Part shown: positions 1 to 64,000 of the stretch, piece by piece | Layout of the letters: each line of letters begins with the position of its first letter | Position numbering within the stretch: the stretch's first letter is position 1 | Notes under the pieces: generated by a model | Told to the model about the DNA's origin: nothing | The model's database searches: none | The model's input: the letters and a program-made list of their open reading frames with translations, nothing else | Source: Fragilariopsis cylindrus CCMP1102 | Lineage: Eukaryota; Bacillariophyta; Bacillariophyceae; Bacillariales; Bacillariaceae | Direction: 5' to 3' | NCBI GenBank assembly: GCA_900095095.1 | Contig: FMBT01000289.1 | Location: 868,001 to 932,000, forward strand | DNA: 64,000 nt | Position numbers and translations under genes: made by a program

Positions 1-410
1 TGGATTGGTTCGATTAGTTCCTTTAGACCTATGGAAGTGATTGCATTATGGGCTAGATTTAAATACAGTAAAGTTTCATGTTGAACATTTAAAATAGATG
101 CAATGCATCGAGTTGATTTCGATGTTAAGGAATTATGTGGCAACTCCAAAGCGGACAAATGTATAGATCGATGATATTCAATAAGTAATCGTTCTAATTC
201 TGGTAGATCTTCATCATGGATGCATTCTTCACAAATTAATTCTTGGATTTCGTTCGTATTATGTCCATTCCTATTGCTGCTTCGTAAGAAATCAAAAATA
301 TCAGTTGCATTTGATGAGCCCTTGAAGGAACGACGACGACGACGCTTGCTATTGCTATGGCTGTGGCTGGCTTGAGCGCTGCTTCTTGATAACGAGAGAA
401 AGTTGGACAT
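1..410 (-). CDS. Leucine-rich-repeat protein, N-terminal part (runs off window)
   Basis: An open frame of 136 codons starts at an ATG at 410-408 and stays open to the window edge, so the C-terminus is missing. An in-frame stop lies upstream at 449-447, so the start is the first available. The N-terminus is Ser/His-rich followed by a run of five arginines. From about residue 60 the sequence reads like leucine-rich repeats: IHLSALELPHNSLTS, then TLLYLNLAHNAITSIGLKEL, with the L-x-L-x-x-N-x-(I/L) spacing of ribonuclease-inhibitor-type repeats. Such proteins are usually protein-interaction scaffolds. The ligand and location cannot be told from this fragment. The Arg run could be a nuclear signal, but that is only inference. 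Confidence 0.7.
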   Translation of the reverse strand, partial: MSNFLSLSRSSAQASHSHSNSKRRRRRSFKGSSNATDIFDFLRSSNRNGHNTNEIQELICEECIHDEDLPELERLLIEYHRSIHLSALELPHNSLTSKSTRCIASILNVQHETLLYLNLAHNAITSIGLKELIEPI

Positions 411-798
411 ACATATGCTAGTTGCTCCAAGAACCGAAGGATTAAATTATTGTGGTAATAACATTGTATTTTATATACTTTTAAATTTGTTGTAATTGTA
501 ATGAGGGCAACATTCAAATGTTAATTGTAGTTAGATTTTTTAATTTTTATCAAGTTAGTAAGATTCAATTCGAAGAAAAAAACGTCTGTGCGTCCGTCAC
601 AAGGATGGCGCGAGAACCCTTTATTCGATTATGATCTACGAAGTTCATCGAGATAGCGAAAATGAAGAAAGCATGATCATTAAAGGATTGATTTCGAAAG
701 GAATGAGAAACATAACAAAGCTCCAAGACCAAACGAACATACTGACTGTATTACAACAATAATAATAATAATATTATACACAAAAATAAACTATCACG
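411..798. other. Intergenic, divergent promoters
   Basis: AT-rich spacer between the minus-strand LRR gene and the plus-strand p23 gene. It holds an ATA/ATT-rich stretch near 762-790 just before the p23 start. No coding or RNA gene is recognised. Confidence 0.5.
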
Positions 799-2429
799 AT
801 GTCAACTAATGCAGCACCAATCAAATACGCACAGCGAAAAGATTCCATCTATCTAACAATTGCCCTGGCAGGTCCGTACAAAGTACTCAATAGTAGGAAT
901 AATTTATTTGTCGCGGATGATATAATATGATACAATGATGTCTTTCGATTGTTGGTGGATGAATGAATAAAGGAACCGTTGGCGTGTCGTGATGTGTTCT
1001 GATGTGTCCTTGTGTGGTGTGGTTCTTGAATCATATCAGTAAAATTTTCGAATATCGTATCTACAATAACATTATGTCCGTCGTCCCCATTTCTTTGGCT
1101 ATGAATTTAAATAAAAACTATGTCTCACGACGAATTCATTTTTATTTTTATTTCTCTCTCTCGCTTTGCACTTTTCTTTTCTTCCAAAAAACAACAACAA
1201 CAAACATTGTGGATAAAATTAAAATTAAATGCCTCATTAATCGCTACAATTATTTAAAATTAAAAAACACACACACACAAACACACGCTCACAGACGTTA
1301 AGGATGAAACTATTGTATTGACTGATACAGAATTAAAATTTGAAGGAACATCTGGAGGAAAAAAGTATGAAGTTAATATTGAATTCTTTAAAAAGGTTGA
1401 TTCTGAAGGATCAACCTACAATGTATTACCACGATCGGTTCAAATGCATATTCTGAAAGATGAGAAAGAGGAAGAAGAATTTTGGACTCGGTTACTGAAA
1501 GACAAAGCATTAGAAAAGAATCAAATTAAGATTGATTGGGACCGGTACGTGGATGAAGATGAAGAAGAGGAAGGATTCGATATGAGTAATATGGATGGTG
1601 GTTCCGGTATGGGTGGACCTCCGGGTGGTGGTATGGGAGGTATGCCAGGTATGGGCGGTATGGGTGGCATGCCAGGTATGGGTGGACCTCCTGGAGGAGG
1701 AGGTATGGGTGGCATGGATATGGAAGGTAAGGATCTATTTTTAAAACGGGAAATTTTACAAAAAACATTGAATTAGATCGAAGTGTACCTAGCGACTCCA
1801 CTCTGCGCATTTTGCCACGTCGTATTTACTTTTGTGTGTGGATCAAATCCAATTGTTCTAAACTTTTCGATTTTATTATTATCATTTTTATATGTTTGAT
1901 TGTCACCTTTTTTTTACTTAGCCTTAATGAAACAGATGGGTGGCATGGGCGGCGGCGGCGGAGCTGGAGGTATGCCAGGTATGGGTGGACCTCCGGGAGG
2001 AGGTATGGGTGGCATGGATATGGAAGGTAGGTGATCTGTATATTTTTTGAACTCCATCAAACCGGAAAATTTAGGAAAAAAGTTGGAATCAAATCGAATG
2101 GAATCAATCCACCTTTGCTTGGGTTATATCTATCTTATATATCGTATTTACTATGAATACTTGCACATTATTTTCAATTGATTTCTAACCTTCGATTTTT
2201 TTCATTCATTTATTATTCTGCTTTTGAATCTTTACCTTTAGCCATGATGAAACAAATGGGTGGCGGCGGCGGCGGCGGCGGTATGCCAGGTATGGGCGGT
2301 GCTCCTGGAGGCATGGATATGGAAGCCATGATGAAACAGATGGGTGGTGCTGGAGGTGATGACGGGGATGATGATGATGATGGCGATGATGATCTTGATG
2401 ATCTACCCGAGTTGGAAGAGGCAAACTAA
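799..2429 (+). CDS. p23: Co-chaperone p23 (CS domain), four exons
   Basis: HSP90 co-chaperone of the p23/Sba1 family, 265 residues, cytosolic. Exons are 799-871, 1295-1726, 1922-2026 and 2242-2429, with GT-AG introns all in phase 1. Exon 1 carries the typical start of the CS domain (IKYAQRKDSIYLTIAL), with Tyr where most p23 proteins have Trp. Exon 2 continues it (YEVNIEFFKKVD, FWTRLLKD, IKIDWDRYVDEDEEEE). The tail is made of Gly-Gly-Met-rich repeats followed by an acidic end (LDDLPELEEAN). Plant p23 proteins also carry GGM repeats. Exons 2 (end), 3 and 4 repeat the unit MDME-A-(L/M)MKQMGG, and the introns between them sit at the same codon position. The 423-bp first intron ends in a CA-repeat rather than a plain pyrimidine tract. 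Confidence 0.93.
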
Positions 2430-3151
2430 ATAATATAAAATAAATAAACAAACAAAAATAGATAAAGTCGTACTAGAGCATTTCTTTCAATAATGTATTG
2501 TAGAATTAATTAGTGTTTTCATCATCGATGAAGCAACGGGAATTGTTAGAAAAGCATCATAATTAAAAAGTAAAACCAACCCCATCCATTCTAAAATGAA
2601 GGATACACAAGTACATTATCTCCCGTGAGGGAGGCCCGTGTAGCGTAAAATTATGAAAGACTTTTTATTTCTTCTGGGGATTAATATCCTCGCTATGAAG
2701 TCCAATTCGGAATATAATGCAAGCTTGTGAATACTCCACAACTGACTATGTTTTTTTTCTTGCTTTATGATTAAAATGTAATAGTAATTTGAGCAGTCAC
2801 AATACTATTTGCTATTTGACCGGTTGTATTATTACATACTGCTGTCGTACCGTAATCCATTTATATTTTTAGTATGGAAATTCCAATGTCAGTCTAAGTC
2901 TATCTGGAAATGTTGAGAATGAGAATGAAAACCAATCTGTATCATCTATTAAAAAGAACACTTATTTTTGTTAATTTGACCTGGAATTTAATTACTATAC
3001 TAGCTTACAATTCTATCTGTTCATATTTTATGATGAGCAATCAATACATTATGGTATGCACTGATCGAATGAGAATATACTATACTACAATACGACCCCG
3101 CCTCTACTGTATCTACTGTATCAAGTCACGATATAGGATAACGATAATGAA
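2430..3151. other. Intergenic between convergent genes
   Basis: Spacer between the 3' ends of p23 (plus) and the MaoC hydratase (minus). AATAAA-like signals lie just after the p23 stop (about 2437-2446). Short frames here have no recognisable content. Confidence 0.5.
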
Positions 3152-4318
3152 TCACAAGTAGCAAGGAATCCATACCTGCTCAAGATTGAAGAAAATCGAA
3201 AGTATTTTTATCAGTATCGAAAAAAGGACATGGAAAAAAGTAAGTATGTCATACGAGTACTCCGGTGAGAGGACGCTTCCCTTCCCTTCATTCATTTCAA
3301 GAAACAGATATATAATAAGCGCAGTGATGTGATGATCATAACTTACCGTGTGATATCCTTCAGCGATAACAATATCGTCCTGAACACGGATAACTTGAGT
3401 TGAAAGAAGAATCTCATAACCCTTTTGTTCCGTTGATATTGCTGTTGCTGTCTTACTATTACTGTTTTTGTTATTTCTTAGTGTTTCGTTGACAGATTCT
3501 ATTTGGATACGAGCACAAACTTCACACCCAACAATCAGCGGACGGATGAAATTCAATGAACTATTTACCGGAACAGTTTGTGGGAAAGAAGCTTCAATTA
3601 ATGCTCCAACAAGACCTGAAATTAACGTAGAAGATAATACTGCTGGTCCCACAGGTCTTTTTCGGATCCAGTCTTTTGCTGTTTTATAATTAGGATCAAA
3701 GGAGGCCTGCAAATTTGTGTTTTTTTAAAAATGTGTGTGTGTGTGTGTAACAATGAATAATAATGGATGAGGATATATTAAATATATTATGACGAGAAAA
3801 ACAGCATAATGCTTTTCATATGTACAAATGGAGTCGAATCGAATCGAAATCGAATCGAAATTGTCGATTCAACTCACATGTTGTGCAAGTTCTTCTCCAC
3901 CACACGTCAGTAATGCTTGAGCGCTAGCACCCGGTCCAAAAACACGATTAATACTAGCCGTTCTACCGACTAAATCTTGCTGTCCAATTGATGTTCCCTT
4001 TTTTGACTGGAGGTATAGATCTTCCATAGGTTGGAAAGTTACTTTTGCAGAGTTCGAATATGTTCTTGAGGTATTGTTGTTGTTGTCATCATTATAGTAA
4101 TTAGATTTATTAGTTGCGTTGTGCTGAAAAATGTCATCGTTCAATTGGTGATATTTATTATTAGCATTCGATGACGATGACGACGACGACGACGATAACG
4201 ACGACGACGATGACGAAGAAAACGACACCAGAAATGATGATGACGGTGGTAAGCGAGTTGTGACTAACTTTTTTGTTATCAGTCGACTGAATTGAGAAGA
4301 AGCCCTGATCAAACTCAT
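3152..4318 (-). CDS. MaoC-like (hotdog) enoyl-CoA hydratase-type protein, probably mitochondrial
   Basis: Predicted 274-residue protein from three exons read on the minus strand: 4318-3878, 3706-3347 and a 24-bp last exon 3175-3152 (GT-AG, all phase 0). The N-terminus is rich in Arg and Ser (SLIRASSQFSRLITKKL), as in a mitochondrial presequence, followed by poly-Ser and Asn-rich linkers. The MaoC fold is seen in SINRVFGPG, LISGLVGALIEASFPQ, SSLNFIRPLIVGCEVCARI and IVIAEGYHTV. In R-specific enoyl-CoA hydratases (PhaJ type) the catalytic dyad is Asp-x4-His in GDxNPxH. Here the aligned segment reads GGEELAQH: His is kept, Asp is replaced by Glu and Asn is lost, so hydratase activity is uncertain. 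The microexon supplies VWIPCYL, the expected last strand. Confidence 0.78.
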
Positions 4319-4963
4319 CTTTGTGGAATCTTTTTATATATTGGGTATGAATATGAGTACGGAATAGAGAGTCTGTTATTTGCTTGTCACTTCAGCACTT
4401 GTCAGAATAAAATGTCCCGTAGCTCTTTCTTTGCACGAACCACGAACGAGAACCGAGAGAACAAATGCGAAAGAGTGTCAACACTGATGCTCAATGCACA
4501 TGATTGAACTCTGATCTGATGCACATGATTGAACATCCAGTAAGAATATTTAGGGTTCTCACGACAGCTCAAGCAAAAAGTGCGCGGTGAGCTATTATTT
4601 ATTAATCGGTGGTTGCAATTTCGAATGATTTAGTCCCGACTGAATAGAATAGCTCGTGACTAAATTCTACCTGCTCTACTTTTAAGTACAAAATGTAGGA
4701 CCTACTACTAGTACTTGTTAGCTGGCAATTTTCAAAGCTAGAGATCTAGTATTCAGTATTAATAGTATATTTGTAGAAGGCTCTTAGCTTCAAATGCTTC
4801 AATTTTTGCCCAGTATTTATCAGTATGAAAACAAAAATATTGGTGAAGAAAATGAAAGATGAACTTTGTTATAAATACTAAACTACTACTTAGTAGGATT
4901 GTGTAGAGCAAAGGACATAACGAGTCACCCCACCCATCCCGTCTGGTATATGTATTGCTTTGC
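4319..4963. other. Intergenic spacer
   Basis: Holds the promoter of the MaoC gene and the region after the ECD 3' end. A near-palindromic CTACTACTAGTACTT tract lies at about 4702-4716. No gene is recognised. Confidence 0.45.
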
Positions 4964-5329
4964 TCAGCCAGTTTTTTCCATTTCTTTGAGGATATTGACA
5001 ACGGGACCACTCTCTCCACCACTTGCATCTAGTGATTGTATTAAATTGTTAAGTATATGAGCATCCTCGTCAACAGAACCATTGACTACTTTGCCCTCTT
5101 CGTTGTGGGCATTATGTGTTCCGGGAATTCTTCTTGACTCTGTTCTACCTTCTAGCTCATTATCCATGGCATCCTATAAGACATTGAAGGAAAAAATTGT
5201 GAGAGGGCATTGTTTAATAAGGAAAAGAGAGAATGAGAAAAGAAGAGAAAGCCGCATTGAGAACTTTAAAAAACATTGAATACATACCATAAGATCCTTC
5301 ATTCCGAACGATTCCTTCTTATTTCCCGT

Positions 5330-5374
<45 letters not shown>

Positions 5375-7153
5375 GTCATCTTCTTCCACAAGATCGTAAT
5401 CTTCCTGATGAAAAAATGGATCAACGTGTGGAAATACAAGTTCATTTCCCTTCAGAACTGAGTGTAAAATATTTAGAAATATTCGGGGACGAATATCTAC
5501 TGTATTTTTGACGACATTATTGTTGGACGCAACCCCATCCACATCAGATGACTGTTTCAGAAAGGATTGGAAACGTGACAACAGATTATCCACATCATTT
5601 TCAGATGATATTGTACCAGCATTATCCCCCCTTTCTCCCTTATAGTCCATCCATTCATCCGTATCAATTTGGTCAGTACGCGGCACAGAAAAACTTTCGT
5701 TGTCGTCGTCGTCGTCATCGTCATTCTTTCCACAGTGCGTTGATGCCATGCCAGTCTTGATTTGATCCCGTAACGCTACTTCAGGGTTAGAAAACAAGGT
5801 CCAATTTTTCCCCTCCTCAGGAAATACGGGACATTTCAGGACGTTGGATAGATCAAACTCGGCGTTGTTAGGTCCCTTTTGAAAGTTTACGAGCATAGTA
5901 CTCTTAATATTGCCGTTGTTGTGGTTGTTATCGCTGTCGTAACTTCTGGTACAATTTTGTTCGACGCGAGCCCAATATGCTATACGCTCCTGTAAAGAAA
6001 ACAAGTGTGTTGAAGAGGAAAACATACCATGGTAGTTGTTTGTTGTACCCAATAATAATTCCAATCCTGTAACGGCCCGCACACCAAGCGCTACGGCATG
6101 TTTCAAATGTTTCGTCGACTCCATTTTGCATTGTCGCTGATATCGTTTCAGCTCAACTCCCACAGTTATTGGTATAGAATCTGATGATGATGTCCAGTTT
6201 CCTTCTCGGATGGAAGTTACGGTCCTAGCCATTGCATAATTAGTCTTCGACAAAGTTTGTATTGTCCATATCCAATCTTCATACTTATTAGTTAAATCAG
6301 GTTGAATGGTATTGGATTCTACTGGTGTATCTTGCTGGGCATAATCACAAAAAACCTGGATAGCTATGGGTAAGAATTCAGGATGATCTTGGAAAAGTCG
6401 AGCCACCTTTCGTGGAAGTACCATGGGTGTCCGTTGACGTACTGAAGCAGCCTGTACATTCAAGTCTAACCAATACATCAATGCGTGCTGTATTCTTGGA
6501 TGTGACGATGTCGTCGTCGTCGTCGTCGTTGTAGATTCTGTTCTCCGCCGTTTCAAGTCATGTAATGCATCTTCCAGCGTTATATGAGGTTGACGCAAAA
6601 TTTGTAGATTGCCTTCCTGTATCCAACATGAATATCGATTATTTTCGGTTGGATCTTCGTCGAGCCACGTTGGTAAAAGATCGGCGAGTTGTATAAAAAT
6701 AACTTGTCCATCCTGAACATCCCATACCGATGCTACTAATTCTCCTCTATTGTTATCATCATCATTCCTAACTGATTTCGTAAGTTCCATTAGATAGTAA
6801 ATAGCCATCCATTCATCTTGGACACTAGGACCGTACCTGCAATATGCACGCAAATGGGGGACAGATTTGGATTCTGAATCATCAACATGGATTCCGAAGA
6901 CAGGTCCATCACCACCATAATGCCAGGGATAGTCCTTCGATTGAAAGAATTTACTACAATAATCTGCAAGCTCTGCAAGGTAGAGCAAGTGGTCCTGTTG
7001 TCCGTCGTGTGATCCTATTGAATACAAATCCAAAAATATGCAATTCTTCAGTAACGATGAGGACGATGAGGATGATGATGATTCGCTGTCAGAATTTGTA
7101 CGAAACGCCTTCGCACTTTCCAAAGCTACTTGTAATAGTGAACCTTCTTCCAT
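4964..7153 (-). CDS. ECD: Ecdysoneless/SGT1 family protein
   Basis: Homologue of ECD (SGT1 family), 691 residues, in two exons: 7153-5288 and 5173-4964 (GT-AG, phase 0). Family marks are RYGPSVQDEWMAIYYLMEL (region of about residues 105-125), VWDVQDGQVIFIQLADLLP followed by WLDEDP and ENRYSCWIQEGNLQIL, and the later RYQRQCKMESTKHLKHAVALG-like helical stretch. In animals ECD works in pre-mRNA splicing (PRPF8 assembly, R2TP partner) and cell-cycle control. Acidic low-complexity segments are long: a run of about 18 Asp is encoded by a CATCGT repeat at about 5330-5380. The gene is divergent from the ATP-grasp gene, and the shared spacer carries E2F-like sites. Confidence 0.88.
5330..5380. repeat. 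CATCGT microsatellite encoding poly-Asp
   Basis: Six-base tandem repeat inside the ECD coding sequence; in the minus-strand frame it encodes an uninterrupted aspartate run. It is probably length-variable. Confidence 0.85.
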
Positions 7154-7755
7154 CTAAGTTGCTCTCAATTTTATCTATATCGTGATTTTGCCCTCGTTTC
7201 TTCTATCTTTTATTTTGTCGAATGGGATGTTTATGCTACAGTTGCCAAGCTAGTTCTGTACTTTGTGTAATATTTATTTCTTTTCTCGACGACTCATTTT
7301 TTTTATAATTCTTTTTAATCACGTTTTGAGTCCATTCTTAAAAACTGCACGATTGGCAGAGAGTTGATTTTTGTGTGTGCTTGCAAGAGTTGGCAATGCC
7401 TATTTTTACCCTGGTAGCGCGAAACTGTAGCGCTAAACTGTACTGTAGCGCGAAATAGGAAAGAGAAGATTTGAAAAAGAATTTGAAGGATCTTTCGGAG
7501 GAAATTTCCCTTCTGCGAAGATGACGATTGTTTTTTTGTCTACCGGTAAATCTTCTCTCAAAACGCCATGTCAAAGACCAAACTGTACAATATAGCGAAA
7601 AGAAAAGTCTTTTGATCGTTATTGTTCCATAGTTATTATTGTTTCGTAAAAGCTGCAAGTACTTTAAAGTAACGCAAAATTTTATAATACTAGAAGTCTA
7701 TTATTTAGGTCGTATATATAATACTACCAGGAAGGTTAGAATAAGAAACAAAAAA
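7154..7755. other. Divergent promoter region, ECD / ATP-grasp
   Basis: 602-bp spacer between two divergent genes. The clear structure is a triple GCGC(G/T)AAA repeat, listed separately. The rest is AT-rich with T and A runs. Confidence 0.5.
7417..7455. promoter_or_regulatory. Three E2F/DP-like sites (GCGCGAAA, GCGCTAAA, GCGCGAAA)
   Basis: The phrase CTGTAGCGC(G/T)AAA occurs almost three times: cores at 7417-7424, about 7430-7437 and 7448-7455. The reverse complement of GCGCGAAA is TTTCGCGC, which fits the E2F/DP consensus TTTSSCGC. It lies between the ECD and ATP-grasp start codons. That E2F binds here is inference. Confidence 0.5.
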
Positions 7756-9528
7756 ATGGGAGATGTCGAAGAACGATTCACGCAGGTCTTGCAATTGATG
7801 CAGTCTCTAAAAGTAGACAGTGCCGACGAGATCAGTAAATTACGTAAGGAAAATGGGCAACTCAAACAACAGATTGAAAGTCTTTGTAAAAGGCCTGAGA
7901 CTGAAAAAACAAGATCAAGTATGACATTTTCGAACTTGGCTATGATGGACGTTGTTCGTATGGCAAAAGATTCGAATACATTGGAAGAAAGTATGGGAAT
8001 TATTGAGGAAGATTTTGATGATTTTGATATTGATAGTACTGCTGGAGATGATAGCAAAAGTGACGGATTAGGACTTACAGATAGTTTAGCAATTGACCCG
8101 ACTAAAAGTTCATATGCCACTGGATATAAATACGATCTTCTCAAAGGTAGTGAAGTTTTGATTACCATGCATGACGTTGGAGAAGCGAATAGAGATATTG
8201 ACAGTGGTCCTGGTATGTGGGTCAATTATATTCTTACCAAGGAAAGGAACTCTACGTTGAAGATTTCCAACAAAGCGAAGCTACTCAAAGAAGGTAAGAT
8301 TTTTGTACTATTATATATTACCATATATTTTATGTACTCTACTCTGAATTACGTGTATTTATGATACTGTAGTATGGGGTTTGATTTTGCTCCTAGCGAT
8401 GAATATGTCGTGATAACTGACACATCTAATGATTGTTTTTGTGATAAATTTGTACCACCACAAACAGGTAAGTACTACCATCTCAAGAGCTTAAAAGAGG
8501 GTCTTCCTATCGAGGAGCTAGTGGCTTATTGCAAGTCTAGAGGAATCCGCGCGATAGTCCCAAGCAGCGTTAGCGACGAAATCTACTGCGCCAGAAACAT
8601 GAAGAAGTTACAATCGAACGACATCTGGCCGCTTTGTTGTGAGGATCCACAAAGCTACATCACCCTTGACCATAAATGGTTGTCCTACTTATTTTGTAAG
8701 GAAAATGGAATTGCTCAGTCGGAGAGTCTACCTCTTCGTGTTGACACAGCCGATGCTTGCCGTGCCCTTGCTGAAAAGACCATTCGTGATGGCAAGCCTG
8801 TCTTCTTAAAGGAATGCTTTGATACGTGCGCAGGAGATGGAGTCATCAAAGTTGATAAGATGGAAGATTATTTTAGTGCCGTTGTACGAATTAGTAAGGG
8901 TAAAGGGCCGCAGCGTGCTGATACGGGAGGATTGGACCAACACATCATTATTCAAGCAGGTCATCCTGGAAGGATCGCCTGTTGTCACAGCATCTTCTAT
9001 AAAGGAGAGATGGTTTCAACTTACGTAACGAAGGAGAATGGGGAGCTCATGGACAAACTTGGAGACTTGAAAGCTGAGATGACTTTTGGTACTTGGAGTC
9101 CCAACAAAGTTGACATGACATGTTCCTTCAAGCTTGACCTTGACGATCCATCCGATAGAAATGTTCGAGACCAAGCAGTATCAATCATGGAAAAAGTGGG
9201 CAAAGATTTAAACTACTCGGGCATGCTTGAGACTGAATTTATCATTGCGAACGAACCAGATGCCATCCTGCATGTACTAGAGTTCAACCCACGTTTCAGT
9301 GGTGCCTGTCATGCGTATGTTGGTGCAGGGATGGTCCAAGACTACATGCATATTCTTGGATTGATAGCATCTACAAAAGATGACACAGATGCTGTAATGG
9401 AAGTAGCAGGTACTACTCGTGTACGATCTGACACCCACGTGCCTAAGTCGAATTTTAAGGACTACAATGCTGGGAAGTTCTACATGAAACAACCGTTGAC
9501 GATTGTCAAGTTGCGTTATTTACATTAG
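7756..9528 (+). CDS. ATP-grasp domain protein (probable ligase), two exons
   Basis: Exon 1 (7756-8293) encodes a short coiled-coil start and an acidic linker, then YDLLKGSEVLITMHDVGEAN. Exon 2 (about 8373-9528) encodes the ATP-grasp fold: a preATP-grasp part (YVVITDTSNDCF, GIRAIVPSSVSDEIYCARN), then KPVFLKECFDTCAGDGVIKV and the metal-binding strand ILHVLEFNPRFSGACH, where Glu, Asn and Arg of E-x-NPR are the usual Mg-ATP ligands. Substrate unknown; the layout recalls stand-alone ATP-grasp ligases related to carbamoyl-phosphate synthase. The donor GTAAGA at 8294 and acceptor TAG at 8370-8372 do not keep the frame: exon 1 ends one base into a codon, while exon 2 needs two bases. The junction is therefore uncertain. 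The ATG at 7756 follows in-frame codons lacking similarity and is the sensible start. Confidence 0.75.
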
Positions 9529-9974
9529 TCCTGATTACTGAAATTAGATTACAAATTTATGAAACTATCAGGCTGACTCAATATCGCATGATCCGAGGCC
9601 TGATTTCACAAATCAAGAATACCAGAGTGAATGAACCCGTAGGAAAAATCTAGAGCAAACAAAAGTAAATCAATAAATGCATGTTACATCTTCTTTTACC
9701 TGTAGCATCATTCTCAAATACGCTATTCCGAATACGATCGAGTCTGAAAAGCTTTATCAACATTTTGCTGGGTCAAATGTATAGGTAGAATCTTTGCAAA
9801 TCGAGTGTGTTGCCCATGGAATTTTCCTTTTCTCGTACTTCGTGTATTACTTATGCTTGAGATCGGAATATCGAAAATAAATTACCATAAATGAAATCAC
9901 AGCTAGGTCATAGTAAGAAAGGAAGAATTTCGTCAATCATCAGATTAGAACGCTCCCCCACCTTTACTTTCTCA
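9529..9974. other. Intergenic between convergent genes
   Basis: 446-bp spacer between the ATP-grasp and Nudix gene ends. Nothing coding is recognised. Confidence 0.45.
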
Positions 9975-11599
9975 TTAAAGTTCATTTTTCCAGTAAGTTT
10001 GACCGTATCGCAAGCCGACCTCCATTGAGTCGAGTTCGTTGGCAATATATACCGTCTTTGCTAGTGTCAATATAGGCATACCGCTGGGTTGTAGAATACC
10101 GTCATCATCTACTACTACCCTTGGGACAAGAACAAGAAGATTATCACGATGGGAAGATGTACTATATTCCTCTTCCGTCTGTTTAGGTACTCCGCCTGCC
10201 AAGTCATTACACATATGTCCAATAGTTTGGATTGTGAGTGATTTAGGGTCAGGACGTTCGGCTGGTGGAATCAAATAGCAAGGTGTGCCCTCATGAATAA
10301 GGGATAATTGAGTTGAAGGTGGAAAATTATCTTTGTCTTTTTCTTCTTCTGCTGCTGTTATCTCAACCAAGCGGTGCGCCTGAACTCCTGTTGCACTGCT
10401 AGATTGCATGACCTCCCAGACAGTCAATAGATTGCCTTCGTACCAAACATAAGATTCAAGCCCATCTGAAAGAATAAATTCAAACGATCGTTGACGTTGA
10501 TATTCTGATAGATCTGCTACCGAGCTTGTAATTTTTTCACAGGGACCATATCCACAAAAAGCGGAACCTTGAGTCTGTAGTATACCCCCATCACTTGTGT
10601 TGTCTAATGATGTCTTTCTCACAAAAAGACCCAAGCCGGCATTTTCTCCGATTGTAGATGGTCTCAACTCAAACACCAACCCTGACGGCAGTTCAATAGT
10701 ACATTCGGCCCGATCATCATCACTATCCGTATCACTTGTGACTGGCAATGACGGACCATGATAAGTCGGGATAAAGGTGGCTTCGTTCCACGATTTTTGT
10801 AGTAATAATTGAATATCATTGACATCGACATTGAATCGTTCAGCAAGTTGCTGCGATTGGGGAATAATATCTTCTGTAGATGAAAGTTCTACCGTAATTA
10901 TTCCGTTCGTGCCTTCCTCTACACCAAAATCGACTTGGAAGGAAACAATCGAATTCCTTGTTGCAGCGACAGTAGAATCAATATTGTCCCCAACAAACGA
11001 CGACGACGACGACGACGACTGTTCTGTATCATATCTTCCATGATCACCTGTCTTCTTTTGCGAAGTTTCTAGAAATTCTAGCCAAGATTTCCAAACTAAT
11101 AGACCATCGGGAACATAGTCCCATTCTTTCCAGGCAATATAATCATCATCATTGCCATCTATTACTGATGGGATAGTCCCTTCCAATTCCGATTGTATAG
11201 GAGGATATTCTCCCGGCCACGTCCCTGCTAATGCGGCACGTTGCATCGATAGATCAGCACTTGCCATAATAACATTATAATTAACAAAATTTCCCCATGC
11301 AACTTCTTCATGTTGCCAAACAATATGTTCGTTACTTGTATCCATTACATATTGAAATAAGTCTACTAGACAACGATTGTATCCAGTACAGACAAGACAT
11401 GTAAAGATAGGTTGTCCATTACTCCAACTTGACAACGATGTCGATAACGCCTTAGATAGACCTAATTCTTCAGCGATTTCACGTTGTGCTGTTAATTCCG
11501 ATGATTCACCAGCTAAACTAACACCACCAACAAACATATCATATAAGGAAGGGAATATTTCTTTGGTTTCTGTACGACGATGGACGTAAATGTCTGGAA

Positions 11600-11662
<63 letters not shown>

Positions 11663-12959
11663 GAATTGGTGTTGTCGATGATGACAAATCTGTTACCGGT
11701 ATAGGATGATCTTTTGTAACAAATGCACCGATACCACGATGTAATATATTATATTTGTGCACTAAGGAACGAGGAAGTATTCCTACGATCTTAGATGATC
11801 CTGTCATCATTTCTACCCATTCTACGTTGTTTACAGTACTTACTTCATTCGATGAAAACAATTGGGATATTTTATGTTGGGACAACAAACTGTCAATAGG
11901 TATTTGTAGATTATAATTATCATCGTCGACGTCATCTTTTATATTGCTGCTGTTGTCTTTATTCATGATATTAACTTTATTTTTTGCCAAAGATTCATTA
12001 ACATTCGTCTCTTGCTGTTGCTGTTGCTGCTGTTCGACTTCTTGAGTCACCCATTGCGCTTGTAATAGTTGGAGTAAAAGTAAAAAATCTTTGTCCACTT
12101 CTGTATCTGTTTTATCATCGTTATTATTGTCGTCTTTGTCTAATAGTAGTATACCTAACTTCAAGTAATCATTTTCGTTATTCTGTAAACAAATTACTTC
12201 CACTCGTGGCTTTAATTGTGCTAATATTTGTTCTGATGACGACGACTCACAATCACAATCATTATCATTATCATTTCTACTACCAGAAGATGAGTAGGAA
12301 GAAGAAGAAGAAACAGACAATAACCCATACCGCAAAGCCTCTGAGGATCTTGTTCCATCTGTCCATATGATTTCGTCTTCAGATTCTTCTTCTTTTGACC
12401 CCATTGCTGTTGATGTTGTTGAGGACGCAGTGATGACATCTTCAATATAATACAAGGACCAAGTATACAATAATGACGTATCGTCAATGATATTGTTGTC
12501 GTTATTGTTATTGTTATTGTCGGTATTACTACTACCGCTACTACTGCTGCTGCTGCTAAATGGGCTTGTTACACGCATTTGTATTAGATAATCTCCTGCT
12601 AAAGTAACTCCGAGGATTTGTTGTTGTGCTGGTGGTACTTCTTTCCTGTAGTTGTCATCCGTCGTCGTCGACATAGATGAAAATAGACGCGATGGCGATA
12701 TTGATAACGGCGTCCTCGTCCTCATCCTGGATATATCATCATCATTATTATGATTATGATTATTATTCGTCCTCATGATGGTTTCAGATGTCGATAGTAG
12801 ACGACTATTGTAATTAGTGACAGGAATCGTTGTTAAATAATGTTGCATCCAACCCATTGTTGTCGTTGGTAATGATGCACAAAAAAAGGGTAGTAATATG
12901 GAAGCAATAGATCTTCGTCGGACGACCGACAAATAACGTGGTTGCTTATTGAGCGGCAT
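9975..12959 (-). CDS. Nudix hydrolase with C-terminal SET-like domain
   Basis: Single-exon gene, 994 residues. The first 40 residues are hydrophobic with basic residues (SIASILLPFFCASL), a possible targeting signal. Residues of about 90-455 are mostly low complexity. A Nudix domain follows (about 455-570): FVGG, then the Nudix box GVSLAGESSELTAQREIAEELGL written as G-x5-E-x7-REIAEELGL, a perfect match to G-x5-E-x7-REUxEExGU. Nudix enzymes split nucleoside-diphosphate-linked compounds. The last 240 residues look SET-like: NAGLGLFVRK, a GYGPCE turn, IGHMCNDLA (in place of NHSC-type motifs) and the end ELDSMEVGLRYGQTYW, similar to the EEL-x-x-DYG end of SET domains. Methyltransferase activity is unproven. 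A poly-Ser run (about 11597-11660) lies just before the Nudix part. Confidence 0.82.
11597..11660. repeat. TGA/TCA trinucleotide repeat encoding poly-Ser
   Basis: An uninterrupted GAT-type trinucleotide run; on the minus strand it encodes about 20 consecutive serines upstream of the Nudix domain. Confidence 0.9.
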
Positions 12960-13450
12960 GGTACGAATACTATATTCAATATTGATGTATGTGTATCTGT
13001 ATGTGTATGTGTTTGTCTACAAGATATGATAGATTGCTAAGATACTTCGTAATATGAGTGGATTACATGATTGACAACAGTTGCATTAAAAATAATTTCG
13101 AATGCATTGAGGCCGAGGATTTTGAATCTCATCCTGATCCCACCTTCGATCATCAATCATTTTACTAGGTTTGCGCACTACCGTAAAGCTACGCGCGTGA
13201 CGCGACTGCACACGTGACTCAGAAAAATTGACGAAGAACATCTCACAGAAACAATAATCAAACTGACCATGGCGGTCCAATGTTGAAAAACACTTCCTTG
13301 CCATAATAGTCAAGATATAAACATAAAAGCACATTTCCATTAGATCTATCATCAAGAACACTCAAGTGCTACTGTACATACAATAGTAGGCATATTGGTT
13401 GGCCTTTTCTGGTTATTGAGCATACAGTACGCACAGTTACACAATACACA
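12960..13450. other. Divergent promoter region
   Basis: 491-bp spacer between the Nudix/SET-like gene and the hypothetical gene at 13451. It contains a CpG-rich patch (about 13188-13221) with bZIP-type sites, listed separately. Confidence 0.5.
13185..13221. promoter_or_regulatory. Overlapping G-box and AP-1/GCN4-like site
   Basis: CACGTG (13211-13216) overlaps TGACTCA (13215-13221), preceded by a GCGCG/TGACGCG patch. Both cores are textbook bZIP (and bHLH) targets. The position between two divergent genes supports a regulatory role; factor and response are unknown. Confidence 0.4.
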
Positions 13451-14767
13451 ATGAGGGGACGAATAAAACTCGCCGATAAAAATGACAACAACAACAACAA
13501 CAACATCGACGACGACGATGACGACGACGAAATATATATTCCTTCTATTTCTTGTTGTTGTTATCACGCCCGCTGCTCTTACAGAAGACTATACTCATTT
13601 TATTACTATGCATTAATATTATTTTCGATTGTAATGACAGACTCTGTATTGTTATTTTCGGAGGGTCTTTCTTCTTCCTCTTCCTCCGCCTCTTATCCGC
13701 CATCGTCATCGTCATCATCTGAAGAATCCCCTTGGGCATCATCTACGTGGTTATTAAAGCTAGATTTTTGTCGGTCAAAACAAACATCATCTCAACAAAA
13801 ACAAAACGATAATACAGGCAGCAGCAACAGCAACAACAACAAGAATAATAATGATGATGCTCCTTTTACATCTTACGGTGCATTGGGTTCACGATTGGTT
13901 GTAAATTTTCCTATAATGGTAGATGCAGATGATGATATGAATAATAAGCAATATCCAGATAAATTTGTAGGTCGAGGTGCATCAGTAATACGACCGAACT
14001 ATGATGCTGACGACGACGACAATAACGACGAAGAAGATGAAAGAAATAGAAATAGAAATAAAAATACCAATAATTATTTTGAGTATATAACGATGAAAGG
14101 TACACAACGGATAGAATTATCACAGGGTGGTTGGACAGTAGAATTCCCTTCAAGTGGTATATATAATCGTGGTAAGGCAACGAAATTAAAATTTTATCTT
14201 GATTTAGTAACAGATCTTGAACGGAATGATATTGTATTACCAGCTGGTACACGTTTATATTTCACTACTAAATGCTGGCGAGAACAAGAATATGATTATG
14301 GTCTCATTAAAATTAAACCAATACGTGATGAATTCCAAATAGCACAACAAATATTAGACGATCAATTATCACATGAATCTGGTGATAGACGATTAGATGG
14401 AAATGATCCAATAGAAACTCTGAAGGCCTATAAAGATATGACTAAATTGGTGTTGAATCGTGATCGGAAACGAATGGAGCTTCGTAATGCTATCAATGGT
14501 CAAAAAGACTATGGTCATGGCTACCCTGGATCAGATGATCATCCTGAGGGACCCTGGCCAGGTTCGACGGAATGGTTAACAATATCAGAAAATAATCCTA
14601 TATATGCTAGAGTTCCAAAAAAGAATGACAAAAACAAGAATAATCTATTACAGCAATTGATATCAAAAGGAGGTGGAGGAGGTGGAGATAATGATTATCA
14701 CTTTGGTCGAGTAGGAACATGGACAGGAGAAGCAATCAGTAGTCTATTATTGGAAGATGATGAATAG
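13451..14767 (+). CDS. Hypothetical protein, low-complexity N-terminus and conserved-looking C-terminal half
   Basis: Single exon, 438 residues, family not recognised. The first ATG (13451) gives an Asn/Asp run, a Cys/Tyr patch and then a hydrophobic helix (FYYYALILFSIVMTDSVLLF) that could be a signal anchor. An internal ATG at 13631 would give a shorter start. Poly-Ser, Asn and Asp tracts follow. From about residue 140 the sequence is ordered: YGALGSRLVVNFPIMVDAD, FVGRGASVIRP, then GTQRIELSQGGWTVEFPSS, LKFYLDLVTDLERNDIVLP and RLYFTTKCWRE. This pattern of beta-strands suggests a folded domain of about 200 residues. No catalytic motif is seen and no function is proposed. Confidence 0.75.
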   Translation: MRGRIKLADKNDNNNNNNIDDDDDDDEIYIPSISCCCYHARCSYRRLYSFYYYALILFSIVMTDSVLLFSEGLSSSSSSASYPPSSSSSSEESPWASSTWLLKLDFCRSKQTSSQQKQNDNTGSSNSNNNKNNNDDAPFTSYGALGSRLVVNFPIMVDADDDMNNKQYPDKFVGRGASVIRPNYDADDDDNNDEEDERNRNRNKNTNNYFEYITMKGTQRIELSQGGWTVEFPSSGIYNRGKATKLKFYLDLVTDLERNDIVLPAGTRLYFTTKCWREQEYDYGLIKIKPIRDEFQIAQQILDDQLSHESGDRRLDGNDPIETLKAYKDMTKLVLNRDRKRMELRNAINGQKDYGHGYPGSDDHPEGPWPGSTEWLTISENNPIYARVPKKNDKNKNNLLQQLISKGGGGGGDNDYHFGRVGTWTGEAISSLLLEDDE

Positions 14768-15051
14768 AAAATAAAAATAAACGATGATTGATTCATTCAT
14801 TCGATTTCCATCCATAATTAAGATTGTACATGGAATAAGCAACTAGTCTCTTTTCGTGTCTACAAGTACCATCATAGGCATTATCTTACAGTACAGGTTA
14901 CGAGTATATTTAATTACAGGATCGCACATCGGCTACAGCACCCAAAATAAAATAAAAATGAATATATAGTAATAAACAATAAAAGCGGCTTTATCATTGT
15001 TACGGGTATATCAAAATTCGTTTGACTTTTCTTAATGCCTTTTCATTGTTT
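14768..15051. other. Intergenic between convergent genes
   Basis: 284-bp AT-rich spacer with AATAAA-type signals (about 14771-14780 and 14948-14985). No gene is recognised. Confidence 0.4.
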
Positions 15052-16548
15052 TTAGGCAAAAAATATAATGAAAGAAATAATAAATAATGTCAGAATAGAG
15101 AATAATTTCAGAGCGAGACCACGATTGCTTTGTAAATTTGTCAGTGTATCAGTAAGCGTGCTAAGACTAAGATTGATCATAGAATTAGCCTCGTCGACGT
15201 TATCTTCTACACGTTGAACCATATCCTTGTGTTCATGGACCATCGTCGCTAATCGATTGTAAACAGCACCCAACTCGACGATGTTCGATTCAACTTGTTG
15301 CATTGCATTAGCCCTATCTCGTAAATAATCTTGATCGGGTATCAATTGCATCATTTGGTCTTGTCCCGATTCTTGTTCCATCCGTTGAATGTCAAAAGGT
15401 GATAAAAGGGTGGCCTGATCATTATTATTTTCTTGACGACCGTAATAGGTTGATGTCGATGCGGAATAATTGGGAGTGGAAAGACCACCCGAGGAGGAAC
15501 TTCTCAAGCCTCCCACACCATCTACGAAGTGAAAGATATCAAAACCAGGAGGGAAAGAAAGAACAGAACAGAACAGAACAACATTAACCAAAATAAGTGG
15601 AATGTGTCATGATGTACATACATAACATACGCATGTTGTTATTCGATTTAATTCGTCATATTACTTAGGCTAAATATAATAATCCTTGTACAAATAATAA
15701 TAACAACGCGACAACGACGACGACGACGACGACGACGACGTCGACAAATACTAATACCAGTAATAAAAACATAACAACTTACGAGGTCGTGGCAATTGTG
15801 ATCCTGTAGGTTCTCCTGCTGCCATCATTCCGCTAGTTAAATCGAGAGTAGGAAAACCTGTTGGGCCCATACTACCACCACCGCCACCACCACCAATACC
15901 AGTATCATCCTGAGAGAAATTGTACACGGGTGGTCGATTTTCGAGATTCAAAACGGGTATGTCTTCCATTTCATTACTACTACTACCTGTACCGTATATG
16001 TCTCGTTTTCGGTCTGTAGTTTCTTTCATAACATCGGTTCGTTGTTTCAGAATCGTTTTAAATCCTGCCGCTGCCTGTCCAAATTCTTCCTGGAGCTGAC
16101 TGACCATATTAATTGCCTCCTGTGCCGGTTGTGAATTTTTTCCCATCGTTCGTTTTTGTTGTGCAATTTGTCGTCCAGCATCGTCTAAACGACCGTTTAG
16201 GTTTTCGACCGCAGTCTTGATCCGAACAACCAATTCATTCACCTTTTGACTATCGTCTTGGAAGAGTGACTTTTGTCGTACTAGTTGTGTCAATTCCGCT
16301 AACATACTGGACGTGGAAGCGATATCTCGAGAGATCCCGCCAGCTGTGTTATGAAAGTCTTTTAATTTAGCGTAGGAGGAGTCATTGCCACTATTCCCAT
16401 TCCGACCACCACCACTACCGCTGTTGTTTTTGCTATTGTTGTATCGACCAGATGTGGGTGGTGATGTTAATATTTGTGGAGGTAGGCCACCATCCTTTGG
16501 CATGCTACGGGCCATTGCCATAAATTCGTTCGTTCGATTTTCCGCCAT
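15052..16548 (-). CDS. SED5: Qa-SNARE syntaxin 5 / SED5
   Basis: Golgi/ER-Golgi t-SNARE of 411 residues. Two exons: 16548-15783 and 15521-15052 (GT-AG, phase 1). The N-terminus DRTNEF-like motif (here NRTNEFMAMARS) is typical of syntaxin 5, followed by the Habc region (about residues 60-190). The SNARE helix runs from DQDYLRDRANAMQQVE to SMINLSLSTL, and a C-terminal anchor (LALKLFSILTLFIISFIIFF) ends the protein. Aligned with yeast Sed5 (LASMVQEQGEVIQRID), this protein reads LATMVHEHKDMVQRVE. The central zero-layer Gln is therefore His (codon CAC). The intron (15782-15522) holds a GAC repeat at about 15716-15741. Confidence 0.92.
15716..15741. repeat. GAC trinucleotide repeat in SED5 intron
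   Basis: Eight to nine near-perfect GAC units lie within the single intron of SED5. Confidence 0.85.
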
Positions 16549-17129
16549 GATGATAAATAATTTGGTACAGTATCAAGTAGTATGGTAGTATGGAATTGAT
16601 TTCAATTAAAAGCCGTGAAGTAATGGAAGGACAGTTTAATTTTTATGAATACTGTATGACCACAATTTCAAAACTCAATATCGTTTGCCAAAGTATTGTT
16701 TTGTTCTGTCTTCATTAATTTAAAATTGGTTTTGTTTTGAAGCGACTCGTCGTCATATTTATGTCTACCGGTAGTTTGATGATGAGATATCATCAACAAC
16801 TTTCAACTTTGACGTGATGCGAATACGAAGGAATGAACGAATCAATTGACAATCGCAATCGCGCAATAAATAAAAAGGCATTACCCCCTTTTAAATAAAA
16901 CAACACCCCCGAATCAACCCCCAATTGTTTCCCCTGGATGAATGACCATTGATTTTTCGTATAAAACAAATCAAATTTTTAAGTTGCAAAGCAAAGATCA
17001 TTCCTACATTTTTAAAACAACACAAAAACTCAAATCTCTAGTAGATATTATAATCACACACGACAACTCTTTGCCAGTAGCAGGATCCGTATATTATAAA
17101 CTTGTTGGCTAAGAAGCACCGCGATTATC
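16549..17129. other. Divergent promoter region, SED5 / UTP21
   Basis: 581-bp AT-rich spacer between two divergent housekeeping genes. A run of C-rich words (ACCCCC) lies at about 16884-16930. No gene is recognised. Confidence 0.45.
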
Positions 17130-20100
17130 ATGGGAAGAACTACAACACGAGGACGCAGCAAAAGTCCTAATTCTAGGCGAAAAAAAGAAGAAGATGTAGA
17201 ACAAACATGCGAAGAAAAAGATGACGATTCGTCTTCGTCCGATGAGAAGATGATGGATTCCTCTCCTCAAGAAATTTCATCGTCTTCGCAATCTACGTCG
17301 TCAACTGATTCAAACGACGATATAACAGAAAAAGGTGTTACAACCCAACTAGCCACTCGAGGTTACTCAAGATTATTTTCTCCATACCGAACAGTAGGAA
17401 TCGTTGCGGGTGGCCCTTTCCAGTTAATTCCTAATCAAAATTCATCTAACGCAATGGTATGCGCCGCTATTGGTGAACGATTTCATCTCGTACAATGCGA
17501 CAAATTGCATCCTGTTATGGTCAGTCATGCCGTACCGGGTACTAAAAAACCTAAAACTGGACCGTTTGATGATGCAATAACTACTACGACCGATAAAAGT
17601 CCTACCGGACCACAGAAAATATTCCATCTCGTTTCTGATAACTCTTTAAGCGTATCGGTAGTGACACACGGCTTCACGGCTCCTGGAGGCAACCTAGTTG
17701 GTGGAGCTAGGAGGGTTTCGCTATACCAAAGAACGCGAGCTATTGCGACGCTCGATCATCTTTGCGAGAATAATGATGATGCTGATAATGATGGGGAATG
17801 GTCCATTGTTGACTTGTTGCATTTAGGAAAAATCAAAATGACCATGACAGGAGAAAAGGCAGACAAGAAAGAAAATGCTGCCTTGATTGCCGTGGTTTTA
17901 AGCAAGGGTAAGCCGTACGATGAGACACTCGATGGAGTTCCCGTGGTAGGAGAAGAAGACTACAGCGATGATAGCGATAGTGACAATAGCGACAGTGACT
18001 CTGATGCACATAGCGAAGATGGTGGAAAGGATAAAAACCACTGCCGGGGAGAGGTTGTATTATTGGTAGCGTCTCGGACCTCTTTAACCATACACAAACG
18101 AATCAAATTAAATAAATTTGCATCCTTTTGTCCTCGAGTTGCTATTCACCCCCCTACATATGTCAATAAGATCATTCTGGGTGGATCTTGCGCCAAGAAA
18201 TCTCGGGATGCCATGGTCTTGCTCAATGTCCGAACGGGGAAAATTATTCACACTTTTAAGTGTCTCGAGAAATACTGTCCTACAATCAAGTCAGAAATTA
18301 CTAGTTTGGAAGCCTCCCCTGCCATTGATACCATCGCTACTGGGAATTCCAAAGGAGTCGTTCATTTGGTCAATATTCGATACGACAAGTTATTGTTTTC
18401 TTTGAAACACGAACCGAAAAGTGGCAAGAAAGCAGTGCGGATCACAAGTATGAGTTTTCGAACCGATGGATCGGCACTGAAGTATGGGATTGCCCCGCTC
18501 GCTGTAGGGCGGTCAGATGGAACAATAACAGTGTGGGACTTATCACCACCGGATGAAGATGACGATGATGACGACGACGATGGTATTAATTCTCGTGCTG
18601 ATAAGATCGTTGGACGGACAATTCTTTGTGAAATGGAACGAGTTCACTACCCTGGTGGAGTGTGCAAGTTGCAATATATGCCTCAGGAACCCCTTCTAAT
18701 ATCGACCGGAACGCGTTCTAATTCCCTACTTATGCATATCTTTGACAGCCCGGATCATTCTGGGAGAATTTTGCGACAACGACGTGGTCACACAGCTCCA
18801 CCAAAGTGTATTCGATATCTTCATCCTGGTGCTGGAGCCGGAGGAGGTGTTTTGGCCAACATGGGTGATGGAACTGACGCTCGAGCCTGTCAGATCTTGT
18901 CGGGAGGAAGTGCGGATCGAACTCTGAGAAAGTTTTCTACGGTGCGGTCGGTATTGGACAAGGAGTTTAGTCAAGGAAAAGGTTTGGAAAAGAAAGCCAA
19001 GGAGCTAGGGATGTTGAGCAAAGCACAACTGTTGCTCCCTCCAGTAACTGCAATGACCACATCGGAAATGCGGAGTCGAGATTGGGGAGACATGGTCAGC
19101 ATTCATCAAAACCATGCATTTGCCTACGTGTGGAGCTCGAAGAATGGAGCACAATCTGGCCCTGTTCTTCGCCAAGATGGATGGAATGTCAGTGTGATGA
19201 AGAAGCAACCTCCGAACTCGGCTCATGCTACCTCTATTACAATTTCAACATGTGGTAACTATGCTTTAGTTGGAACCAAAGGTGGTGTTATTTACAAGTA
19301 TAATATCCAAAGCGGGATGACTCGAGGTACCTATCCCATCGACGAAAACGATAAGAAAAACAAAAAACGCGGAAAAGATGCGGGTGATATCCGAAGGACT
19401 TTTAAAGCACTTGAGAAGAAAATGAAACTTAGTAACCGAGCGTCAAACAGGGAGAAAGAGGAACATGATCGCGTCATCAATGCAAAGAGAGAAGAATTGC
19501 GTTCTGCGAAGCTTACATTGGCATGTCACAACGGATATGCTGTGACTGGAGTTGCAGTAGATAACGTTAATAGGACAGTCATTTCAGTCGGAGCCGACGC
19601 TAAATTGATTCTATGGAGCTTTTTGACACATGCACCTCACAAGAACAGTCCTAGCATGTTACCAGCTCCAGCGACGAAGCTTTGTCACGTTAAAGACTCT
19701 GATCTTGCTGCGATCGCTTTGGACGATTATTCAACTGTACTGTTTGACTGTTCAACACTCACAATTGTACGTCGATTTGGTTTCGGTAGTAAATCGTGTC
19801 GCCATACGGGTCCAATCAGCGATCTTGGTTTCAGCCCAGACGGTAGAACTTTATATTCATCTTCTCTTGACGGAACCATCCGGGTTTGGGATGTCCCTAC
19901 AAACTCCTGTGTTGATTGGTTGTGCTTCGACACTCCGCCATCATCGCTCACTGTAAGTCCTACAGGAGAATTTCTTGCCACTACACACACAGGAAAACTT
20001 GGCATCAGTCTCTGGAGTGACCGAAGTTTTTATCAAACTGTGCATGTAGATGGAACCCTTACGCTTTCAGAACCCTCGAGGATGGACGATCCTGCACCCA

Positions 20101-21098
20101 TTGCAGAAGTGGAAAATATTGAAAAGGAAGACCATGTTCTCAACCGTATTTCTGCCGGTGATGCTGAAACAAACAAAGATTTAGCCGTAGAGGAAGAGGA
20201 GTTCAAAGGTCCTGCTAAGGCAAGAGAAGAAGGACTTATTACACTAAGTGGCCTACCACCAGGTCACTGGAAGAATTTGTTCCATCTTGAGCTTGTCAAA
20301 CAAAGGAACAAACCAAAGGAAGCCCCGAAAAAGCCACCATCTGCGCCATTCTTTTTGCAATGGCGACCAGGAGACCAATCCAATAATCCAGAACCCACTG
20401 CTTTAAATGAATCAAAAAAAGATGATAGTGAGCAATGGGATGCAGTTTGGTCCGACGACGACAACGATGAAAAGAAAGGAAGCGATAATGATATATTACC
20501 AGATGGTCTACCGCCTATAGATGGGGAACCGAAAAGATTAAGAGAGGAAAAAAATGATAGGAAGGAAGAACCATCATCAAAGAGACAGAAAGTTTCCATT
20601 TATCGGTCGCAGCTTGCTTCATTACTAGAAGAATGTTCCAAGAGTTACGAAAATAGTTTTCTACCCGTCACAGAATATGTCGGTACACTTGGACCTTCTG
20701 CCATTGATGTTTCTTTATCAACACTCTGCAATGGGATGCATGATTTGGAGGAAGGACTGTCACTTTTGATCCTTGCTTCTCGTTGGCTGATTGAGGCGTG
20801 CCAATCCCGAGAGCGTTTTGATGCGATCAATGCTTACCTACACCGCTTCTTGTATCTCCATGCAAATATTCTCTCAGGCATTGATGAAATATCGAGCAAC
20901 CGTAAGGAAAATATCGAAGATTCTGCGAGTGCAACAGAAGACGTAGCAGAGCAAGTGCTTCGAGAGAACCAGCAGCGAAATGAACTTGGATTATGTATTG
21001 CGCAGCTTAAAAAGGCTCAGAGAGGTGGAGCTGAATTATTGCAGGAGGAAATGCAAAATACTCTGTGCTTACTGCGTCACTTTTCTAGGATGGTATAG
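17130..21098 (+). CDS. UTP21: U3 snoRNP / SSU processome protein UTP21 (WDR36)
   Basis: Single-exon gene, 1322 residues, nucleolar; needed for 18S rRNA processing as part of the UTP-B subcomplex. After a charged Ser/Asp/Glu-rich start comes RLFSPYRTVGIVAGGPFQL, the usual opening of UTP21. Two WD40 propellers follow (for example SDGTITVWDLSPP, SADRTLRKFS, GADAKLILWS, SSSLDGTIRVWDVPT and THTGKLGISLWSD). The last 200 residues form the UTP21-specific helical domain: YRSQLASLLEECSKSY, FLPVTEYVGTLGPSAIDVSL, LILASRWLIEACQSRERFDA. It is longer than yeast UTP21 because of acidic insertions (about residues 280-305 and 1110-1160). Confidence 0.94.
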   Translation: MGRTTTRGRSKSPNSRRKKEEDVEQTCEEKDDDSSSSDEKMMDSSPQEISSSSQSTSSTDSNDDITEKGVTTQLATRGYSRLFSPYRTVGIVAGGPFQLIPNQNSSNAMVCAAIGERFHLVQCDKLHPVMVSHAVPGTKKPKTGPFDDAITTTTDKSPTGPQKIFHLVSDNSLSVSVVTHGFTAPGGNLVGGARRVSLYQRTRAIATLDHLCENNDDADNDGEWSIVDLLHLGKIKMTMTGEKADKKENAALIAVVLSKGKPYDETLDGVPVVGEEDYSDDSDSDNSDSDSDAHSEDGGKDKNHCRGEVVLLVASRTSLTIHKRIKLNKFASFCPRVAIHPPTYVNKIILGGSCAKKSRDAMVLLNVRTGKIIHTFKCLEKYCPTIKSEITSLEASPAIDTIATGNSKGVVHLVNIRYDKLLFSLKHEPKSGKKAVRITSMSFRTDGSALKYGIAPLAVGRSDGTITVWDLSPPDEDDDDDDDDGINSRADKIVGRTILCEMERVHYPGGVCKLQYMPQEPLLISTGTRSNSLLMHIFDSPDHSGRILRQRRGHTAPPKCIRYLHPGAGAGGGVLANMGDGTDARACQILSGGSADRTLRKFSTVRSVLDKEFSQGKGLEKKAKELGMLSKAQLLLPPVTAMTTSEMRSRDWGDMVSIHQNHAFAYVWSSKNGAQSGPVLRQDGWNVSVMKKQPPNSAHATSITISTCGNYALVGTKGGVIYKYNIQSGMTRGTYPIDENDKKNKKRGKDAGDIRRTFKALEKKMKLSNRASNREKEEHDRVINAKREELRSAKLTLACHNGYAVTGVAVDNVNRTVISVGADAKLILWSFLTHAPHKNSPSMLPAPATKLCHVKDSDLAAIALDDYSTVLFDCSTLTIVRRFGFGSKSCRHTGPISDLGFSPDGRTLYSSSLDGTIRVWDVPTNSCVDWLCFDTPPSSLTVSPTGEFLATTHTGKLGISLWSDRSFYQTVHVDGTLTLSEPSRMDDPAPIAEVENIEKEDHVLNRISAGDAETNKDLAVEEEEFKGPAKAREEGLITLSGLPPGHWKNLFHLELVKQRNKPKEAPKKPPSAPFFLQWRPGDQSNNPEPTALNESKKDDSEQWDAVWSDDDNDEKKGSDNDILPDGLPPIDGEPKRLREEKNDRKEEPSSKRQKVSIYRSQLASLLEECSKSYENSFLPVTEYVGTLGPSAIDVSLSTLCNGMHDLEEGLSLLILASRWLIEACQSRERFDAINAYLHRFLYLHANILSGIDEISSNRKENIEDSASATEDVAEQVLRENQQRNELGLCIAQLKKAQRGGAELLQEEMQNTLCLLRHFSRMV

Positions 21099-21230
21099 AT
21101 AAATTTTAAATAAAAATATACGACTTCCCGAATGTTATGCAATTTATTTTAACAGTATCTAGGTAGTTGAATATATAGAAGGAAAGTGTGTGCACGCTTT
21201 AATCTTCGTCATTTCTTAAAGTATGTATGC

Positions 21231-22187
21231 TCATTTCCCTGTATTCAAGAACTCCTGTACTGGTTCTGGCAGTAATTTGGTATCGATGTTTTCTACGTCA
21301 GAAAGTATGGAACACCAAAGGCTAGGAGTCAGAACTAGGTCTTGCCAAGTTAAGGACTTTATCTTTATGAAGGGAAAGAAATCTGCAACCGGATCGGGTG
21401 GAATAGATGATAACACTCCTCTTTTTCTGTACAAATAATTTGCCAGAAAATGAACTTGCCTCATACCGACAATTAGAGAGAATGGGAAAAAGATAGGTAA
21501 ACACCACCAAGCTTGTAACGGTTTGTCTTTACTAGAAGTATTTTTGACATTTACTTCTGTCGAGTTATAGTTTTCCTCTTCCTCGTAAAGTTTATTGACA
21601 CGATCGTACAGTAGAAACTGCGTGTAGTAGAGAAAGATTACTCCCAACAAACTGTTATTGGTCCCACCTGGAATATCGAAAATATATGATATTGGTCCTA
21701 ACAGCAGTAAGCATGCAGAGGAACCCAAAAATCCGTATCCGCCAAATCCTTGAGGTTCCTTTCCTGCCTCGAGTTCCATTTCTAACAACTCCTCTTCTAC
21801 ACAAAATTTATAATATCCGTACCAAGCTAAACCAGTAGGAAAACTTCCAAGCATTACCAACCACAGTGGCCGTGGAACTCCTGGAAAGCCAGGAGCTGCT
21901 GTTAACAATGTAACCGTATCCTCCATATCTAATTTGTCATAGTTTGTTTCCTCTCGAAAAATTGAAAATGCGCCCTTTATAGGATCCGGCACAGGTTGTT
22001 TGAAGAATTCATTCAATCTTACATGAAAACTATTGTCATACTGAGAATTCCGGGGCGCATAATAAGTACTTGTAGGTGTTTTCGTCGTAAATGCCTCGTG
22101 TGAATTGATGTAAAGCAGATGCAGGAAGATGCCAGGACAGAAAGAAGAATGGTACTTTGAGTTGAATAGTGCCATCATCGTTCCCAT
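21231..22187 (-). CDS. Plastid-targeted multispanning membrane protein, unknown function
   Basis: Single exon, 318 residues. The N-terminus has a hydrophobic stretch (FCPGIFLHLLYI) followed by SHEAFTTK, an A-F cleavage motif of the kind used for diatom plastid import, then a Ser/Thr/Tyr-rich transit part. About four hydrophobic helices follow: PLWLVMLGSFPTGLAWYGYY, FLGSSACLLLLGPISYIF, SLLGVIFLYYTQFLLY and WWCLPIFFPFSLIVGM. The C-terminal 60 residues are soluble (PPDPVADFFPFIKIKSLTW). The family is not recognised; by location it is an envelope or thylakoid protein (inference). The gene is convergent with UTP21, 132 bp away. Confidence 0.75.
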   Translation of the reverse strand: MGTMMALFNSKYHSSFCPGIFLHLLYINSHEAFTTKTPTSTYYAPRNSQYDNSFHVRLNEFFKQPVPDPIKGAFSIFREETNYDKLDMEDTVTLLTAAPGFPGVPRPLWLVMLGSFPTGLAWYGYYKFCVEEELLEMELEAGKEPQGFGGYGFLGSSACLLLLGPISYIFDIPGGTNNSLLGVIFLYYTQFLLYDRVNKLYEEEENYNSTEVNVKNTSSKDKPLQAWWCLPIFFPFSLIVGMRQVHFLANYLYRKRGVLSSIPPDPVADFFPFIKIKSLTWQDLVLTPSLWCSILSDVENIDTKLLPEPVQEFLNTGK

Positions 22188-22751
22188 CTACGATTGTACG
22201 ATGTACGTTTTTCTTTTTGCTGTCTATAGAATTTCCTCCCACATTATTATGTTGATTTCATCTTTTAAATGCATTGTCTTGTGATGTTATATTATTATTA
22301 TTTGTTCTTTTGTGTTTGTTCTTTGTTTGTTCTTTTTTGTTTCAACGACGTCGATGTTGTTATTTTTTTAGAAACAAGATACAGTACTCCACTTTGGGGA
22401 GATATTAAGGAGATCTCTTTTAGTTGAAAAAGAAAACGGGGACGGGGCCTGACTTGAAATTTGCATTGTAAACTGTACTACTAAGTACTGTATGTACTAC
22501 TAGTATGTAAAGGGAATGAATGAATCAAGGAGTTTGCTTCTCCTTTCGCGATATTCTGATATTCTACATCAACATTCTCACTTATACATTTGCAACTTAC
22601 GGTCAATAACAACAATAAAAGATAGACGAAACATGAAACATAAATGAAAAGAGTGCGGCAAAGCGGTAACTAAGAAATTACTATTAAAGATTAGGAAAAT
22701 TTCGGTTCGATTTAAAAATTTATTGAGCAAAATAGTAGAAGATTTCAGCTT
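22188..22751. other. Intergenic spacer with AGTACT-type motifs
   Basis: 564-bp spacer. Short near-palindromes built from GTACTA and AGTACT cluster at about 22473-22508. No coding sequence is recognised. Confidence 0.45.
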
Positions 22752-25700
22752 TTATCGATCAACAATGCATTCGAAAAAATCTGTTTCGACACCCGCACAA
22801 CACAAAACCTGACTAACATTAGAACCAGTCAAAGTCGGTACTATTTCGGTGGAGTATAGGCTTTGGTACCACTTCTCCCATTTTGTTTGGGTGCATCCAA
22901 GAGCTTTGCAAGCTTCTTTTTCTTTTGATGTTAAGTAATCCCAGTGTTTTATTGAACCTCGGATTAACGTATCTCTATCCCATATTTCTTGTTCAAATCC
23001 CAGTATCAGTGCTGCCTGCTGAATTTTGGGTGGTAGTTCATCAAAGTCGTACTCTCCGTATCTTGTAAATGACGATTTAAAACTTGGAGGACGTGTACTA
23101 CTCTTGCTAGTAGCCTCCAACTGAGATTGTGCCGATTCATCCCACGGTGATGAGCCATCTGATGGTGATGATTTCGAATCTGATTCGTCATCCCATTCGT
23201 TCTGTGTGTATCCTAAGGTAACTGCAGCATTTTGCTCTGTTTCTGTCAGTTCAGACCAGTCTTTATTTTCATTAGGAATACTCTTTCCTTTGTCCCAAAT
23301 GGAACGAGTGTAACCCAGGATCTTTGCTGCTTGCATCACTTCAGCAGGTAAATCTTGGAAATCATACGTACCGTAATTTTCTTTTTCTTCTTCAGGCACT
23401 ATAGGTATCTCGGAATCCGAATCCGAATCTGAATCCGAATCGTTGTCCCATTTATCCTTCGTGTATCCTATAATAGTTGCTGCCTTTTGCTCTGCCTCTG
23501 TCAAATCGGACCATACTTTCTCTTCAATTGGTATACTTTCATCTTTGTCCCAAGTGGAACGAGTGTAACCCAAGATTTTTGCTGATCGCATCACTTCAGC
23601 AGGCAAATCGTGGAAATCGTATTCGTCGTACTTTCCTTCTTTCTCTTCGGGAATGACATGCATCTTTGTTTTGTGACGATTTGGCGACGATTCATCTGAT
23701 GACGAAGAGCTGGAATCATCGTTCCAAGCATCTTCAGAGTATCCTAGAACAGTTGCTGCATTTTGCTCTGCCTCTGTGAGCTCCGACCATTCTTTCTCTT
23801 CATTTGGTACATTTCCATTTTTATTCCAAATAGGACGAGTGAAACCCAAAAGCTCTGCTGCTTGCCGCACATCAGTTGGCAATTCTTCGAAATCATATTC
23901 TTCGTATTTTCCACCATCTTTATCAGTTTCTCCATTCCACTAAAAACGTTGGATAAAGTAAAGTATATTGGTTAAGAAGAAAAATAGTTGTACTATAATA
24001 ATGCTCGACGTCGAGAATCCTTACCTTCTTTTTGTTGTATCCGAAGACAACGGCCGCAGTCTTCTCCTCTGCTGTTAGATGTTTCCAATCTTTATCAACA
24101 CAATCAGGCTCCTTATTTGTTTCCCATAACCTTCGCGATTGAAATGTTCGACAGGTATGATTGGTATGTTAGAAGTTGTCAAGTGAAATTTTAAAAAGGG
24201 CGAATGGTATCTTCAGATGCAGGGAGTACTTACTTTCGAGTGTATCCGAGGGTAAATGCAGCCTCTTGAACTTTAGATGGCAAAAGATCCCAGTCAGTAT
24301 CAAGGTAGTGCCAACCATCCACAGCATTCCGCTTCACGACGTTCTTGGAAAGTTTCTCCCAGTCTGACCTCAAAAAGAAGAACATCAGAAGAGTAGCACC
24401 AAATGAGTAACCTACCACCAACGCAGATACTATGCCCCCAAGATTAAAGTTATAGTTGTAGACAAGGATTGCCGCTAGTGGTATCGCAATGAACCAGCTC
24501 ACAAAAATCTCTATTATTGTCATCAATTTGACCCTTCCTTGAGCACAAAAAACACCCTCTATTACCATCCCCGGAACCATTAATATCTCGCCAAAACCAA
24601 TCAGAGGGATCTGTTCAAAAATTAATTTCTGATACGTCGGATTTGGTGTGAGCCAATAAGGTAGAAATTCTGCAATCGCAAACAGTCCACCAGCAGTTAA
24701 AATAGCTATATGAATTCCAATGTAAATGCTTCTTTCTGCCATTTTTTTTGCCTGTGCGGGTTTACCAGCACCCATTCTAAAACCAACACGGACTTCTGCT
24801 GCCCCCGCTATTGCCTCTGTGGAAATAACGGCAATATATGAATGTTAGTGAATTTGAAGCTCGTCCAAGTTTGATTCTGTAAACAACATAGTATGCTCTT
24901 ACCAGTTAAAGACCCAAATAGATCCCATACGAAACCCAGTATATTCCACGCTGCTACTTCGTCTGGCCCAATAGATCTTTTTGAATGGTAGTTTCAACAA
25001 ACAGGAAATTAATAAATATTATACTATATGAGTTATCGATAAAACGCAATGTTTGGAAATAGTATGTTGGGGAACTTACTGTGCAAATATCAGCATGACT
25101 TGCCACTACACAATAAAAAGAATTTTGAAAGAGCAAAAATAGGTTCAGATTCCGATCGCATAGCATTTTTATCACACACGTCTACTGGAATTTCTTACCT
25201 CTCCACTGGAAAGAATCCACGCTAATGAAAGAGGAAGTGCAGTTGCAAAAGTCGTCTTCATAGCCCTTCTGTCCTTAAGCCCTATGGTCTTAAAACATCC
25301 TTCCCAGTAGTCATCAAGCCATCCTTGGTTCACAACAAAGATAATGTTGATGAACATCAAGCTAAGTTCAATAAACGATTGAGCCAATCCTATTGCCACC
25401 ATGCTTGTTACTCCAGAAGCAGCCATTGAAATGATAGAACAACAGAAAATAATGGATCTAACCACAGCAAAGATCATAGCATACTTTTCGTGATCAACCA
25501 CTTCCAAAAAAGTAAGGAGGCATTCATTGATACCGTCTACCATTAGATACAGTAAAATGCTATATGAGTAGTTTTGTGTAATGATGGCAGTTTCTTCATC
25601 AAATCCAAACCATATGACTGTTTCGTACATGTAGAACGACCAGAAAATAAATCCGGGTATTTGAAAGATAGCGTAGAAGATGGTTCCGATTTGAAGATAT

Positions 25701-26545
25701 CTGCCAACTAGAAGATCATTACCAGAACCATCTGCCTGTGGCGCCAATACTCCAATTGCTTCTTGAAAACCAACCGTCAGAGTCCCAGTTAATTCAAACA
25801 AAAAGTCAGCCATTATATAAGCATTGGCCTGTGGTGTCCCAATCATGTGACTTATAACAGCTAGTTCAACAAGTGCAGCTGTTGTTTCTGTAAACTCTCC
25901 TACAGTGTAAATTGCTGCAAGAGAGCACAAACGTTGATGTTCGGTATCCCAATCCGTCACTTCCAGGAGTGATTCCCACCAACTTTTCTTTTCGTATGGA
26001 ATATTCATTGCGCTATTTGCATCAGATTGATCTTCCATCTCATTGACACCATCTTTCATGCTGATATCGTCAATACTTAACTTGCTCATGACAGATTTTG
26101 CGCCAGAGACAGCAGTGCCTGTTACTGAAAATGGATATGTCCCACCGTACGATGATTCCTCCTCAAAGTTCAGTCTTGATATTTCTGCAGCCAATCGAAT
26201 ATCTCTTTCCCGTTTTCGTCTTTTGGGATAACCTCTCGGTCGTGCTTCCAAAAAAGTTGTGGTCAATTGCGACCTAACACTTAAAGTGGATGACACAGTC
26301 GAATATTCAGCATCCGAAACGACGGATGAATTACTTTTTTGCACTAGATCAAACTCTCTATCGTTCTTGTTATCGTCATCGTCACTTTCATCGGCCGGGA
26401 CATTGCTAACTGCTAACAATGTATTCCTTCTACTTTTTCTTTCATCGCAAAACTTAGCCAAGCGGAGCCATATTGGTAAAGTCAAATTGACTACAGTGCA
26501 AAAAGCACAAACAATGATAGTCAATCCCCAATGATCTGTATCCAT
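22752..26545 (-). CDS. MATE-type transporter fused to tandem LGYT repeats, six exons
   Basis: Predicted 1107-residue protein. Exons on the minus strand: 26545-25199, 25105-25080 (26 bp), 24976-24903, 24816-24234, 24130-24025 and 23939-22752; every junction is GT-AG and keeps frame. After an N-terminal membrane helix and a 150-residue Ser/Asp-rich loop come membrane helices of the MATE exporter fold: ALVELAVISHMIGTPQANAY, then GPDEVAAWNILGF and EVRVGFRMGAGKPAQAKKMA, the MATE half-repeat signature. From about residue 655 to the end are five double repeats of about 60-80 residues, each of the form LP-x-EV-x-x-AA-x-x-LGYTR-x-x-WD and LTEAEQ-x-AA-x-x-LGYT-x-x-x-WD, with acidic spacers. Substrate is unknown. 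A cytosolic repeat tail on a MATE protein is unusual and may bind partners or the membrane. Confidence 0.83.
22780..24300 (-). repeat. Five tandem LGYT/WD double repeats (protein level)
   Basis: Repeats within the MATE gene. Half-units share AA-x-x-LG(Y/F)T-x-x-x-W. Successive copies diverge outward: repeats 3 and 4 are closest (LPAEVMxxAKILGYTRSxWD), and the last copy is the most degenerate. Introns split the first two copies. Confidence 0.85.
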
Positions 26546-27041
26546 CTTCTCCTTCTCTAATATTTGCTACCACTACTGGCAGTAGTGAATTTTTCTACCA
26601 CTCTAAATAAAGAATAACAACAAGTACTAGTATGGATGTTGTTGCCAGTTCCTCTTCGTAAAAATGAATCGCTGTCTCCAAGCTATCGTACTAGTACTTC
26701 TATATGTTCACTTATTACCCCTGTTCACTCACTCGTTTTAAATTATTAATATTCTTTATTGTCAAATCAATAGTGTGACACGCTCTTGAGATGCAGGGGC
26801 ACATGTATTAAAATAGGGGAGAAAAGATGAACCCCTTCAATACATACACCACTCTCCCCTCACTAATTTAAAAAAGCACTTCACCGTATTTTAAATACTC
26901 ACTTTGAAGAATCTACTACATTAGTACTGTACTACAAGTACTACAAAAAGGAATAAGTAATTATTTGTGGTTGTTCCTGTTACGGACTAGTACATATAAT
27001 AATAGTATTATGTATAACGCAATATTTAGGAAATAGAACCT
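26546..27041. other. Intergenic spacer with AGTACT-type motifs
   Basis: 496-bp spacer upstream of the MATE gene and downstream of SF3A3. It carries several GTACTAGTAC-like words (about 26622, 26689 and 26923-26946). No gene is recognised. Confidence 0.45.
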
Positions 27042-29291
27042 TTAAAGAAGACCCTGGCGAGCTAAATCTTCGTATGTTGCTCGCGACAATACGTTTCCAT
27101 GAGAGTCCTCGTACTCTTCGCCATTGGTACCATCAAATTGATCTTGTTCCAACTGATCCTTTAGTTTTTTCCATAAATTTTGAGCGTCCTCAATCTTAGT
27201 GACTCCGTGAAAATGTTTTGTGTTTGGTATTCCCAATGTTTTCATCCCATGCAAATGCTTCGCTTCTGCAAAATGAGTTTCAAAGTTCTTTCTCCCCCGA
27301 TACGATTCACCACCACATATTTCACACTTATAAAAATGATTTAGACCATGAAGTTTGAACAACCAGTATGGAATTGGCTTACCGTCCCAACCTAATGGAA
27401 CTCCTTTTGGATTATAAATGGGTGTATCTTCATCATCACTATCATCGTCGCTATCGTAGTTTCCCTCTTTGCCTTGGGAATTTGTTTTTCCTTTGGAATC
27501 TCCAATGGCCGCTCCATGAAGATCTTCGTCCATTTCCTTTTCACGTTCTTTTGTTGTTTGAGTTTCACGCCGCCCAGTACGCCGCACCGTTGCTTCCAAG
27601 ATTGGTTTCAATTGATTCAGGAGGGCCATCACTACTACTTCTCGTTTCGCTATATCAACCCGACGCTCGTTTTTGACGTTAACGTGAAGTGTTGTAGTTG
27701 CTCCGTTTGTTGCCGTTCCCTCAATTGTACCAGTATTTGCAGTGGTTACCGGTTTTTTTTTAGCGAATAATTTCTTAGGTAATTTCTCTAGAGGTGTATC
27801 TTTGGTCAGAAATAATCTCTTCGCTCGATCCGTTACCGTACCTCCACATTTTAATCCCAATCGAGTCAATTCAGCTTTCAGAGTGTCTCCGTCCAATGCT
27901 TGTTCCAAGTCACTGGCCGATCCGTAGATCGAAAGATCGATAACGGGAGTAGATCCATTCGTTGTTACATCATTACTAGAATCGCCACCATTACTATCCT
28001 TGGCTGACAGGGTAGGATTTACCAAGAAGGCTTCGGTTGGTTTCTCCTCCCAACCCGGACTTCCGCCTGTTTGAGACCACATATCATCGAAGTCTTCAAC
28101 TGCTGAGAGTGTAATTTGATTCTTTGATAAAAGGGGCTGTATACGTTTCAAAAATCCCTCAACATATATTTCCAATGCAACAAGGAATCGGACATATTTT
28201 TTTCGTTCTTTCAGTTTGGAATCTTCGTCAATCCCTTCAACAAGACCGGTTTCTCCCTTTGATAGAAGCGTCAAAAAGTCAACAAATCCAAAGGACGACT
28301 TTGTTTTCATGATACTCTTAATAGGAATCACGTACGATTCGTACAGGGGTTGCAGATCCAGATATTTTCCCATAACTTCTTCCGACGAAAAGGCGGTCCC
28401 TTCTCGGATACCCTCCAAGCTTTCCACCATACTAGATGCTAAATCGTACCCATCGGCTCCAGGATTACCTAACCGAGCTCGTTTGTTTGGATTCTTAACA
28501 ATTCCCGTCTTCGTAGCTGTTTCGTTGTTGGAATGTCGGGCATGGTAGGATCGAACATCCTTTAAGCGGTGGTCTAATACTCTCAACCATAACTTGGTCG
28601 TGGCGGCTACAGCTTGCGTGGTAGTATTCCCCGATGTAGTATCATTCAATTTTCTTTTTGTAGCTTCTAATGCCGATTTAAGAATTGCTCCATCTCGCTG
28701 TTGTCGTTCTTCTACGATACGATTCGAAACAGCACTTGTTCGATGGACACACGCTGATAACGCCGTGATGGTCGCAACCTTACCGAGTTGTCCCTGACCT
28801 ATAGGCAACGTCGGTAATTTCTGAGGATCATTGCTGCCTTGTTGTTGTTGTTGCTGCTGCAAGTTTATTATCGGATTTTTGGAGGCGTCGGTCGACGTAG
28901 TCTCAGACAATACAGCCCAGGCGTCTTGAATACCCCCAGGCAGATTAGAGACATCAATGTCAGCCTTTCCACTATTAGCCAACAGAGAAGATGCCAACAT
29001 CAGATTAGCTTCCCGTTCAGATTTCATACACCTCGCTCCTTCTAGAACTTTACATGAGGTTAAAAGAGCATCTTGAACAGTGATTTCTTCTTCTTCCGTG
29101 AACGTCTATAAATGTAAATGGAAGATTTTTTGTTTTTTAAATAGTCAGGTTAAGTGAAACAAAAACGAAAACAATTTAGACATTTTTTATTCTGATAAAA
29201 CACCAGGATTAAACTTACCACTGTAGGCGGAGGAAGGGGAGGCATAGAAGTGGCGATAGAAGTGGCGATAGAAGTGTCTTCGCTGCTCATC

Positions 29292-29323
<32 letters not shown>

Positions 29324-29356
29324 CAATGGCGGATCTGCTGACATGATAGCTTTCAA
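27042..29356 (-). CDS. SF3A3: Splicing factor SF3A subunit 3 (SAP61/Prp9)
   Basis: U2 snRNP protein, 733 residues, two exons: 29356-29219 and 29105-27042 (GT-AG, phase 0). Family marks in order are YLDLQPLYESYV, a PGW motif, the SAP-like LTRLGLKCGGTVTDRAKRLF, YNPKGVPLGWDGKPIPYWLF, the C2H2 zinc finger YKCEICGGESYRGRKNFETH, KTLGIPNTKHFHGVT, and the family ending EEYEDSHGNVLSRATYEDLA ending in RQGLL. Start: ATG at 29356 or 29344 (MSADPP). Exon 1 encodes a run of about 11 prolines and an IATSIATS repeat that human SF3A3 lacks. About 130 residues of insertion also lie between the N-terminal helices and the core. Confidence 0.94.
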
Positions 29357-30003
29357 ACAATAATTTGGCTACAGTATTATGGTTTGATTATTTCTTATTG
29401 TCCCACAACAAATAATCAGAATGCAATGGTGGGGTGAACATTGAATAGTAATTTGTAATTATTTTAATATATTTGTTTTGATGTTTAGTTATGAAGTTGT
29501 ACCGCTAGCACTTCTGAAAATCCTTATCCTTAATTTACTAATAATATTATCCTTCTAAATCAAGAACCAAGCCCCTTCCTTAAATCAAATATCGCTTGAT
29601 TTTATTAGTGTCAATAAAAGGCAACGGTAATTAAGATCGCCTAAATAAATGCTACGACTCACGTACTTCGCCTCGATAATTGAAGCTGAGAAGATGACGA
29701 AAATTTCGAAAATTGTGCTTTCAGAATAAAAGAGGAGTTTGACATCATTTACTTTGAAACTTTGAAATATTGTGGGTAGTAAAACATATATATGTTGTGA
29801 CGACTGACTCTTACATTATCACAGCGATCACCAACATCAACACAGTGGAAACAAAGTCTTTTTCCTTTAGCTATTGAGCTTGCTTGCTAAATAGGCTTAA
29901 CCAATATTTTTATACGCTTGAGATAGATTGATTCATTCAAGTTGACATCACATCACATCACATCACACACAAATCTTTTACATACACATACCAGACAGTC
30001 GTG
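29357..30003. other. Divergent promoter region, SF3A3 / cluster gene A
   Basis: 647-bp AT-rich spacer. A pentanucleotide CATCA repeat lies at about 29946-29968, in the presumed leader of gene A. No coding sequence is recognised. Confidence 0.45.
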
Positions 30004-33000
30004 ATGCGGATTTTGTTACCTGTTTCCTTCTGGACCTTTCTGGTCATTGAACTTGGCGACTACTCGGATGCCTTTACTCCACCTAATCTGCAGAACATCT
30101 TCCGGACAGCACGTTCCCCTTCTGTGGGTATAATCAAAGACGACGATACTAATTATCACAATTATATTAATGATAGCCAACGTCTTTGGGCGACGACAAC
30201 AACAACAACAACAAAAGATGATTCTCCAACTCCAGATGATACCAGTCAAATCCGAGCTGCATATATGCAATGGTGTGAAAAATACCAAAAACCGACCGAC
30301 CGAAGTCGGTATCCACAGTTTGTTAATAATTACAAGGTAATGGAATCGATTGCTAGGAAGGGTGGAAAAGCGATGCACCTCAATGAATATGCCGACTTTA
30401 CCGGTGAAGAATTCCAAATAATGATGAATGAAAAAGAACAGCAAGTGCCGAAGAGAGTTATCGAAAAGGCACAGATTCAACGTAGTGAATCAATTGGTAG
30501 GGAAGAGTCATTTGGTCCTACCAGGACTCTAGTTCAGGCGGCAAAATTAATGGTAACGGAAAGGCAGCAACAAGAACGTGATAATAGAAATACAGAGCCG
30601 CAGTCGCAACCACAGCAACAGAAAGTACAACAAGATCCGATACCTTCACAAACCAAAGATAATGACTCAGAAAATGCAACAACAACAACACCATCTACTT
30701 CAACGAAAACGACAACAAAGCTAATAGATAACTCTGCAGTACCGAAGGATCAATTGCAAAGCACGGCGACTCCTCCTCCTCCCCCCGCAAAATCAGTATC
30801 GTTATCAAACGACGACGACAAATCAAAATCAACGAATGATGGTGTTGTTAAGCCAAGGGCAGCAGATGGAAATTTGAAAACAAATGATAAGAAAAAGGAC
30901 GTCGTCGAAACTAAGAATATTGCTTCATCTGCTTCGACAGGCAACAAGAAAACGGAGGAGGAAAGTGGAAAGCAAAAAAATGACCAAACGGAATCTAAAC
31001 CAACGAATATTTCGTCATCTACAACTCAGCAACTAACTGCACCTGGCGACTCTAATAAAAAAGACCGACCAGTAGAAAATAATTCTTCTTCGGTAACAAC
31101 ATCTCAAAGTCCTATTACTACTACTACGAAAGAAGAAAAGGCTACTAGCGAAGTTTTGTCATCAAAAGGAAAAGTGATATCGTCATTCGATTTGATGAAG
31201 GATAGATATACCAACAAAAAGGAACCCGAAGGAATAAAACCTAACGATGATAAAGCTAAAACAGAGGAAGTTGAAATAAGGAAACGAAACGAAGCCCAAT
31301 CCAAAGCCGACGAGGAACGTAAACGACTTGATGATGTTGCAGAAGCTAAAGCTGCTACTGACGAGGAACGTAAACGAATAGAGACACAGGCTAAAGCCGA
31401 TGCTGTAGCAAAAGCTAAGGCTGACGAGGAAAGGAGGCGAATCGAATCAGAAGCTAAATCTGTTGAAGAGGCACGGATACGAAACGAGTCAAAAGCAAAA
31501 GCTGCGGCCGATGCTTTGGAAAAAACTAAAGCCGACGACGAGAGAAAACGGCTTAAGGATGTTGCAAAAACCAAAGCTGACGAGGAAAGGAAACGGCTTG
31601 AGGCTGTTGCAAAAGCGGAGAAAGAAAGAAAAGCTGAAGAAGAACGAGAACGTATTGAAAAGGAGAAAGTTGAACTAATTGAACGTTTAGAAAAGGCAAG
31701 ACTTGAGAAGGAGGAACTTAGACGCGTTGAGCAATTACGGCTTGAAGCTGTTGCAAAAACTAAAGCAGAAGTAGAAGAATCAAAACGTCTTGAGGCTGTG
31801 GCAAAAGCTAAAGCTGAGGAGGAAAGGAAACGTCTTGAGGCTATTGCAAAGGCTAAGGCTGCTGACGAGGAAAAGAAACGACTTGAGGCTGTTGCAAAAG
31901 CTAAGGCTGCTGACGAGGAAAAGAAACGACTTGAGGCTGTTGCAAAAGCTAAGGCTGCTGACGAGGAAAAGAAACGACTTGAGGCTGTCGCAAAAGCAGA
32001 AGAAGAAAGACTAGCTGAAAAAGAACAAAAACAGCTTGAAGCTGTTGCAAAAGCTAAGGCTGCTGACGAGGAAAAGAAACGACTTGAGGCTGTCGCAAAA
32101 GCTAAGGCTGCTGACGAGGAAAAGAAACGACTTGAAGCTGTCGCAAAAGCTAAGGCTGCTGACGAGGAAAAGAAACGACTTGAGGCTGTCGCAAAAGCTA
32201 AGGCTGATGACGAGGAAAAGAAACGACTTGAGGCTGTTGCAAAAGCTAAGGCAGACGAGGAAAAGAAACGGCTTGAAGCAATTGCAAAAGAAAGAATAGC
32301 TGAAGAACGGAAACGGCTTGAGGCTATTGCAAAAGTCAAGGTAGAGGAAGAACGGAAACGGCTAGAGGCTATTGCAAAAGTCAAGGCAGAGGAAGAACGG
32401 AAACGGCTAGAGGCTATTGCAAAAGTCAAGGTAGAGGAAGAACGAAAACGGCTTGAAGCAATTGCAAAAGCAGAAAAAGAAAAGATAGCTGAAGAAGAAC
32501 GGAAACGGCTTGAGGCTATTGCAAAAGTCAAGGCAGAGGAAGAACGGAAACGGCTTGAGGCTGTTGCAAAAGTCAAGGTAGAGGAAGAACGAAAACAACT
32601 TGAAGCAATTGCAAGAGTAGAGAGAGAAAAAATAGCTGAAGAAGAACAGAAACGGCTTGAGGCTGTTGCAAAAGTCAAGGTAGAGGAAGAACAGAAGCGA
32701 CTTGAGGCTATTGCAAAAGTCAAGCAACTTGAATTGGAAGTCGCTCGAAAAGAAAAGGAACTTAAAACAAAAATTGTAGAAGCAGAAGCTAAACTCAAAC
32801 GTGAACTTGAATTGGAAGCTGCACGAAAAGAAAAAGTTAAACTAGAAGCTGAGGCTCAAGCAAAAATCGAGGCAGATGCCAAAAAGAAAGCAGAGGCGAA
32901 AGAAATAATACGATCAGAAGCTAAGGATGCGGCCGTGGCCGAGACGATACTGGAAAGACTCAGACGAAAATTGTTAGGTGCTCGATTGGTAGAACAAAAA

Positions 33001-35769
33001 AATGCCTCCGACAACATGCTGATAGAAGAAAATGGGAACATAGTTATAAAAGAAATAAATATGAAACCAAGCGACGACGACGACGATGGTGACGATGTAG
33101 AGATAAATATGGAAACAAGCGATGACGGTGACGATGATGACTCTGAGACTGTGGTTGAAGATTTTGAGAGAAATAACAACATAATAGATTCGGAGAATGT
33201 ACAAAAAGAGGAAATTGAAGAAGAATCTGAAGGAATAAGCGATGAAGAAAACCGGAAAAAAGAACTTGCCGAAATCGAGAAAACAGTCAAAGCAAAAGCA
33301 GAGGAGGCAGCAGCAGCAGAGGTAGCAGCAAAGAAAAGAGAGGAAGAGGAAGATTTGCGGGTTCGTGGTGCTTACCTTGACTGGTGTTTAGAATTTTCAA
33401 AGAAACCAGATAAGATTAGAATCAAGCAATTTAAAAATAATTATCTACTCCTTGAAGGGGTCGCTAAAGAGGAAGGAAAGGCAATCAAGCTTAATGAATA
33501 CGCAGATTTCACTGGCGCAGAATTCGAGAAAGAAATGCAAGCAAAGGAAGAAGCCAAGGAAAAGGAAAAACGAGAACGACTGAGGAAAGAACAGGAGGAA
33601 GTTGAGGCTGCATTCTCAGCAGCAGGTGGTGACGTCGGTGTTGAGGGTGAAAATGAAACAGCAGACGATTCATCGTCAGATGATGAAATTAAAGTTGAGG
33701 ATGAGGATGGTTTATTCCGTGTTCAAGATGAGAATGGAATTGACATAAGTAGAGGGAAAGGAGAAGATGACGACGTTCCACAACAGACTAAAGGAAAGGC
33801 ACTTGATACTGACACAGAAGAGGAGTGGTGGAAGCAAGAAGAGGGTTTAGACGAAAGTATGTTGCTAATGGACGACAACAGTAGCAGTAATAACTGGTCC
33901 GGGTCAAATGGAGGAAGAAACGAGAATCAGCCTACATTTACATCAGAACCAACTTATACCTCCAAAATCGACAACCAAGAACAAACGGAGACTAATGCCG
34001 ATGATCCTGAGGTGAGAAAAAGGGTGCGTGCTGCCTACTCAAACTGGTGTCGAACTTTCAGAAAAGAACCAGACGAAGGACGATTCCCCAAGTTCAAGAG
34101 CAATTATATCATCATGGAAAAACTAGCAAATGACCAAGGACGAGAAGTAACACTGAATGAATTTGCTGACTGCACTCCTGATGAATACGAAGCAGCATAC
34201 CGTGTAAAATCAGGAAGGAAAGAGCCGGAAGTAAAAATACCGTCGCCGAAGGTAGAAATTGTAGCCGAACCCAAGAGGGTTGTGCGTACCGCTACCACTA
34301 GAAGGACAGAAGCTGATGAAGAACACGATGAAGCTGCTGCGAATGCTGAGGTAGAAAAAATTGCTTTAGCTAGGGCAGAGGAAGCAGCGAAAAGGGTAGA
34401 AGAAATTCGGAAGGGTAAAATGAAATACGAAAATGCTAATACAAATACTGAATCAGAAAATAGGGTCGAAAAAGAGCGTCAAAAGGCTAGACAAGAGGAA
34501 GCAGCAAGGATTGAAGCACAGAGGATTGCTGTTGCAAAGGCTAATGCAAGGAAGGTCGAAGAGGAACGACTTCGAAGAGAATGGCAGGAAGCTCGAGCAG
34601 AAGGTAGAAAGGCAATCGCAGACGAGGAGCGATTGCGAAAGCAGCAGCAACAACAGAAAGTAGACGAAAACATCCCTGAAGTAGAGACGCAAAACGATTC
34701 ATACGATGGCCGTCAAAGCAGTGGAAGATATCCTGCATTCACTAGGGTAGATATGTCTCGATCAAGAAATGGCAATGATGATACAGCCACGTCACGATCG
34801 AATCTGAGTCCCGACGCAGACACACAGCCTGTCGTCAAGCCACCTCCATCAAAGCCAAAAAATCCATTTCAGCCACGACCGACGTTTACTTCTTCACTGA
34901 AGGATTCAATGAGATCTAGTACCAACGAAGAAGGAGGTTTCGGTGGGTATAGATCATCTTGGCGAGATCAAGCTAGACCAGATATTGATGACAACGATAA
35001 AAATAATGGAACAGCTTCTGAATCCGATTCGAAATACAGATCGCCGAATGACTTTATGGCGCCACCAAAGAGCGATGAAACCCCCCGTGAAGCATTCGAC
35101 AACAGATCATTCTTTCCAAAAAATTCGTCTAATCCTAGCCCTACTGTCCAAAAACCAGGATCTGGTTACTCCATGGATTCTCCGTCTACTAATAATGAAG
35201 AATTATCTGATTCTTCCTTCTCGTTAAACCAGGAATCGCAGTCCGAAAGCTGGTCCTCTCCAACCCAGGATCCACTAAAGCAACCTAGACCAATGCTCCA
35301 GGATCCTCCTTCAGGAGGAAATAATAACAACAACGGTGATTCGTGGTTTGGTAACAGCAACAGCAACAATGAAGTACAACCAAGTACAAGCGGAGTTCCT
35401 TCTGCAGATTCTTACTCACAGCGGGGGCCTTTATTGAATAAAGGTGCATCGTATCTTGAGAATTTATCTGCATCGCCCTCTACTGATAGGATCAACGGAG
35501 ACGATTCATATTCTAATGATGATACGTCTGGGGAACAATACTCTCAACAGCCAGATCCTCCGCCACAATCTGCATTTACAGAGCGTATCCAAGCTGCCTA
35601 TCGCGACTGGTGCCAATATTATGGCAAAGACTATAGTGAAGATCGTCTTCGCACCTTTTCTGCCAACTTTTTGGCTGTTGAAAAGTACCATCGAGAAACT
35701 GGTGTTTCATTGATCTTGAATGAATTGGCCGATATGACATCTGAAGAGTTTCAGAAAGGAAGGACGTAA
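30004..35769 (+). CDS. Cluster gene A: four I29-like domains and a long coiled coil
   Basis: Single exon, 1921 residues; the ATG at 30004 is chosen because the codon before it is GTG. A signal-peptide-like start (MRILLPVSFWTFLVIELG) is followed by SDAFTPP, an A-F plastid-type motif. I29-like (cathepsin propeptide) domains lie at residues of about 83-141, 1118-1180, 1337-1401 and 1859-1919, each of the form AY-x-x-WC-x-x-(F/Y)-x-K, then R-x-x-x-F-x-x-N(Y/F), then GK-x-x-x-LNE(Y/F)AD-x-T-x-EE(F/Y). No papain-type catalytic domain follows. Residues of about 427-989 form a very charged helix of 16-residue KKRLEAVAKAKAADEE-type repeats. The end is disordered and contains SYLENLS. In other organisms isolated I29 domains inhibit cathepsins; a scaffold role is an alternative. 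Confidence 0.85.
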   Translation: MRILLPVSFWTFLVIELGDYSDAFTPPNLQNIFRTARSPSVGIIKDDDTNYHNYINDSQRLWATTTTTTTKDDSPTPDDTSQIRAAYMQWCEKYQKPTDRSRYPQFVNNYKVMESIARKGGKAMHLNEYADFTGEEFQIMMNEKEQQVPKRVIEKAQIQRSESIGREESFGPTRTLVQAAKLMVTERQQQERDNRNTEPQSQPQQQKVQQDPIPSQTKDNDSENATTTTPSTSTKTTTKLIDNSAVPKDQLQSTATPPPPPAKSVSLSNDDDKSKSTNDGVVKPRAADGNLKTNDKKKDVVETKNIASSASTGNKKTEEESGKQKNDQTESKPTNISSSTTQQLTAPGDSNKKDRPVENNSSSVTTSQSPITTTTKEEKATSEVLSSKGKVISSFDLMKDRYTNKKEPEGIKPNDDKAKTEEVEIRKRNEAQSKADEERKRLDDVAEAKAATDEERKRIETQAKADAVAKAKADEERRRIESEAKSVEEARIRNESKAKAAADALEKTKADDERKRLKDVAKTKADEERKRLEAVAKAEKERKAEEERERIEKEKVELIERLEKARLEKEELRRVEQLRLEAVAKTKAEVEESKRLEAVAKAKAEEERKRLEAIAKAKAADEEKKRLEAVAKAKAADEEKKRLEAVAKAKAADEEKKRLEAVAKAEEERLAEKEQKQLEAVAKAKAADEEKKRLEAVAKAKAADEEKKRLEAVAKAKAADEEKKRLEAVAKAKADDEEKKRLEAVAKAKADEEKKRLEAIAKERIAEERKRLEAIAKVKVEEERKRLEAIAKVKAEEERKRLEAIAKVKVEEERKRLEAIAKAEKEKIAEEERKRLEAIAKVKAEEERKRLEAVAKVKVEEERKQLEAIARVEREKIAEEEQKRLEAVAKVKVEEEQKRLEAIAKVKQLELEVARKEKELKTKIVEAEAKLKRELELEAARKEKVKLEAEAQAKIEADAKKKAEAKEIIRSEAKDAAVAETILERLRRKLLGARLVEQKNASDNMLIEENGNIVIKEINMKPSDDDDDGDDVEINMETSDDGDDDDSETVVEDFERNNNIIDSENVQKEEIEEESEGISDEENRKKELAEIEKTVKAKAEEAAAAEVAAKKREEEEDLRVRGAYLDWCLEFSKKPDKIRIKQFKNNYLLLEGVAKEEGKAIKLNEYADFTGAEFEKEMQAKEEAKEKEKRERLRKEQEEVEAAFSAAGGDVGVEGENETADDSSSDDEIKVEDEDGLFRVQDENGIDISRGKGEDDDVPQQTKGKALDTDTEEEWWKQEEGLDESMLLMDDNSSSNNWSGSNGGRNENQPTFTSEPTYTSKIDNQEQTETNADDPEVRKRVRAAYSNWCRTFRKEPDEGRFPKFKSNYIIMEKLANDQGREVTLNEFADCTPDEYEAAYRVKSGRKEPEVKIPSPKVEIVAEPKRVVRTATTRRTEADEEHDEAAANAEVEKIALARAEEAAKRVEEIRKGKMKYENANTNTESENRVEKERQKARQEEAARIEAQRIAVAKANARKVEEERLRREWQEARAEGRKAIADEERLRKQQQQQKVDENIPEVETQNDSYDGRQSSGRYPAFTRVDMSRSRNGNDDTATSRSNLSPDADTQPVVKPPPSKPKNPFQPRPTFTSSLKDSMRSSTNEEGGFGGYRSSWRDQARPDIDDNDKNNGTASESDSKYRSPNDFMAPPKSDETPREAFDNRSFFPKNSSNPSPTVQKPGSGYSMDSPSTNNEELSDSSFSLNQESQSESWSSPTQDPLKQPRPMLQDPPSGGNNNNNGDSWFGNSNSNNEVQPSTSGVPSADSYSQRGPLLNKGASYLENLSASPSTDRINGDDSYSNDDTSGEQYSQQPDPPPQSAFTERIQAAYRDWCQYYGKDYSEDRLRTFSANFLAVEKYHRETGVSLILNELADMTSEEFQKGRT
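31284..32970 (+). repeat. 48-bp tandem repeats encoding a charged helix (gene A)
   Basis: Units of 48 bp encode KKRLEAVAKAKAADEE. They are nearly identical at about 31850-31990 and 32050-32240. Variant units (RLEAIAKVKAEEE) continue to about 32730. The near identity at DNA level implies recent unit duplication or homogenisation. Confidence 0.9.
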
Positions 35770-38566
35770 AAAAACTGAAGACGAAGGGAAGAATAAAAAA
35801 TAGGGAGAAGGGGACCGCCGAAAAAAAAGTACTACGAGTAGTTAAATGTTGTATTATTAGGGTAGTATGCGGTGTTATTTATTGTTCGCTACGTTTCCAA
35901 TATTTGTTTCTCAAGTGACTGCGACGAACTGATCAATTCACAGAATCATCAAATGCTGAATGTGTGATATATTTGTGTAAAAAAATGTAGTAAAAGATAA
36001 AATAGGGAAAGATTAACTTAGATACTGAAGTATTGGTGAATAAGAGATAATACCATTCATACTGGATTGACTTATATTACTATTACCGTGTTTAGCTAAT
36101 AATATTATTATCTATTTTTGACACATTTCACCTCTCTTATGACCTCCTCCTGGGTTGTGTAGAAATTTGGCTCTGTTTCGAGTCAACCTCCAGTAGCATA
36201 GAAAATCCCCCAACATACCAAAGCACACCACACAAAATTCCATGGAGAAATTAAGCACTACATGTAGATAGTCATAATTATATACATATACTATTGGTCT
36301 ACTACAATGTAGTAGTCCTGATAATGGAGATTCGTCCTGTAACAGCTTCCCATCATGGTCATGTGAACTTGTGCAGGAATGATAATTGGATCCTGTATTT
36401 TGTTATACATACTGTGTGTGTGTGAGTGTGAGTGAGTGAGCCACTCAAGACTGGACCCTCTGTGTTGGGGGGTAGGAAGATGAAAGTCAACTGATATCAT
36501 GCTTCCCCCCTCATCTTGTGGGCATACCTAAAGTCACAAGCTCCACAGAAGAAGGAGGTGATTCTGGTGTAGACTACATAGGGGAGATTAAATAGCTTTT
36601 TTTGATATTCATGGATGTGCTTTTCTTTATTGTGTGTCGTTACTGCTTCTTGTGTGCATTTTTTCAACGCTTCAAAACAGAAATCCATGCATGCTCCTCT
36701 ACTTTTCCCACACAACTCCATGCACCACTTGGAGGTGCATAGGTTGATGCAGCTTTGTACGCCCCTTCTTCAAGTGTAATATACACTAAAAAATATCCTG
36801 AACCAATGATTTTTGTTTTGTTCTTATACAGGAAGCAACAATCATTTCTCTTGTCACAAAAACATTGACCTTCCAATCTAAAATGCAACTACTACACTAT
36901 CATGATATCTGCCGCCGCTGCACAAGCAATTGACTCTCCTTATTGGAGGGAAGGTGGTAAGGGAGGTGATACTGATCCACCACAACTATTTCTGTTATCT
37001 ACTTTAACATTCAATGGTAACATGAAGTGCTGTCATCGTTGCAGAGTTAAACATTCCATTTCCTTCTGTCCCCAAGAAGGCCAGTAAAAATAAGAGTTGG
37101 TACTTGTAATTAAAATGTGACCGCCCTTTTTCTCTCCTGTTGAATAAAGATAGGATGGTACTTGATTAGATCATGGAGCTTGTTGAAGGATGAATGATTC
37201 ATGTGGTATTGAACACGACTCATCAAGGATTCCTGAACATGATCCTTTCTGTACATTGGCTTTCAATCCACGTACCTGTTAGCTTTTGCTGTTTGAAGAG
37301 ACAAGTATGTCATGGCTTCAATTACAAAGAAAACATCATAACTGTCAGCATTGTATTGCATAAAACGGAATGCATGTACCCTCCCCCATATATGATATAA
37401 GTCATCAAGCTCTTGTAGGAGATGCTTCCTTTTGTTCTTCTTGTCATAGTTGTTGTTGTTCATTTCATAAGTTTATGACTATAATTAGGTAGGAATTGGT
37501 TGGTTGTTTTAGGTGAAAAAATAGCACTAAAATTTGGTGGACATTTTGTATGTTTACTTTACATCTTTTGTATGCTTGTGATGTTGTATGAAAGGATTGA
37601 ATTATGTCTGCAGAAGTTATTAATTAAGAAGTCCTTCTTGCATACATATCATCTTCTATTACTTAGAAATGCGGACAACAAGAAGCTTCAAGTGCTTGTA
37701 CAGAAAAGAATAAAGAAATAGCACCTCAATTGGACAGACATTTTGTATTATAATGATCAGGTTTTTCTTTGTAATGCTGCTACAGTGCCAAAATTATCGG
37801 GGGTCATTTTTTAATATTTTGGGTCCGTTGAGGGGGGGGGGCAGGCTTAAAGAAACAAATACATGCAACTCACATTCAATTAGCTAAAAAAGCGGTTTTG
37901 TGCCTTAACTTTTAGTTCTACATGTAAGCACATGAAGGGCGTTAGACACACAAAGAACAATGTTTTCGTATTGGGCAAAAATCCATCATGCATGTTGTGA
38001 AACCCATATTCCAAAACCTATTTGATCTCCCCTGATGAATATGATTGATGTGAGCCTGCAATGTGTAACATAGAAACAACCATTTTTGTTGCTACTAGGA
38101 TTTGAGAGGGAGTCCACTACTAACTGGTACCAACTCTATATAATATCACATATTACATACTGTAGTATGTATTTTTCAATGATAGCATACCGTAGATCTC
38201 TCAATTTTTGATTTATGGTTGATCGATCCTACGACTAGCTCGACTAAGATGACGTAGAGTAAAATGAAGTTGAAGCGCGCAAAAACGCATCTACACGTGG
38301 AAACGAGCCAAAAAAGCAATCGATGGATGCATCCTCATGGCACGAAAATAAGAAGAACACTTTTTCACCACATCGAAGGATCCATGATCCATTCACTCTT
38401 GTGAGATGACGTAAGTGTACGTATTTGCAAATCTACATACTTTTTTTGCTAATAATACTAGTGAGCAAACAAATTAGAACAAAGAGATACCATTGTCTAT
38501 CTGTTCTTCCAAAAAAGGGACACACATCCTTGATTGTAAACAAACTTAATCTTCATCATCATTATC
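35770..38566. other. Long intergenic region with a CpG-depleted core
   Basis: 2.8 kb without a convincing gene. The first 330 bp and last 400 bp look like normal local DNA. About 36100-38160 is strikingly poor in CpG and rich in TG and CA, with many CATG words and a G-run at about 37830. Short open frames on both strands show no domain and overlap one another. It looks like decayed repetitive DNA; no element family can be named. Confidence 0.55.
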
Positions 38567-41500
38567 ATGAAGTTTTCGAATTTTGCCATCTTGTCCCTGG
38601 CAGGGTTAGAGAGAGCGCATCCAGTATATTCTTTTTTAAGTTCATCTCCTAATAATGTCGGTTCGAGTAGAACCGTTGGATCGCAATCACTTGGTGTACG
38701 TTCTTTGGCTATTGATATGACCACAGAAAAGAATACCGATGTTTCAATACCCTATGATTCCGCTGCCGAGCTAGCTTATTCCGGATGGATTGCCAAGTAT
38801 GAAAAACCATATGACGCTGAGCGTTATGAGGTCTTCTTGAGCAATTACAAGGCCATTACGATAATGAATGTTTCCGCCAAAAGGAAAGCCCGTGAAGATG
38901 ATGGAAGTAGTGAACCATCTCTCCTTTCGTTAAATAAATTCGCTGATTGTACGGCAGAAGAGTATAATGCGGCCAATAATGAAGAAAGTTCAGATGATTC
39001 AGTCGAAACCGAAGAAGAAGAAACTCCAAGCACATCGGGAGGTATTTTAGGAGATGCATTCAAGGCAGTTGAATCACAATCATCAGCCTCGTCGGCGTTA
39101 CAAGATGCTGCAGATGCATTGGATGAAGAAGAAAAGGTACGTTTACCAAGTCTTTAGAGTGAGAATGATGATTGTAATGATATATTGCTAAGGACTATAT
39201 CGATCCTATTTTTTGTGAAAAATTCTAATTCGTCTCACATTCCGTCGACTTTATATATATGTATGTATACATGATGACAACTGACAAAAATTAAATTAAT
39301 GATGAATAATAGAAATTGGCTAAACAATTAGGTTTAGACAGTGTAGAAGAATTAGAGAACGCAATCGATGCCCTTGAGGGGATTGGACCCGACGGAGTTG
39401 AAAATGAAAATTTGGCACGTGAGGCACGGGTTAGATCTGCCTATTTAGACTGGTGCAAAGAATTTGGAAAGACGTCTGATGAAACGCGATTTCCACAATT
39501 TTACGATAACTTTCTGGAAATGGAAGACTTCGCAAAGGATACTGGAAAGGAAATGGTCCTTAACGGATATGCTGACAATACGGAAGACGAATATAATACT
39601 ATGCTAAACGGTGGTGGTGAAGAGAAGGAGTTGGAGGTGGAAGAAAAGAAAGAGGAAGAGATTATAATCGAGGAAGTTGAAGAAATAGTAGAAGCAGTGG
39701 AAGCTGCTACTGAGACAGAAGAAGAAGGTGCTGCTGAGACAGTAGAAGAAGTTGCTGCTGAGACAGAAGAAGAAATTGCCGCTAAAGCAGAGCAAGAGGC
39801 TACTGCACAGGCCGCTTCCGAAAAAGAAGCTGCGAACAAAGCGGAAGAGTTTTTTAAGGAGGAAGCGATCAAAGCGAAACAAGAGGCTGCTGCTAAGATT
39901 ATAGCTGATAAAGAGGCTGCAATCAAAGAGGAAGAAGAGGCTGCTGCTAAGATTATAGCCGATAAAGAGACTGCGATCAATGCGGAACGAGCTGCTAATA
40001 TTAAGGCCGAAGAAGACAGGAAAAAATCATTCCAAGCGGAAACCGGTAAGTTTTTTTGGATGTTTGTTACTGTCTTTTTTGTTTGTTTGCTGAAAAAAGA
40101 ACTGCTATAAAATGGAAAACGTCACATGTTGGTTCCTTACACTTTTGATCTTACTTGTTGTATATGTAAATGCTTTTATCATGTGTTTGATATTATCTAG
40201 CTCGTGTCACTGCATTGACTGATGAAGAACGCCGAGCCGAAATTGAGAAGGAAAAATCGAACCGTCAAAGTTCTCAAGCTAAGGAACAACAAAAGGTCTT
40301 AGCGGCACGTGAAGCAGAAGTCATCGCTGCCGCTAGTGCGGCTGCAGATAAGGAAGCCAAAGAAATTGCGAAAGTTCGTAACATCCAAGAACAGGCTGCC
40401 GAAAAGGTTCGGGCAGAATCGAAGGAATGGGATGAAAACCAAGCCAGGCTCAAGGCAGATAAACTCGGAGCAGTAAGTCCAAAGGATGCCCCACCAATGA
40501 CTCGTTCACCGCCCAAGACTGTTGATGTCCCATCGCCAACGTCGAAATCGAAACCAGCAATCGATTTTGGTGGGTTTTTCTCAAAATTTAAAAATGAATC
40601 CAAGAAAAAGCCTGCCGCACCAGTTGTTAAGCCACCAGCACCAAAGAATAAGCCACCGGCACCCAAGACAGTTACTAAGACATCTACACTCGACTACAAT
40701 GGAGAGAGAGTTGGTGTTGCTAAGAAGACGTCACCGCCGCCACAGGTAGTAGCAGCAGCAAAGGTCGACTCCCCCACACCCAAGTCATCGCCACCCCGAC
40801 CTACATTCAGTTTGGCTTCATTGTTTGAAAAAAACGAAACACCAAAATCAAAGCCGCTGCCTCCAAAACCAAAGCCAGTGAAAGCTGCTGCACGAGCCAC
40901 AAAGTCAGTCGTGAAAGCCGCTGCTCCAAAAGCAAAGCCAGCTCCGAAACCAAAGAAAAGTGTTGCGAAGGCTACAACTCCAGAACCCAAAAAAGAAGAA
41001 GCTGTACGAGCAACATTGAGTTTAACATCATTCTTTGAACCAACACCTGCTGCACCAAAGAAGGCCGCTCCTGCACCTGCTCTTAAGAAGAAGGCAGCAC
41101 CTGCTCCTAAGAAGAAGGCACCCGTAAAATCCGTTGCTCCATCACCTGCTCTTAAGAAGAAAGCACCAGCACCAGCATTTTCCTTCTTTAACCCGGCACC
41201 AAAGAAACCCTCTGCTCCAGCTCCTGCGCCTGCACCTGTGAAGAAAGCAGTTCCAGCTCCGGCGTTTTCCTTCTTTAACCCGGCACCAAAGAAAACCCCT
41301 GCTCCAGCTCCTGCGCCTGCACCTGTGAAGAAAGCAGCTCCAGCTCCTGCATTTTCTTTCTTTAATCCGGCACCAAAGAAAACTCCAGCTCCTGCTCCAT
41401 CACCTGCTCCTGTGAAGAAAGCAGCACCAGCATTTTCATTTTTCAACCCGGCACCAAAGAAAACCCCAGCTCCTGCACCCGCACCTGTGAAGAAAGCAGC

Positions 41501-42008
41501 TCGATTTGGTTCGAAACCTGCTAAAGCTGCTGTTGCTACTAAATCAGCGGCACCGGTAAAATCGAAACCTAAGGGCCGTGCAACGCTCTCTTTGTTTGGA
41601 TCGAAGCCAGCAAAGGAAGTATCCAAACCCGAACCAGTTAAATCGAAGCCAAAGGCTGCTCGTCCATCACTCTCTTTGTTTGGGGGATCGAAACCAAAGG
41701 TAGAGCCTAAAACTGTCTCACCTCCAGAACCAAAGAAGCCCGCATTTTCTCTATTTGGCGGTGGTAAGAGCAAGCCGAAGCCTGCTCCCAAGAAGGCAGC
41801 CCCTCCTGCAAAGAAAGCACAGGTCCAAGATGCTATTCCTCAACTATCGAAATGGGCGCAAAATAGTGATGGATCCATCACTGGATTGGTAAGTAATTCA
41901 GACAACTTTCGATCTGGCACAAAAATCACAACATCCCCTGTAAGAAAGGGTGCTAAGCCTGGATCTGTTGTCAAAACTGGTTCAGGAAGTCAGTATAGAC
42001 TGAATTAG
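38567..42008 (+). CDS. Cluster gene B: two I29-like domains, Pro/Ala/Lys repeats and the shared C-terminal domain
   Basis: 1036 residues in three exons: 38567-39136, 39313-40045 and 40201-42008 (GT-AG; phases 0 and 1). The start is a weak signal peptide (MKFSNFAILSLAGL) ending near VYSFLSSS. I29-like copy 1 (about residues 59-137) has Trp without the adjoining Cys and a long loop before LNKFADCTAEEY. Copy 2 (about 223-287) is canonical (YLDWCKEFGK, LNGYADNTEDEY). Next come Glu/Ala-rich helices, then a Pro/Ala/Lys region with four copies of a 27-residue unit containing APAFSFFNPAPKK (41167-41500) and several RATLSLF-type motifs. The last 57 residues (IPQLSKWAQNSDGSITG to GSQYRL) form the domain shared with genes D and E. 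Confidence 0.85.
41167..41500 (+). repeat. Tandem 27-residue FSFFNPAPKK repeats (gene B)
   Basis: Four consecutive units of about 80 bp encode AFSFFNPAPKK followed by a Pro/Ala-rich spacer ending VKKA. The DNA sequence is also well conserved between units. Confidence 0.88.
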
Positions 42009-42774
42009 ATAATGTTTTACTTTAAGTTTCTCTTACAATGTATTCAATATATAATATTACAATTGTAGAATGGATTATCAAAATGTTAAACCATTGTACC
42101 ATGGTATCTTTATGACGTGTTTAGGATATATATAATATATGGATATATATATAATATCATCCGTCTATCATGCCGGCAAAACGTAGATTGGAGGGCATCC
42201 TGTGACCTTCTCTCTTACCAATAGAGGCTTCGACAGTCTCTTTCTTTGCGGATGAAGTTGCTATGTACTCGCAATCATGTTCAAGATACCATTTGATTTT
42301 GCGTTTATCTACTGTGAAAAAATCTTTATCTTTGGAAGCCAAGAGGTAAAGATCAATCTATCACTGCCGCCCACACCACAGAAAACAACGATGAAGTAGA
42401 ACTTAATGGTATGCAGGTTTGTCACCAAATAAGTCATCCAGTCATTGTTCTGTATAGACTTATGGTGATGGTGATGTTTTTTTAGGGCTGCTCCTTGTGG
42501 ACCAATTCGTTGCTATCAAAAAAAAATATTATTTGTCATCTATCATTTATCACACTGTATTTATTTTTATAAACTACGCTTTTCATTACTAAGTGAAAAG
42601 TATCAAATTTAAGGAAAAGACTAACTACCAATAATTGATCACTCATGGAAGGTATACATACGAAGTACTACTGTACTTCAAACTATCGTATATTAAAAAT
42701 TTCACAACCGAATTTTTCCATTCGTTTACTACATATTACAATAATTCCAGTTTACTAGTATTCAGTACTACCTA
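42009..42774. other. Intergenic between convergent genes B and C
   Basis: 766-bp spacer containing TATATA-rich DNA (42120-42160), a coding-like stretch of uncertain strand (42157-42540, see findings) and GTACTA palindromes near the end of gene C (42660-42781). Confidence 0.45.
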
Positions 42775-43629
42775 CTAGTACATGCTTCGTTGGTTCCCCT
42801 CGTCTTCCCATCCATTAGCAAGTCGATCGTTTAGAAGTCTTTTTTGTTCTTCTCTCAGTGCGAGTCGTTCGTTACAAACTTGCTCCTCGATAGCGGCATT
42901 TTGCAATAATTTTTTCTTTCCTTCAAATTGCTGCTTTAATTGTGCAAGTTCACTTTCTAAGCTTCTTCGTTCCTCCACGACGGATCGGAGTTGCGACGTT
43001 GCCCTGCTCAACTCTTCCCTACCCCTTCCAGAATTTCTACTGCTACTAGGATTGGCAGATGATGAGTTAATTATGGTATTTGATGGGTTCAATCCTACGT
43101 TAGTATTAGACTGAGTTGGATTTCTTCTTGCGCGACTTGTCCTAGTGGGGCTACTATTCATGCTCTTTGGACTATTATTGCTTTGTTGTGGTTGTGACAT
43201 CGCCTGTCGGTATTCTCCAGCAGAACAATCACCGTACTCATTCAGTTGAATGGGAGAGGGTGCCATTTGTCCGTTTTGACGTGCTCGATTACTTTCCATG
43301 TTGTTGCGGGCGGTAACTGCCAGGAAATTAGCCTTGAAATTTTGAGAACGAACAGGATCGAAATCGCCTCTAGAGTACTTTCGTCTCCACTTGGCATATT
43401 CTTCGCGTATAATTTCATCGTTTGGGGTCGGAGTGCGGCTTGATTTCATCACTACTAATTGATTATTGGGACTATTGCTATTTGCGTCAGTAGTATGGAA
43501 TGATGATGATGATGATGATGATGGATTGATCCGACACGAAAAACGGAGCGGCAATATGAAAGCATCAGAAGTCGACTTTCGCAAAATAGCTGCTACAGCA
43601 GCAAGGAAGAGGAGATTTAATGATTTCAT
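42775..43629 (-). CDS. Cluster gene C: short protein with one I29-like domain
   Basis: Single exon, 284 residues, on the opposite strand to the other cluster members. Signal peptide MKSLNLLFLAAVAAILRKS is followed by SDAFILPLRF, a plastid-type A-F motif, and a Ser-rich transit-like part. One I29-like domain (about residues 68-145) is of the second subtype: EEYAKWRRKY, then NFKANFLAV, a longer loop, and LNEYGDCSAGEY. A Ser/Asn/Arg-rich linker and a coiled coil (SLESELAQLKQQFEGKKKLL) finish the protein. It lacks the C-terminal DGxITG domain found in B, D and E. It is divergent from gene D with 552 bp between starts. Confidence 0.82.
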   Translation of the reverse strand: MKSLNLLFLAAVAAILRKSTSDAFILPLRFSCRINPSSSSSSSFHTTDANSNSPNNQLVVMKSSRTPTPNDEIIREEYAKWRRKYSRGDFDPVRSQNFKANFLAVTARNNMESNRARQNGQMAPSPIQLNEYGDCSAGEYRQAMSQPQQSNNSPKSMNSSPTRTSRARRNPTQSNTNVGLNPSNTIINSSSANPSSSRNSGRGREELSRATSQLRSVVEERRSLESELAQLKQQFEGKKKLLQNAAIEEQVCNERLALREEQKRLLNDRLANGWEDEGNQRSMY

Positions 43630-44181
43630 TTTCTTTAGTTGTTAAGAGGGGAGCGAGCGTTTAGCAGTATAGTATAGTGTCAAGAAGCAAAATGAACTCG
43701 TACGGTAATAGCTTTTGTGCTTTGGATGCAATCTTTCTTTCTTTTTTGTGTCGATTGTTGATGAAGATTGTTCGAATGTGAGTATGATACAATGCTAATA
43801 TTCTTTTTTTTTGATTGCAATTCATTCAAGATCGAAGGTCGAAAGCAAGAGGGTAACGAAGTTCATGTGCGTCCGTTGTACAGAGCTCCCCGGACGTACA
43901 GTAGCTTGTTCTTCTTATTTTTCGTCGTCCGTTATGCGCGCTAAAATAACGAACTTTTCATTTTTGCGCGGATGAAGTCAATTTTCATAAGGAAGATTCC
44001 GATCAACATTAAAAATGACGCATCAACGACCCATCAACGACAATCAAATAATAAAAAAATCCACCTTACTGTACACTGCACATAAAAGCTTATCGTGTTG
44101 AGAATGGAATACAGACAATAGAAGGCGATATTATTTATGCAAGTTGATTCATTCAATCAGTACTGATGTCGATGTAAAACT
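43630..44181. other. Divergent promoter region, cluster genes C / D
   Basis: 552-bp spacer shared by two cluster genes. It has CpG-rich patches (about 43886-43895 and 43935-43976, with GCGCGC and GCGCGGAT). No gene is recognised. Confidence 0.45.
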
Positions 44182-47100
44182 ATGAGAGTTTCAACCCTGG
44201 TAATCGTGACCCTTGTCGTCGTTTTAGCGATAACAACAGAACATGATGCATACTCGTTTGCATATCACATACCAAGCAGTTCGTCAAGACGACGATCCTT
44301 GCGGGAGCAAAGCGGTTCTTCAATATGTATGTACCAACGAAGTCGGAATAACATGTTTGTGACAGCTATAAGGTCTTCTGCAGGTGGTCAGGTAAATGGA
44401 AATGACAACAACAACAATAATAATGAAAATGAAAATTATTATATCAATGACAATGAAATTTTTCAAGCCTATTCCGAATGGCAGAAGGAATACAGAAATG
44501 GAGAAGGAGGAGACGACAGCTTTGATAATATTCGATTTCAAAACTTTAAAACCAACTTATTGAAATTAATCTCAGTCAATACTGACGAATTGAATAATGC
44601 ACGACAAAGTGGAAATCCGGATCCAATCCCAATGACTCTCAACGAATATGGAGACTACTCTGCCGACGAATTCACCGCGGGAACACAACAACAACCACAA
44701 CAACAACCACAACAACCACAACAACCACAACAACCACAACAACCACAACAACCACAACAACAACAATCACAACAACAACAACAACAATCTGCAGAATTTT
44801 CTCTAATGGGTGTCGAAGAACAAAACCGTATTCAACAAATATATATGGAATGGTGTTCTGTAAATGGAAAAATATATCAAGATTCTCGATTAGATATTTT
44901 TGCCTTTAATCTTTATGTCGTCGAAAATTATTGCCAGGAAACCGGTAAAAAGGTTGATCTTAATAAATATGCAGATTTATCACCAGAGGAATATGGAACA
45001 GATTCGTCAACCGCGAAGATAGGGGGTAGTTCCTACTTGGAAAATTTATCAATAAACACACAGACATCACCATCACCATCATCATCATCGTTATCATCAT
45101 CGTATCAATATCAATATCAATATCGGGATGAAGCAGAACGAGAGACAATTAGACAATCGTATATAGATTGGTGTACAGTCAATGATAGGGAGTACATTGA
45201 ATCTCGATTGGATGCTTTTGCCAACAACTTTTTAGCGATCGAAAGTTACCGTAAGGAAACGGGAAAAAACGTCAAGCTGAGTAAACATGCAGATTTGTCA
45301 CCAGAAGTATACAACGCAATGGAAGCAAGTACTCCTACTAGTGATGATACGCGAATAGCTAAGAATAATAGGAATACATACTTAGAGTCACTGAATACTC
45401 CGATGACAGGATATCCACCTGATGAAACATTAACAATAGCAGAAGAAACAATATGTGCTGTGTATCAGGATTGGTGCCAATACTACGGGAAAGTACCGAC
45501 CGAGGAGGGTCTTCATTATTTTACTGGTAGCTATAATGCCTTGGAGAAACACTATCGGGAGACCGGTGAAGAATTGACACTGAACGAAAATGCTGACTCG
45601 CCAGCGCCAGGAACAGACTCGGAATATCAACGAATACAATCAGCAGACAATCAAACAGTTTTAGACAATGCCAAGGTCCAGTTACTAGAAGAGGAGCAAA
45701 GAAAAGTAGAAGCCGCAAGATTAATAAAGGAAGAAAAAGAACGCTCAGAGCAGGCTCGTTGGGAATATGAGCAACAGGTAATACAAGAAAACGAACGACA
45801 AAGGTTAGAAGAAGATGTTCGATTGAAAAAAGAACAAGAAGAAAGAGAACGTATAAGATTCGAACAGGCTCAATTGAAAGAAGAAAGAATACGTGTTGAC
45901 AATGTTAGGTTAGTAGAGGAGGAACGACAGCAATATGCTGCAACTGTGGAAATGGAAAGAGATCGCCTGCGAGAGGAAAAGAATCGAGTTGAACTAGGTC
46001 TTCGCATTGATCGAGCCCGTTTAGAAGAAATGAAGCGTCTTGAAGAAGAGGCTAGAATTGAACTTGATAAGACCAATTCTCAACTTGATGAAACTTTACG
46101 GAATGACGAGTTACAATCCCCAACGATCGATGACGATGACGATAACGTCGAGAAAGCTGAGACGTTCTTTCTTCCACGTGGTTCATACATGAATGCTGTA
46201 GCGAAGACTTGGGTGGATCGTTCAGCCTATCTTGAGTCGTTACAACAAGGAAAGACTGGAGTTCTACCGGAAAATCCAGACATTAATCAACAGCCGATTG
46301 AGAAGTACAATCAAACAAGAACAAAACGACCCGAATCTCTTATCAATTCAATTTGGAACTTTATGAAAGACGATAGGAATGGGTTGGCCACAGAGCAGTA
46401 TTCAAACAATTTAATTCAACAGGCAGACAAAATGATTGCTGTAAGTGAAAATTATTCCTTAATAAATGATATTGTCACTGTAAAGTTTTCAATTTTTTCT
46501 CAATTATATTTTCTATTTATAACATAGGAGGCAAGCAAATTGAGCAGCATCGAAGAAGAGGAACTTCAGCATCTGAAAGTAGCTGTTGACGCTTTACGTC
46601 GTCGTAACGAGGACGATCAGGCGGCTGAACGAGCCAGAACAGAAACAAAAGAATGGGGGCAAATTCAAAAGGGACTCGAAAGAGAAGCTAAAAGAGCGAG
46701 AGAACGCCGAGAATCCGATGAGCGCATAGCAGAAGAAGCACGTCGGAAAGCACGTTCACTTAAATCTGAACGTAGTCGGTACGAAAAAAGTGCAGCTGAG
46801 AAGTCACGCGAAAGTGCTAATTTGAGACGACCAATTGAGCCTGCAGTCATTGGCGAAGACAATATAAACCAGGGAAATCCATTTCTCTTTTTTCCTAGTC
46901 CATTTCAATTCAGCGAAAGCGAAGATGCTTCAAATTCACCCGCAGCAAAGATGCAAGAAAACGTAATTTCGTTTTTTGGTAAAAGTAGTAATTCAGATAG
47001 AATAACACCACTTTCTAAGACGTCGACGCAACCAGTGGAAGTCGAGAAGAATGATAGCTGGCTTGTTAAATTATTCGACTTTTTTGGTCGTGAGAATGAG

Positions 47101-48030
47101 GAAGAAGAGATGCCAGGCCTCGGTACCATTACTCTTGAGCCAGCAAGAAGAACTTCGGTGTTTGACCTCTTCGTTACTCCCGACGCAATAGCACCTAGAG
47201 AACCTGGACGGGGAAGCATAACCATTGAAGATTCGCCGAAGCCTTCTATTTTTTCATCCTTTGCGAAGTTTGGTCTCTCACGGAATAAGGTTAAAACGAT
47301 AGACCCAGAGCGACAAAGAAAGGTGATGGATTACGAAAACAAGCTCCGATCAAGACAGGAGAAACTCTCGTGGTTCAAAGCCGGTCGCTCGCGAATTTTA
47401 GAACAAACGGATAAGAACATGAGCCGTAAGGAAGCCCGACGATTACAACGAGAATTAGATTCCCTCGCCGCTGGAAATTCTACCTCTTCGATCTTTACAT
47501 CAACAATTCCACAACTAGCCAAATGGACTCAAACTCCTGATGGTCGAATAACAGGGTGGATAAGCGAAACTGGTGGGCGCTACAAGATGGGAACGAAAAT
47601 TACAACGTCTCGAATAAAAGGGAAGGTGGTCAAACCAGGAATCACAGTCACCACCATATCCGGAAGTCAATATCGATTGGGTTTAAGTGCTGCTGCTGCG
47701 GGTAGTTCATTTGATTCATCAACAGACAGACGCTCAAAGTCTCAAAGACGCGCCAGTAATCAACGACCTTTACAACCCATTTCGCCCATGGGGGATTTAT
47801 TCGGACGTTTATTTACCGGGGAAGATGTCCCCAGTCTTGTAGAATGGACCCAAAACGAAGACGGTACACTTACCGGGTTTGTGAACAACAAAGATGGATT
47901 TGACGATGGAACTCAGATTACCACATCTCCTGTAAGGAAAGGTGCCAGTTCGGGAATGCTTGTGGAAACTGGAGGTGGTAGTAAGTACAAACTTATGAAG
48001 GAGAAGACCAGATATTCGATAGGACGATGA
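44182..48030 (+). CDS. Cluster gene D: four I29-like domains and two shared C-terminal domains
   Basis: 1253 residues in two exons: 44182-46440 and 46528-48030 (GT-AG, phase 0). Signal peptide MRVSTLVIVTLVVVLAITTE is followed by AYSFAYHIPSSSSRRR, a transit-like stretch. I29-like copies lie at about residues 90-167 (long-loop subtype, LNEYGDYSADEF), 211-271 (YMEWCSVNGK, LNKYADLSPEEY), 317-381 and 417-473 (the last with a degenerate end). Spacers hold (QQPQ)n repeats and the short motif YLE(N/S)L three times. A coiled coil (about 493-637) leads to a disordered part with FDFFG, GLGTITLEP and GRGSITIED motifs. Two copies of the C-terminal domain follow (about 1079-1139 and 1186-1243), both with W-x-Q-x-x-DG-x-(I/L)TG. 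Confidence 0.86.
44686..44790. repeat. CAACCA/CAACAA repeat encoding Gln/Pro
   Basis: Tandem CAACCACAA-type units in gene D encode PQQPQQ repeats and then poly-Gln, between I29-like copies 1 and 2. Confidence 0.9.
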
Positions 48031-48822
48031 TGGTCGATATAAACGAGAACACAGTATGTATCTATTATTTATAACACACAAATCATTTGCAACGCACATC
48101 AAGCCATGCCATTCCACGTTGTATCGATTTTTCCTGATTGGGAGTAATGCGAGAAAGTGTACATATACACACATGTATTACTAGTGGATTTTTTAGTTAG
48201 AATTGAGATTCTAAATAAAGAATACAAAGTTATTGCTTCCTTCAGCTAACGCTTAATTCGCACGCGAGGAATTATTACACAATAAAAGCGACTTGAACCC
48301 ATAAAATCTACCCACAAAATGCGAAATGTATTGAAAAAAATAAAAATAAGCTAAGATTTTAAGGGTTCAACGCGCTTTTATTGTGTAATAATCAATATAG
48401 CGCGTACGAATTAAGCGTTCGCTTGAGGAAGTAGTATACTACCGTAAGAGAAATTACAGTAGTAGGTACATATAGTATATACAGATCATACTAAGTTACT
48501 TTGTTTTTAATTCTAAATAAAAAGCGCGTTCTTTGTGACGTCAGCGTAATTTTTTTGAAAAAGCAATGCGTCTTTTATTGTTGCAATGATCAATTCAACA
48601 ATATCATATTGTGACAGTAATAGTAATAATAGATAACTTCTCCATCAATGAAACGCATTACGTTACGACGTACAATTGTAATAGATAAAAGTACAGTACA
48701 AGAAGTACATGTTCTGATACATGCAACAACCTGTTCGACGTCACTGTTAACGCAATAAGGTTCCGAGTGTAGATTTTTACCACTTCGAAAAATTCTCTTA
48801 ATTTCACCCTGTTCCTTTCAGC
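48031..48822. other. Intergenic between genes D and E with inverted repeats
   Basis: 792-bp spacer. A long-armed inverted repeat (48235-48432) and a second, weaker one (about 48535-48680) occupy half of it. No coding sequence is recognised. Confidence 0.5.
48235..48432. mobile_element. MITE-like element with ~70-bp terminal inverted repeats
   Basis: The left arm (about 48235-48300) and right arm (about 48363-48432) are reverse complements over some 65-70 bp with few mismatches and one small indel. Shared blocks include AACGCTTAATTCG, ATTATTACACAATAAAAGCG and TTGAACCC. The 60-bp centre is AT-rich and non-coding. Size and structure fit a non-autonomous DNA transposon (MITE). The target-site duplication is not clear, so family and exact ends are open. 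Confidence 0.72.
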
Positions 48823-50911
48823 ATGAAGATGTATCCTTCCGCATTAGATGTTGTCCTCGCGACTTTTCTAGTTGTGAGATCAACTACTACAGCATTTGTT
48901 CCAAATTCTTGCATAACTACCAACGAACATAGTTTTTCGTCGAATACTTATATAACAAACGAACAATTGCATGTACCAACAGTATGCTTTGCAAACAGTG
49001 TCGATGTCGGTGATGATTCTTCTTCTTCGTCGTCGTCGTTTCCTTATGATGATGGAGCTATTCGGTATGCATACGATGAATGGCGTTTGATTTATGGAAA
49101 AGGTGATTTCGATTCAGATCGTTTTGAAAATTTTACAGCAAATCATCGAACGTTAATAAATGCCAACATAAAAGCTCGAGAAAATGCTGTCCAACAGGGT
49201 ATAACAACATTACCTCAATGGATGAGTTTGAACGAATACGGTGATTATTCCTTGGACGAATATGAAACGATGCTTGTTCAAGGAAATCAAGAAAGTAACG
49301 ATGATATGAATTACTCAAACAACAACAACAACAACAATCAAAATATGAATTACGATGGAGAACAGCAGGATCAATACGGTCGTCCAATACGTTCTACGCA
49401 AGTAATTCAGCAACAGCAGCAACAACAACTAGATCGCTCCACGCAAGTGATTCAAAGTAGTGACCAGCAGCAGCAACAATTCACAAGCAATTATAATAAT
49501 GGTCGTTACAACCCAATGAAACAAGCCGTTTTGTCAATAGAGGATGATTCGAATGATACAAACGACGATGCTAATAACGGTCGAGGTACTGTTGTGATTG
49601 AAGAACCCACCAATGATCAATCCTTAGATGACGGTAGTGTAGGTAGTAATACTGGAAGAGGGACACATGTTATCAAGTCAATGGAAACAGGAGACTCTTC
49701 TCTATCCGATACGGGGTACGGTACACAAGTCATTGGATCATCAAGTGAATCAGCAACTTATGGTACACAGGTCATACAGGAGGTGAATAATAATTTTGGC
49801 ACTCAAGTAGTCAGTGGATTTGATAACGTAAATGGGTCATCATCCACATTTGGTACGCAAGTTATCCAGCAATCCGACTCGTCACTATCCACGCCGCCGT
49901 CAACCGATGGTCGTAGTAGAACGCAAGTAATCAAGTCAATGGATCAGGAGGGATCATCGACCTTACTTTCTGGTACCCGTGTTATTCAGCCTACGTCAAC
50001 CGAAGGGTCACAGAATAATAGTAAGAAAGATGATAGAGGCACTTTAGTCGTTAGCAAGGATGATAAAGAAACTTGGACTAATCTCCTCGACAAGCTGCCA
50101 TTATTTGGTGGTGGAAACAACGTTGACGACTCTGAAGACAACGACAACGACAATGTTGCGAGGGGAACTAGAGGGACAATAGTTATCAAAAGGAAAATTC
50201 CTGAACCGAAAAATACAAAAAGTCTCTTCGATTTTTTCAGTACTAACACAGACGAAGAGGATCAGATTATTGAACAAGTGAAAGATGTAATAGAGGAGTC
50301 TATTCCGGAATCTGAACCATCAGCAAACAACTTTCTGATGAACTTTATTAGTCCTAATAAATCGAAAGATAAAGATGATGATTCAACGTCTGAGGTAACG
50401 CAGCCAATCAGCATTGAGACGGCAGATTCAGGAACAAAAAATCAGTCTAATGATATATTCTCCTTTTTCGGTGGAAAATTAAAAAGTGAAAACTCACGAT
50501 CCGTTCGGACTACGATTTCCTTGCAAAAGAACACCAAAGATAAAGTAGAAAAAGTACCACCTAGTAGTACTAAAAAGCTCCGAAAAACGGAACTTATACC
50601 AAAGAAACAAAATGAAAATGGTATGCCGTCCATCCTTTCGTTTTTTGGTGGTGCAAAAAAGGTCACCAAGGACGGAACTTCTTCTCGGGATCCAAACAAT
50701 GCTCGTTCTACATTAACTGTGAACAACCCATCTCAAATACCTAAGAAGAAAACTTCTAGTCAAATATGGTCTCCTTTTTCGGCGAAAAAGAAAATCAAGG
50801 ACGACGAAACTTCGACAACTGTCAGCGAGGAATCGAGTCCTTCCGTCGTGAAGGTACGTAGTACAGTGAGAGCTGAGTATTGCTTTTTTGAATTATCAAT
50901 TCCTAACCCTT

Positions 50912-50947
<36 letters not shown>

Positions 50948-51369
50948 AGAACGACGTTATTAAGGCCCGTATCGCCAGATCAAGAAAGGGGGTCGAGATG
51001 GCAGCCAAGAAAAAGGCTGAAGTAGAACAGGAGAGAGAGACTAGAAGGCAAGAGCAGCTGCAGAAAAGGCTTGAAGCGACCCGTAAGAGAGAGGCACAGG
51101 CACGACAGGGGACCAAATCGGTAACAACGACCAAGTCGCCACCCAGTATCAGTTCACCGTTTTCAATTTTCGGTGGAAATAGACGGCAACAGCAGGTGCC
51201 AGAAGTGAAGAAATGGAAACAGAATAAAGACGGGTCGATCTCAGGCCTGATATTTAATTCAAAGAGCTTACAAGACGGTACAAGAGTGACTACTTCGCCT
51301 GTACCAAAAGGTGCTAAAAAAGGAACTGTTGTAAAAACTGCTGCTGGCACAAATTATTCTCTCATGTAG
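48823..51369 (+). CDS. Cluster gene E: one I29-like domain, GTQVI motif array and shared C-terminal domain
   Basis: 816 residues in two exons: 48823-50853 and 50950-51369 (GT-AG, phase 0). The start is hydrophobic (MYPSALDVVLATFLVVRS) followed by TTTAFVPNS, an A-F plastid-type motif. One I29-like domain of the long-loop subtype (about residues 73-151) has YDEWRLIYGKGDF and LNEYGDYSLDEY. Residues of about 189-456 carry some twelve copies of a short motif (G/S)T-x-V(I/V), such as YGTQVIQ, GRGTHVIKS and RGTIVIKR, in Ser/Asp-rich spacers. Next come SLFDFFS, DIFSFFGGKLKS and SILSFFGGAKK motifs. The second exon encodes a basic helix and the C-terminal domain (VPEVKKWKQNKDGSISG to NYSL). The intron ends with a GT repeat before the acceptor. 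Confidence 0.86.
50915..50945. repeat. GT dinucleotide repeat at an intron 3' end (gene E)
   Basis: About 14 GT units end four bases before the acceptor AG, in place of a normal polypyrimidine tract. Confidence 0.9.
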
Positions 51370-51647
51370 GAAAAAAACGATCAACGTCCACACGTGCACG
51401 CAATAGAAATAATGTACAATGCAGTAGCTAAATTAATGAGAAATTAATCCTAGTAGTACGTAGAACTTGTAACGACCTTTTTCGTAGAATGCTGCTAATC
51501 AGTAGTTTAACTTTTGATAAAGGTTATGGTTTCCTGAACGTAATGTACTTTTATATATTATGAATTAAGTTCTATTTGTTACAATTGTACCGTCTCCCAT
51601 AGACACGTACCCTCTGATTTATTATATGAAAAATGTGTTAAGCCCTA
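51370..51647. other. Intergenic between convergent genes E and HSF
   Basis: 278-bp AT-rich spacer. Nothing is recognised. Confidence 0.4.
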
Positions 51648-53796
51648 TTAGTTACTATCTGTACATGTGGTCGTCTTCGAGTCATCGATAGCATTAGACT
51701 CTTTATTGACACTAATATCGATATCTCTGGTACCATCATTATCTGATTTCTTCCTTGATGCTAAAGGTAGCTTCCTCTTTGTTTTTCGCGAAATAGCAAC
51801 GGCAACACCCTGGACTGAAGATCCAATTCGTTGCGCTTCACTAAGAGTTACCGACATATTATGTTTGGATGGAGTCTGACTTGTAGATTCCTTGCTTTCT
51901 TGTTGCTTGGAATCACTTGCGACTATTGCCACCGACGTCGGTGCAACGAGGGTGCTGTTTCTGCAGGCGGCTGGTTTGCGTGGACCCTTTCCTCGGTTAG
52001 AAACAGGAAATCCATGACGGAACGTAGGCGTCGTGGTCGGTGATGACACGGTAGATGCTCGATTCTTAGCCGACGTAGCAAGTCGTAATGCACCTCTTCC
52101 TGAGCGAACTTGTGGAGGATTATACTGATTTTGTGCTGACATTAGCATTGACATAGTTTGTTGTTGCATTCTTGGGTCAATGTTGTAAGATCCATTGTTT
52201 GGGGAATAAGGATTGATCATAGCGGCAGCCGCGGCGGCTCTCATCCCATATGCACGTGCATGGGGAGAATCGTGTGGATGCTGCCCTCCCCAAATACCGG
52301 TAGAATCGTTCGTCGAGTACGGCCAATGCATAGTTCCTTGTGTATCGTATCTTGGACGTTTGTTTAGAGGAGGTGCTTGCGTTTTCAAATCAGCAGTTCC
52401 TACAGAAGCACCAAGCATCGGTACTTGAAGCATTGATCTTTCCGTTTCACCTCCACAACTACGATTAGGTGATACAGTCTTTGGTAACTTATCACCATCG
52501 ATCGAATCAGAGGTAAATCGCATTTTCACACAAAGTTTTTGTGCTCCCCGAATGAACATCTAAAAATGAAAAAAATAATGATAATCATTTTAAAGAATTG
52601 TGAGAAGACGAGTTCGTTGATTATTTTTCAGGTTATTTCTTTCCTTCACATCATTTTTGGGCATCTTATGTTCTGTTGAAAATCTATTTTTTACTTACAT
52701 CATTACGATAAGCACCAGCATTTGTTCCATCTTGGATTTCTTCAAACCCCCAAGCATCGAGATGATACAAAAATGCATCAATGGTACCACAACCACTACC
52801 ATTTTCATCTCTTAAATCAGCAAAGTACTTTGGAAGAACCTGTCGTCGCATGGCATCCCATCTAACAACCTTCCATGCTTCACCATCTGGAAGCCATTGA
52901 ATAACCTTACCATCCAGTTCCTTATCAGCAAGAACATGATGTAAAACGGTAGGAAAATGAGGAATCAATACCTGTGAAGGAAATGTGGATGACAATGATG
53001 ATGACGATGGTTGTGCACCAATTTGTGCCGTACAATGTACCTTGGATGAATCCAAGAGTTCTTGTGTAGTTTCTCCCTTAGATACAACTCCACTGCTCCG
53101 GTAGGATGGATGCAAATCCTTTGAATCGTAAGAATGTGCACTATTATTGTTGGTAGCAGAAGAATTCGTTCGTCGTAAGGGTGTACCGTCTTCGCCTTGT
53201 CCTGAAGAGGAATGTGAAACCGGTGAGATATGGCAAGGATTTTGGTCGGTAGTAGAACTATCCTTGTTGTTATTATCATCAGTGTTGGAAGATGATTCGT
53301 GGTGGTGGTCTTCTTCGTTATCTTGTTGTTCCTGCCTTCGGATGATGTCCATTTGTTTTTTCCTCTTTTTGAGAGGGACCGTTGAAGATGATGATCCAGT
53401 TGGCATTGAAGAGGAGGATACTGCAACCAAGTAATGTTCACGCTCTGCAGCTTGTGCTACCATCATTAATGCCGATGCTGTTACTTCTCTTTCATCTTCA
53501 GTCGCTAACGTTGCAATGCTACGACTATCATCATTTGTGCCGGTTGATCGATCAGTCGAATCGGAGCTTTTATTACTTGTACGTGCATCTATACCTGGCA
53601 TCATTGACCAATGTTTCGATTTCACAATAGGAGTTACTACACCAGATGGAGAACGCGCACCGTAGTTGTTATGAGCACCTTGCTGTCTCATAATTGCCGC
53701 AGCTGTGCTTTCGGCAACTCGAGGAGGAATATAAACGGCAGAAGCATTGACTCCTGCTATAGACGATCCTAGTCCTTCTTCTGGTCTGTGAGGCAT
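51648..53796 (-). CDS. HSF: Heat-shock-factor-type transcription factor
   Basis: 669 residues, two exons: 53796-52699 and 52559-51648 (GT-AG, phase 0). The DNA-binding domain lies at about residues 285-380: HFPTVLHHVLADKELDGKVI, QWLPDGEAWKVV, VLPKYFADL, then the recognition-helix region (FLYHLDAWGFEEI) and, after the intron, MFIRGAQKLCVKM. This is the winged-helix HSF fold in the form common in diatoms, where HSF-like genes are greatly expanded. Human-type SFVRQLN is replaced by AFLYHLD. No heptad-repeat trimerisation domain is obvious. The long N-terminus is Ser/Asn/Asp-rich, and the C-terminus has basic patches (KTKRKLPLASRKK) likely to be a nuclear signal. Target genes are unknown. Confidence 0.88.
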
Positions 53797-55149
53797 GATT
53801 GTTGGCTATATTAAAGTGTATTGGCTTCAAATTGTATTACAGTACTTCTAGCTATTGATTATAATTGTTATGCTTCTATTGTCGATTTGTCGATTGTCAA
53901 GTTTATGCATTTAGGTCGACACACAACAATACATACAATTACGTCTTACAAAACAAAGCTGCCGCGTTCTTAATCGTACGATCATTTTCAAACGGTCGTT
54001 TCTCCTACCCAACGGCAATCATCATTATAGCCCCTAATCCAACGGCAAATAGCTTCACGAACTGTGTTGGCGCGCGAAATTATAGCCTTAACCTTAGGCA
54101 GCGGAATGACCTGATTGCTTGTCATGAAGGCTGTAAAAATTTCAAGACAATATAATTTTTCCAAAAAGTCATACCATCAGTCCTTTTACATCATGGTGGT
54201 CTGATCTTGCTTAACATAACACATACAGGTAATCCCTAGTGTCATGATCTTTTTAACCTAGGATTGGACCCTGTCCAGATATTAATCATCTTTTCCCTTC
54301 TTCTTCCAATTTTGGAAATATATAATATGATGGACCTCAACCAACCATGTACATCTTGTTCCTACTTAGAAGGGGGGAATCATAGCAAGGAGGAACCAAT
54401 CCCAGAAACAAAATATTCAATGTCAGTCATCACACCATTGTCCTCCTCCTCTCCTACTTACCTGCTAGCTAACACTATAGGGATAAAGGATTTCATTCAC
54501 GGAATAAGCACCCTCATCATAATAATTGATTCTATTGGTTCCTTGACTGTGTTTTTCATGTGATAAGGCTACTGTGTGTTCTAGCTAAACTGTCTCAACT
54601 ATTTTGAGTGTATGACATGCAATGCCTGCTATGTTTTTCTTTCATCAATCCCATCCCTTTATTCAAGTTATCAAGCCAGTACTCTTGGACCGGTATAACT
54701 TTCTGACTTCTGCGGTGTAATTTTTTGGTCTGGTTTGCCTATGTAATTAAGTGGATACACACAGACTTCATGTGCTCTAGATCCTAATTCTGCTAGCTAG
54801 TAGTTGATAGAACACAAAATTCATGATCATTTATCTTAAGGTCAATGTTTGATTGTGCATAATGTGTGATGGTGTATATTATTCTAATGTGCATGATCAT
54901 GATTTCGAGTTTCATGTTATAATAAAGCAATATTGTTACAAATATTTTGTGAGTTTCTTAGTTCTAAGGGTGTACTACTACTTTATACTTGACTTACTCT
55001 ATACATTTTAAATATCGTTTTTAAGGTCAGAGGATAATTATTGTAAAATCAAACCCCTTTTTAATACATTCAGCAGATAAACCCTATTTGTTTGCATATA
55101 TACCTATTTTAAGGAGATACTTTCAGCAAGTTCGATTCCAATGCATACC
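53797..55149. other. Intergenic region with a CpG-depleted part
   Basis: 1.35 kb without a convincing gene. The first 300 bp upstream of the HSF start have normal CpG content. About 54120-55130 is CpG-poor and rich in CATGATCAT and CTAGC words, like the block at 36-38 kb. A 99-codon frame inside it shows no domain. Confidence 0.5.
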
Positions 55150-58100
55150 TTAATGTCCAGGCGAGGACATAATTGAATGTAGTGTTGCTAGTTGACCAAT
55201 TGTTGCTTCTTGTCGCTGAGCCATCAAGTAAGATAGGAGTTTGTACAGCTTCAGAACCAGACCAGGATCGTCAAATTCTATACCCTGAATTTTCGAAAAG
55301 GGTAAGTGGTGCAATTTACAGTAGGTTAAGGCAACTTGATTTCCAGGACGTTTCATCTGGAAAAACTCCATCGTACCCGCTACCCAACCAACTCCGAGTC
55401 TTGCTAGACGAAAGGTTTGGGGTTCTGCAGATATCGAGTCAAGCAAAGTGCATCGTTTCATCCTTGTTAACGTATCTCCAGATCCACCGGATGGCCCATT
55501 CATAGTGCCGATTCTCCGCGTAGCTGTATTGCCTGTTTCAAGCTCAACCTTAAGCACGCCAAGCTCGATGAAGAATAATCCCCTTTCAAAGTTTCTTGAC
55601 TTTCCATCTTCGTATAGTGCCTCACCTGGTTGCAATTCCAACATGGTTGTATACTTTTGAAGCCCTGCAAGTTCGCGGGAAAAGTTATCACCGTGCTATT
55701 CAATAGAGAATAAACTTTGGTGAGCTATCAAACTAAGACAATGCAAAATCTTGCAACAACTCGTGTATGGCGAAACATTATTATGATTATACTCACCTCG
55801 GTATCAATGTGATGCAGCGCAGTTTGAAATCCAGTATCATTTATTCCCATCAAGTGCCTGATTACATTACGATCATCATTAAAATCTGTATCTAAAAGCA
55901 TATCTTCTGCCTTTCCTAAGCCGGCATCCAGTCTAGCAAAGAAACGAGTTTGACGTCTGGATCGGATTCCGGTATCAGGGTTGAATCCACCTAGAGATAA
56001 GATTGATCTTATGTTTTGTGACATTCCGGCCATAAAAAGTTTGCACTTGCTTCCACTGCAAAGATTTCTGATTTGAGAAAATACATCAACTGCACTTGTG
56101 TCCATCCCAGTGACTAGCGTTAAATCCAAAATCAAGAATCTTGGCTTGCATTTCATTGCAAACTGGTCCTCATCGTTGCTCGACTCAAATAATTCAAATA
56201 CGTAGGTGTAGATAGAAGAAGCATTCCCAAAGAAAAGATAATTCTGCAGGCAAATGACTTGGATCTGATTTCCGTTATCGTTCAACCATTTACCCATTCG
56301 AAATGGACGTTCGATTGTAGAATTGATGCATTGCCCATTCGCAACGTATTTGACAACACCGCTTCGAAAGAAGGCCCCTACGAAGATAAATGTTGAAAAT
56401 GCTATACCAATAAACACAGCTGACAGTAAATCTAAAGCAAAAGCGCAAATGACGATGGCCTATAGAGAGAAAAGTAGAAAACGTTTGTTTGGTGGTAAGT
56501 TCACATGTTAACGAATTTTCATGCAACGTGTACCGGTAGGTCATAATAATCACTGTTCTTACAGGTACGACTATCCATTCCCTTTTGTCTTTCGTCTTAA
56601 AGAACGACCTGTAGAACCATGTAATCATCATGTCGAAAAATGATAGTACTAGCATTGCAGAAAAGGCAGGTTTGGGAATATAGCACACAATTTGAAAGTC
56701 TGTTAAATAGAAAACAAAAAGGAGGAGAATTGATCCAATTTGAGGACCTAGATCGTCAGCACCCAACGAAAACATAGTAGGAGAGGCGGCTACTGCAGGT
56801 GTAATCGGAAATCCCCCAACAATGAAGGTAACTGCTTGACTCCACCCATAAGTTAAGTAAATATTTTTCAAGGTAATACTTGTTGGTTTTGCGTGGACTG
56901 TATGGTATTTAGCGATCCCAGCTTCTTTGTTATCGTTGGTGTTGTCAGTATTATTTGTTTTGGCTTGAGCTAACAGTGGCCTCATCACTGCCTCGATATC
57001 AACTGCTTCGGAGAATTTTCGTGACTTGATAGAAGGCGGTTTATTGATTTTGATTTCGTTATTACTGCATTTGATATCCTCAACGTCATTCGCTATCGTC
57101 TCCTTCAATACCGTTCGTGATAGGTTGGGGATATTCTTTTTGAGTGCAGCTCCGTGCCTGGAAAGAGAGAGAGAAAGAGAGAGAGAGAGTGAAAGAGAGA
57201 GAAAAAAGATCCGTCAGTTGCTGCATGCATATCGAGTTAATGTTTAACATACTACTGCAAGCTCGATAATAAATAGCAATTAAATCTCATCATGAACATC
57301 GTAATTGGAACGTACACCGAACAACGAATTAAGTATAGAAAACTCATTGCGATTGCAGTAGAAAGACCTTCCCGAACGGCTCCCCAATGAACGTGACGTA
57401 CTGCCGCAATGACACCAAATGGAGCCGGAGGGGCCCACTCATCAAAACCTATCGTAGAAGTATATCCCTCGTAAACAAGTTCTTCGTGTGACCAAAACCA
57501 CCCTTGTTCTTTCAATTCATCTAGCGTCGTTCCTGTGATTAACATGAATAAATAATATAATGCAACGGTCACGGCAACAACCAAACAAACAAAGAACGGA
57601 TTCTTCGGTCCCAGATATTTCATAAAGCCTGCCACAATTAAGGTTGGTATGTGATGAATCAGTGCATGACGTATCAAATCGACATCGCCGCATGTAAGGA
57701 TCGTCCCAATCGATGTCCCGCCAGTGTCTACATTAATTGCTAATGTCCATGTGAGGATTCCAACAGCAGAAAAGAACCCACATATGACAGGAAATGGTAA
57801 GTACGATCCTAAATTAGCCAATTTAAATACACTTGCAGCAAGTAGTAGACACGAGCTGATACACGTCCCAATGGCGGTCAACACACCAAACGATGCTAAG
57901 AAAACGGCGTCATTTTCTTCCTTCGTAATATTTATATCATCAGCCAAGGTTTGATCTACAATCAATGCCAACTTGGCAAGTAAGGGTGCCAAAAAGAGAT
58001 CAGCTGTGGGATATAAAGCAGGAACATCCTGTGCAAGTCTTGCCCAATAGATAGGAGAGGCTGCCAACGTCCCAAGCGCAGCGGTTTTGGTCATAAGACC

Positions 58101-59075
58101 AAGTATAGAAACTGGATTGTTTGGTCGCATTATTGCAGAAGCTAATGCTAAACAGAACACAACATGGTACAACACATAAACGAATGAACCGATATACGTA
58201 GTAGGTAGTTTAAGTGAATCAATAATATCTTTGATATTCCGCGAAATAAATCCAATTCGTACTATTTGTGTTTGGTGGACGTCGTCCTGGTTTTTGTTGT
58301 TGTTGTTGTCGTCGTGTTGGTAGTGGTGAGAGTTGTTGTTGTTACTTTTATCGTTCATGATATCGGAAGTACTCTGTGGACGACTTTCAGAAATGACCGG
58401 CATAGCAAGAGAAGGCATTCTAGCATGAATTTTCGAAGTTATTCGGATATGAGAAGTACTTATATTATTATTATTATTATTATTGTGATTCCCCACACCC
58501 CCATACGAATACTTCCCAATTCCAGCCTTGGGTGTCTTATCTAATTCTCCAATCATCATTGGATTCATATCAATACTAGATTGAGGTGTATGAAATGGAT
58601 TCTGCTTGTTCGGCGACACAACAGAAGTAGTTGTTGTTATGGGCAACGATGATAATGATAAGCTACCACCACCACCACCATCACCCCCTAAGAGAGGTGA
58701 TGATTCGGACTCCGGCGAGGAAAAATTATTCGATAATAATTGTGTGACACTCGGTTTGATAAACACTGGTGACTTTTGTGATGCAAGTAATGATGCTGTA
58801 ATTCTACTACCACCATTGCTGCTATTACTTGTACGATCTGGTAATATCGACGACGATGAAACTTCAGATGATTGAGTTCTTGAAGCAGTGGGTGGAGCAA
58901 ATAGTCCCATCAAGTGTGAATCGGAGCCTGCAGGTGCATTAATATCGGCTTCTATGAACTCTGTTACATTCGTAGAAGGATGGAGAGGATTAAACAATCC
59001 CAACAGTGATGGAGCTGCATTTGCATCATTCTTCGTTTGTTTCTGACCCCCATCCTCTTCTTTACTGTTATACAT
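55150..59075 (-). CDS. SulP/SLC26-type transporter with STAS and cyclic-nucleotide-binding-like domains
   Basis: 1187 residues, four exons: 59075-57316, 57157-56563, 56459-55797 and 55695-55150; all GT-AG and in frame. A 250-residue Ser/Asn-rich N-terminus precedes the membrane domain (IPYW-type helices such as YIGSFVYVLYHVVFCLALAS, VFLASFGVLTAIGTCISSC). The junction of exons 1 and 2 restores LIRCSVHGAALKKN, typical of this SulP branch. The STAS domain is in exon 3 (FLILDLTLVTGMDTSAVDVF, anti-sigma-antagonist-like fold). Exon 4 carries a cyclic-nucleotide-binding-like fold (ELQPGEALYEDG, RGLFFIELGVLKVELE). The same order is found in the yeast vacuolar protein Ygr125w/Vsb1 family; substrate (anion or amino acid) is not predictable. 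Confidence 0.88.
57162..57206. repeat. GA repeat in intron 1 of the SulP gene
   Basis: An interrupted GA run. On the gene strand it is a CT-rich tract directly before the acceptor CAG, so it doubles as an extended polypyrimidine tract. Confidence 0.8.
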
Positions 59076-59619
59076 GATACCCCGTAGCGAATATTCTCCT
59101 TTCTATGCTATTGATTACTATAATGATGATACCTAATTCCTGTTCTCAGTTGGCTAGCTGCCATGAGTGATGAGCTGCATACAGTATTGGATGATGCTCT
59201 ATGCATGTACCGTATCTACTTATCATCATCTTAATACGAACATCCAACAAGTATTTTGTGAGTGAATGAATCTGCTGTCAAAAAACTAAAAAAAATGTAG
59301 CCGTTATTTTTCAATTTTATAATAGCAAGTCCTAAAAGTCTGCGCGCATCATATATCATAAATCGCGCGATCTAAAAGATTCTCATTCAGTTCTACTAAG
59401 TTTCAAGTTCGAAAGTTGTAACATACAGTACCGATCGGGAATTGAGAATTGGGGGATTAATTGACGGCAGGCAGTACTTGGCTTCCATCAAGACACTCTT
59501 GAAAGAGGAATCAATCAGAACTCTGATGAAATAAATAGATATCATTGTCAGCACAATCAGCAAGCTAGGTCAGGCCATTACCGCATTAACGGTGGGTAGC
59601 ATAGCTACAGTGGAGGAGG
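59076..59619. other. Divergent promoter region
   Basis: 544-bp spacer. An imperfect GCGCGC/CGCGCG inverted pair lies at about 59341-59371. No gene is recognised. Confidence 0.45.
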
Positions 59620-60834
59620 ATGAAATTATTAGCACATATGTCTTCTTCGATCCTTATTTCTCCAATAGTAATTATCCTGAACTTGTCTTTGCTCATATCT
59701 AATATTGATTCCTTCCATCTTCGGGCTTTAAATCTTCATCATCATCATCGTCATCATCATCGTCACTATCATCATTTCCGACGTCTCGCCAGTTTTACTA
59801 CATTTTTGAACCACGATGAAGAGTATGCACGATATACTACTATTACACACGATGATAAGACTAGAATGATGGCGGCGGCTTCGACGACGACGACGACAAC
59901 GACAACGAAATCGGCAACAGCACTCGCCGATGATGGAAAAGAAGATCTTCATAATAATGACGATTATCTGGTAATTGATTCTCTTCATGTTTCAGATGAA
60001 GATCGTCCATCGTTAATAGAAACATTGAACAATCCAAGAGATGGATTAGCACTTCTTTTACTTGTACCCATAGCGGGAACCGTTTCGTTATGTAATATAT
60101 TTGGAATATACACACCAGAATTATATACAAATCTGGAGGTAACTTCTATCGTACTTGGTATTTTGTCAGGTTTGGTTACATATTTACAAATTGCAACTGG
60201 ATACAAAATAAGGAAATATTCACTTGATATCGATGGTACAAATTGTCGACGTGGCTTAGCGGAAGATTCTAATGTTAATTTCTATGCTGGAACATATTCT
60301 ATAACAGTATCATGGTTGGCATTACGGGAAAGTAATGCATGTCCCAATTGGCTTGAATCGATGGATTCTGTACTACCCTGGATCAGTCTTAGTGTATTTT
60401 TCTTGGCGGCATTAATCCCTGCTATTACTCTATTCAATCCTGGAAATATCTTTGATGAAGAAACCATCCCACCTTTGTCCGGAACGGAATTAGTACGAAT
60501 GCGTGGCTTGTTAGGAATTGGTATCCTTGCATCGGTGTTTGCTCCATCTTGTTTTGCTTTTGCTACTGGAGGAAGTGATTGGTGGGATCGTGTATCAGCT
60601 CTCTTTCCATCACAAAGGGTACTGGAATCAACAACAGCACTATTCGCTCTTTATGCTAACGAAGCATCTATGGTCTCACATCGATGTGGAAAAGCCGGAG
60701 TTGCTCCCTTTCGTACTATTGTTCCATTGTTTGCTGTAGTATGCTTTATTTTGACCATTCTTCCATGTGCGTTTTTATTGTATTGGTTGGGAGGGGGCGA
60801 CGATATTAGCTTTTTCAGTTTCTATCGTGTATAA
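59620..60834 (+). CDS. Plastid-type multispanning membrane protein, unknown function
   Basis: Single exon, 404 residues. A hydrophobic start (ILISPIVIILNLSLLISNI) followed by DSFHLRAL and a His-rich stretch (LHHHHRHHHRHYHHF) resembles a signal plus transit peptide, though the +1 Phe follows Ser rather than Ala. After a Thr run, about six hydrophobic helices follow, including GLALLLLVPIAGTVSLCNIF, VTSIVLGILSGLVTYLQIAT, WISLSVFFLAALIPAITLF and FRTIVPLFAVVCFILTIL. No known transporter motif is recognised. The His run comes from a CAT repeat and could bind metal, but this is speculative. Confidence 0.75.
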   Translation: MKLLAHMSSSILISPIVIILNLSLLISNIDSFHLRALNLHHHHRHHHRHYHHFRRLASFTTFLNHDEEYARYTTITHDDKTRMMAAASTTTTTTTTKSATALADDGKEDLHNNDDYLVIDSLHVSDEDRPSLIETLNNPRDGLALLLLVPIAGTVSLCNIFGIYTPELYTNLEVTSIVLGILSGLVTYLQIATGYKIRKYSLDIDGTNCRRGLAEDSNVNFYAGTYSITVSWLALRESNACPNWLESMDSVLPWISLSVFFLAALIPAITLFNPGNIFDEETIPPLSGTELVRMRGLLGIGILASVFAPSCFAFATGGSDWWDRVSALFPSQRVLESTTALFALYANEASMVSHRCGKAGVAPFRTIVPLFAVVCFILTILPCAFLLYWLGGGDDISFFSFYRV

Positions 60835-61286
60835 TCACACGCAAAAAATATAACACATTCATGATCATGTAATAATTGATTAATGTATGTACCTTGTAAA
60901 TAATAATGATAACGGGATAATATAATTCTGAAAGAAGAAGAAATCCATTGTCTGCCATTGTAGGAGTTGTTGAATGTGCTATTAGAATGCAATGGTATCT
61001 GGCTCGTACAATCCTGAAGTAACTGGGTTATGTTTACTGTCTTTTTTGACCAATACTTTTATGGTCAATCCCAATTGATATAATAGAATAATAGTATTTA
61101 AACTGAGAAATGAGAGTCGAGACAATCTTTTTTTATTTACAGTATTTGAAAAGATATTCCCCTCCCCCAAATCGGCAAATCTCTAAGATCTCAAATGTTT
61201 TGTGTGACAAGAATATTAGAATAAGTGACGAGATTTTTTACTTCACACTTCACAACTTTTTCTTAGACTTCGACAACAATAGCAGA
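60835..61286. other. Intergenic spacer before the rhodanese gene
   Basis: 452 bp, AT-rich. The rhodanese frame is open upstream to 61110, but that part has no similarity and is treated as leader. Nothing else is recognised. Confidence 0.45.
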
Positions 61287-62357
61287 ATGACGATGCTCAC
61301 GAGACGGACCTCCTTACCTTTGCTTTACTACTGCGCCTCCTCTATTATGCCTATGAGTGCATTTTCCATGAGAATGTCATCCTCTATTACTAAAACCGAC
61401 AGAATTCACGGTCAAACATTGGTTTCGATTCCTGAGGCCATCGCCCTACTATCAGACAATAGCAGTGTCAAATTCATTGACGGCTCTTGGTGGTTAGGTG
61501 GTGAGAGAGACGGACGTACGGAGTTTGAGAATGGACCAAGAATCACAGACGCTCGATTTCTAGACATTGATGACATCTCCACGAAGACTCCTGATAATTT
61601 GCCACATATGATGCCCTCGGCACTGTTACAAAGTGCTGCAATGGATGCCATGGGTATAGATAAAAATGATCATGTGGTGGTATACGGAGGCAAGGACTGT
61701 ATGTTTATTACCCGCGCTTATTGGCAAATGAAAATCACGCATCCGATAGGTAAATGTCATCTTTTGGACGGATCATTACAAGATTGGATTGATGGTGGTG
61801 GTCCTATTGAAGCCAAAGGAACAACTCCAGCTTATCCTGTGGTTGACTCAGAAAACCTTATAGATGGGAAGAAAACAATCTACGAAGCAACTAGTCCACA
61901 AAATGCGGTCGTTGATATGGATGAGTTAAAAAGCTTGATAGCCGAAGGAAAAACTGTTGATAAGGATTCTGGTGTCCTCGTGGTCGATGCTCGATCTCCA
62001 GCACGCTTTTCGGGAGAAGCCGAAGAACCTCGACCAGGATTACGGCGAGGTCATATGCCAGGTGCTAAGAATCTATTCTTCTTGGACTTGCTTGATCCCG
62101 ACAATAAAAACAAATTCAAATCTAAGGAAGAGCTACAGCGAATCATCCAAGATGCTGGAATTGATCTTCCTCTTCTTCCAGGTAGTAAGATTATTTCATC
62201 CTGTGGGAGTGGAGTGACAGCTTGCACTATCTTGACAGCATTGGATATTATAGGTGAGGATCCAGGTCATTCGTACCTATACGATGGGGCTTTTGCTGAA
62301 TGGGGAGGTCAACCAGACACGCCTATCGTGAAAGATTGGAATGGAGCTTTGAAATAA
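61287..62357 (+). CDS. Two-domain rhodanese (thiosulfate / 3-mercaptopyruvate sulfurtransferase), plastid-type targeting
   Basis: 356 residues, single exon. The start at 61287 is preferred over the open upstream ATG (61110) because it gives a signal peptide (TSLPLLYYCASSIMP) followed by MSAFSMRMSSS, a plastid A-F motif plus Ser-rich transit part. The N-terminal, inactive rhodanese domain holds VKFIDGSWWL, FENGPRITDARFLDIDDIS, MPSALLQSAAMDAMGI and HVVVYGGKD. The C-terminal catalytic domain has VLVVDARSPARFSG, RRGHMPGAKN and the active loop SCGSGVTACT, with Cys as the persulfide carrier; CG(S/T)GVTA is the mercaptopyruvate-sulfurtransferase form. It ends with YLYDGAFAEWG. Role: sulfur transfer and cyanide or sulfide handling. 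Confidence 0.92.
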   Translation: MTMLTRRTSLPLLYYCASSIMPMSAFSMRMSSSITKTDRIHGQTLVSIPEAIALLSDNSSVKFIDGSWWLGGERDGRTEFENGPRITDARFLDIDDISTKTPDNLPHMMPSALLQSAAMDAMGIDKNDHVVVYGGKDCMFITRAYWQMKITHPIGKCHLLDGSLQDWIDGGGPIEAKGTTPAYPVVDSENLIDGKKTIYEATSPQNAVVDMDELKSLIAEGKTVDKDSGVLVVDARSPARFSGEAEEPRPGLRRGHMPGAKNLFFLDLLDPDNKNKFKSKEELQRIIQDAGIDLPLLPGSKIISSCGSGVTACTILTALDIIGEDPGHSYLYDGAFAEWGGQPDTPIVKDWNGALK

Positions 62358-62653
62358 TGATACTGAGAAACAAATTGTATCACATTATCTCCTTTAATAG
62401 AGAATCATTATACAAGTTGTATAGTACTATCGGATTTAACAAATGATACTTGATGTAACTACCTATTATTTACTGTACAAAATTGCTTCTATTATTGCGG
62501 ATGTGTATTTTAATTTGTCTCGTCTTGTCTTGGAAAGCTGCTTCCACTTAAATATAACATGCCTTATTTTATTATATAATTTATCTCGAATTCTCAATGA
62601 TTGTGTCTCCATTTTAATGTAAGCAGCAGATATTGGCAGTACTAGCGAATAGC
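62358..62653. other. Intergenic between convergent genes
   Basis: 296-bp AT-rich spacer. Nothing is recognised. Confidence 0.4.
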
Positions 62654-63351
62654 TCAAATCAGAATAATAGCCGCTAGAGAAAAGCAAACGATCATTACTA
62701 CCTTGATCGAACTTAAAGTACCAATTGGACTGACTTGAGCAGCAGAATTGGATAATTCAATATCGTCACTTATATCTGCAACTGTCGTACTCACTATAGC
62801 ATTCGCCGTTAACTCCTTGGGAAGGGAATCACTGTCGAAAGTGATCGAATCAATGCTTGGAGCATCACTCTTTTCGAAGGCAGTATTTGTTGAGGACGAC
62901 AGTGAGGATACCTGATAGACATTCGAAGAAGCGACTGGAGGAATCGTCGCTTTCCTTCTCTTTTCTAGCCCCATATCCATACTCATAGACATCGACGTGA
63001 TAAGTTCTTCTAGTCCTGAAATTTCTCTGTTTTCTCTATTCAAATCGATAGTGGAAAACAAAAATTGAAAGGAAAAGAAAGAACAAACAACATCTTTAGT
63101 ATTTAGTCAACATCATTTTGTTACTGTTACTTTTAGCATGTTGTCACAAATAAAATAATGTACAGAATAATTACTGTTCCAGTACACAATTTAGACTCTC
63201 ACCTATCAACTGTAAATTTCTGAAGTAATAGCCGGCTTGCTTCTCGACCAAATTCGTCATGGATCTCTACGCCATTGATATGGTGAGCAGCTGCCAAGAC
63301 GAAGACGTAAAGAATTGAAATGAACAAGAATCGAGGGAATGACATCATCAT
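62654..63351 (-). CDS. Small secretory-pathway protein with C-terminal membrane helix, unknown
   Basis: 176 residues from two exons: 63351-63203 and 63035-62654 (GT-AG, phase 2). The first of three consecutive ATG codons is used as start. Signal peptide MSFPRFLFISILYVFVLAAA is followed by HHINGVEIHDEFGREASRLL. The middle is Ser/Met-rich (ITSMSMSMDM) and acidic. A C-terminal hydrophobic helix (SIKVVMIVCFSLAAIILI) ends at the stop without a tail. The layout suggests a type I membrane or GPI-anchored surface protein; no family is recognised. Confidence 0.7.
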
Positions 63352-64000
63352 GGTGCTCTGTTCTGGGGTGTTCTTAACGGCAGTAGCGGATATTCAGATA
63401 TTGCGATTTATAATGTATTGATATGAAATACAATGTATGCATAATATTCCCTGGCAATTTTTCATTTTTCGATTTCTGCTACGACGTTTGCATACGAAGT
63501 ACATTGCTGAAATGAGATTTAAGATTTAGATGAAGATACTACTACATTATGAAGATAAGATATGAGCGATAAAAGCTCGTATAAAAACTTTTTAGTAAAT
63601 TACTTAGAGATGCACGAATCGAATTATTTAACGACACTGCTCCACGAACTAGATTATTGGATTACTGGTATAAATGGCGAGCATCCAGTCGTACTAACAA
63701 ATTGATAAATAAGTGATCTGTGAGTATCGGACAAAGGTATTCACACAATTGACTGATTCTCTCGTGTACAATTATTGCATTGTACTTTCAAATTAGTTGT
63801 TATCATTAATAGTATTATATGATCCATGGGTGTGTTCATATCACGACTAGATTCAAAGAGGATGATAGTTGCTTTGCTTTGGCTTATTCTTTTGGAAATT
63901 ATTAATCTGCTACTTTCCTTGAACAAAACTATTACACACTGATTGTGGTTCTATTTACACTGGTTAGCTCTCAGATGTGATATTCCCCAAATCATTCTAC
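63352..64000. other. Right-edge intergenic region
   Basis: 649 bp, AT-rich. Short frames on the minus strand have no recognisable content. No gene is called. Confidence 0.4.

Follow-up and report, generated by a model that had tools for sequence, protein, structure and literature searches.

A family of peptidase-free I29 proteins in diatoms: candidate multivalent scaffolds of the plastid stroma

The window analyzed here is a stretch of 64,000 nucleotides from the diatom Fragilariopsis cylindrus, and between its positions 30004 and 51369 five neighbouring genes (A to E) are found, four on the plus strand and one (C) on the minus strand. The original prediction, made from the letters of the sequence, described this cluster with twelve copies of an I29-like domain. 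Gene models together with motif and family-profile searches confirmed the genes and the copies; however, the description had overlooked a C-terminal beta domain, named GSY here, and repeated aromatic motifs. Full-length proteins were obtained for genes B, D and E after removal of short GT-AG introns.

30004..35769, plus strand: gene A, 1921 aa, single exon
38567..42008, plus strand: gene B, 1036 aa, three exons (38567-39136, 39313-40045, 40201-42008)
42775..43629, minus strand: gene C, 284 aa, one I29 copy (long type), no GSY domain
44182..48030, plus strand: gene D, 1253 aa, two exons (44182-46440, 46528-48030), four I29 copies, two GSY domains
46168..46293, plus strand: conserved SYMNAVAKTWVDRSAYLESLQ segment of gene D, single match in this genome
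48823..51369, plus strand: gene E, 816 aa, two exons (48823-50853, 50950-51369)

Gene A combines an ASAFAP-like presequence and four I29 copies with a 578-residue ER/K-rich stretch, and has no GSY domain. Gene B encodes two I29 copies, a helical-looking region, a basic tail rich in P, A and K in which FSFF and SLFGG motifs occur, and one GSY domain; gene E encodes one I29 copy, GT-beta repeats and one GSY domain, and the tail of gene C looks helical by eye. No second copy of the conserved segment of gene D was found in this genome, and an NCBIfam scan of the five sequences gave a single YraN match, far under its cut-off. A (TG)n run (50914-50943) lies immediately 5' of the splice acceptor of the gene E intron. 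Nested inverted repeats occur between genes D and E (48231-48436), with arms of 39 nt that are 92% complementary and 44 nt apart and outer arms of 36 nt (83% complementary), resembling a small mobile-element remnant or stem. The neighbouring gene at 27042-29027 on the minus strand presumably encodes splicing factor SF3a subunit 3. Some matches come as near-duplicates on different contigs (e.g., C139/C287, C438/C540, C68/C618), which suggests that two haplotypes were assembled apart.

The I29-like copies were located by motif and family profile (four in A, two in B, one in C, four in D and one in E) and are of two types. Short copies nearly all contain a WC pair; the long ones, which are the first copies of B, C, D and E, have an insert ahead of the LNEYGD-like end.

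30244..30429, plus strand: I29 copy A1 (motif, family profile)
33355..33540, plus strand: I29 copy A2 (motif, family profile)
34018..34200, plus strand: I29 copy A3 (motif, family profile)
35578..35763, plus strand: I29 copy A4 (core identity 0.83, the highest of ten copy groups compared; three sequences)
38759..38980, plus strand: I29 copy B1, long type (Pfam scan, family profile)
39424..39609, plus strand: I29 copy B2, short WC type (family profile)
43198..43419, minus strand: I29 copy C1, long type (14.7 bits, under the Pfam cut-off; family profile)
44449..44685, plus strand: I29 copy D1, long type (family profile, model)
44821..45006, plus strand: I29 copy D2 (family profile, model)
45139..45324, plus strand: I29 copy D3 (family profile, model)
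45442..45630, plus strand: I29 copy D4, LNEYAD end degenerate (family profile, model)
49054..49275, plus strand: I29 copy E1, long type (family profile; Pfam scan without an I29 match at E <= 1)

The Pfam scan, with a cut-off of 24.4 bits for I29 (PF08246), took in eight open frames. This profile check, which had been proposed together with the prediction, was passed by gene A (44 bits), B exon 1 (27.2 bits) and D exon 1 (34.5 bits), and failed by C and E taken singly: the C match stayed under the cut-off (E 0.039), and no I29 match at E <= 1 was obtained from the gene E frame, nor from the B frame that starts inside copy B2. With the family profile C and E score 72.5 and 70.9 bits, the profile having been built including both, and they are counted as members from this profile and the conserved residues only. 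Among B-type homologues, 11 of 12 match I29 at E <= 0.001. When a profile of the twelve copies was compared with the PDB, 20 rows were returned at E <= 0.1 (best E 3.8e-9), of which 19 are prosegments or proenzymes of the papain type or crammer, while the remaining one is an unrelated GH16 hydrolase. The AlphaFold model of the four copies of gene D consists of modules strung on disordered linkers, and its best 23 PDB rows, obtained by VIA-align with candidates from its own Foldseek shortlist, contain only proenzymes or propeptides of the papain type or crammer, so the comparison with a procathepsin propeptide also agreed with the prediction. Copy D4 is modelled as two helices and was without any aligned proenzyme row. 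By profile and modelled fold the modules are thus assigned to the I29 papain-prosegment family, as originally identified. The cysteine after the core tryptophan is present in 98 of 102 short-type copies and 7 of 39 long-type copies, and provides four of the five cysteines of gene A (1921 residues) and three of the six of gene D; in stromal proteins this thiol could be a redox switch.

The absence of a protease, also claimed from the letters, was borne out. Peptidase_C1 was found neither in the five genes nor in the 64-kb window (of the 36 matches in the genome, the one closest to the window on its contig, C265:475819-476802, lies about 390 kb away). No relative with a protease domain appeared among the 53 homologues listed, none of which has a peptidase annotation in the precomputed Pfam column. 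Canonical frames with I29 followed by a protease are present elsewhere in this genome (L002, L004). Three more open frames with I29, L030 (C90), L038 (C134) and L039 (C760), lie outside the cluster and show no protease in their visible part; in each, an A/G-F/Y pair occurs close to the end of the signal peptide.

Genes B, D and E end in the GSY domain, an all-beta domain of about 60 residues without a Pfam entry, present once in B and E and twice in D.

41829..42005, plus strand: GSY domain of gene B (five strands, model pLDDT 91.9)
47500..47682, plus strand: GSY domain D-1
47821..47997, plus strand: GSY domain D-2
51190..51366, plus strand: GSY domain of gene E

Outside the cluster, 19 further places in the genome match GSY, three of them at E > 0.05 and some being haplotype pairs. 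These matches (L011-L028, on C352/C41, C608/C574, C40, C68/C618, C554, C164/C285, C324 and C66) contain one to several copies, alone or with coiled-coil-like stretches, and some have plastid-like N-termini. Comparison of the GSY profile with the PDB gave nothing credible. A SANTA identity was considered and not adopted; the sole match of the SANTA model, L046, looks like a nicotinate phosphoribosyltransferase. GSY represents an uncharacterised beta-domain, a wider family that Pfam does not yet include.

The regions between the folded domains differ among the genes, and several are rich in charged residues or short repeated motifs.

31243..32976, plus strand: long charged stretch of gene A (578 residues without Pro or Gly)
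41178..41759, plus strand: region of gene B with most FSFF and SLFGG motifs (motif count)
49393..50187, plus strand: region of gene E with 11 of 12 GTQVI-like short motifs (motif count)

The charged stretch of gene A has an i/i+4 E-K/R salt-bridge density of 0.26 per residue and, judged from its composition, could be one very long single helix. The tail of gene B contains five FSFF and eight SLFGG motifs (0.2 expected for each), four of the FSFF being 27-29 residues apart, and that of gene E contains 12 GTQVI-like motifs (0.4 expected); none of 500 shuffles reached these counts, and the FSFF and SLFGG enrichment was repeated in all five B homologues tested. Gene D has no FSFF and two SLFGG, its Nitzschia homologue P0012 has three of each, and these stickers are practically lacking from gene A and from P0051, a homologue of it. 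I29 modules, or beads, are spaced 101, 106 and 124 residues apart in D, 221-1037 in A and 163 in B; C and E have a single bead. Tails are basic in gene B and five homologues (pI 9.8-10.3) and acidic in A, D and E (pI 5.2-5.9). Of 58 family proteins, 15 have a short SYL[DE]NL-like motif, often close to I29 modules; these 15 are all of A or D type.

Stromal proteins of diatoms carry a signal peptide followed by F (more rarely W, Y or L) at +1 and a stretch with few acids (PMC4329603). In all five proteins the N-terminus is hydrophobic and [AS]-F comes after it, in agreement with the earlier statement that each has a targeting peptide. A home-made motif count was applied to 61 peptidase-free proteins (the five genes, 53 homologues and three stand-alone loci), 41 of which passed the hydrophobic-core cut; several of the 20 that failed are apparently truncated. 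A loose [ASGC][FY] pair was found in the search stretch of all 41 testable N-termini (17.8 expected), and is unspecific, since the protease controls L001 and L004 also give [AS]F; L004 has six acids past it, and in L001 the pair belongs to a hydrophobic stretch further on. The strict ASAFAP-like motif [AS]F..P occurs in 31 of 41 N-termini, with 2.2 expected and a maximum of 8 in 1000 shuffles, and in none of three protease controls. Examples are SDA-FTPP (A), SDA-FILP (C), ASA-FLPP (P0046) and AGA-FAPT (P0016); the motif is missing from P0004, P0008, P0011, P0012, P0014, P0015, P0022, L030, L038 and L039. The net charge after the motif is -1 in gene E, P0051 and L038. The proteins are probably addressed to the plastid stroma and not secreted; of the two destinations proposed earlier, plastid or secretory system, the strict motif favours the first and speaks against the second.

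At least 53 homologues were retrieved by three protein searches, and the named ones all belong to diatoms, both pennate and centric. For gene D, at least 14 long homologues of 1040-1340 aa were found, with the name Nitzschia inconspicua on one of them; those of gene B include Mayamaea, Amphora, Entomoneis, Amphiprora, Cyclotella cryptica and Stephanocyclus meneghinianus, and three of gene A (P0050-P0052) were among the matches listed. No match named Phaeodactylum or Thalassiosira pseudonana appeared in these searches, which were filtered by word and length and capped in the number of candidates, and in which most matches are without a species label. In a tree of 68 modules, built on only 69 columns, D2, D4, A2, A3 and A4 each form a well-supported group by position across species, and D2 and D3 form a joint group. 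The D1 (88/90) and B1 (87/90) groups are less firm, D3 alone is not resolved, A1 stands apart on a long branch, B2 copies are scattered among A copies, and the protease row L001 is placed inside on a long branch. The positional orthology of several copies, together with the presence of B-type genes in named species of both centric and pennate diatoms, indicates that the paralogues are old. Recent tandem duplication was rejected on this grouping by position, and the earlier wording of a locally duplicated family was misleading; by tree and species spread, the genes are an ancient diatom family.

Several explanations of these proteins were weighed. They might be secreted or vacuolar multi-headed inhibitors of cysteine proteases comparable to CTLA-2, crammer, BCPI and the multi-domain salarin, a reading that we regard as quite unlikely even though the modules belong to I29 by profile and fold and papain-type proteases are present in this genome. 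I29 inhibitors without a protease domain do exist, and the potency residues of CTLA-2alpha, crammer and BCPI (C75, G73, L77-R80) lie at or past the core end, where they contact the protease cleft but differ among the three (PMC4089206). Over ten orthologous copy groups (three sequences each for A1-A4) identity is 54-83% in the core and drops to 20-51% in the 25 residues that follow it, with the highest post-core values in A2 (0.51), A4 (0.50, over few residues) and D2 (0.47). Gene A and three homologues stop 5, 7, 9 and 9 residues past the EEF of their final I29 copy, which leaves room after A4 for no more than the beginning of a cleft segment. This divergence argues against inhibition and is not decisive, because the known I29 inhibitors use differing residues. 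The stronger argument is the presequence, which looks plastidial; moreover, inhibition needs no long helices, stickers or GSY domains. The plastidial address and the mostly unconserved cleft stretch together cast doubt on an inhibitor role.

Cell-wall, silica or other structural proteins of the secretory route would also have a signal peptide, and the long repetitive, disordered-looking regions and acidic stretches would be compatible with them. This is very unlikely given the excess of the strict motif, mostly with few acids after it, and the similar N-termini seen by eye in single-GSY proteins elsewhere in the genome (e.g., L026, VDAF-TSP). More specific is the proposal of pyrenoid matrix or linker proteins whose beads, stickers or both bind Rubisco or tie it to membranes or shell, in a role like that of PYCO1, the pyrenoid linker of Phaeodactylum. 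PYCO1 is a basic protein for which its authors' searches found no homologues in other species (PMC10288592), and condensate linkers are expected to combine disorder with repeated elements 20-120 residues apart (PMC11570498). Two of the three bead spacings of D and the FSFF spacing of B partly fit these criteria, which are best matched in B and D and not in A or C, the bead spacings of A and B falling outside 20-120; the basic tails of B and its homologues recall PYCO1. Against it, A, D and E have acidic tails, and a motif search for the Rubisco-binding or tyrosine motifs of PYCO1 (KWSP, [AS]EWxSM, GTGYNP) found them in none of 58 family proteins, and the proposal in this form is considered unlikely.

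We consider it reasonably likely that the genes belong to an ancient diatom family of nuclear-encoded, stromal multivalent scaffolds in which the I29 fold was reused as a binding bead. The beads, lacking a protease, would be repeated and independently folded putative binding units for a stromal client, which is consistent with the binding role suggested in the original prediction; disordered linkers (D) or the long charged, probably helical stretch (A) would set their reach, and aromatic or strand-like stickers (B, E) and GSY domains (B, D, E) would add valency. Such proteins may cross-link a stromal assembly, with a pyrenoid or other condensate as the candidate site; the pyrenoid leads because no PYCO1 homologue in other species was reported by its authors and the layout partly fits. 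A bolder version is offered tentatively, as possible rather than probable: I29 would have been captured as a redox-sensitive (WC thiol) bead of an ancient-paralogue plastid scaffold with GSY and sticker arms, and this scaffold would build a stromal condensate specific to diatoms, which in species without PYCO1 could plausibly be the pyrenoid matrix.

As much as 20% of global CO2 fixation is due to diatoms, whose Rubisco is located in the pyrenoid (PMC10288592). A plastid-addressed multivalent family common to several diatoms provides concrete candidate genes and, if the scaffold reading is true, would clearly exemplify how a protease-propeptide fold can give up the control of proteases and turn into an organelle building block. 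In the literature, covered in part, no paper was found that describes I29 proteins from the plastid or pyrenoid of a diatom; "inhibitor I29" surfaced for oomycetes, and work on oomycete effectors was among the results. The domain family is a known one, and its place and architecture here are new.

Among known systems, the closest one listed for GSY is the SANTA domain of M18BP1, from which no identity was taken over. With papain-type prosegments (I29, PF08246) the family shares the profile match, the helical fold and the R...F..N and LNxxxD layout; unlike them, it has no downstream protease, carries a plastid-type presequence, has several copies in A, B and D, and bears the WC cysteine in short-type copies. 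Like CTLA-2alpha, crammer, BCPI and salarin, it has I29 without a protease domain (PMC4089206), and crammer turns up in both the sequence and structure match lists; in contrast to these stand-alone inhibitors, most of its cleft-contact stretch lacks conservation and almost none of it follows A4, and four of the five proteins are 816-1921 aa long with helical, disordered or GSY parts. With PYCO1, EPYC1 and CsLinker (PMC10288592, PMC11570498) it shares a plastid protein layout, disorder and repeated elements; those proteins have short helical stickers and this family, which has no PYCO1 motif, has folded I29 beads.
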